Origin: a virus
IMG/VR virus record: IMGVR_UViG_3300032116_000624
Span: 1 to 37,027 of that record
Direction: 5' to 3' (one strand)
DNA: 37,027 nucleotides
The notes below the pieces were generated by a model. The model made no database searches, was not told the DNA's origin, and saw only the letters and a list, made by a program, of their open reading frames with translations. Below are positions 1 through 37,027 of the stretch, one piece after another; position 1 is the first letter of the stretch; each line of letters opens with the position of its first letter. A program made the position numbers and the translations under genes.

Positions 1-8566: not shown

Positions 8567-9370
8567 ATGAAGTATCCATACAAAAAGTTGGTGTTGCCTA
8601 AAGAAGTGGAAAAAGTAGGCAACGGCAAGTTGACGCCAAAAATGCTCAAGAAGGTCAAGACTGGCGGAATCATGTGGACTGAGGCTGCTGACGCATTCAA
8701 CCTTATGTATGACGCAGCATTGGCTGCTGGGTTCAAGCTTCGCAACGTAGGTGACTTTAGGCCTTTTGAAGGTCAATTGGCCATGTTTAAGGACCGCTAT
8801 AGCGAGAAAGACCTTGGCAGAAAGCCACAGGTTACCCGTAAGTACGAAGGCAAAACCTGGTACCTAAAGCCCGGCAAAGCCCCAAGCTCGACACCCGGCA
8901 ACTCAAACCACGGATTTGGACTAGCGATTGACCTTGGCTATGAAGCTAAGGGTGCACTTACATCAATGGGTGGTAAATGCTTAGAGTGGATGTGCGAAAA
9001 CGCTCCCAAGTACGGTTTCTACCTACAGGGCGACGACCCTAAGTCTCCAGAATTCGAGGCTTGGCACTGGCAGTATGTATGTGGGGACACCCCTCCAGCC
9101 GCAGTGTCGGGTGGAGCCCCAGCCGCTGCAGCGCCGGCTCCTGCTGCCGCTCCAGCTGCTCCAGCCCCAGGTGCCCCAGCATTCCCCGGAGAACTTGATG
9201 TTGGCTCCAAAGGTGGAGCAGTAAAGCTCGTTCAGGCAAAAGTTGGCGCTAAGGAAGATGGAGATTTTGGACCCGGAACAGGTGCGAAAGTTTCTGCATG
9301 GCGCGAAGCTAATGGGTTAGGCAAGGGAACCAAGGTGGGACCAAAGACCTGGAAGGCGATGTTCGGCTGA
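8567..9370 (+). CDS. endolysin: M15 (VanY-like) peptidase plus peptidoglycan-binding domain
   Basis: A 267-residue lysin. Residues about 30-175 form an M15-type zinc peptidase with SNHGFGLAID (H115, D122) and EAWHWQY (H167), the metal ligands of D,D- or L,D-carboxypeptidases/endopeptidases that cut peptidoglycan cross-links. An Ala/Pro linker (180-210) leads to a PG_binding_1 domain (DVGSKGGAVKLVQAKVGAKEDGDFGPGTGAKV...). I chose the ATG at 8567 because GAGG lies 6 nt upstream. An in-frame ATG at 8525, seven bases after a TAAAAT, would add 14 Arg-rich residues. There is no signal peptide, so release through a holin is expected; holin-like genes follow. Confidence 0.9.
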   Translation: MKYPYKKLVLPKEVEKVGNGKLTPKMLKKVKTGGIMWTEAADAFNLMYDAALAAGFKLRNVGDFRPFEGQLAMFKDRYSEKDLGRKPQVTRKYEGKTWYLKPGKAPSSTPGNSNHGFGLAIDLGYEAKGALTSMGGKCLEWMCENAPKYGFYLQGDDPKSPEFEAWHWQYVCGDTPPAAVSGGAPAAAAPAPAAAPAAPAPGAPAFPGELDVGSKGGAVKLVQAKVGAKEDGDFGPGTGAKVSAWREANGLGKGTKVGPKTWKAMFG

Positions 9371-9386
9371 TAGCCGACAGACTTTC

Positions 9387-9635
9387 ATGGAAGCAGTGTA
9401 CGTTGCCCTTATTAGTGCCGTCGGTGGCGTGATTATTGCCATAGTCGAGTCTGGACGCAGAACCAGCAGGGCAAGGTGGGAAGAAAACAAGCAAGACCAC
9501 AACTTCGTCGTCGACAAGATTGACACCCTCGGTAAGTCTCTAGGTATTTCGATTGACCGTGTTGAAAAAGGCGTAGAGCGGACAGAGCAAAAAATCGACG
9601 AACATATCCGCGACCATGCAAAAGGAGAGGTCTGA
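9387..9635 (+). CDS. holin-like protein with one TM and a coiled-coil tail
   Basis: An 82-residue protein with one N-terminal membrane helix (YVALISAVGGVIIAIV), then a basic stretch and a long amphipathic helix. Actinophage lysis cassettes commonly contain such one-TM, coiled-coil proteins next to the endolysin, where they act as holins or holin partners. It starts 16 nt after the endolysin stop and its stop overlaps the next start (TGATG). Confidence 0.65.
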   Translation: MEAVYVALISAVGGVIIAIVESGRRTSRARWEENKQDHNFVVDKIDTLGKSLGISIDRVEKGVERTEQKIDEHIRDHAKGEV

Positions 9636-9871
9636 TGGCCGGCAAGAAACCAGCAAAACCAATGGCAGGGCAGTCCAAACAAGCCCCAGAAAACCCCGCT
9701 ATCTATGGTACTCAAGTCATGTTCATGGGCTCAAAGCTTGCGAAGTTCACATGCGATAAGTGTGGTAAATCGATTGTTCGCGGAATGATTCGAGTTCTTG
9801 GTGACACCAGTTACTGTTCAAAAGCCTGTGTGACTTCTGTCACCAAACAAAAAGAGGAGATGTCTCAATGA
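9635..9871 (+). CDS. small zinc-binding protein in the lysis cluster
   Basis: A 78-residue protein with a treble-clef-like pair of knuckles, CDKCGKSIVRG...SYCSKAC, after a Lys/Pro/Gln-rich N-terminus. The spacing resembles small TRASH or zinc-ribbon domains. The function is unknown. It sits between two membrane protein genes with one-base and four-base overlaps, so it is co-translated with the lysis genes. Confidence 0.65.
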   Translation: MAGKKPAKPMAGQSKQAPENPAIYGTQVMFMGSKLAKFTCDKCGKSIVRGMIRVLGDTSYCSKACVTSVTKQKEEMSQ

Positions 9872-10146
9872 AAACTTTTCTATCTCTTATAGGTAGGGTC
9901 GCTGCAGTTTTCGGCAGCAGTGCGCTGGCTGCTGTTGCAGGTGGAGCAGTCTTCGGCGTCGAGCTATGGAAAAGCGCTGCAATCGCCGGCGTGATGGCTG
10001 CAGCAAAAGTTACCGAGTCTCTGCTTAAGTCTTACGCTGATGATGGGGTGTTAGATAAAGAAGAAATTTCCCAAGCTTTTGGTGGAAATAATTCAATGAC
10101 TACTGCCAAGAAGGCACGCAGAAAAGCTCCAGCCGAACAGGTATAA
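9868..10146 (+). CDS. holin-like membrane protein
   Basis: A 92-residue protein with two hydrophobic segments (FLSLIGRVAAVFGSSALAAVAGGAVFGV and KSAAIAGVMAAAKVTESLL) and a basic C-terminus (AKKARRKAPAEQV). The DDGVLDKEEISQAF segment resembles an EF-hand-type loop. Similar two-TM proteins with charged tails are predicted holins in actinophages. It is the last gene of the lysis cluster. Confidence 0.65.
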   Translation: MKTFLSLIGRVAAVFGSSALAAVAGGAVFGVELWKSAAIAGVMAAAKVTESLLKSYADDGVLDKEEISQAFGGNNSMTTAKKARRKAPAEQV

Positions 10147-10170
10147 TATAAGTGGGCCTTGGTGCCCGTC

Positions 10171-10227
10171 AAGGGGATGCAGTAGTTTTTTTAAATTTAT
10201 CTGTTGTTGTCTCCCCTTATAACTACT
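10171..10227 (+). other. pseudoknot-compatible paired repeats after the lysis cluster
   Basis: Four arms occur in interleaved order: AAGGGGA (10171-10177), AGTAGTT (10181-10187), TCCCCTT (10212-10218) and AACTACT (10221-10227). Arms 1/3 and 2/4 are perfectly complementary, the order of an H-type pseudoknot. A GGGC...GCCC hairpin and a T7 run lie in the same interval. It may be a transcript end or the leader region of the next gene. Confidence 0.35.
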
Positions 10228-10232
10228 AAAGT
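10204..10232 (+). promoter_or_regulatory. promoter for a probably leaderless gene at 10239
   Basis: TTGTTG, a 17-bp spacer and TAAAGT are followed six bases later by the ATG of the next gene, so the transcript would begin at or next to the start codon. No ribosome site precedes the ATG, which fits. Confidence 0.5.
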
Positions 10233-10238
10233 ATCTAC

Positions 10239-10421
10239 ATGACTACTTTGCGACTATCTATCCTGCTTCGCGATATGGAAATTCCAGCGTCGCGCAGAGA
10301 CACCACAAAGCCAGAGAATCTCCGCTGGATGCTCCGAAACCTACGCATTCGCAATCTGGAGAACCCATGCATCAGCGAAGCCATCACGCTTCTCAAGAAA
10401 GAAATAGATAAACTTCAGTAA
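10239..10421 (+). CDS. small hypothetical protein
   Basis: A 60-residue basic, mostly helical protein with no recognised motif. It begins directly after a promoter-like sequence with no ribosome site (leaderless). Its stop overlaps the next ATG by one base (TAATG). Confidence 0.6.
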   Translation: MTTLRLSILLRDMEIPASRRDTTKPENLRWMLRNLRIRNLENPCISEAITLLKKEIDKLQ

Positions 10422-10738
10422 TGGAAAAGGAAATGACGTGGCACAATGATGGCCACTCCCTCGAATTCATTATTGATAAATCCAACCTGATTATCTCCGC
10501 CGTCAATTGCCCGGCAGAAGAAGGCAAATGCAGGAACCGCCACGGCGCGTGCGTATTTAAGCTGTTCATTGACATCTATGGTCTTGAATGCAATGTCGGT
10601 GTAGTGAGCGCTGAACCGTTGCTTGAGTTTGCGTGGGCGTTTATCGGTGATTTCGACAATCCCCTAGAAGCATCTCAGTTGTGGATTATCCCCACAAAGG
10701 ACGAAATCTTCTCAGCGTGGGCTGAAGCCCAAAATTAG
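10421..10738 (+). CDS. hypothetical protein
   Basis: A 105-residue acidic protein with four Cys residues, including the local pair CPAEEGKC, and alternating strands (SLEFIIDKSNLIISAV). No family is recognised. It is coupled by a one-base overlap to the preceding gene and converges on the winged-helix gene, overlapping its 3' end by four bases. Confidence 0.6.
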   Translation: MEKEMTWHNDGHSLEFIIDKSNLIISAVNCPAEEGKCRNRHGACVFKLFIDIYGLECNVGVVSAEPLLEFAWAFIGDFDNPLEASQLWIIPTKDEIFSAWAEAQN

Positions 10739-11163
10739 AACGGTTCGCTCTCGATAGCAGCCGAAACTGCCTGCTGAAGGTACTTGATATCAGCAAGGTT
10801 GAGAAACTTGTCTACATCAACTGTGTACATATTTTTGTTCTGAACTTTTGTCTTTGCTACGAGCTTCATTTCAGTCAATTGGCGTATGGTTTTCTGGACT
10901 GCAGCCTCGGAAATACCAAGATAAATTGATAAAGCCCGCTGCGTCATCGAAGGCTCCATTAGAAGCGTAATGAGCATCCGCGCCGGCGCTGTCAACATCG
11001 ATATGCCGTCTGATGCATATTGGGCACTTTTGCCGTCTAGGGCCTTAGCTATTTCTATAGCGAGCTCTTGTGGGGAACGCTTATCTGATATTCCCTTTTT
11101 AATGATTACTTCTAGGGGTTCTGTCATGCCCCCGTATTCCTTGCGTCTCTTATCTATTGACAT
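10735..11163 (-). CDS. winged-helix (MarR-like) transcriptional regulator
   Basis: A 142-residue protein whose residues about 55-120 form a winged helix: TAPARMLITLLMEP, MTQRALSIYLGISEAAVQKTIRQLTEMKLV and a wing (KTKVQNKNMYTV). The layout matches MarR/ArsR-type DNA-binding regulators. I chose ATG 11163 because AAGGA lies eight bases upstream; a GTG at 11169 is also possible. The palindrome CGAACATATGTTTG sits 20 bp upstream in the divergent promoter, so it probably represses itself and the phosphoesterase operon. Confidence 0.75.
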   Translation of the reverse strand: MSIDKRRKEYGGMTEPLEVIIKKGISDKRSPQELAIEIAKALDGKSAQYASDGISMLTAPARMLITLLMEPSMTQRALSIYLGISEAAVQKTIRQLTEMKLVAKTKVQNKNMYTVDVDKFLNLADIKYLQQAVSAAIESEPF

Positions 11164-11182
11164 TTCCACTATCCTTGACTGG

Positions 11183-11196
11183 CGAACATATGTTTG
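11183..11196. promoter_or_regulatory. palindromic operator in a divergent promoter
   Basis: CGAACATATGTTTG contains the perfect 10-bp palindrome AACATATGTT. It lies between a plus-strand TTGACT and TAGTAT region and the start of the winged-helix gene, the usual place for an autoregulatory operator. Confidence 0.5.
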
Positions 11197-11244
11197 TACT
11201 AGTATTATTCATCAATGGCAATCCATGCGGGAGGGTGATTATCT

Positions 11245-11547
11245 ATGAGCATACACGCCAAGTCAGAACAACCAACTTCACTAAAGGACAAGCTAGCAAG
11301 TTTGACCGTACATAGTGCAGGAGCATGCGCGTTTGGTCGCATTGCTAATGATTTAGATGATGAGACACGCCAGGCTTTATTTGACGCAATGCGTAGTCCT
11401 GCAAGTTCGAACAGTATCTGCAATAGCCTTCGTGAATCAGGGTTCAATATTGCACGTTCAACAGTTGTACAAAAACGGGCTTGCTTTACAGCGTCCGGCT
11501 CAAGCCGGTGCGAATGCTTCCCAGATATGTATGCGGAGGAAATATAA
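11245..11547 (+). CDS. HTH-like small protein upstream of a phosphoesterase
   Basis: A 100-residue protein. Residues 38-90 (LDDETRQALFDAMRS, SICNSLRESGFNIARSTVVQ, CRCEC-type Cys cluster near the end) resemble small phage HTH proteins of the pattern I..L...G..I..STV..HR...C.C. These commonly sit directly before a calcineurin-like phosphoesterase, as here (stop and next ATG abut). A strong GGGAGG precedes the start. It may be a DNA-binding partner, but the family is uncertain. Confidence 0.65.
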   Translation: MSIHAKSEQPTSLKDKLASLTVHSAGACAFGRIANDLDDETRQALFDAMRSPASSNSICNSLRESGFNIARSTVVQKRACFTASGSSRCECFPDMYAEEI

Positions 11548-12723
11548 ATGGCAGCAAAAAAACTTGCGGATAATCTCAAGCAGTTATCCACAGAGCAAGA
11601 ACGCAAGGACCAACGTTCCAAGGTCCTGGGTGATATCGCTCAGATGTTGGAACGCAAAAACATCAGCCTGGAAGAAATTGGCAGCATCAAACGTGTGTCG
11701 CTGTATCAATCCTTGACAAAAAACGAAGAAGGTGACGCTGAGGTACATGACCTTGTGGCTCTCCAATTCTCGCCGGCCTTTGAGGATGGACCAAAGTGGC
11801 CCGTTATCCACCAAGGGCCAGCGGTGCAATTACCAAAAGTCAAGATTCCCAAGAAGCGTACAAAAGGCTTCAAAACGTGTGTGATAGTACCTGATATCCA
11901 GATTGGATATTTCCGTAATGCGGAAGGTCAACTTGAACCTACCCATGACGAGCGTGCTATCAGTATTGCGCTGGCCATCATCACGGACATCCAACCAGAC
12001 CTTATCGTGTGCGTTGGCGACAACCTTGACCTTCCAGAGATGGGCAAGTACATCACGTACCCGGCATATGCACAGACAACGCAGGCGGCAATTGACGCTG
12101 CAACGAAGCTTTGCGCACAAATGAGAGCGGCAGCACCAGGTGCAGTAATACGCTGGTTGGCAGGAAACCACGAAGAGCGCCTACCAAAGTATCTAATTCA
12201 GAATGCTGCGGCAGCCTATGGACTCCGTAAAGGGATGACTCCAGACTCTTGGCCAGTAATGACTGTTCCTTACCTCTGCCGTATGGATGAATTTGGGGTT
12301 GAATACTTCCCTGGCTATCCCGCATCACACTGCTGGATAAATGAGAAGCTCCGTGTTATCCACGGGGACAAGGTCAACTCCAATGGCATGACAGCCACAC
12401 GGTACCTCAATAACGAAAAAGTGTCTGTTATCTATGGACACATTCACCGTATCGAGATGGCCTACAAGACTCGCGAGGATTACGACGGTCCAAAGACCGT
12501 GATGGCAGCATCTCCTGGATGTCTCGCTCGTATCGATGGTGCTATCCCGTCAACAAAAGGCGGAGTAGACCTAGATGGACGCCCCCTTGTGCGCCACGAA
12601 GACTGGCAACAGGGACTCGGTGTCGTGACCTATGAAGACACGGGCGAACACAAGTTTTCTTATGAATCTGTGCTGATTTACGACGGTTGGTGCGCCTTCC
12701 GTGGCACAGAGTATAAGGTCTGA
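11548..12723 (+). CDS. calcineurin-like metallophosphoesterase
   Basis: A 391-residue protein with the full metallophosphoesterase motif series: PDIQIGY (D116, Q118), GDNLD (D158, N159), GNHEE (N207, H208), HGD (H272) and GHIH (H298, H300). In the first motif a Gln replaces the usual His, a substitution known in phage members. An about 110-residue N-terminal extension is helical and charged (residues 15-60) and may bind DNA or a partner. Family members hydrolyse phosphodiesters or phosphomonoesters using two metals; a nucleic-acid substrate is likely but unproven. Confidence 0.85.
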   Translation: MAAKKLADNLKQLSTEQERKDQRSKVLGDIAQMLERKNISLEEIGSIKRVSLYQSLTKNEEGDAEVHDLVALQFSPAFEDGPKWPVIHQGPAVQLPKVKIPKKRTKGFKTCVIVPDIQIGYFRNAEGQLEPTHDERAISIALAIITDIQPDLIVCVGDNLDLPEMGKYITYPAYAQTTQAAIDAATKLCAQMRAAAPGAVIRWLAGNHEERLPKYLIQNAAAAYGLRKGMTPDSWPVMTVPYLCRMDEFGVEYFPGYPASHCWINEKLRVIHGDKVNSNGMTATRYLNNEKVSVIYGHIHRIEMAYKTREDYDGPKTVMAASPGCLARIDGAIPSTKGGVDLDGRPLVRHEDWQQGLGVVTYEDTGEHKFSYESVLIYDGWCAFRGTEYKV

Positions 12724-12769
12724 CGAAAAGCGCGCGCATTCTAAACCGCAACGGTAAGCAAAGGCAGCG

Positions 12770-13414
12770 ATGACCACCATAATAGGAATACAAGGGGACG
12801 GATATGCCCTAATGGTAGGAGACTCACGTATCTCTGATATAGGGAGAGACGGTGAGATTCTTTCTACCAGTACTTTGGGTGGTGGTGTTAACAAGATTGC
12901 CAATACGAAGCAGTTCCTACTTGGTGCTGCTGGGGACTTACGAGCAATAAATCTGTTGACTCATGCTTTTGTTCCACCACCGCCACCGGTGGGTACCGGG
13001 AAGAAGCTAGACGCCTTCATGACCCTAAAGTTCATACCCGAACTACGCTCATGCTTTGATGAACACGGATATTCCTTACCCGAAAGGGACTCAAGCCAAC
13101 ATGTAGCCGAACACGGTTCAACCATCATGGTTGCCGTAAACGGGATTCTGTACATCGTGGACAGTGACTATTCATGGATTATCGACTCATCTGGCCTGTT
13201 TGCCATAGGTAGTGGGGCACAGTATGCCCTAGGAGCCTTACAGGTATTGGTGAATGGCAAGAAGCTAGAACTGCAGCAGGCGAAGAGGGTAGCCCTAAAG
13301 GCTATTGCTATTGCTGCGAAGTATGACCCTGGAACTGGGGCTCCATACTCAACCCATATACAAGAACCTACCACCAAGCCGAAAGGTCAAAGTGGAACTA
13401 GAAGTACCCGATGA
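12770..13414 (+). CDS. HslV/proteasome beta-like Ntn hydrolase
   Basis: This 214-residue protein begins MTTIIGIQGDGYALMVGDSR. Removal of Met would expose Thr2, the place of the catalytic Thr1 of HslV and 20S beta subunits. D18 then matches Asp17, and K42 in GVNKIANTKQFLLGAAGD matches Lys33 after an eight-residue insertion. FAIGSGAQYALGAL matches the HslV GSG(G)xYA helix. All catalytic positions are therefore present. The C-terminus is extended and basic. AAAGG precedes the ATG, and its 3' end overlaps WhiB by 23 nt. It may be a small self-compartmentalising peptidase or a decoy of the host proteasome; no unfoldase partner is adjacent. Confidence 0.75.
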   Translation: MTTIIGIQGDGYALMVGDSRISDIGRDGEILSTSTLGGGVNKIANTKQFLLGAAGDLRAINLLTHAFVPPPPPVGTGKKLDAFMTLKFIPELRSCFDEHGYSLPERDSSQHVAEHGSTIMVAVNGILYIVDSDYSWIIDSSGLFAIGSGAQYALGALQVLVNGKKLELQQAKRVALKAIAIAAKYDPGTGAPYSTHIQEPTTKPKGQSGTRSTR

Positions 13415-13736
13415 AAATGATGGATTAGAAGTACCTGAGCCTCCATCAGAACGTGATATACAAGATAACGGGTGGATGTTCTACGCAAACTGTAAGGGAC
13501 GTACGAACGAGATGTTCCCGAAGGGGCATAAGGACATCAGCTACATACCTGGGGCAAGAGCCTTGTGTGACGGGTGCTTCGTGAGAACGCAGTGCCTTAA
13601 CTATGCGCTGGAGTTCCCTGTGGCGGATATGCACGGCATATGGGCAGGGATGACTAGCAGGCAGCTAGCAGCGGAACAGAGGCGTAGGGGTGTAGGAGCA
13701 ATCAGGCCGACGCTAAGTCAAATGTGGGGCGATTGA
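13392..13736 (+). CDS. WhiB-family iron-sulfur transcription regulator
   Basis: A 114-residue protein with four Cys at 34, 59, 62 and 68 (CX24CX2CX5C), the WhiB [4Fe-4S] signature, followed by the GIWAGM turn (81-86) and a basic C-terminal segment (RQLAAEQRRRGVG) that contacts DNA. WhiB proteins are confined to actinobacteria and their phages and act with the host primary sigma factor. I chose the GTG at 13392 because AAAGG lies five bases upstream; a start at 13305 would lie deep within the preceding gene. It is a prime candidate for redirecting host RNA polymerase to phage promoters. Confidence 0.92.
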   Translation: MELEVPDENDGLEVPEPPSERDIQDNGWMFYANCKGRTNEMFPKGHKDISYIPGARALCDGCFVRTQCLNYALEFPVADMHGIWAGMTSRQLAAEQRRRGVGAIRPTLSQMWGD

Positions 13737-13737
13737 A

Positions 13738-14076
13738 CTAAGTTCCCCTGACGCCGCATTTTTGGCAGAACTGCATGTTTTGTAGTTCCTCCCACACCGG
13801 CTCGCAGTCAGTCTTCCCGCACGGTTGGAGTATTACTTCCCCCACCATGTAGGCGCGAATCTGGTCAGCAGTCGTCGGCTTTGGTGCGGCGGGTGGCGGC
13901 GCGGGTGGTAGACCCCGGGATTCTCGTACTGCTTCATACAGCACCGTCGAGACCCACTGGTTTATCCGTGCTTCGCCACAGGCGTCGAGTATGGCGTTCT
14001 TCAGCCAGCCCGGTATTTGGACAACCAGGTTGTACTTACCGTCTGGTAGCTCAGCGCGCTGGGGTGTCCGAGACAT
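13738..14076 (-). CDS. ribbon-helix-helix-like protein with zinc knuckle
   Basis: A 112-residue protein. Residues 14-55 (YNLVVQIPGWLKNAILDACGEARINQWVSTVLYEAVRES) have the strand-helix-helix pattern of RHH DNA-binding domains. A Pro-rich linker leads to a C-terminal CGKTDC...FCQKCG pair that may bind zinc. Its start overlaps the end of an even smaller RHH-like gene. The tandem may encode two related repressors. Confidence 0.65.
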   Translation of the reverse strand: MSRTPQRAELPDGKYNLVVQIPGWLKNAILDACGEARINQWVSTVLYEAVRESRGLPPAPPPAAPKPTTADQIRAYMVGEVILQPCGKTDCEPVWEELQNMQFCQKCGVRGT

Positions 14077-14230
14077 CTTTGTCCACGAGCGTCAAGAGAT
14101 ACTCCGTGATTGTCATGTCGTAGGCGTCTGCCATGTCGACTATCCGGTTCTTGATGTCGGCGGAGACGCGCATGGTTATCGTCGTTTCGCCGGCCGCGTG
14201 CTGTGGCGGCCTACCCATCCTCTTGCGCAT
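14051..14230 (-). CDS. 59-residue ribbon-helix-helix-like protein
   Basis: This minus-strand frame starts at ATG 14230 with MRKRMGRPPQ and has a strand-helix-helix pattern: ETTITMRVSADIKNRIVDMA, then DAYDMTITEYLLTLVDKDV. This matches MetJ/Arc-type RHH proteins and antitoxin-like regulators. It begins 14 nt after the helicase-loader gene and its stop overlaps the next start by 26 nt, both signs of a real coupled gene. Confidence 0.7.
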   Translation of the reverse strand: MRKRMGRPPQHAAGETTITMRVSADIKNRIVDMADAYDMTITEYLLTLVDKDVSDTPAR

Positions 14231-14244
14231 GGCAAGAGATTACT

Positions 14245-14715
14245 TTACGGAATCAGTTTGTAGTGGAGCTTTTCCCATTCACGCACTTGCTCCTGGTAGG
14301 CTTCCGAGAAGAATGTTCGGTCTCCATTGGTGTTCACTGCGACGGAGGATATGCCTCCCATCAGGCGTACGGTGGCGAGCACGCAGGGATGATACTTATC
14401 TTCAGCGTAGGTGCCAGAGGACACTGATTCTGACAGTGAGCGGACCTGACCCCACGCTTCGACAGGAGAGGGAGCCGGCGGCAATTGGCTGCACGCCTTC
14501 AGTACGGCTTTCCGAATCTGACCTGGACGCGGCATGTACGTGTCGTGCAGGGCTGCGGTCGATATGGCTTGTACGACGGCGGCGTACTCCAGGTCAAGAA
14601 TAAACTCAGCCCAGGCGCGCAGAGCAGCCTTCTTGGGGGCATCTGAGCTAGGCAGGCGGTCGTTCCAGTGTGAGTAGAGAAGTTCTACTGCTTTGACTAC
14701 TTCGTCCTTGGTCAT
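14245..14715 (-). CDS. replicative helicase loader, G39P-like
   Basis: A 156-residue protein. Residues 1-75 (EVVKAVELLYSHWNDR...AWAEFILDLEYAAVVQAISTAALHDTYMPRPGQIRKAV) fit the helical domain of phage helicase loader/inhibitor proteins (SPP1 G39P-like), which deliver the host or phage replicative helicase to the origin. The end of the family pattern, aromatic-P-x-xx-IR, is clear. The C-terminal half is not conserved by eye, as in G39P where it is disordered. GGAGGAAGA precedes the ATG, and the gene overlaps the replication protein gene by four bases. Confidence 0.75.
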   Translation of the reverse strand: MTKDEVVKAVELLYSHWNDRLPSSDAPKKAALRAWAEFILDLEYAAVVQAISTAALHDTYMPRPGQIRKAVLKACSQLPPAPSPVEAWGQVRSLSESVSSGTYAEDKYHPCVLATVRLMGGISSVAVNTNGDRTFFSEAYQEQVREWEKLHYKLIP

Positions 14716-15074
14716 TCTTCCTCCACCGTCGGCTTGTACATACTAGCGAATTTCTTGACGCGCCAATCATCGCGGAAGATGAGCTCGAGTGACGTGTACT
14801 GCTTGCCGAGGTCATTCCCACCCATGTGGAACTCGGACTGAGAGCATCCCAGTACTGCCTTGATGGCTTTCTGTGCTCCGTGGCCGGCGATGCCGCGTGT
14901 GATGGCCTGGCGGCGGCTGTGGGTCAATTCAGGGCGGCGGCCGCGACCCGACCAAAATGTATCCACCCAAACAGTAAAGACCTCGAGTATGGAACTTTCT
15001 GTCACGGAAGAAAAGTATGGGAGATTTTCTACCTGAACTTTTTTACCCGACAATTTTTTGTGCGCCAAAATCAA
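14712..15074 (-). CDS. phage replication protein (initiator/replisome-organiser domain)
   Basis: A 120-residue protein. Residues 28-110 (ILEVFTVWVDTF...RRPELTHSRRQAITRGIAGHGAQKAIKAVLGCSQSEFHMGGNDLGKQYTSLELIFRDDWRVKKF) match the domain found at the C-terminus of many phage replication proteins (vf.yW......ltp.R...i...l..g......ai.gc..s.fhmG.N..g..y..leli.r). It lacks the N-terminal winged helix of longer relatives. It lies directly upstream of the helicase-loader gene and downstream of a repeat-rich non-coding region, consistent with an origin. Confidence 0.7.
   Translation of the reverse strand: MILAHKKLSGKKVQVENLPYFSSVTESSILEVFTVWVDTFWSGRGRRPELTHSRRQAITRGIAGHGAQKAIKAVLGCSQSEFHMGGNDLGKQYTSLELIFRDDWRVKKFASMYKPTVEEE
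14716..14730 (+). repeat. near-copy of the TCTTCC repeat inside a coding end
   Basis: TCTTCCTCCACCGTC differs from the window-wide repeat at one position (T for R). On the minus strand it encodes the C-terminal TVEEE of the replication protein and forms the ribosome site of the helicase loader, so it may be coincidental. Confidence 0.3.
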
Positions 15075-15092
15075 TTACTCCTTCTACCCGAC

Positions 15093-15135
15093 AATTAGTA
15101 CTACAACATATTGGTAGGGAGTTGTAGTACTAATT
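15093..15135. repeat. 15-bp perfect inverted repeat
   Basis: AATTAGTACTACAAC and GTTGTAGTACTAATT are separated by 13 nt. The left arm is 19 bp upstream of the replication protein start, so it may be an operator, an origin hairpin or both. Confidence 0.7.
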
Positions 15136-15308
15136 AAGACTTATCTTACTCATAAGACTTAATCTATTTACTATTTACGGTTCTAACACAATCAGCGCTA
15201 GCTGATGTCTTAGAATCCAATTACTGTTCAGTACTGTTACCCACCCCCCTATAGTCCCCCCTCCCACGAGGCAGAAGAGTACTAAAAATGAATTAGGGCA
15301 GCACAAAT

Positions 15309-15334
15309 AACGTTGCTGGATTTTGGGCAACGTT
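15309..15334. repeat. 8-bp inverted repeat AACGTTGC
   Basis: AACGTTGC and GCAACGTT are separated by 10 nt. The arms themselves contain the palindrome AACGTT. The palindrome AGGCCGGCCT lies 14 bp further on. Confidence 0.55.
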
Positions 15335-15427
15335 TACTGAAGGTTTTAGGCCGGCCTTCGTATGTAGGGGGTGAGCGTAGCAGGCTCGAGTGGGTCACGC
15401 AACCATGATGTGGGAATTTCTTTGAGC

Positions 15428-15477
15428 TCTTCCGCCACCGTCAAATGCTAGCCAGCGCTGCGGGCTCGACAGCCCCG
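15428..15477 (+). repeat. TCTTCC/AGCCCCG repeat, copy A
   Basis: TCTTCCGCCACCGTC at 15428-15442 and AGCCCCG at 15471-15477. GGGCT-cgac-AGCCC can form a small hairpin just before the second block. It lies in the non-coding region between minus-strand genes. Confidence 0.75.
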
Positions 15478-15597
15478 ACATCCCCGAACATGTGTTCGTA
15501 ATGGTGTACTCTATTCCCCGGGAGGTCCCCTTCCCTCCTAGAGGGTTAAGAGTCCTAGTTGCAGCTTGTGGGTAGGTTGGCTGCACTAGGGCTCCCC

Positions 15598-16083
15598 TCA
15601 CACCAGTTCTTTTTCGAACCAGCCGTGATTGAGCATTATGCCGATGGCTGCGTAGCCGGCGACATCGAGGATGTTGTCTTTAATCGATTCGTTCTGGGGC
15701 TCTGCAGCTTTTAGGATGAGGTGCTCGAGGCGTGCAATCTTGTCATGGCAGCGCACGATGACGCCGTAGGTCCCAAAGCGGAGAATGTTGTTGTGGCCGT
15801 AATCGCGCTGCTTACGGATTAGCGTGTCAATTAGCTCCTGCGGTGTAAAGCTATTTCCAGTGTTCGTTGCATAGCGGTAAGCCGTGCGGCCGACGCCGGC
15901 CCAATGAAGAGAAGTACTCTCACTTTCCTTGTTACGCGAGAAGTCTTCTTCGAGGTAGGTAAACGCGAGACGAAGCTCGGCGATAACTATCGCGGGAGGC
16001 TGCTTCGGGAAGTCCATTATCTTCTCGACAGCCGCTGCGGCCGCGTCATTCCAGGTTTCGATGGGGTTAGTTAATGTGTTCAT
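15598..16083 (-). CDS. DUF1599-like (nucleotide modification associated domain 1) protein
   Basis: A 161-residue protein. Residues about 85-155 (LIDTLIRKQRDYGHNNILRFGTYGVIVRCHDKIARLEHLI...ESIKDNILDVAGYAAIGIM) match the DUF1599/Nmad1 pattern (K..DYG..N...fG..G...R..DK..RL..L....DN..D.aGYa.i). The domain occurs in phages alongside nucleotide-modification or dNTP-metabolism genes, but its activity is not settled. The ATG lacks a ribosome site and lies six bases after a TAGTAT, so it may be leaderless. Copy B of the repeat lies just upstream. Confidence 0.8.
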   Translation of the reverse strand: MNTLTNPIETWNDAAAAAVEKIMDFPKQPPAIVIAELRLAFTYLEEDFSRNKESESTSLHWAGVGRTAYRYATNTGNSFTPQELIDTLIRKQRDYGHNNILRFGTYGVIVRCHDKIARLEHLILKAAEPQNESIKDNILDVAGYAAIGIMLNHGWFEKELV

Positions 16084-16097
16084 GCGGTAATACTAGT

Positions 16098-16112
16098 TCT
16101 TCCGCCACCGTA
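16098..16112 (+). repeat. TCTTCC repeat, copy B (no AGCCCCG)
   Basis: TCTTCCGCCACCGTA followed by AAAGAGTTGT, an extension shared with copies C and E. It lies in the 40-bp gap between two minus-strand genes. TCTT and AAGA flank it and could pair. Confidence 0.7.
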
Positions 16113-16123
16113 AAAGAGTTGTA

Positions 16124-16309
16124 CTAGGAACCTTTTTTGGTGGGTTTCTTCTCCAGGATGGCACCAGGGCCGCCAGATAGGAGCTCCATGGTCTGGGGCT
16201 TTCCAGTGTGAGACTTCTTGTTTGCGCAAACAGGTGGAGTCGAGACAGAGACCATCAACTCCACCTTGTTGCTGCACTTTGGGCATTTCCATGCGAACCT
16301 CTTAGACAT
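16124..16309 (-). CDS. small zinc-ribbon protein
   Basis: A 61-residue protein from ATG 16309 (MSKRFAWKCPKCSNKVELMV...). It has a CPKC knuckle and a further Cys (PVC) in a zinc-ribbon-like layout and a basic tail (KKPTKKGS). A longer frame from 16432 would overlap the neighbouring gene by 44 nt and lacks a ribosome site, so I prefer the short form. Confidence 0.55.
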   Translation of the reverse strand: MSKRFAWKCPKCSNKVELMVSVSTPPVCANKKSHTGKPQTMELLSGGPGAILEKKPTKKGS

Positions 16310-16388
16310 GGTCCGGGATGGTAGCACCATTTTTGTCAACTGCAGGTGAATAGCGCTACGACGGCCAAAGCGAATATCACTGTGGCCA

Positions 16389-16700
16389 TTATTGTTCGCC
16401 TGCCAGGCTGCGGATGTACTGCAGAATTTCATGACGTTTCTCGTCTGGCTGGTCTGCGTAGACCTTGAACATGATGCTGACGAAGCTCTTAAGTACCTCG
16501 AGCATGCAATCGTTCAGCAGCTGGCCAGCTTCATCGATGAGGTCTTCAATCTCGTCGACGGTCCCAGCAGCGATAATTTCACGACGCCCAGGGTGGTCGA
16601 GGTGCACGCAGCGGATTTGGGGGCTCAGTGGGAACCCCTTCTTTTCCAGGGAGTCCCAGATATAGAGGTCTTCATATGGGTTGGGCATGTCATCAAACAT
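16389..16700 (-). CDS. hypothetical protein
   Basis: A 103-residue acidic protein, helical after residue 45 (VDEIEDLIDEAGQLLNDCMLEVLKSFVSIMFKVYA). AAAGGA precedes the ATG at a good distance. No family is recognised. Confidence 0.65.
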   Translation of the reverse strand: MFDDMPNPYEDLYIWDSLEKKGFPLSPQIRCVHLDHPGRREIIAAGTVDEIEDLIDEAGQLLNDCMLEVLKSFVSIMFKVYADQPDEKRHEILQYIRSLAGEQ

Positions 16701-16717
16701 GTTGTTCCTTTCTGTAG

Positions 16718-16957
16718 TTACCAGTGCCGCCAGCTGCGGCCCCAGCGGGGAGATGTGTTACGTAGGTAGCGCGCAAAGCGCGGGAGAATCTTTTCCACAA
16801 CCTCGGGGATAAAGATGTGGACAAAGATGTCGAGGCAGCGAATAAAACGACAAGGGCTGCCGAGTTTAAATCGACTTACTGGGGGGAGTTCGAAACGCGG
16901 TAGTTCACGGAGGGTTTCCTTGAGAGTCAATTCACGTGTCAGCATTTGGTGAGTCAT
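16718..16957 (-). CDS. small basic hypothetical protein
   Basis: A 79-residue Arg-rich protein (RELPRFELPPVSRFK..., RYLRNTSPRWGRSWRHW). No recognised domain and no clear ribosome site. It starts 14 nt after the upstream gene stop. The coding assignment is moderate. Confidence 0.45.
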   Translation of the reverse strand: MTHQMLTRELTLKETLRELPRFELPPVSRFKLGSPCRFIRCLDIFVHIFIPEVVEKILPRFARYLRNTSPRWGRSWRHW

Positions 16958-16970
16958 AGTAGCTACTTAG

Positions 16971-17198
16971 TTATGTAATTACAACCTCTTCCACCACCGT
17001 AAAAGAGTTGTCAGCGCTTTTTGGCAGTGGGAGTGTCACTGGCTCCAGGGCCAGAAGGAAACGTTCGACGCTCGAGAGGATTGTCGAGACGTCTTCGGGT
17101 GAGAAAGGTTTGTCAGTCACTGCCAAGGCGGCCGCATGCGAGATGCGTTCTTGTAGTAGCGCTGCAGCGATGACTATCTCGTCGTAGATGTCATCCAT
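16971..17198 (-). CDS. small hypothetical protein ending in the repeat
   Basis: A 75-residue helical protein (YDEIVIAAALLQERISHAAALAV, VSTILSSVERFLLALEP). Its C-terminus, SFTVVEEVVIT, is encoded by copy C of the TCTTCC repeat read on the opposite strand, so the repeat has probably replaced or extended the original end. The start overlaps the preceding gene by eight bases. Confidence 0.6.
   Translation of the reverse strand: MDDIYDEIVIAAALLQERISHAAALAVTDKPFSPEDVSTILSSVERFLLALEPVTLPLPKSADNSFTVVEEVVIT
16987..17001 (+). repeat. TCTTCC repeat, copy C (inside a coding end)
   Basis: TCTTCCACCACCGTA followed by AAAGAGTTGT as in copies B and E. CTCTT and AAGAG flank the core. The reverse strand encodes TVVEE of the minus-strand gene. 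Confidence 0.7.
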
Positions 17199-17433
17199 TT
17201 TCAGGCTCGTCTTTCATCACTCCATACTCCAGAACAGCGTCGAAGACTTCGCCACGCAAACTGTTGAAGGAAACATCTTCCAACTCTGAAACAATCATCG
17301 CCCACTTTTCTGCAGGCAACCACATTTCGTCGTCGGGGTCAAAGTCGAACGACTCTTTGTCAAACAAGAGCACAAAGACGTCGTCGTCGTCATGCATCTC
17401 ATTGATGGCCGCTTTCAGTTCAGAAATCTTCAC
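17191..17433 (-). CDS. small acidic hypothetical protein
   Basis: An 80-residue strongly acidic protein (EMHDDDDVFVLLFDKESFDFDPDDEMW). It starts with GTG in a GTGA overlap with the upstream stop, which indicates coupled translation. No family is recognised, but the first 20 residues (MKISELKAAINEMHDDDDVF) resemble small phage proteins that begin with ELK..I...DDD.V. Confidence 0.65.
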   Translation of the reverse strand: MKISELKAAINEMHDDDDVFVLLFDKESFDFDPDDEMWLPAEKWAMIVSELEDVSFNSLRGEVFDAVLEYGVMKDEPENG

Positions 17434-17744
17434 TTGTACTCATTTCCATATTCGCCTAGGTCACCTGTGCGATTGATTGCTGGGTAAACAGGTCCGTAGC
17501 CATTTTTGTCGAGCAGGTCGCTGACCATTTCTAGACACTCTCCGTCGGTCGCTAGTTCTCCGTCGATGCGCACAATGCGAATAATTTCCTTGATGATTTC
17601 CTCAGGCGTCATGAGCAACTCTTTCTCTAGTTGTTTTTCTACTTCTATGCACGCGTTACACATTTCTTCTTCACACGTGCAGTTGTCAGGTATCGGGAAT
17701 TCCCAAACATCAGCGGGGATGGGAATGTTGTGTACCGCTCTCAT
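17430..17744 (-). CDS. hypothetical protein with Cys cluster
   Basis: A 104-residue protein with CTCEEEMCNACIEVEK near residue 22, a possible metal site, then an acidic helical region and a Gly/Tyr tail. It overlaps its upstream neighbour by ATGA. No family is recognised. Confidence 0.65.
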   Translation of the reverse strand: MRAVHNIPIPADVWEFPIPDNCTCEEEMCNACIEVEKQLEKELLMTPEEIIKEIIRIVRIDGELATDGECLEMVSDLLDKNGYGPVYPAINRTGDLGEYGNEYK

Positions 17745-17971
17745 TGTTCTTGCAACACTTCATCTAGCGCTTCATAGTCGAGCGATTCGTCTAACCAGGC
17801 TACGCCGTCTGGGGTTCCTGCTGACGTGTACACAAGATAGTTAGTTGCGAAATCACGGTACGTCACTTCCTTATCAAGGCTTATGACCATGTTGTACAAA
17901 AATTCGTCATTCATTAGCCACAAGGCCACGTTCCACGTTGCGTGGTTTTTCCATCCGTTGTAATCGCTCAT
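17741..17971 (-). CDS. DUF7249-like small phage protein
   Basis: A 76-residue protein starting MSDYNGWKNHATWNVALWLMND. The NGWKNHATWNVALW(L/I)xND signature recurs in a widespread family of phage hypotheticals. I chose ATG 17971 because it overlaps the preceding stop (ATGA) and fits the family N-terminus. Function is unknown. Confidence 0.75.
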   Translation of the reverse strand: MSDYNGWKNHATWNVALWLMNDEFLYNMVISLDKEVTYRDFATNYLVYTSAGTPDGVAWLDESLDYEALDEVLQEQ

Positions 17972-18438
17972 GCATCCACTCCACAGTTTGCGCAATACGA
18001 GTCGTACTCGTGATTGCATAAAACCTTCTCAATAATTTTTGGCTCCACTGTGCCGTAGTCAAGGCTGTAACAGTGAATCTCTACAGGGTCGTTTTCTTTA
18101 GCGACGATGACGTAGATGTATTCCGCATAGCACTCGATTGCTTCTTCAAACGTCTTTATGAACGGTTCGTTTGGCGTATCGGTGTAATACTTGCCCCAGT
18201 ATTCTTTTATCTCTATGTGGTTGCCGAACGTGTCGTCATCTTCTTGCTGAAATGGGCTAAGGAAAGACCAGCCGTTATGTTCGTCAAGTAGGACACGACA
18301 TGTTGTTTCGTACCCGTCACGACGGATGAACTCGGAAAGAACGCCCATCATGTGTGTGGGGTATCCATCCCAGTGGACATAGCGCCCCTCTAGTTCGCCG
18401 TTTTCCAACTGGCGTGCAACAACTGAACGAGTTGCCAT
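17968..18438 (-). CDS. conserved phage hypothetical protein
   Basis: A 156-residue acidic protein with GRYVHWDGYPTHMMGVL near the start, a phrase seen in a recurrent phage family, and a C-terminal CNHEYDSYCANCG that may bind zinc. Function is unknown. It is coupled to both neighbours by short overlaps. Confidence 0.7.
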   Translation of the reverse strand: MATRSVVARQLENGELEGRYVHWDGYPTHMMGVLSEFIRRDGYETTCRVLLDEHNGWSFLSPFQQEDDDTFGNHIEIKEYWGKYYTDTPNEPFIKTFEEAIECYAEYIYVIVAKENDPVEIHCYSLDYGTVEPKIIEKVLCNHEYDSYCANCGVDA

Positions 18439-18599
18439 TATTCTTCCCCCTTTATGATTTCGACGGTGATGTTTTCCATGTGTGGACCAAAATCTTCTGT
18501 GTTGCGATTGCTATAGAAGAAATCGTCAATCATGCAGTTCAGCACCTCGTACGGGTCTACCTCGTCTGGTACCGACAGTTTGATAAGAATCTCTTTCAT
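18438..18599 (-). CDS. 53-residue acidic protein
   Basis: This frame starts at ATG 18599 with MKEILIKLSVPDEVDPYEVL and ends ITVEIIKGEE. Its TAA overlaps the next ATG by one base and it starts 3 nt after the stop of the upstream gene, so it fits the coupled operon. The strand-helix-strand pattern resembles small ferredoxin-like folds; no family is recognised. Confidence 0.65.
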   Translation of the reverse strand: MKEILIKLSVPDEVDPYEVLNCMIDDFFYSNRNTEDFGPHMENITVEIIKGEE

Positions 18600-18602
18600 T
18601 GT

Positions 18603-18755
18603 TTATTCCTCTTCTTCGTCGTCTGGCATACAGTTGATGCAGGTGTAGATGATGATTGCGGGCTTGACATCGTCTTTGATGCTCAGCATCCCGTAGTACG
18701 GGTTCCAAGTGTCTTTGCACTTGTGGCAGTTCCAGTAGGTCAGTTCGCCTGACAT
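18603..18755 (-). CDS. 50-residue zinc-ribbon protein
   Basis: This frame encodes MSGELTYWNCHKCKDTWNPY and later YTCINCMPDDEEEE, two CxxC knuckles about 25 residues apart and an acidic tail. AAAGGGG precedes the ATG at a suitable distance. It is the first gene of the long minus-strand operon. Confidence 0.65.
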   Translation of the reverse strand: MSGELTYWNCHKCKDTWNPYYGMLSIKDDVKPAIIIYTCINCMPDDEEEE

Positions 18756-18788
18756 GTGTTCCCCTTTGATAGTTAGTAGTTAGTAGTT

Positions 18789-18811
18789 GTGGGGTGCACG
18801 CTACACCCCAC
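18789..18811. repeat. 8-bp inverted repeat before the minus-strand operon
   Basis: GTGGGGTG-cacgcta-CACCCCAC is a perfect 8-bp stem with a 7-nt loop, followed by TAGT-type direct repeats at 18774-18788. It is in the leader or promoter of the operon starting at 18755, with no T-run, so it looks more like an operator or leader hairpin than a terminator. Confidence 0.5.
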
Positions 18812-18849
18812 TTAGCCATTTTTGCAAGTGGCTACTGCTAGATTATTTT

Positions 18850-18863
18850 GTGACTTTGGTCAC
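18850..18863 (-). promoter_or_regulatory. CRP-like dyad upstream of the minus-strand operon
   Basis: GTGACCAAAGTCAC on the minus strand is the most symmetric copy of the GTGAC-N4-GWCAC family (perfect five-base half sites). It overlaps the stop codon of the upstream gene. A TTGCAA lies 22 bp downstream, but its -10 is weak. Confidence 0.5.
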
Positions 18864-19069
18864 GCCATAACTTTGACACGGTGGCGCTCCACCCATACCT
18901 CGCCCTTGCCGTTTAGTGGCTTGACGAGATAGTCAATGTGTCCGAAGCGGACACGCACGTCAGCAATCTTCACGCCGACGTCTAGCCCTTCCATTGAAAG
19001 CACGCCGACTTCACCACGTGCTGTCTCAGGCTTGATTTTCTCTACCTGCTGTTTGTCATAGGTTTCCAC
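18860..19069 (-). CDS. small hypothetical protein, beta-rich
   Basis: A 69-residue protein with a charged start and alternating strands (VGVKIADVRVRFGHIDYLVKP, GEVWVERHRVKVMA). It starts with GTG four bases after AAGGAGA. A TTGTGT, 17-bp spacer and TAACTT lie upstream. No family is recognised. Confidence 0.65.
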   Translation of the reverse strand: METYDKQQVEKIKPETARGEVGVLSMEGLDVGVKIADVRVRFGHIDYLVKPLNGKGEVWVERHRVKVMA

Positions 19070-19162
19070 TGCTTCTCCTTTTCTGTAGTGGTGACCTAAA
19101 AGTTATCCAGTACACCTGACAAACACAACACGAAAGGCCAAACTTTTCTCGAGGGCCACGTG

Positions 19163-19191
19163 TCATCCACCACCGTCTGGTTGTAGCCCCG
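19163..19191 (+). repeat. TCTTCC/AGCCCCG repeat, copy D (divergent first block)
   Basis: TCATCCACCACCGTC and, seven bases later, AGCCCCG, which pairs with CGGGGCT further on (AGCCCCG...CGGGGCT). It lies between divergent genes. Confidence 0.65.
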
Positions 19192-19263
19192 TTACCGGCA
19201 GCGGCCCCGCGGGGCTTCTGGGGTTCCGCCGCAGCCGGCAGCCGGTCGAGTAGTGTCAAGAGT

Positions 19264-19644
19264 ATGAACCGATGGGACAAAAACATTCAAGCACTATCCG
19301 CCTATGTTGCCGAGAACGGCACAGCACTCGTACCGACCTCGTACAAATGTTTAGTGGACGGCGAGACGGTATCGCTGGGGTCGTGGGTGACCTATGTGCG
19401 TATCAAGTACCGCGCTGGAACGCTTCAGATGGAACGCATGGCTCAGATGGAAAACTTCCCTGGTTGGACATGGGGTCCTTGTAAGCCTGGACCGATGGGT
19501 AACCCTGACCGTGACAAGCAGATGGTCGCTATGCGTCAGGCTGGCAAGTCACTCCAAAGCATCGGAGACGAATACGGCTTGTCAAGGCAACGAGTTCATC
19601 AAATCCTAAATCGCATGGGACATCGGGAAACCGCTAGTGCCTAG
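19264..19644 (+). CDS. helicase-associated (HA) domain plus HTH protein
   Basis: A 126-residue protein. Residues 1-70 (WDKNIQALSAYVAENGTALVPTSYKCLVDGETVSLGSWVTYVRIKYRAGTL...FPGWTW) match the HA domain (W...l..l..y....G...vp......g..Lg.Wv...R..y..g.L), a DNA-binding module. Residues 82-120 (DKQMVAMRQAGKSLQSIGDEYGLSRQRVHQILNRMG) form a sigma-70 region 4-like HTH. The combination suggests a sequence-specific DNA-binding regulator; it is one candidate reader of the recurrent repeat. Confidence 0.8.
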   Translation: MNRWDKNIQALSAYVAENGTALVPTSYKCLVDGETVSLGSWVTYVRIKYRAGTLQMERMAQMENFPGWTWGPCKPGPMGNPDRDKQMVAMRQAGKSLQSIGDEYGLSRQRVHQILNRMGHRETASA

Positions 19645-19861
19645 ACACCCTGAAGTAAAAAAAGAACCACGACCATCTCTACTTATCGCTTTAGGCGGAG
19701 TAGGGATAGCGGGTTCTTTTTATGGAAGTATTCTTTGGGTTGTGTTGTGGTTTGTTCGTTCTGCTGACATCGCAGAATGGAACGCCCCTTATTGGAAGTG
19801 TGCTATGACTGCCCTTGCCGTAAATGCCTTGCGCCTTTACGACAAAAAGGTATTCGACTAA
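19637..19861 (+). CDS. small membrane protein
   Basis: A 74-residue protein with two hydrophobic segments (SLLIALGGVGIAGSFYGSILWVVLWFV and YWKCAMTALAVNALRLY). It starts with GTG in an eight-base overlap with the HA/HTH gene and ends just before copy E of the repeat. Function unknown. Confidence 0.55.
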   Translation: MPRHPEVKKEPRPSLLIALGGVGIAGSFYGSILWVVLWFVRSADIAEWNAPYWKCAMTALAVNALRLYDKKVFD

Positions 19862-19864
19862 GCC

Positions 19865-19879
19865 TCTTCCGCCACCGTC
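19865..19879 (+). repeat. TCTTCC repeat, copy E (no AGCCCCG)
   Basis: TCTTCCGCCACCGTC followed by AAAGAGTTGTC, as in copies B and C. It lies between two convergent gene ends. CTCTT and AAGAG around the core can pair. Confidence 0.75.
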
Positions 19880-19896
19880 AAAGAGTTGTCCTCGTC

Positions 19897-20121
19897 TTAT
19901 TCGGACTGACGGAACACCATCAGTCCTGCGACTGCTGTGCTGTCAATGTGCGTTGGGTCTGCGAGTGCGATACCTGTCACCCACGCTTCTTTCGGTAGTG
20001 GCTGTGTCGGGTCATCACCCACAATGCCACGCACCTTCTGTATCGCTTCGCTAATCGCTTCGCCATCTGTGTCGGCTTCTACATCTACGCCGACCATGAC
20101 CTGAACACGGTACTTTGCCAT
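19897..20121 (-). CDS. small beta-alpha-beta hypothetical protein
   Basis: A 74-residue protein (MAKYRVQVMVGVDVEADTDGEAISEAIQKVRGIVG) with a strand-helix pattern like small phage proteins starting KYRV.V...V.A.....A...A. AAGGA precedes ATG 20121; a longer frame to 20151 lacks a ribosome site. Function unknown. Confidence 0.65.
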   Translation of the reverse strand: MAKYRVQVMVGVDVEADTDGEAISEAIQKVRGIVGDDPTQPLPKEAWVTGIALADPTHIDSTAVAGLMVFRQSE

Positions 20122-20202
20122 TGTTTCCTTCTTTCTGCCCGTACCTTCCATACGGGTCGGGTGTCTTTCGTGCCTCTACGGGCTTCCTGTGGGGCGAGTT
20201 CA

Positions 20203-20244
20203 GGCGAGTGAGTGGCTGAAAGGGGGAAATGCCACCCACTCGCC
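20203..20244. repeat. 14-bp imperfect inverted repeat
   Basis: GGCGAGTGAGTGGC and GCCACCCACTCGCC pair at 13 of 14 positions around a 14-nt purine-rich loop. It lies between the VWA gene end and the next small minus-strand gene, so it may be a transcript terminator or processing site; no clear T-run follows. Confidence 0.55.
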
Positions 20245-20249
20245 ACGCA

Positions 20250-20283
20250 ATCGGGCAGGCTCACTACTGCGAACCTGCCCGAT
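20250..20283 (-). terminator. strong hairpin after the VWA gene
   Basis: ATCGGGCAGG and CCTGCCCGAT form a perfect 10-bp stem with a 14-nt loop, five bases after the VWA stop codon on the minus strand. There is no T-run, so it may act as a stabiliser rather than a classical terminator. Confidence 0.5.
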
Positions 20284-20288
20284 ACGGT

Positions 20289-21824
20289 CTAGCGATAGGT
20301 GAGTTCGTGACCTGTCACGCTCTCGTACACACCTTTCATGTGTGACGGAACGATGGACTTCACTTTCTCGCCCTTTGACATGGCTTTCAGCATTGTGACT
20401 GCCTGCTCAGGTGTCTCACAGGTGTAGATACCGTGACGCTTGATGAGTGCCACGCACTCCATCACTAAGTCCTCACCCCAACTGTCACCCTTGCCTGTGA
20501 CCCCACCATCGGTGACCCAAATGACAGGGGAAGTATTGCGCTGACGCTTTCCGATAGCCCAACGCAAGGCAGGTGCGTCCACTCCGTTGCCACCGTTCGG
20601 TGACGGAAGTTCTTTCACGCACTTGCCCTTGTTGGCGACCACATACAGGTTCGGGCGACTACTGCGCCCACCTGAATACTGCGCCACGAGTGCTGACGGT
20701 GCGCTCAACACCATCTCCATCACTTCATCGTGTTCCAGCGACATAGAACCACTCGTGTCAATGAGTACCACGCCACCTGCGCCCTTCACAGTACGGTCAA
20801 AGATACGGCGTTCAGGGTCGGTGAGTAGGCGAGACATACGGCGTGGGTTACGCCCTGTCTGCGATGAGACACGCTTGCGTCCGATAGCACCCATCACATT
20901 ACGCTCTAACGCTGGTGTGGAGATACGCAGTTCTTCCCACAAGGTCGCACGACCTTTCTTCGGGATAGTTCCACGACCCCAACGGTCATGTGTGAAGTTC
21001 TCGCTTGCCTTCTCTGTCGGAGACTTGCCATCTTCATCTTTGACTTCGCCTGACGGTGCGCCTTCGCCCTCTTTGCCTTCGCCCTCTTTTTGTGGCTGTG
21101 GCTTTCCTGTGGGGTTGTCACACAATGCGCCGACTTGTTCCTCTACCCACTTTGCGTAGTTCTCCACATAGCCAAATCCTGACAGGTGGAGACGAGAGTG
21201 AGTGGCGTGGAGTGATGGAGTAGAACGCTGGTTGTCCATTACAGAGCGAAAGTAGTTCTCGCCTGTGTGGGAAATCGTCTCCAACAGTTTCACCCACGAT
21301 GGCTCGTGCTGTGCGACACCACGCAAGTATTGTTCGTATCCTGCCGTGCCACGAAACGCAATAGCGTCCATCACGCACGAGAGAAAGTCGCCCACCTCTG
21401 CTGTGCGCTTTCCTGCGAGATACTCGCTTCCGTCTGAAAGGTGAGTTGTTGGCTCAAATCCTGCGTAAGAACACAGGACATTGACACGCAGTTCCTCGCA
21501 CACTACGAGCGTAGGTGCTTTGGCGTAGCCACGAGCCACCCACTTCTCAAACTGCTTCGCCGTAGGTGACACCTTTGCGTGTGTCATCTCGTGCGCTCGT
21601 ATCACGCGAGAATGTTCGGTGTCGTACATCGGCACACGCATCTCACGCAAGGTGACTTCCGTTGCTGGTTCACCACGCTTGGGTTGGACATTGACAATGT
21701 TCCAACGCTTCTCTGCGTCTTTCGCTGTGTTGTCTCCACGAGACAACATCTCAGGCTCAGGGTACTGTGGCGTAGTACCCTGAGCGATGTTCGCCGTAAT
21801 CGGCGTTCCGTTTGACTTGCTCAC
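20289..21824 (-). CDS. VWA-domain protein with an HEXXH metallopeptidase-like motif
   Basis: This 511-residue protein has HEMTH at 78-82 followed by CEELRVN at 109-115, the H-E-x-x-H plus downstream Glu layout of metallopeptidases (compare DUF2201-type proteins, which join a putative peptidase domain to a VWA-like domain). A charged low-complexity linker (240-280) separates it from a C-terminal VWA domain with the MIDAS motif DTSGSMS (356-362) and WVTDGG. It starts with GTG 6 nt after the MoxR-like ATPase stop. MoxR/VWA pairs act as chaperone-like machines for protein or metal-centre maturation; in a phage the client is unknown. Confidence 0.75.
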   Translation of the reverse strand: MSKSNGTPITANIAQGTTPQYPEPEMLSRGDNTAKDAEKRWNIVNVQPKRGEPATEVTLREMRVPMYDTEHSRVIRAHEMTHAKVSPTAKQFEKWVARGYAKAPTLVVCEELRVNVLCSYAGFEPTTHLSDGSEYLAGKRTAEVGDFLSCVMDAIAFRGTAGYEQYLRGVAQHEPSWVKLLETISHTGENYFRSVMDNQRSTPSLHATHSRLHLSGFGYVENYAKWVEEQVGALCDNPTGKPQPQKEGEGKEGEGAPSGEVKDEDGKSPTEKASENFTHDRWGRGTIPKKGRATLWEELRISTPALERNVMGAIGRKRVSSQTGRNPRRMSRLLTDPERRIFDRTVKGAGGVVLIDTSGSMSLEHDEVMEMVLSAPSALVAQYSGGRSSRPNLYVVANKGKCVKELPSPNGGNGVDAPALRWAIGKRQRNTSPVIWVTDGGVTGKGDSWGEDLVMECVALIKRHGIYTCETPEQAVTMLKAMSKGEKVKSIVPSHMKGVYESVTGHELTYR

Positions 21825-21830
21825 AATGCC

Positions 21831-22571
21831 CTACTTCTGTGGGGTCATTGTGTTGATAGCGATAGCGTCCACCACGCTCTTAGCACGGTCACGGAAAACC
21901 ATTTGCGCCGCCTTTTTTGTTCCGAGTGCTGTACGCAGTTGGTCAAAGGCGTAGAACGCACGGAGAGAGATACGGCGTTCGCCTGCGTCTGCCATCTGAC
22001 GGGCGTAGTCACGCAAGTCCTCGCTCAGACGGGCGAGTGCTGACGGGTGTGGCTCGTTGATACGGATACAGACGGGGAAACGGTCTTTGAGTGCCATTGG
22101 TAGGTCGCTCATCTGCTCAATGTTCGTGGTCATCACCACGCTGAAACCTGCGTTGGGGCGCAATACCTGACGGGTCTGTGGGTGTTCCCACTTTGCGCTT
22201 TCAGGGCTGTCTGTCATCGCCAGCAAGGTTGCGAACACATCGCCACCTGCCTTGTCAATCTCGTCAATAACGAGACGACCACCTGTGTTGCCATCGCCCT
22301 TCCACGCACGGATAGCAGAGCCTTCCAGCCACGACCACGAGCCGTGGTCATTTGGTTGCCAGCAACCTGTTACATCTGCGTTGGTCATGTCATCGGTACA
22401 GATGAGACGGTGTGCGCCTGCTTCGGTGTTGCCGTATGTCAAGCCTGCGAATGTCTTGCCTGTTCCTGGCACTCCAAACAGAATGAGACGGTCTATGCCT
22501 GCTTCCAGCGCATCATTGACTTCTTGCCAGCAGGCAGGAAGTGTGGTTGTTGTGTCTTGGACACTTGTCAT
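21831..22571 (-). CDS. MoxR-type AAA+ ATPase
   Basis: A 246-residue protein from ATG 22571, with a ribosome site (GGGGA). Walker A is GVPGTGKT (33-40), Walker B is VIDEID (101-106), sensor 1 VVMTTN and an arginine-finger region ALKDRFP follow. The GVPGTGKT...DEIDK pattern and the short C-terminal lid fit MoxR/CbbQ/CobS-like ATPases. These usually work with a VWA protein, which is the next gene. Together they probably form one ATP-driven complex. Confidence 0.85.
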   Translation of the reverse strand: MTSVQDTTTTLPACWQEVNDALEAGIDRLILFGVPGTGKTFAGLTYGNTEAGAHRLICTDDMTNADVTGCWQPNDHGSWSWLEGSAIRAWKGDGNTGGRLVIDEIDKAGGDVFATLLAMTDSPESAKWEHPQTRQVLRPNAGFSVVMTTNIEQMSDLPMALKDRFPVCIRINEPHPSALARLSEDLRDYARQMADAGERRISLRAFYAFDQLRTALGTKKAAQMVFRDRAKSVVDAIAINTMTPQK

Positions 22572-22608
22572 TGGTTTCCCCTTTCGTGGGAGTTTGTTGT
22601 GGGTGTGA

Positions 22609-22637
22609 AGTGTAGCCACATTGTTAGTGGCACACAA
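22609..22637 (-). promoter_or_regulatory. promoter of the MoxR/VWA operon
   Basis: On the minus strand TTGTGT, a 17-bp spacer and TACACT, 37 nt upstream of the MoxR-like start. No CRP-like dyad lies directly before it. Confidence 0.55.
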
Positions 22638-22669
22638 CCTTGTTAGCCATCATTTCTAATGGCTCTCTA

Positions 22670-22709
22670 TGTGGGGTGGGCGAGCATCTGCCGTGTCTCC
22701 CACCCCACA
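22670..22709 (-). terminator. hairpin after the 137-residue gene
   Basis: TGTGGGGTGGG and CCCACCCCACA form a perfect 11-bp stem with an 18-nt loop just after the minus-strand gene stop. There is no clear T-run. Confidence 0.5.
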
Positions 22710-22722
22710 CGAGACTTTGTGA

Positions 22723-23136
22723 CTAGGCGACCTGCGCTGTGTCGGTGGACTTGGACTTTGCCTTCGCATCAGGCGAGATGGCTGTGGTACGCACCTGTGA
22801 GTAGGTGGTGACCTTTGTGATGGTGTCTGCGACTTCTTGTGAGACGATGCCCACCTGAACTGCGCTCTCCAACATTTCACCGTCCACTACGGGCTTGGTT
22901 ACTTTCTTGTAGGTGGCAGGCTTCACGAGCATCGCCAACTTGTCTGCGTCATAGGACTTACGCTGTCCGTCCACGATGGCGACTTTGATGCCGTCCACAA
23001 CGCTTGTGTTGATGCCTGCGATGGCGAGTGCTTCACGCAACGCCTGCTCTGCTTCCTTCTTTTGTGCTTCTGCCTGTGCGCTGGCTTCTTTTGCCAACAG
23101 GTACAGGCGTGTTGCTTGCTCTACTGAGTGTGTCAC
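22723..23136 (-). CDS. hypothetical protein with a long helical N-terminus
   Basis: A 137-residue protein from GTG 23136 (AAGGA seven bases upstream). Residues 1-50 form a charged helix (SVEQATRLYLLAKEASAQAEAQKKEAEQALREAL), then a beta segment (VVDGIKVAIVDGQRKSYDADKLAMLV) and a Ser/Lys-rich tail. It resembles phage proteins with a coiled coil plus a small beta domain, but no family is named. It is driven by a CRP-box promoter. Confidence 0.65.
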   Translation of the reverse strand: MTHSVEQATRLYLLAKEASAQAEAQKKEAEQALREALAIAGINTSVVDGIKVAIVDGQRKSYDADKLAMLVKPATYKKVTKPVVDGEMLESAVQVGIVSQEVADTITKVTTYSQVRTTAISPDAKAKSKSTDTAQVA

Positions 23137-23179
23137 GGCATTTCCTTCTTTCTTGGTAGGTGTCAAAGTGACAATGTGT

Positions 23180-23233
23180 ACCTTACAGGTGTCAATGGTA
23201 GTTGTCAATAGGTTTCTGTGTGTCGTTTGTCAC
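23180..23233 (-). promoter_or_regulatory. CRP-like box and promoter for the gene at 23136
   Basis: On the minus strand GTGACAAACGACAC (23220-23233), TTGACA (23203-23208), 17-bp spacer, TAAGGT (23180-23185). The box is 11 bp from the -35, further than in most copies. Confidence 0.65.
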
Positions 23234-23275
23234 ACGCCTACCGACCTTGCCATCGGGCTGTTTGGTACAGGGTGA

Positions 23276-23341
23276 AAGATACAGGGTGTAAGGCACAGGC
23301 ACAACACTCACACAACATCTTTCTTCTGTGTCTGTTGTCAC
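23276..23341 (-). promoter_or_regulatory. second, distal promoter with CRP-like box
   Basis: On the minus strand GTGACAACAGACAC (23328-23341), then 23 nt, TTGTGC (23299-23304), 17-bp spacer, TATCTT (23276-23281). This would make a tandem promoter for the gene at 23136. The surrounding 23350-23405 is a low-complexity tract of CGCACACGCACGGGC-type units. The 23137-23660 interval holds no gene. Confidence 0.4.
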
Positions 23342-23409
23342 AGGGTCGGGCAGGCGCACAGGTACGCACACGCACGGGCAGGCGCACACACGCACGGGCG
23401 CAGGGGGCT

Positions 23410-23440
23410 TCTTCCACCACCGTCAGCCTTGTGAGCCCCG
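23410..23440 (+). repeat. TCTTCC/AGCCCCG repeat, copy F
   Basis: TCTTCCACCACCGTC at 23410-23424 and AGCCCCG at 23434-23440, which pairs with CGGGGCT 18 nt further. It sits between two divergent CRP-box promoters. Confidence 0.8.
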
Positions 23441-23582
23441 TTGGGCGAAGACGGCTCGCGGGGCTGTCACCCCAGATGTCGCCCCAGAAGTCGCATCTGG
23501 TTCAGCCGAAGTTTGGACTTGCTCAAAGTTTGGGGTTAGTCCGACTGTGATGTGTCCTATGTGATGTGTCCGACTAATCCCT

Positions 23583-23626
23583 GTGACAAACGACACATTG
23601 ACATTGTGCCTTACACTCTGTAACTT
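23583..23626 (+). promoter_or_regulatory. CRP-like box and promoter for the gene at 23661
   Basis: GTGACAAACGACAC (23583-23596), TTGACA (23598-23603), 17-bp spacer, TAACTT (23621-23626). Confidence 0.7.
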
Positions 23627-23660
23627 GTAATCACCTACTAGCCCACGAAAGGGGACAGAG

Positions 23661-24116
23661 ATGACCACATCATCACCTGTGCGTATGGCAGAACTTGCCC
23701 AGCGCACACTCACTATGGAAGGGGGCGAAGGCTTCACTATGGAACAGGCGATACTGTTCGCATACTGCGCTGACGGTTTCCGTCTTCTCGCAACAGCAGA
23801 AGACATTTACGAAGCGTTGGAGAGCCTTCCACACATTCAGTCGCTCAAAGAAGACGACCAAGGCATTGGCATCATCACAACAGGTTGGGCTGCGCCACTC
23901 GGTGACAACGGAGAAGTAGAAGGCGCACCAAGCGCACACCCTGAGCGCAAGCGTGTACGCCTTTGCTCGTGCGTTGAGCGTGGTGGAAAAATGGGGTCGG
24001 CTCTCGCCTTTGAGACTGACCCTGACGACCTCGTGACAGACGAAGGCAACGGAACAGGCTCACTCGCTAACGCCTTGCTCTCTGCTCTCAACGCACTTCT
24101 CGCCAAGAACAACTAA
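23661..24116 (+). CDS. hypothetical protein
   Basis: A 151-residue acidic protein. The first 60 residues are helical (RMAELAQRTLTMEGGEGFTMEQAILFAYCADGFRLLATAEDIYEALE) and the middle has beta character (GIGIITTGWAAPL, RKRVRLCSCVE). The LLSALNALLAKNN end resembles that of another cassette gene at 26649 (ITNAKNN), but the similarity is short. AAAGGGGAC is a good ribosome site. It is a self-contained unit with its own CRP-box promoter and terminator. Confidence 0.7.
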   Translation: MTTSSPVRMAELAQRTLTMEGGEGFTMEQAILFAYCADGFRLLATAEDIYEALESLPHIQSLKEDDQGIGIITTGWAAPLGDNGEVEGAPSAHPERKRVRLCSCVERGGKMGSALAFETDPDDLVTDEGNGTGSLANALLSALNALLAKNN

Positions 24117-24140
24117 ACCACAACCCACTTCCAACAGTTA

Positions 24141-24175
24141 GCCCTCACTTGCCTCGGCAGGTGGGGGCTTTCTGC
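24141..24175 (+). terminator. rho-independent terminator
   Basis: GCCCTCACTTGCC and GGCAGGTGGGGGC form a near-continuous 13-bp stem (three G-T pairs) with a tiny loop, followed by TTTCTGC. Confidence 0.65.
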
Positions 24176-24200
24176 TGTCCCCGAACTTCCCCACGAAGGG

Positions 24201-24246
24201 TCTTCCACCACCGTCAAAGTAGTGAAGACGGGGGTCGGTAGCCCCG
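24201..24246 (+). repeat. TCTTCC/AGCCCCG repeat, copy G
   Basis: TCTTCCACCACCGTC at 24201-24215 and AGCCCCG at 24240-24246, followed by GGCGGGTTTTATTTA. It lies between two convergent terminators. Confidence 0.8.
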
Positions 24247-24313
24247 GCGGGTTTTATTTAGGCCAGATAGTTCTGATGGCCGCTGCGCTGATGGCCGTGA
24301 TGGTAGACAAAGC

Positions 24314-24352
24314 AAAACCCCCTGCTTCGCCAGCGTGAGACGAAACAGGGGG
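24314..24352 (-). terminator. rho-independent terminator of the minus-strand three-gene operon
   Basis: On the minus strand CCCCCTGTTTCG and CGAAGCAGGGGG pair with one bulge and are followed by TTTTGCTTTG. It lies 25 nt after the stop at 24378. Confidence 0.7.
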
Positions 24353-24377
24353 TTGAGCGTGACAGGGGTAGGAAAGA

Positions 24378-24659
24378 CTATCCCTTGTCGGTCTGTTGAG
24401 AACGGTAGAAGTCCATAGCGGGGACAGACATCTGCCCTTTATCTTCCAGTTCACGGGCGAACTTGACAAGGATAAGACCCATGCGCTCGTCATCTACCAA
24501 GTGATAGTGGAAGAAACGGTGCTTGGTGATGTCGTGTAGAACAGCCATGACAGCGTGTTCCCCCGTTGAGGCAAGCGTGTAGTAATGCTCGTAAAGCGTT
24601 TCCACTATTTCTTCATCTGTCCAGTATCGCCAACTGGCGAGGTCTACTCGTATGTCCAT
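24378..24659 (-). CDS. hypothetical protein
   Basis: A 93-residue protein (MDIRVDLASWRYWTDEEIVETLYEHYYTL...HDITKHRFFHYHLV). It is helical with many aromatic and His residues. No family is recognised. I chose ATG 24659 because GGAGAAG precedes it; a longer frame to 24704 lies within the upstream gene. It overlaps that gene by 16 nt. Confidence 0.65.
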   Translation of the reverse strand: MDIRVDLASWRYWTDEEIVETLYEHYYTLASTGEHAVMAVLHDITKHRFFHYHLVDDERMGLILVKFARELEDKGQMSVPAMDFYRSQQTDKG

Positions 24660-24862
24660 GTATCTTCTCCTTGTATTAGACCGAGTGATGAGCCGTTGTC
24701 CCACTTGACATGAACAGTACCCATGTCGTCAATGTAGTCCACAACGCCTTCGTCACCACTTTGTAGTTTCGTGTATGGGTCTGAGCAACGGATAAGGCGC
24801 ACCCGCTTTCCAGCAAGTGCGCCCTTCACCCATTCGTTTGCGAGTTGGTCAATGCGTTTCAT
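24644..24862 (-). CDS. DUF4314-like protein
   Basis: A 72-residue protein. GKRVRLIRCSDPYTKLQSGDEGVVDYIDDMGTVHVKWDNGSSLGLIQGEDTW matches the DUF4314 pattern (G.rV.l....DPyt.L..G..GtV..iDd.Gti.V.WD.GssLgl..geD), a small SH3-like beta barrel common in phages and mobile elements. Function unknown. The start overlaps the upstream stop by one base (TAATG). Confidence 0.85.
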   Translation of the reverse strand: MKRIDQLANEWVKGALAGKRVRLIRCSDPYTKLQSGDEGVVDYIDDMGTVHVKWDNGSSLGLIQGEDTWTYE

Positions 24863-25455
24863 TAGCAAATCTGAAAGCCACCGCAGTTTGCTAAGAAAGT
24901 AGCGAACTCACGGACATTCTTCTTGTCAAACGGATAGTTCTTCGCAAAGTGTTGCTGACCGCCAGTTCCCCCACAGGCGTTACATTCTTTGGTTTCTTCC
25001 AGCCAGCCTTCGGGCTTCTCAACAGGTGTGTAGGTCGGCAAACAACCATTACCTTCGGTGGCTATCTCGTTGGCAAAGGCTTCCGCAATGCTGTATTCCA
25101 CAGAAGGCGTGTAGTCGCCATTGTTGTCGGGGTTGGTGTACCAAGTGCGCTTACCAGTCGCCTGACAATGAACACAGGGGCGAATAGGCAAAGACGCAAG
25201 CCACTCGTTGCGTGTCTGCTCGTAGTTGTCCAGCGTTCCGTCACGCAGGCTCTTGCGTAGAACTTTGGCAAGTTCCTTCGCATCTTCTCCGTCAAGCCCG
25301 TCTCCGTCATTGGAGTATCCGTTCTCAACCATGCTCGTAAGTTCAGGTGCGACAAACTCGCAGAACTCCCACAGGGGACGCCACCACCACACATTGTTGC
25401 GGAAGTATTCGCCCTTTTCATTCTTTGGGTCTTGCCCAAATACGTCCATTCCCAT
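24862..25455 (-). CDS. conserved phage hypothetical with a split zinc-binding site
   Basis: A 197-residue protein beginning MGMDVFGQDPKNEKGEYFRNN and then VWWWRPLWEFC, a phrase of a recurrent phage family. Two knuckles, CVHCQATGKR and CNACGGTGGQ, are about 65 residues apart and resemble half of a DnaJ zinc-finger pair. The C-terminus (NVREFATFLANCGGFQIC) is helical. A GGGGAACGG ribosome site precedes the ATG. It heads a three-gene operon with a CRP-box promoter and a 128-nt leader. Confidence 0.75.
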   Translation of the reverse strand: MGMDVFGQDPKNEKGEYFRNNVWWWRPLWEFCEFVAPELTSMVENGYSNDGDGLDGEDAKELAKVLRKSLRDGTLDNYEQTRNEWLASLPIRPCVHCQATGKRTWYTNPDNNGDYTPSVEYSIAEAFANEIATEGNGCLPTYTPVEKPEGWLEETKECNACGGTGGQQHFAKNYPFDKKNVREFATFLANCGGFQIC

Positions 25456-25589
25456 TCCGTTCCCCTTATCTATTAGGTGTTGAGTGGGCGGGTGTGCCTT
25501 CCCTACGACATACCCCCTTCCCTTCTAGTCCCCCTACGGGCAGGTCGCTTGCGAACTCGTAGGCTAGTTGGGTCGGTTGCCCACATAGA

Positions 25590-25632
25590 AGGGTACAGGT
25601 GTCAAGCACAGTTAGCAAGTGTCATTTGTCAC
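25590..25632 (-). promoter_or_regulatory. CRP-like box and promoter of the minus-strand three-gene operon
   Basis: On the minus strand GTGACAAATGACAC (25619-25632), TTGCTA (25613-25618), 17-bp spacer, TACCCT (25590-25595). The 25456-25589 leader is GC-rich and holds no supported gene. Confidence 0.7.
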
Positions 25633-25715
25633 AGAACAGGTGTTCGGTGAGACACATTTGGTGCGACTGTCTCGTGAGACTAACTGGGGGAAAGTGTCTC
25701 AGACTGGGAGAAGGG

Positions 25716-25750
25716 TCTTCCACCACCGTCAAAGTCCTGTGGGAGCCCCG
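25716..25750 (+). repeat. TCTTCC/AGCCCCG repeat, copy H
   Basis: TCTTCCACCACCGTC at 25716-25730 and AGCCCCG at 25744-25750. CGGGA-caaaaa-TCCCG and then TCCGGGACTTCCGCCC follow; that last block recurs after copy K and near 29505. It lies between divergent promoters. Confidence 0.8.
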
Positions 25751-25819
25751 CGGGACAAAAATCCCGTCCGGGACTTCCGCCCCATCTGTGTTGCCATCGG
25801 CGACATCGGCGACATCGGG

Positions 25820-25848
25820 TTGCGTTGCTTGCCGACAGCCACTAAGGT
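25820..25848 (+). promoter_or_regulatory. promoter of a leaderless tiny gene
   Basis: TTGCGT, 17-bp spacer, TAAGGT, then six bases to the ATG at 25855. No CRP-like box lies before it. Confidence 0.5.
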
Positions 25849-25854
25849 ATGCCC

Positions 25855-25914
25855 ATGTCATTAGTCTCTATTGTTGTAGTCATCGCACTCATCGCATTGT
25901 TCGCAAGTGGCTAA
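25855..25914 (+). CDS. tiny hydrophobic peptide (family member 1)
   Basis: MSLVSIVVVIALIALFASG, 19 residues, one membrane-spanning segment with no charge. It starts six bases after a -10 box, so it is probably leaderless; an in-frame ATG at 25849 would add MP. Its stop overlaps a CRP-like box of the next promoter. Sequence pattern and size match five other peptides in the array. Confidence 0.55.
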   Translation: MSLVSIVVVIALIALFASG

Positions 25915-25960
25915 TGTCACACAATAACTATTTGACAAGTGGCTACTAACTTTGTAGTCT
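25907..25960 (+). promoter_or_regulatory. CRP-like box and promoter for the gene at 25990
   Basis: GTGGCTAATGTCAC (25907-25920) is the reverse orientation of the box; TTGACA (25932-25937), 17-bp spacer, TAGTCT (25955-25960) follow. CAAGTGGCTA occurs twice here and once near 18826. Confidence 0.55.
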
Positions 25961-25989
25961 TAGATTCTCAACTCACAAAAGGGGGAATC

Positions 25990-26346
25990 ATGACTGATTC
26001 TGTCATTGAGTGGGAAGAGGTGAGCAACACTTCAGACGAAGTGGAGTGGGACTTTGCGACAGACTTGTTCGCTGAGGTTGCCAACACGCTCATTGCCCAT
26101 AATGAGGAACTTCACGAAGGCGACACTTGGTGGCGCATTGAGGGATTCCCATTGTGGAGTGGTGGGCTTGACGGTATTTTCCACGCCGATACGCCGATGA
26201 AGTTGTTGGAAAGTATTACCGTTCGTTCGGAATGGTCATTGCGCTACACGCTTGACCCCGAAACAATGGTGCTTACTTGTCACCTCTCTCACCACGATGC
26301 AAGCGGAACTTTTACGGTGAAGGCAATGCCTAATCCAGACCGCTAA
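25990..26346 (+). CDS. hypothetical acidic protein
   Basis: A 118-residue acidic protein from ATG 25990 (GGGGGAATC upstream). Trp-rich with strand-forming segments (WWRIEGFPLWSGGLDGIF, TVRSEWSLRYTLDPETMVLTCHLSHHD). It may be a beta-barrel or START-like fold but no family is recognised. It is a single-gene cassette. Confidence 0.65.
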   Translation: MTDSVIEWEEVSNTSDEVEWDFATDLFAEVANTLIAHNEELHEGDTWWRIEGFPLWSGGLDGIFHADTPMKLLESITVRSEWSLRYTLDPETMVLTCHLSHHDASGTFTVKAMPNPDR

Positions 26347-26368
26347 CAACTGAACAACACGGCGAACT

Positions 26369-26397
26369 GCCCGTCTCCGAAAGGGGGCGGGCTTTTT
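26369..26397 (+). terminator. rho-independent terminator
   Basis: GCCCGTCTCC-gaaa-GGGGGCGGGC is a 10-bp stem with a GAAA loop, followed by T5. The 26398-26562 stretch holds copy I and GC-rich non-coding sequence, no gene. Confidence 0.8.
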
Positions 26398-26424
26398 GCT
26401 TGCCCAACGACTGCCCGTGCGCCG

Positions 26425-26456
26425 TCTCCCGCCACCGTCGGAAGGTGCGAGCCCCG
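26425..26456 (+). repeat. TCTTCC/AGCCCCG repeat, copy I
   Basis: TCTCCCGCCACCGTC (one change) at 26425-26439 and AGCCCCG at 26450-26456. TGCGA and TCGCA flank the second block and could hold it in a loop. Confidence 0.75.
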
Positions 26457-26562
26457 GACGGTCGCATCGCAGCGCGGGGCTATCGGGCGCATCTGCGCCG
26501 TCGCCACTCAGTTTCGTCGCCACCTGCCAACTCGCCACCTGTCTGTCACCCCTGTCTCGCCT

Positions 26563-26605
26563 GTGACAAACGACACTTGACAAACTGTGTTATCGCCTGT
26601 ATCTT
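26563..26605 (+). promoter_or_regulatory. CRP-like box and promoter for the gene at 26649
   Basis: GTGACAAACGACAC (26563-26576), TTGACA (26577-26582), 17-bp spacer, TATCTT (26600-26605). It is among the cleanest copies. Confidence 0.75.
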
Positions 26606-26648
26606 CTACCTTGTAATACACACCAACTACCCATAGGGGGGTACACAA

Positions 26649-27224
26649 ATGGAAGAAGAACAGACACCATCTGAACTATTGGCTTCTGTAATCGCTCGCG
26701 CGATGGAAGTCAAGTACGAGATGTGCGTGGACAACAATGGAATGTGCGATACGCCACCTGTACTGCTCGGTGAACTACCGACAGGCGAAGGCTTCATCGC
26801 ACCCGACTACAACGATGGACACCCAACCGACACCTTGCCGTTGATGCTGTCAGCACTCGCTGAAACGATGATGGCACAGTTCTCATCGGTTCAATGGAAG
26901 TGGCTTGCGTATGTCGTAGAAGGCTACGCAAAGCCAACACACGAAGGGGTGGAGAGCCTGCCCGAAGATTGGAGCCGTGGAATGTACGAAGAAGAGTACA
27001 AGACGAACCCAACAAGCGATGTGCGTGAAGGGCTTATCGTGGGTCTGTATCCGTGGGAAGGACAAGCCATCGGAACAACCGTGTTCTATCGCTACAACGA
27101 CAAGGGCTTGCCTGTCTATGACGAGCCTGAGATGTTGGAAGGCGAGATGGAAGGGACTGTCGCAGACATCTTCAAGGCGTTCACGATGGCGTGTAAGACA
27201 ATCACCAACGCCAAGAACAACTAG
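26649..27224 (+). CDS. hypothetical protein
   Basis: A 191-residue acidic protein with helical and aromatic segments (LPLMLSALAETMMAQFSSVQWKWLAYVVEGYA, EGLIVGLYPWEGQAIGTTVFYRY). It ends in ITNAKNN, similar to the LLAKNN of the gene at 23661. No family is recognised. AGGGGGG precedes the ATG by nine bases. It is a single-gene cassette with its own promoter and terminator. Confidence 0.7.
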   Translation: MEEEQTPSELLASVIARAMEVKYEMCVDNNGMCDTPPVLLGELPTGEGFIAPDYNDGHPTDTLPLMLSALAETMMAQFSSVQWKWLAYVVEGYAKPTHEGVESLPEDWSRGMYEEEYKTNPTSDVREGLIVGLYPWEGQAIGTTVFYRYNDKGLPVYDEPEMLEGEMEGTVADIFKAFTMACKTITNAKNN

Positions 27225-27242
27225 ACCGTACCCCCTACGGAA

Positions 27243-27284
27243 GGGGGGTCGCCTGCCAAGTACGGTGGGCGACCCCCCTTTTTT
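27243..27284 (+). terminator. rho-independent terminator
   Basis: GGGGGGTCGCC and GGCGACCCCCC form an 11-bp stem with a 14-nt loop and are followed by T6. Confidence 0.8.
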
Positions 27285-27302
27285 CGTGTACCCAACCAGC
27301 CC

Positions 27303-27347
27303 TCTTCCACCACCGTCAAAGCAAACCCGTTGCGCTTAGCAGCCCCG
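27303..27347 (+). repeat. TCTTCC/AGCCCCG repeat, copy J (overlaps a promoter)
   Basis: TCTTCCACCACCGTC at 27303-27317 and AGCCCCG at 27341-27347. Here AGCCCCG lies inside the spacer of the promoter for the next gene, unlike the other copies. Confidence 0.8.
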
Positions 27348-27358
27348 CCCGGTATTAT
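27330..27358 (+). promoter_or_regulatory. promoter of a leaderless gene at 27366
   Basis: TTGCGC, 17-bp spacer, TATTAT, seven bases to ATG. No CRP-like box is present and no ribosome site precedes the ATG. Confidence 0.55.
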
Positions 27359-27365
27359 TTATGAG

Positions 27366-27587
27366 ATGTCGTACGTTCGCTATGTGTGTGAGTTCTGTAA
27401 TCACGAAGTCCAGCCAGGGCAAAGTGGAACAATGAAGTTGGTGTTGGCGTGGGTGCGTTCAGACAACAACACAGGAATAAAGGGTGTGAAGAACCAGCAC
27501 AAGTACGCTCATTCCATCTGTGTGGAAACAGAGACTAAGCGTGGTGGTAAGCGAGAAGGCTCAAACGGCGAGCAGACGCTGTTTTAG
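27366..27587 (+). CDS. small zinc-binding-like protein, probably leaderless
   Basis: A 73-residue protein (MSYVRYVCEFCNHEVQPGQS...KYAHSICVET). CxxC plus a later H...C give a possible zinc site. The tail is basic (KRGGKREGSNGEQ). It resembles small actinophage proteins that begin V.YVCE.C. Its 3' end overlaps the stop of a tiny gene on the other strand. Confidence 0.65.
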   Translation: MSYVRYVCEFCNHEVQPGQSGTMKLVLAWVRSDNNTGIKGVKNQHKYAHSICVETETKRGGKREGSNGEQTLF

Positions 27588-27634
27588 AGTGCGAACAGCA
27601 ACGCAATCGCAACGAGAACGATGATGGCAGTCAC
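27584..27634 (-). CDS. tiny hydrophobic peptide (family member 2)
   Basis: GTG-started VTAIIVLVAIALLFAL, 16 residues, all hydrophobic. The GTG overlaps the upstream stop (GTGA), so it is translated by coupling with the gene ending at 27631. It matches the family pattern [VM]TA.I....A..LL.A[LIV]. Confidence 0.6.
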   Translation of the reverse strand: MTAIIVLVAIALLFAL

Positions 27635-28020
27635 TTTGTATCCTTAGATACGAGCACCCAGCCACCTTTGCCGTCTCCGATGTAGGTCTCTTTGCCTTTC
27701 CAACCCCAAGCCCAGCGACAGCATGAAGGGTCAAGGGTACAGTCATCATTACTGTCAAAGTCAGCGTGATGAATGAAGTTCGGGTGACAGCCACCACGAA
27801 GTTTCTCTCCGAGCAACGGAAAAGCATCTAGAAGTTTGACAACGCAGTCGTGACACATACTGATAAAGCGACTTTCATCGCTACCAAGTAGGACGCCCAC
27901 ATTGTCGTCAAAGCCACCGTAGTAGCCGAAGTGGTCAATAGGCAAAGACCAGCCCCCGTCAGGAAGGCTGTCTTGTTGTGTGTTCGGTTGCTCTACACCA
28001 CAGGTATCGCAGGTAATCAT
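27631..28020 (-). CDS. Cys-rich hypothetical protein
   Basis: A 129-residue protein with an N-terminal CDTCG, an internal CHDC (about residue 56) and further Cys/His (CHPNFIHH, DPSCCRW) that could form a zinc site. The phrase SLPIDHFGYYGGFDDN occurs in other phage hypotheticals. Function unknown. It is third in a four-gene minus-strand operon and is coupled to the tiny hydrophobic peptide. Confidence 0.7.
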   Translation of the reverse strand: MITCDTCGVEQPNTQQDSLPDGGWSLPIDHFGYYGGFDDNVGVLLGSDESRFISMCHDCVVKLLDAFPLLGEKLRGGCHPNFIHHADFDSNDDCTLDPSCCRWAWGWKGKETYIGDGKGGWVLVSKDTK

Positions 28021-28028
28021 TGTGTCTT

Positions 28029-28232
28029 TCAGGGTTGGTAGATGTTGTACCCGTATGGGTCGTACAGAGTTGTCGTGGTCTCACACGGGTAGTGAAAATA
28101 CTCGCAGTCAGGGACGCCTTGTTTCTCATCTCCGATAGATGCGATAAGAAATAGAGTTGCGCCGATGAGAGTTGTCCAAAAGACAAACCTCACGAACGAA
28201 CGCACCTTGTAATAGATAGGTGGGTGGCTCAT
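28029..28232 (-). CDS. small membrane protein with CEYFHYPC motif (paralogue 1)
   Basis: A 67-residue protein with one membrane segment (FVRFVFWTTLIGATLFLIASIG) and an outer tail with PDCEYFHYPCETTTT and DPYG. The plus-strand gene at 31814 has the same plan: YY.VRS.VR..., IASI..., P[DE]CEYFHYPC..TT..DPY. The two Cys could form a disulfide. The start overlaps the upstream stop (ATGA) with GGAGAAGGA upstream. Function unknown. Confidence 0.7.
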   Translation of the reverse strand: MSHPPIYYKVRSFVRFVFWTTLIGATLFLIASIGDEKQGVPDCEYFHYPCETTTTLYDPYGYNIYQP

Positions 28233-28438
28233 TCCTTCTCCCAACTACGGAAGTATTCAGGGTCGCCGACCCAAAATGCGCCTTCACCATTTGCCTTGTT
28301 CAGCCATTCGTCAAGGTTGGCATGAAGGAAGGCACGGTACCCCTCGGTCACCTCATCTGTGTTGTGCTTACAGATGTCCGACTGAACATTGTCGCCATCG
28401 GCATTGGTGTAGATGATTTCTCCACAGAACTCTTTCAT
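28229..28438 (-). CDS. hypothetical protein, probably leaderless
   Basis: A 69-residue acidic protein (MKEFCGEIIYTNADGDNVQS...). No family is recognised. ATG 28438 is seven bases after a TACCAT -10, which fits a leaderless start. It heads the four-gene minus-strand cassette. Confidence 0.6.
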   Translation of the reverse strand: MKEFCGEIIYTNADGDNVQSDICKHNTDEVTEGYRAFLHANLDEWLNKANGEGAFWVGDPEYFRSWEKE

Positions 28439-28445
28439 GGGGTGA

Positions 28446-28488
28446 ATGGTACAGGTGTCAAGCACACATGACAAGTGGCAGTTGTCAC
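28446..28488 (-). promoter_or_regulatory. CRP-like box and promoter of the minus-strand cassette
   Basis: On the minus strand GTGACAACTGCCAC (28475-28488), TTGTCA (28469-28474), 17-bp spacer, TACCAT (28446-28451), then seven bases to ATG. Confidence 0.7.
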
Positions 28489-28545
28489 ATCGTTGAGAGA
28501 CAAGCAAGGGTGAGGTCGTCAAGACGGGGACACATCACGATGAGT

Positions 28546-28580
28546 TCTTCCACCACCGTCAAATCTCTCTGGGAGCCCCG
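28546..28580 (+). repeat. TCTTCC/AGCCCCG repeat, copy K
   Basis: TCTTCCACCACCGTC at 28546-28560 and AGCCCCG at 28574-28580. The CCCG continues into a GGCCGC-tg-CGGCC hairpin closed by CGGG and followed by ACTTCCGCCC, as after copy H. It lies between divergent promoters. The 28581-28696 stretch holds no gene. Confidence 0.8.
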
Positions 28581-28696
28581 ATGGGCCGCTGCGGCCGTCC
28601 GGGACTTCCGCCCGCACTCGTGCGCCTGCGCCCGTGCGCCCGTGGGAGTTTCTCGGCTCGGCTGTCGGGGTTGGCTCGGACTGCCTCGCCTGTCGT

Positions 28697-28739
28697 GTGA
28701 CAAACGCCACTTGTGTTAGTGCTGTGTTGCCTGTACCCT
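28697..28739 (+). promoter_or_regulatory. CRP-like box and promoter for the gene at 28761
   Basis: GTGACAAACGCCAC (28697-28710), TTGTGT (28711-28716), 17-bp spacer, TACCCT (28734-28739). Confidence 0.7.
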
Positions 28740-28760
28740 GTCAGGTGTAAGGGGGTGATT

Positions 28761-29123
28761 ATGAAAGCAACCAAAACAGACCTATCGCTTATGGCGTTAC
28801 TCTGCTCAGACCGTGAAGGTCGCCCGTGCGATACGGGCGAAGTCTTAGCCCAAGTGGGCAAGATGAACTTTCTCGCTGTGTGCGGTGGCAAGTGGGCGAA
28901 GGTTTACGATTCAGGCATGGAGACTGTCGGCGTGTTGATGCTCTGCGGAGAATCTCGCGCGGTGGAAGTCGTGCTAGACCCGTGGGATACCTACACAGTG
29001 CGCCGTGTGCGCCTTGTGACCCGTGGAGAACTGAAGGGTTCAATCGTTGTGGAGTCGCAAGTTTCAGATGTCTATTGTGACAACTTGAGCGAAGTCGTCT
29101 ATTCCGCTTCCTGCTGGAAGTAA
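28761..29123 (+). CDS. hypothetical protein
   Basis: A 120-residue protein from ATG 28761 (AAGGGGGTGATT upstream). A helical start (TKTDLSLMALLCSDREGRPCDTGEVLAQV) precedes beta segments (KMNFLAVCGGKWAKVY, YTVRRVRLVTRGELKGSIVVES). No family is recognised. It is a single-gene cassette. Confidence 0.65.
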   Translation: MKATKTDLSLMALLCSDREGRPCDTGEVLAQVGKMNFLAVCGGKWAKVYDSGMETVGVLMLCGESRAVEVVLDPWDTYTVRRVRLVTRGELKGSIVVESQVSDVYCDNLSEVVYSASCWK

Positions 29124-29145
29124 CCAACAACCAAAACAACCGAGC

Positions 29146-29185
29146 AAGCCCGCCGTGTGCCCCCCGCACGGCGGGCTTTGCTTTG
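29146..29185 (+). terminator. rho-independent terminator
   Basis: AGCCCGCCGTG and CACGGCGGGCT form an 11-bp stem, followed by TTGCTTTG. Beyond it, 29186-29599 has no gene and holds copy L, an extra AGCCCCG and a block shared with the next cassette. Confidence 0.7.
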
Positions 29186-29226
29186 CCCGTGTGCCTGTGA
29201 CCTTGACCCTTGCCCGTGGTGCGCCG

Positions 29227-29271
29227 TCTTCCGCCACCGTCAAAGTAAGTGAGATGGGGGCGAGAGCCCCG
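29227..29271 (+). repeat. TCTTCC/AGCCCCG repeat, copy L
   Basis: TCTTCCGCCACCGTC at 29227-29241 and AGCCCCG at 29265-29271. GATGGGGGC and GCCCCCATC flank AGCCCCG, a 9-bp stem that would present it in a loop. Confidence 0.8.
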
Positions 29272-29330
29272 CTACCCCGCCCCCATCAAGCTCAGCTCAG
29301 CTCGACGGGCACGCTCAGCTCGAGGATTTT

Positions 29331-29398
29331 CTGCGTTTGTTTTTTGAAAAAGTCACGCTGCGTGGTCAAAGTTTGTCAAAACTCACGGAGAGTGGTCA
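29331..29398 (+). repeat. non-coding block shared with 30087-30148
   Basis: TTTGTTTTTTG, CTGCGTGGTC and TCACGGAGAGTGG appear in the same order and similar spacing after copy M. Coding potential is absent in both copies. Confidence 0.55.
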
Positions 29399-29481
29399 TT
29401 TTTGCTCGACTTTACTTTTTAGTTCGAGAAAAAGCAAGCGAAGAGGGCCAACTTCCGGCTTTCTGGCCAGATGTCCCTGGC

Positions 29482-29488
29482 AGCCCCG
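29482..29488 (+). repeat. second AGCCCCG block of cassette L
   Basis: AGCCCCG followed by a CGGCCG-ca-CGGCCG stem and then TCCGGGACTTCTGCCC, a variant of the block after copies H and K. No TCTTCC core precedes it. Confidence 0.6.
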
Positions 29489-29599
29489 ATGCGGCCGCAC
29501 GGCCGTCCGGGACTTCTGCCCAGATGGCATCGCCAGACGGAGTTGCTCAGGTTGTCCATCGCTCTTGCTCGGTCAAGCCAAACTCGTGCTCGTCTCGGT

Positions 29600-29643
29600 G
29601 TGACACACGACACGTTGCGACTGTGGCGTACAGGGTGTAGTTT
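29600..29643 (+). promoter_or_regulatory. CRP-like box and promoter for the gene at 29666
   Basis: GTGACACACGACAC (29600-29613), TTGCGA (29615-29620), 17-bp spacer, TAGTTT (29638-29643). AAGGAGG follows as a strong ribosome site. Confidence 0.7.
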
Positions 29644-29665
29644 GCTATTACCTAAGGAGGGGTTT

Positions 29666-29878
29666 ATGCCGGAGTTCTATCCGGAAGAAACCAAAGTCCA
29701 AAAGTCAAAACGATTTGCTAAATCCCAAGGAAAGATAGTAAAAGCATTTAGTCACACAAAGTGTGGTAGGTGCGGAACCATCATTGGTGAAGGCGTTGAG
29801 TGTATTTGGCTCAATGGAAAAGGTTGCTTCCACAAGCAAGGCGAATGTCCAAAGAAAGAAGAACAACAAGAAGAATGA
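29666..29878 (+). CDS. small basic zinc-binding-like protein
   Basis: A 70-residue protein with CGRC, then VECIWLNGKGCFHKQGEC, a set of five Cys and one His typical of small zinc domains, and a basic start. The tail is EEQQEE. AAGGAGG seven bases before the ATG is near-perfect. The stop overlaps the next tiny gene start (ATGA). Confidence 0.7.
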   Translation: MPEFYPEETKVQKSKRFAKSQGKIVKAFSHTKCGRCGTIIGEGVECIWLNGKGCFHKQGECPKKEEQQEE

Positions 29879-29925
29879 CAGCGTTGATAGTTGCGCTGGC
29901 AGTTCTTTTATTGTTGGCAATCTGA
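29875..29925 (+). CDS. tiny hydrophobic peptide (family member 3)
   Basis: MTALIVALAVLLLLAI, 16 residues, one uncharged membrane segment. ATG overlaps the preceding stop (ATGA). It lies immediately before the cassette terminator. Confidence 0.65.
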   Translation: MTALIVALAVLLLLAI

Positions 29926-29930
29926 ACGAA

Positions 29931-29961
29931 AGCCCGTCACAGAAATGTGGCGGGTTTTTTT
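29931..29961 (+). terminator. rho-independent terminator
   Basis: CCCGTCAC and GTGGCGGG form a stem with a 6-nt loop (AGAAAT), followed by T7. The following 29962-30362 has no gene and holds copy M. Confidence 0.8.
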
Positions 29962-29968
29962 GTGCCCG

Positions 29969-30013
29969 TCTTCCACCACCGTCAATGTAAATGAGACTGG
30001 GTCATCAGCCCCG
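29969..30013 (+). repeat. TCTTCC/AGCCCCG repeat, copy M
   Basis: TCTTCCACCACCGTC at 29969-29983 and AGCCCCG at 30007-30013. ACTGGGT and ACCCAGT flank AGCCCCG, a 7-bp stem with different sequence from copy L in the same position. A second AGCCCCG lies at 30245-30251. Confidence 0.8.
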
Positions 30014-30086
30014 CTGCTAACCCAGTTGATGTCCAGCATCTGAGTTCCTCACGACGTACGACATCGGATTATCAACTTTGTTTTCT

Positions 30087-30148
30087 TTTGTTTTTTGGAA
30101 AACGCTCACTCTGCGTGGTCGGAAAGTCAAAAAGTTCACGGAAAGTGG
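30087..30148 (+). repeat. non-coding block shared with 29331-29398
   Basis: TTTGTTTTTTG, CTGCGTGGTC and TCACGGAAAGTGG repeat the order seen in the previous cassette. CAC...GTG in the last element can form a small hairpin. Confidence 0.55.
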
Positions 30149-30362
30149 CAAAAACGAAGCGAAAGTCAAGTTCTTTGGAGTTTTTTGCTTGGCGCAAGCC
30201 CCCGTCGCTCACCCGTCGTACGTGCGATGGGTTTTCCCCGCGGTAGCCCCGTTTACCCAGTGCGGGGAAACGGGACTGTTCCGTGGTTTCTGGCCCTGGA
30301 CGGCCCGGCGGCCCGGAAGTCGGACTGGCGCAGCGCAACTCGGACTGACCTGAGGCTCGGCT

Positions 30363-30406
30363 GTGACAAACGACACTTTGACATTTGCGCTTGACACCTG
30401 TAGCCT
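30363..30406 (+). promoter_or_regulatory. CRP-like box and promoter for the gene at 30427
   Basis: GTGACAAACGACAC (30363-30376), TTGACA (30378-30383), 17-bp spacer, TAGCCT (30401-30406), then a long GGGGGGG ribosome site. Confidence 0.75.
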
Positions 30407-30426
30407 GTAGGCAAGAAGGGGGGGAA

Positions 30427-30594
30427 ATGAAGTTTTATGCCAACATCACGCTCAACATAGATGAGTTTGATGCAGATAACGAAGAAAAAGCAAAAGAAAT
30501 AATAGATTCGTACATCACAAGCCTTGCAAACACTGAAGATGAAAGTCTTTCGTGGCAAGAAATGAACTACGAAGTGAAAGAAGCCACTGAATGA
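30427..30594 (+). CDS. small acidic hypothetical protein
   Basis: A 55-residue protein (MKFYANITLNIDEFDADNEE...). The strand-helix-strand pattern resembles small phage proteins of the type KFYANI.L.I..FDADN.E.A.E.I. Function unknown. The stop overlaps the next tiny gene (ATGA). Confidence 0.65.
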   Translation: MKFYANITLNIDEFDADNEEKAKEIIDSYITSLANTEDESLSWQEMNYEVKEATE

Positions 30595-30647
30595 GCATCG
30601 CCATTACGGCGTTTACTCTTTTTTTGTTGTTCTCCGCCGTGAACTAA
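30591..30647 (+). CDS. tiny hydrophobic peptide (family member 4)
   Basis: MSIAITAFTLFLLFSAVN, 18 residues, one membrane segment. ATG overlaps the preceding stop (ATGA). The terminator follows within five bases. Confidence 0.6.
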   Translation: MSIAITAFTLFLLFSAVN

Positions 30648-30651
30648 GAAC

Positions 30652-30684
30652 CGCCCGTCCCTGAAAGGGGGCGGGTTTTTCTTT
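30652..30684 (+). terminator. rho-independent terminator
   Basis: CCCGTCCC and GGGGGCGGG pair around TGAAA and are followed by T5CT4. Confidence 0.75.
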
Positions 30685-30690
30685 TCCCCG

Positions 30691-30738
30691 TCTTCCGCCA
30701 CCGTCGTAAAAGTGCCATCACGAAGGTCGTGAGCCCCG
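30691..30738 (+). repeat. TCTTCC/AGCCCCG repeat, copy N
   Basis: TCTTCCGCCACCGTC at 30691-30705 and AGCCCCG at 30732-30738. TCACGA-agg-TCGTGA lies between the two blocks as a small hairpin. Confidence 0.8.
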
Positions 30739-30808
30739 CTGATTTACCAGATGCTCGTGTCTGGTTCGCCAGACAAACCGTGAACTTCGGCGACTCCAAC
30801 TCGTGCCT

Positions 30809-30851
30809 GTGACAAACAACACTTGACACTCCTTGTGCTGTTCAGTACACT
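30809..30851 (+). promoter_or_regulatory. CRP-like box and promoter of a leaderless gene
   Basis: GTGACAAACAACAC (30809-30822) abuts TTGACA (30823-30828); 17-bp spacer, TACACT (30846-30851), then seven bases to the ATG at 30859. The dyad centre is about 43 bp before the expected transcript start, close to class II CRP geometry. Confidence 0.75.
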
Positions 30852-30858
30852 CGCCCGT

Positions 30859-31143
30859 ATGCAAATAATCACCACTATCAACGAACCGATACCTTTTATC
30901 GGAACGGTTGATGAAATGTTAGCCAACTACAACACTCACCTATGGTGGCAAGACCCCGAATCGTGGGAATCGGTATGTGACCGCTGCGCCTGTAAAGGTT
31001 GGCACAAGGCTGCCAAGTATCCGTGTGGGACAGAGCCACCTCGCCGTGATGTCGTTGTGTGGGTTGATGCAGAAGGTAATCAGCATCGCAACCACCCGAC
31101 CCTTGCTGCTTTGGGTATCGCTAGCGATGAGATTGTAGAGTGA
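30859..31143 (+). CDS. Cys-rich hypothetical protein, probably leaderless
   Basis: A 94-residue protein. SVCDRCACKGWHKAAKYPCGTEPPRR gives four Cys and a His in a zinc-like cluster, followed by a beta segment (DVVVWVDAEGNQHRN). It starts seven bases after a -10 box and lacks a ribosome site. The stop overlaps the next tiny gene (GTGA). No family is recognised. Confidence 0.65.
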   Translation: MQIITTINEPIPFIGTVDEMLANYNTHLWWQDPESWESVCDRCACKGWHKAAKYPCGTEPPRRDVVVWVDAEGNQHRNHPTLAALGIASDEIVE

Positions 31144-31190
31144 CCGCTGTCATTTTGACGGTTGCTGTTTTCTTGCTGCTTGCTGTCTAG
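31140..31190 (+). CDS. tiny hydrophobic peptide (family member 5)
   Basis: GTG-started VTAVILTVAVFLLLAV, 16 residues, all hydrophobic, nearly the same as members 2 and 3. The GTG overlaps the preceding stop (GTGA). Confidence 0.65.
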   Translation: MTAVILTVAVFLLLAV

Positions 31191-31204
31191 TAGATAATCC
31201 ACTT

Positions 31205-31235
31205 GCCGCCCTGCTTAGTCGTGGGGCGGCTTTGT
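31205..31235 (+). terminator. terminator-like hairpin
   Basis: GCCGCCC and GGGCGGC form a 7-bp stem with a 12-nt loop, followed by TTTGTGC. Beyond it, 31236-31748 contains no gene and holds copies O and P plus a long A/T hairpin. Confidence 0.6.
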
Positions 31236-31375
31236 GCTGCCCGTAATCGCCTCGCATCGCCGTCTCTCTGCCCGTCTCGGCGACTTGCGGCTTGATGGTG
31301 TCCCTAAATACCCTGCTTCCAACCTGAGCCTTTCTAGATGTCTAGCGTTGCTCAAAGTTGGAACATCTCAGCCCG

Positions 31376-31390
31376 TCTTCCGCCACCGTC
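31376..31390 (+). repeat. TCTTCC repeat, copy O
   Basis: TCTTCCGCCACCGTC. Here the second block is replaced by CGGGGCTC at 31409-31416, the complement of AGCCCCG. CAGATGGCATCG at 31460 is shared with cassette L. Confidence 0.75.
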
Positions 31391-31477
31391 AGTTTATTGC
31401 GGGTAGTCGCGGGGCTCTCGAGCGCCAGCCGCACGGGGAGTTGCACGGGCGGCAGACCTCAGATGGCATCGGCTTTC

Positions 31478-31523
31478 GGGCAGTTTTTCGGTTTTCTTAT
31501 TTTTTTAGAAACTGAAAAACCCG
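31478..31523. terminator. long A/T-flanked hairpin, possibly bidirectional terminator
   Basis: GTTTTTC-g-GTTTTC and GAAAC-t-GAAAAAC pair around TTATTTTTTTA, extended by GGG and CCC. No gene ends nearby, so its role is unclear. Confidence 0.4.
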
Positions 31524-31602
31524 AAATCCTTTATTTTGGCGACTTCACGAACTTGACTTTTGAGTTTTTCGTGTTATGTTGGCAAACTTTGCCACACCCC
31601 CT

Positions 31603-31624
31603 TCTTCCGCCCGCGTTAGCCCCG
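31603..31624 (+). repeat. degenerate TCTTCC/AGCCCCG repeat, copy P
   Basis: TCTTCCGCCCGCGTT directly followed by AGCCCCG (31618-31624). It retains both ends of the element with the middle shortened. Confidence 0.5.
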
Positions 31625-31748
31625 TAAAGCTCGAAGAGCTGCACGGGACTGTCAGTCTTCTGGACGACGGAGTTGTTCTTCGGCTTCGGCTTGTTGCTGG
31701 CTCGGCTTGGAACTTCGGAAGGCTTCGCAACTTTCTTTTCGGAAAGAC

Positions 31749-31777
31749 TTGACATCGTGCCTTGTTGCTTGTAAGGT
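31749..31777 (+). promoter_or_regulatory. promoter for the gene at 31814
   Basis: TTGACA, 17-bp spacer, TAAGGT. No CRP-like box precedes it, unlike most of the array. Confidence 0.6.
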
Positions 31778-31813
31778 ACAGGGTGGGTGGAGTGCCTAGC
31801 GAAAGGAAATGCT

Positions 31814-32011
31814 ATGTACTACTTCGTACGCTCGTGCGTGCGCTGGGGTTTACTAATGCTCACTCTTACTCTTGCTGTTTTTGGTTGTTCCAAACTCGCA
31901 AGCATAGATGAGACGGAAATACCTGAGTGCGAGTACTTTCACTATCCCTGCCCGTGGGATACGACAGTACCCGACCCTTATTTTGACCCAACAACAGAGA
32001 TAGGGGGGTGA
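31814..32011 (+). CDS. small membrane protein with CEYFHYPC motif (paralogue 2)
   Basis: A 65-residue protein (MYYFVRSCVRWGLLMLTLTL...). One membrane segment ends in FGCSKLASI, which also resembles a lipoprotein cleavage site (cysteine at residue 25). The outer tail has PECEYFHYPCPWDTT and DPYFD. It is a clear paralogue of the minus-strand gene at 28232, outside the usual distance for a tandem duplication. AAAGGA precedes the ATG. Confidence 0.7.
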   Translation: MYYFVRSCVRWGLLMLTLTLAVFGCSKLASIDETEIPECEYFHYPCPWDTTVPDPYFDPTTEIGG

Positions 32012-32012
32012 G

Positions 32013-32066
32013 ATGGTTGCCGTTGTGGTTGCTTTGACAGTTTTTGCTTTATTGTCGGTTGGATAA
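32013..32066 (+). CDS. tiny hydrophobic peptide (family member 6)
   Basis: MVAVVVALTVFALLSVG, 17 residues, one membrane segment. ATG is one base after the preceding stop (TGA-G-ATG). The terminator follows. Confidence 0.6.
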   Translation: MVAVVVALTVFALLSVG

Positions 32067-32079
32067 ATACCCGAACACG

Positions 32080-32115
32080 GGGGCGCATCGTTATTCGGTG
32101 CGCCCCTTTTGTTTT
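32080..32115 (+). terminator. rho-independent terminator
   Basis: GGGGCGCA and TGCGCCCC form an 8-bp stem with an 11-nt loop, followed by TTTTGTTTT. An isolated AGCCCCG lies at 32189-32195, without a TCTTCC core. Confidence 0.8.
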
Positions 32116-32198
32116 GCCCGAACTCAGCAACCTGCTTGGGTGTTTTTTCTGCTTCGCAGTCCCGGCTCCAAACAAGAGCCTTGTTTGAAGCCCCGGAG

Positions 32199-32226
32199 TT
32201 GTTATTTTGTGTTGTCGCCGTAGAAT
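32199..32226 (+). promoter_or_regulatory. promoter of a leaderless gene at 32233
   Basis: TTGTTA, 16-bp spacer, TAGAAT, then six bases to ATG. There is no ribosome site. Confidence 0.5.
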
Positions 32227-32232
32227 CTACAT

Positions 32233-32577
32233 ATGCCAACACAGAAACTCTGGTCGGACCGCCACCCGGATTATGGAGTGCCTTATAAGGTCATCCAAAG
32301 AAATTCCTGGGCCGAAACCATTTTGAGCTACGCAGCTTTTACCGTGCGAGTCCGTCCACCCGGATATTTCACACATGATAGTTACTGCGAGTTCAGGATG
32401 GGAAACCTGCCGCGCAAAGAGTCATTCCAGTCAGCCATCAAGAAGCTTGTTGGTCTGGGGTATTTAATCGAGACATCGCCAGGTAGCTACCAAATAACAT
32501 CAAAGGGGCTAGACGCCAACCTGCGCATCTCGAGACGAAACGCTAAAGCGCGTAACCGCATTGCCGACGAGGATTAA
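32233..32577 (+). CDS. winged-helix-like protein
   Basis: A 114-residue basic protein. Residues 55-100 (RKESFQSAIKKLVGLGYLIETSPGSYQITSKGLDANLRISRR) have the helix-helix-wing order of a winged helix. It is probably leaderless. It could be a regulator or a DNA-binding accessory of the next genes; no named family. Confidence 0.6.
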   Translation: MPTQKLWSDRHPDYGVPYKVIQRNSWAETILSYAAFTVRVRPPGYFTHDSYCEFRMGNLPRKESFQSAIKKLVGLGYLIETSPGSYQITSKGLDANLRISRRNAKARNRIADED

Positions 32578-32891
32578 TACTTTCTCCACTCGCCTTCGTT
32601 GTCGTCGTTGCCATCCCAGTAGGTACAGACACTTCCTAAATGCTTTGCGGCAACGTCGATGGCGGGGAACTGCTTGGAGAGAGCCTCGTGCAAGTTTTCC
32701 AGCCACCCGGCACACCATATGTCTTCTGACATGTAAGCCATGAGGCGTGGCATCATCCATCTGACCGCCTGGAGTAGTTCGAGGTACTCAATTGTATGCG
32801 GGTCATTTTTGTAGCCAGCATTAAGAGCCACGTGCAGTTCGGTCCAAGACCGTGCTACGTCTTCAGGGTCATAAAAACGCTCTTCGCTCAT
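32574..32891 (-). CDS. hypothetical protein
   Basis: A 105-residue acidic, helical protein rich in Trp (DVARSWTELHVALNAGYKNDPHTIEYLELLQAVRWMMPRL). No family is recognised. It overlaps the convergent gene end by four bases and diverges from the SNF2 gene, whose promoter overlaps its start codon. Confidence 0.6.
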   Translation of the reverse strand: MSEERFYDPEDVARSWTELHVALNAGYKNDPHTIEYLELLQAVRWMMPRLMAYMSEDIWCAGWLENLHEALSKQFPAIDVAAKHLGSVCTYWDGNDDNEGEWRKY

Positions 32892-32919
32892 TGTTTTTTA
32901 TTCCTTAGCGGATTAGAAT
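32891..32919 (+). promoter_or_regulatory. promoter of the SNF2 gene
   Basis: TTGTTT, 17-bp spacer, TAGAAT, then 10 bases to the ATG, which would leave a leader of only a few bases. Confidence 0.5.
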
Positions 32920-32929
32920 TGATATCGCA

Positions 32930-34885
32930 ATGGATGATAGCACTCTCTTTTTATGGGACGACCACCTAGCGGCGTCCTTCCCTTATAACGCTGAGCAAGT
33001 AGCGCAGGTGAAAGCTGTGCCGGGGGCAAAGTGGGACAAGGTCGCCAAAGTATGGCGCATACCGATGACCAGTCTTCATGAAGCCAGGGTGTTTGCCGAA
33101 CTACATCGGTTCAAAATCGATAACGAAGTTCTCAAGTTCAACCTGCCGGAGTCAACCAACAAGGCTCAGGGTGTTTATGTCGACGATGATTGGGTGTACC
33201 TAAGTTTCAATTACGACCCGGTAAAGGTTCGGTCGGTTAAATCGTTGCCATCAGTAACATGGCACCCACCAACCAAAGCGTGGCGTGTACCGCTTGCTGC
33301 CATCCACGACGCCATCGCATGGGCAGAGAAGTTCGATGAACCCATAGCCGAACGTGTTCGAGCTATTGCTGGGGTTATGGAGCGGAGCAAAAACGAAACC
33401 ATTGCGGCGTCACGAGCAAAAGATGCGGAAATCGAAATACCAGGACTGCAGGGCAACCTTCTGCCGTACCAGCGAGCCGGAGTTAAGTATGCCGCCAATG
33501 CGCGTCGTTGTTTTATCGCAGACGACATGGGGCTTGGAAAAACCATGCAGGCCATCGCTACTCTTGAATACGTTCACGATTCCTACCCAGCCGTAGTTGT
33601 ATGTCCTCCGACACTGGTGCTCAACTGGGCTAAGGAGTACGAGAAGTGGCTCCCACACAGACGGGTTGCAACGGTAACAAACCGCAAGGACCTGCCGGAG
33701 CCGGGCACTTATGATGTTGTCGTTGTGGGGTATAGCAATATTGACCACTGGCAAAACCATCTTAAGGGCCATCGGTCATATGTGTATGACGAGAGCCACT
33801 ACGCAAAGACGCCAACAGCAAAACGTACCAAGGCGGCCATAAAGATGGCGCGTTCCGCTCCCAAAGAAGGAATAGTTCTGTGTCTAACCGGCACGCCAAT
33901 CACAAACCGACCAGCCGAATACGCGGCTCAGCTTGACATCTTAGGTAACCTAAACAAATTCGGTGGCCTATGGGGTTTCTACCGACGATACTGTGCGGCT
34001 TTCCGTGACAGATTCGGGCAGTGGCACATCGACGGCTCGTCTCACCTTGATGAACTCAACGACATGCTGCGTAGTCAGTGCTACATCCGTCGTATTAAAG
34101 CCGATGTTCTCGAAGAGCTGCCGCCAGTTCGCCACTCAAAGATTGTCGTTGCGCCCAACCCGACAGCCATGGCCGAGTACACCAAAGCCGAAGATGACAT
34201 TATTGAATACATGGCCAATCGCGCTAAAGAGTTGGCTAAAGAACTCGGCAAGTCTCCATATTCCGCTGCTGTCGTAGCCCGCATCAAAGCAGAGTCAAAC
34301 GAACACCTAGTTCGCATTTCTGTTCTGCGCCGACTAGCCGCAAAAGCGAAGATGGATACAGTCTTTGAGTGGATTGATGGCAAGCTGGCCGGTGGCGACA
34401 AGGTTGTTGTCGCTGCACATCACCGCGAAATTGTCGACCTCATTGCAAAGAAGTATGGGGGCTTGAAAATTCAGGGTGGCATGAAGGTAGAAGAAGTCGA
34501 AGAGAACAAGCGCATCTTCCAAGCTGAATCCATTGACGAAGCACCCGTGATGGTGCTCTCGATTCAGGCTGCCAAGACAGGTCACACACTCACGGCAGCA
34601 CAGGATGTTGTCTTTGTAGAAATGCCATGGACACCTGCTGATGTTGACCAGACCTACAGTCGGTGCCATCGCCTTGGGCAGAAAGGCTCAGTGATGTCCA
34701 CATACATTCTTGCCGAGGGAACTATCGACGAAAAGATTTATGGTCTTATCGAATCAAAGCGCGACGTTGTGAATCAAGCAACCGAAGGTAGCGATGTAGA
34801 ATTTAGTGATGGAAACCAACAGCTTGTGCTCGATTTCCTTGCCGAAGGCCTGCGCCGGAGCAAGATGAATGGAGTGGATGGATGA
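32930..34885 (+). CDS. SNF2-family ATPase, SMARCAL1-like
   Basis: A 651-residue protein. Two related N-terminal repeats (about 10-55, AQVKAVPGAKWDKVAKVWRIP, and about 85-130, VRSVKSLPSVTWHPPTKAWRVP) resemble the HARP modules of SMARCAL1, which recognise forked DNA. The ATPase core has DDMGLGKT (198-205), DESH (287-290), LTGTPITN and, in the second lobe, DQTYSRCHRLGQK. The core is complete and of normal spacing. Family members anneal or remodel DNA rather than unwind it, so a role in replication fork handling or recombination is plausible. Confidence 0.9.
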   Translation: MDDSTLFLWDDHLAASFPYNAEQVAQVKAVPGAKWDKVAKVWRIPMTSLHEARVFAELHRFKIDNEVLKFNLPESTNKAQGVYVDDDWVYLSFNYDPVKVRSVKSLPSVTWHPPTKAWRVPLAAIHDAIAWAEKFDEPIAERVRAIAGVMERSKNETIAASRAKDAEIEIPGLQGNLLPYQRAGVKYAANARRCFIADDMGLGKTMQAIATLEYVHDSYPAVVVCPPTLVLNWAKEYEKWLPHRRVATVTNRKDLPEPGTYDVVVVGYSNIDHWQNHLKGHRSYVYDESHYAKTPTAKRTKAAIKMARSAPKEGIVLCLTGTPITNRPAEYAAQLDILGNLNKFGGLWGFYRRYCAAFRDRFGQWHIDGSSHLDELNDMLRSQCYIRRIKADVLEELPPVRHSKIVVAPNPTAMAEYTKAEDDIIEYMANRAKELAKELGKSPYSAAVVARIKAESNEHLVRISVLRRLAAKAKMDTVFEWIDGKLAGGDKVVVAAHHREIVDLIAKKYGGLKIQGGMKVEEVEENKRIFQAESIDEAPVMVLSIQAAKTGHTLTAAQDVVFVEMPWTPADVDQTYSRCHRLGQKGSVMSTYILAEGTIDEKIYGLIESKRDVVNQATEGSDVEFSDGNQQLVLDFLAEGLRRSKMNGVDG

Positions 34886-35048
34886 CGCCGAGTGGGAAAC
34901 CGAGTGGCAAATCTTTTTCATGCTTGAAAACGGGCTTGTTGAATATTTGGGAGACAATGATGACGGTGAGCCTCTCTTTAGGATTACCCCAGCGTTTCTT
35001 GAATTCTCACGCATAATCGTTGATATGTTTGACGACGATGAAGATTAA
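34878..35048 (+). CDS. 56-residue acidic protein
   Basis: This frame starts at ATG 34878, overlapping the SNF2 stop by eight bases, and ends at TAA 35046-35048, inside the start of the next gene. It encodes MDDAEWETEWQIFFMLENGL and an acidic end (DMFDDDED). Tight coupling on both sides supports it. No family is recognised. Confidence 0.6.
   Translation: MDDAEWETEWQIFFMLENGLVEYLGDNDDGEPLFRITPAFLEFSRIIVDMFDDDED

Positions 35049-37027: not shown

Follow-up and report, generated by a model that had tools for sequence, protein, structure and literature searches.

How short can a peptide be and still act on a bacterial membrane? IbsC of E. coli is reported to keep its toxicity after shortening to 15 aa, of which at least 10 are hydrophobic (PMC8309996), and the Arp peptides are reported to lower the membrane potential, with most charged substitutions in Arp1 abolishing function (PMC6550523). 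The Entero67K microproteins of Enterobacteriaceae are described as frames of 15-70 codons, hydrophobic for the most part and with the potential to span the membrane, and up to 27% of them lie close to neighbouring genes (PMC11188072), and the genes discussed here are like them in these respects.

The window, i.e., the whole stretch of 37,027 nucleotides that was analysed (IMG/VR record IMGVR_UViG_3300032116_000624), contains at least seven separate genes for hydrophobic peptides of 16-19 aa, most of them placed where another small gene ends (Table 1). An initial annotation had proposed a family of six tiny frames, at 25855, 27634(-), 29875, 30591, 31140 and 32013; all six are present and real, but the count was incomplete, the seventh, at 16336-16389(-), having been overlooked. 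In the window and its relatives, the peptides are 15-19 aa long with KD values mostly of 2.0-3.2, i.e., the size and hydrophobicity of an Ibs-type toxin (18-19 aa); the helix is predicted. The similarity among the window copies goes from clear to nearly none, as between MTALIVALAVLLLLAI and MSLVSIVVVIALIALFASG.

Table 1. Peptide genes, partner genes (P1-P6) and control elements in the window
Feature	Position	Strand	Remarks
Peptide MSLVSIVVVIALIALFASG, 19 aa	25855..25914	+	No convincing partner; start inferred to be leaderless
Peptide VTAIIVLVAIALLFAL, 16 aa	27584..27634	-	GTGA overlap with P1
Peptide MTALIVALAVLLLLAI, 16 aa	29875..29925	+	ATGA overlap with P2
Peptide MSIAITAFTLFLLFSAVN, 18 aa	30591..30647	+	ATGA overlap with P3
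Peptide VTAVILTVAVFLLLAV, 16 aa	31140..31190	+	GTGA overlap with P4
Peptide MVAVVVALTVFALLSVG, 17 aa	32013..32066	+	Start 1 nt past P5 stop; Shine-Dalgarno-like AGGGGGG upstream
Peptide MATVIFALAVVALFTCS, 17 aa	16336..16389	-	TAATG overlap with P6
Promoter-like TTGCGT-17 nt-TAAGGT	25820..25848	+	Ends 6 nt before the 25855 ATG; read by eye
Terminator-like hairpin	29930..29957	+	After 29875 peptide
Terminator-like hairpin	30653..30676	+	After 30591 peptide
Terminator-like hairpin	31205..31230	+	After 31140 peptide
Terminator-like hairpin	32079..32107	+	After 32013 peptide
Partner P1, 129 aa	27631..28020	-	No Pfam/PHROG match at E <= 0.1
Partner P2, 70 aa	29666..29878	+	Several Cys; no Pfam match over cut-off
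Partner P3, 55 aa	30427..30594	+	No Pfam match over cut-off
Partner P4, 94 aa	30859..31143	+	No Pfam match over cut-off
Partner P5, 65 aa	31814..32011	+	Own hydrophobic segment and CEYFHYPC motif
Partner P6, 103 aa	16389..16700	-	Weak PHROG match of unknown function, E 0.013

Could these frames be neutral by-products, hydrophobic by chance and devoid of function? AT-rich spacers are reported to yield hydrophobic microproteins readily (PMC11188072); here, however, the local G+C is ∼50-55%, and such frames are far above chance. Counting uncharged frames of 14-21 aa with KD >= 2.2, the window holds 7, against a mean of 0.135 (maximum 2) in 200 dinucleotide shuffles; one of these 7, 27512(-) MSVLVLVLHTLYSCVVV, is an antisense frame outside the family, and the 30591 peptide, whose KD of 1.88 is under the cut, is not counted. 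The region 24.9-32.3 kb holds 6 (mean 0.018, maximum 1, in 500 shuffles). Frames joined to a gene end (-4 to +2) number 5, against 0 in 100 shuffles. Under one common rule, the cassette sequence yields 5 gene-end peptides in 19 kb for the window and 6 in 25 kb for a related record, G004, while there are none in the scanned non-cassette sequence of the same phages (112,817 + 96,004 + 18,127 bp) or in stretches of four control phages (165,201 bp). Since the conservation described below also contradicts it, a neutral origin is hardly credible. As for distant records, the scanned part of G012 has no gene-end candidate and G013 has one; several weak candidates in others are possibly due to chance.

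A first question is how the peptides are translated. The RTGA overlaps claimed for four of the six frames (27634, 29875, 30591 and 31140) and the start one base past the preceding stop (32013) were all found; moreover, the stop codon of the 27634(-) frame overlaps that of a convergent gene. Among 36 partner-anchored rows, i.e., the window and its relatives, stop and start overlap in 24 (11 at -4, 9 at -1 and 4 at -8), one start abuts the stop (0) and 11 lie at +1 to +10. Overlapping codons of this kind (ATGA, TGATG, etc.) are those of termination-reinitiation pairs, and the coupling itself is predicted. An extra copy in one relative has its own Shine-Dalgarno sequence, 35-36 nt past the partner. 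The single leaderless frame of the initial annotation, 25855, does stand without a convincing partner, and its -35/-10 spacing suits a leaderless start; these elements were read by eye and were not called by a computational element scan of the window. A similar layout occurs at four related loci; the frames upstream of 25855 and its orthologs (50-96 aa) differ from lineage to lineage. The starts appear, then, to be of several types: some overlap a stop codon, some have a Shine-Dalgarno site to themselves, and some follow a putative leaderless promoter without convincing partner. A frameshift or readthrough fusion that adds a membrane tail to the partner was also considered; the offset from partner stop to peptide start varies (-8, -4, -1, 0, +1, +3, +8, +10), so that the frame relation is not kept, and this mechanism is therefore ruled out.

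At the other end of the genes, the terminators expected within 20 bases of four of the six frames are there, as hairpins after 29875, 30591, 31140 and 32013. A hairpin was called behind 23 of the 36 partner-anchored peptides and behind none of the 8 P1 and 2 P6 rows; placement before a terminator is frequent yet not universal.

Are the frames conserved? Broken frames in relatives, the outcome that the initial annotation had named as speaking against it, were not seen at the examined P2, P4, P5 and P6 loci: all 28, on 15 contigs, are intact (10/10, 5/5, 11/11 and 2/2, respectively; 38 loci were found, and 10 with 100% identical partners were left out). At P1 loci with at least 71% identity the frame is intact in 9/9, four of them identical. 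The absence of charge is kept in 34 of the 36 partner-anchored rows. Over 22 ortholog pairs, the pooled pN/pS is 0.47 and dN/dS 0.41, the latter a sign of moderate constraint, with 78/18/89 differences at codon positions 1/2/3; when each of 14 groups is represented by a single pair, the differences are 46/11/54 (P = 8e-9, position 2 versus one third). That the frames are genuinely coding and under purifying selection is well supported by these comparisons.

The same data bear on the idea that the frame is an RNA or positional element, which merely parks ribosomes near the terminator or provides U-rich RNA. The many copies close to a hairpin would suit it, but the missing hairpins at P1 and P6 do not, and change is scarce at second codon positions, unlike at the first and third. 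The T frequency by codon position, 0.23/0.65/0.31, goes in the same direction, with the caveat that some family members were chosen by hydrophobicity, which inflates the T content at the second position. The window's seven peptides display no general synonymous preference for T, with Val GTT and Leu TTG over-used and Phe TTT and Leu CTT under-used. The codon-position data give no support to a U-rich RNA element, and we regard this explanation as very unlikely.

Another question is whether selection acts on the peptide or on its partner. The six window partners are dissimilar, with BLAST matches at chance level only (best E 0.046); none of ten cassette proteins matches Pfam over the curated cut-off, and three have weak PHROG matches of unknown function. 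In 8 P2 rows, the partners are 72-80% identical and the peptides only 13-33%, with hydropathy kept. Conversely, at P6 (81% vs 65% identity) and in one P4 row (67% vs 65%) the peptide is at least as well conserved as the partner. One peptide type appears to have changed from one partner to another.

For loci P1-P5, the peptide identity is 0.434 within a genome, 0.318 between orthologs and 0.323 in the background, with a lineage signal (P <= 0.0005) and no locus signal (P = 0.48); when the P6 and 25855 groups are added, a locus signal emerges (P = 0.016). This test used 18 selected peptides from 5 lineages, the helicases of lineages A, B and C being 91-92% identical. Paralogs at P1-P5 are closer to their genome-mates than to their orthologs, a pattern like concerted evolution.

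Strong support for the earlier view, in which the common factor is the peptide and not its partner, comes from the dissimilar partners, the 25855 group with no convincing partner, the copy with its own Shine-Dalgarno sequence, the apparent partner switch and the likeness of genome-mates at P1-P5. Because sequence and partner are decoupled, a partner switch has apparently taken place and starts vary, down to a putatively leaderless group with no convincing partner, the peptide rather than the partner seems to be the unit under selection. The same initial annotation had suggested that the peptide could tether or regulate its partner. A partner-specific role of this kind would explain why the peptide start overlaps the partner stop or lies within 10 nt of it in 36/36 rows, and why P2, P4 and P5 were never seen without a peptide at the examined loci. 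However, no such frame goes with 36 of 47 P1 homologs, even after a wider rescan, peptide and partner divergence is mostly decoupled, a peptide type apparently moved between partners, and neither 25855 nor its orthologs have a convincing partner; with six dissimilar partners, five of them surveyed in relatives, the peptides do not keep to a single one. A tethering role is, on this evidence, disfavoured and unlikely.

Does the sequence of the peptide matter? No fixed residue motif emerged across 23 clusters (global P = 0.12), and a small-xxx-small dimerisation motif hinted at by the window copies found no support over the same set. The absence of a motif suits a bulk effect, although weak constraint could be another cause. 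As relatives keep the peptides despite mostly changed sequences, the preserved trait seems to be membrane insertion and not sequence. Perhaps each peptide instead blocks one specific host membrane protein, such as a transporter or a component of secretion or division, and sequences differ as hosts differ. Microproteins of a single helix with one membrane protein as their target do exist, as reported for MgtR and MgtA (PMC11188072), and the likeness of genome-mates at P1-P5 would be expected with a common host target; but window copies range up to nearly unrelated pairs, no residue pattern is fixed across clusters and the sequence constraint is loose, so that we consider this somewhat improbable. 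Small pheromones of Gram-positive bacteria are the model for a further reading, a hydrophobic signal between infected cells; short, uncharged, hydrophobic sequences would suit it, but their sequence seems too loose for a specific signal, and we give it scarcely any credence.

What are the phages, and which hosts do they infect? WhiB is present in 6/6 records, and no Phage_integrase (0/6) or Recombinase (0/6) match was found in these records, which may be incomplete; this absence suggests a lytic lifestyle, and apparently virulent actinophages of freshwater. A helicase search of genome contigs found one relative, on a contig labelled as an Oxalobacteraceae MAG; WhiB points to actinobacterial hosts, so we think that this is a misplaced phage contig. 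In a phage record collection, the helicase matched 740 records, every one at <60% identity, while the P1 protein had no match, nor did the window's first 25 kb at megablast sensitivity. A degenerate-pattern scan of viral contigs gave at least 122 matches; among the matches listed, only 30 reach a stop codon within 22 aa, and a good many of these belong to the window's phage and its relatives. It also revealed an independent group (L183) in unrelated phages, with RTGA-coupled MTALLVA-type peptides after a different gene; a scan with its partner found 3 loci, 3/3 with peptide, on contigs already in or near this group.

Two further functions had been put forward, a weak holin-like role and an abortive toxin. 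Holin genes typically lie in a lysis cassette beside the endolysin. Here, a VanY-type endolysin candidate is at 8525-9370, the nearest peptide gene is at 16336 and the others are past 25.8 kb; this distance and the multiplicity of the peptides disfavour a holin. The ibs genes are multi-copy, as here, which would agree with the peptides being the toxins of type I toxin-antitoxin modules, kept silent one by one by an antisense RNA, and so would a size and hydrophobicity like those reported for IbsC, 19 aa (PMC8309996). But the peptides are mostly coupled to unrelated genes, and the window has no Rfam match at gathering score, a search that a novel antisense RNA would escape; as no integrase or recombinase was found in the six records, no role in prophage maintenance is evident. 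Such modules are therefore quite improbable, while a toxin-like activity on the membrane and superinfection exclusion are both still candidate functions.

The explanation that we tentatively prefer, at just short of an even chance, is that these are multi-copy membrane-inserting microproteins of actinophages, a shared pool that would perturb or depolarise the host membrane and so serve the takeover of the cell or the exclusion of superinfecting phages. In most cases translation would begin by termination-reinitiation, at or close to the point where an unrelated small gene stops; a few of the peptide genes would rely on a ribosome-binding site of their own or on a leaderless promoter. Their length would suffice for one membrane-crossing helix, and the released peptides would insert into the host inner membrane. 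So short a peptide terminates before its N-terminus exits the ribosome, and insertion would therefore be post-translational. Action in trans, as a pool in which the bulk membrane effect counts, is suggested because composition and length are kept, sequence largely is not, and copies at five loci resemble their genome-mates. In lytic infection, the host membrane would most likely be partly depolarised or perturbed, as reported for IbsC and Arp, to the benefit of takeover or superinfection exclusion; expression, insertion, depolarisation and purpose are what we infer here.

It is also possible, though doubtful, that this is a composition-only system, in which selection would act on hydrophobicity, near-zero charge, length and perhaps total copy number but little on sequence, and the peptides would be 3' riders that share the dose among many operons, homogenised in each genome and, as a pool, setting the state of the host membrane during infection. 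Such a system may have more than one origin, given the RTGA-coupled peptides of the unrelated phage group.

Gene annotation usually stops short of genes of 16 codons, and a multi-copy system of membrane peptides in the phages of freshwater Actinobacteria would for this reason go largely unseen. It would be a natural case where function appears to follow composition, not sequence, and suggests that phages may dose membrane-active peptides via the ends of many small operons. No report of these peptides was found in the open-licence literature; an earlier listing among the small phage genes surveyed by Fremin et al. 2022 is possible.

How, then, do these peptides compare with the systems already described? 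We know of no conserved peptide gene in the PeSL cassettes of T4-like phages, and the phages studied here differ in having a peptide frame at many cassette ends. The likeness is in the layout of promoter and stem-loop, which in PeSLs is said to mediate gene shuffling from one T4-like phage to another (PMC4503421). The Entero67K microproteins are bacterial, with a hydrophobicity ascribed to AT-rich spacers (PMC11188072), whereas the peptides described here are phage-borne, multi-copy and alike within a genome, at ∼50-55% G+C. Arp1-3 are like them in being hydrophobic (GRAVY >= 2.5) and membrane-inserting, insertion being a prediction for the phage peptides, and unlike them in having 22-25 aa, a hydrophilic C-terminus and an origin in synthetic random libraries (PMC6550523); the phage peptides are natural, 15-19 aa long and evolving in phages. 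In the Ibs-Sib system of E. coli, the 19-aa IbsC is likewise a hydrophobic single-helix peptide, reported to tolerate extensive mutations and to depolarise the membrane (PMC8309996, PMC7192591), an activity that is presumed for the phage peptides. Unlike Ibs-Sib, the window has no Rfam match such as Sib, and its peptides are mostly coupled to unrelated phage genes and are nearly always uncharged.

The six tiny hydrophobic frames claimed by the initial annotation are all there as described, at 25855, 27634 (-), 29875, 30591, 31140 and 32013 of the window, and a seventh lies at 16336-16389 on the minus strand (see table). The family peptides are 15-19 residues long and nearly uncharged, with hydropathy (KD) scores mostly of 2.0-3.2, and peptides of this kind are expected to insert in the membrane. 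Six of them directly follow small partner genes, here called P1-P6 for the peptides at 27634, 29875, 30591, 31140, 32013 and 16389, respectively. Such frames are far commoner in the window than in dinucleotide shuffles, although the seven counted in that test are not the family's seven, because the count includes an unrelated antisense frame, 27512 (-), and omits 30591, which falls just below the hydropathy cut. The antisense frame, MSVLVLVLHTLYSCVVV at 27459-27512 (-), is opposite the plus-strand gene at 27368-27587 and has a similar frame in the related records G005 and G009; it probably only shadows this gene.

How are these peptides distributed? With one fixed rule applied to control, non-cassette and cassette stretches, five gene-end peptides are counted in the window's 14-33 kb, six in 25 kb of the related phage record G004, and five apiece in G006 (29.6 kb) and G007 (44 kb), both scanned over their full length. 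By the same rule there are none in non-cassette sequence from these phages (three stretches, of 112,817, 96,004 and 18,127 bp), nor in the controls, 165,201 bp in all, which comprise lambda, 50 kb of T4 and stretches of two Arthrobacter phages. Gene-end peptides cluster where the small genes lie. More distant records are poor in them (one in G013, none in the scanned part of G012), and further uncharged peptides, such as MSYAIICTIVFMAVLLS, MTFLVVFGLIGLLACL and MIYFVAVILAIAVTVI, occur at more distant loci, at gene ends or before hairpins.

Conservation was surveyed by anchoring on the partner genes and not on the peptides, so that loss of a peptide would be visible. The loci examined were 10 of 13 found for P2, 5 of 8 for P4, 11 of 14 for P5 and 2 of 3 for P6, the 10 omitted having partners 100% identical to those of the window. 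The initial annotation had named broken frames in relatives as evidence against the family; an intact hydrophobic frame follows the partner at all 28 of these loci, on 15 contigs (at four P2 loci it starts 8 nt inside the partner), though 36 of 47 P1 homologs have no such frame, also on a wider rescan from -20 to +100 nt. P1 loci at least 71% identical to that of the window all bear it (9/9, four of them identical), as do two of the remaining 38, and a G004 homolog, not among the 47, also bears a peptide. The association of partner and peptide is stable within a clade and, given the P1 homologs without a frame, not obligatory.

What is conserved appears to be composition, the sequence itself being largely lost. 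Over 36 partner-anchored rows (the 28 loci, with 8 of the 11 P1 loci that have a peptide; the other three are identical), the peptides measure 15-18 residues and are uncharged in 34; the other two, identical, have one Glu. At P2, partners are 72-80% identical to that of the window while peptides are only 13-33% identical (8 rows), and at P5 the ranges are 53-61% and 25-33% (7 rows); one close relative at P2 has 89% and 93%. Counter-cases are P6, with 81% for the peptide and 65% for its partner, and a single P4 row, with 67% and 65%. No fixed residue pattern is found across 23 sequence clusters (P = 0.12). For the 14 groups, compared as 22 ortholog pairs, pN/pS is 0.47, Jukes-Cantor dN/dS 0.41, and differences at codon positions 1/2/3 number 78/18/89. 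With the most different pair per group, the counts are 46/11/54 (position-2 deficit, P = 8e-9). When the same substitutions are randomly moved within the frame, the joint probability that all 12 testable groups stay open, uncharged and hydrophobic is ~5e-6, single groups ranging from 0.05 to 0.92. These values carry some bias from the P3, P4c, P5c and 25855 groups, picked by hydrophobicity, the other groups being partner-anchored.

Another question is whether a peptide follows its partner or its genome. Compared by BLAST, the six window partners give only short chance-level matches (best E 0.046). For P1-P5 in five lineages (18 peptides, leaving out the L054 variant and extra G006/G007 copies), mean identity is 0.434 between peptides of one genome and 0.318 between lineages at one locus; pairs that share neither average 0.323. 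When lineage labels are permuted inside each locus, P <= 0.0005; when locus labels are permuted inside each lineage, P = 0.48. Removing the two or three N-terminal residues does not alter the result, and whichever lineage is omitted, pairs from one genome keep the highest mean (means only); lineages A, B and C are not deeply independent, since their helicases are 91-92% identical. Adding P6 and the 25855 group (this peptide and its orthologs) brings out a locus signal (P = 0.016), because these groups do track their locus. The G004 P3-locus peptide DNA is 75% identical to that of the window's P2-locus peptide and 37% to that of its P3-locus peptide, which reads as a probable partner switch. 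G006 and G007 each have an additional copy, set 35-36 nt beyond its partner and preceded by GAGAGGAAA, a putative ribosome-binding site. The 25855 group has no convincing partner, as the upstream frames found by script vary between lineages. A promoter-like layout was read by eye at 25855 and at four related loci; its putative -35 and -10 elements sit so close to the ATG that transcription would yield leaderless or almost leaderless mRNA.

Features of the window and related loci
Feature	Position	Strand	Detail
Seventh peptide frame	16336-16389	-	start in TAATG overlap; absent from the initial six
Promoter-like TTG-type -35 and TAA..T -10 (25855 group)	6-8 nt 5' of ATG		elements 17-18 nt apart; read by eye
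Intergenic repeat CTTCCRCCACCGTC	15429-31377, 11 sites	+ only	
Repeat like TGTGACAAACGACACTTGACA	26561, 28696, 30361, 30807	+	
Repeat like TGTGACAAACGACACTTGACA	25634, 28489	-	
Small protein	28029-28244	-	hydrophobic segment, CEYFHYPC motif
Small protein	31814-32011	+	hydrophobic segment, CEYFHYPC motif
Proteasome subunit family (Pfam)	12770-13414	+	E 1.4e-7, over its cut-off
WhiB protein	13305-13736		E 1.5e-11
AAA_5 ATPase	21831-22637, within 20289-22637	-	
MTALLVALAVALLLEVLSD-type (MTALLVA-type) peptides	L183, L193, L196, L224, L236, L255, L263		loci among matches listed

A position at a terminator is common, not universal: a terminator-like hairpin was called 3' of 23 of the 36 partner-anchored peptides and behind none of the P1 and P6 rows. 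That rule missed three more, in P4 rows L128-L130; with another rule, two of the peptide sequences concerned have a hairpin after them, in L122 and L114. The region also holds repeats. All 11 copies of CTTCCRCCACCGTC are plus-strand, whichever way the genes run, and the minus strand has none; the repeat occurs in 12 of 15 related records, on one strand only in each, and several copies are followed by AGCCCCG and CCGTCCGGGACTTCCGCCC. The TGTGACAAACGACACTTGACA-like repeat overlaps or sits just 5' of the putative -35 of cassette genes and looks like a shared regulatory site. The two proteins with the CEYFHYPC motif look paralogous.

As for the phage itself, the window is a complete IMG/VR phage record of 37,027 bases, and is taken to come from a phage genome exceeding 100 kb because contigs of 75 and 106 kb encode P1 and helicase proteins 100% identical to its own. 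Its first 25 kb gave no megablast match in the phage record collection. WhiB, named as a key marker of actinophages in PMC10202952, is matched in 6/6 related records and in 1/14 control genomes (Corynebacterium, an actinobacterium), and its presence in the window and these relatives points to an actinobacterial host. Matches to Phage_integrase and to Recombinase are absent from the same six records, which may be incomplete; their absence suggests that the phage is virulent. L282 (RGFZ01000057.1), which belongs to an Oxalobacteraceae MAG, encodes a helicase with 92% identity to that of the window; it is probably a phage contig placed in the wrong bin. The proteasome subunit family protein is unusual in a phage; the AAA_5 ATPase adjoins a 511-aa protein without Pfam match at E <= 0.001.

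Peptides of similar size occur in other records. In an unrelated group (at least 7 records), MTALLVALAVALLLEVLSD-type peptides of 19 aa bear acidic residues and are coupled by an RTGA stop/start overlap to a different gene of ~80 codons; they may be convergent with the window family. Among the matches listed, a VTAFLIALAFAVVLIRTRARS-type 21-aa peptide is found in L194, L235 and L279; two of these three records have it RTGA-coupled to a frame of 49 aa.

What might the peptides do? The favoured reading is that, pooled, they would have a membrane-perturbing effect during lytic infection; the main rival is that they act on one particular target in the host membrane. The 19-aa peptide IbsC depolarises E. 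coli and tolerates shortening to 15 aa as long as 10 or more of these are hydrophobic (PMC8309996), and its toxicity persists in frameshifted forms (PMC7192591). Arp peptides, from random libraries, reduce membrane potential, and most charged substitutions abolish the function of Arp1 (PMC6550523). Of 14 gene pairs tested for translational coupling across an ATGA or TGATG overlap, 13 showed it (PMC6728339). The pooled effect is preferred because the pattern of the family (composition kept, charge avoided, sequence loose, many copies) is what would be expected if a bulk effect like that of IbsC and Arp were selected.
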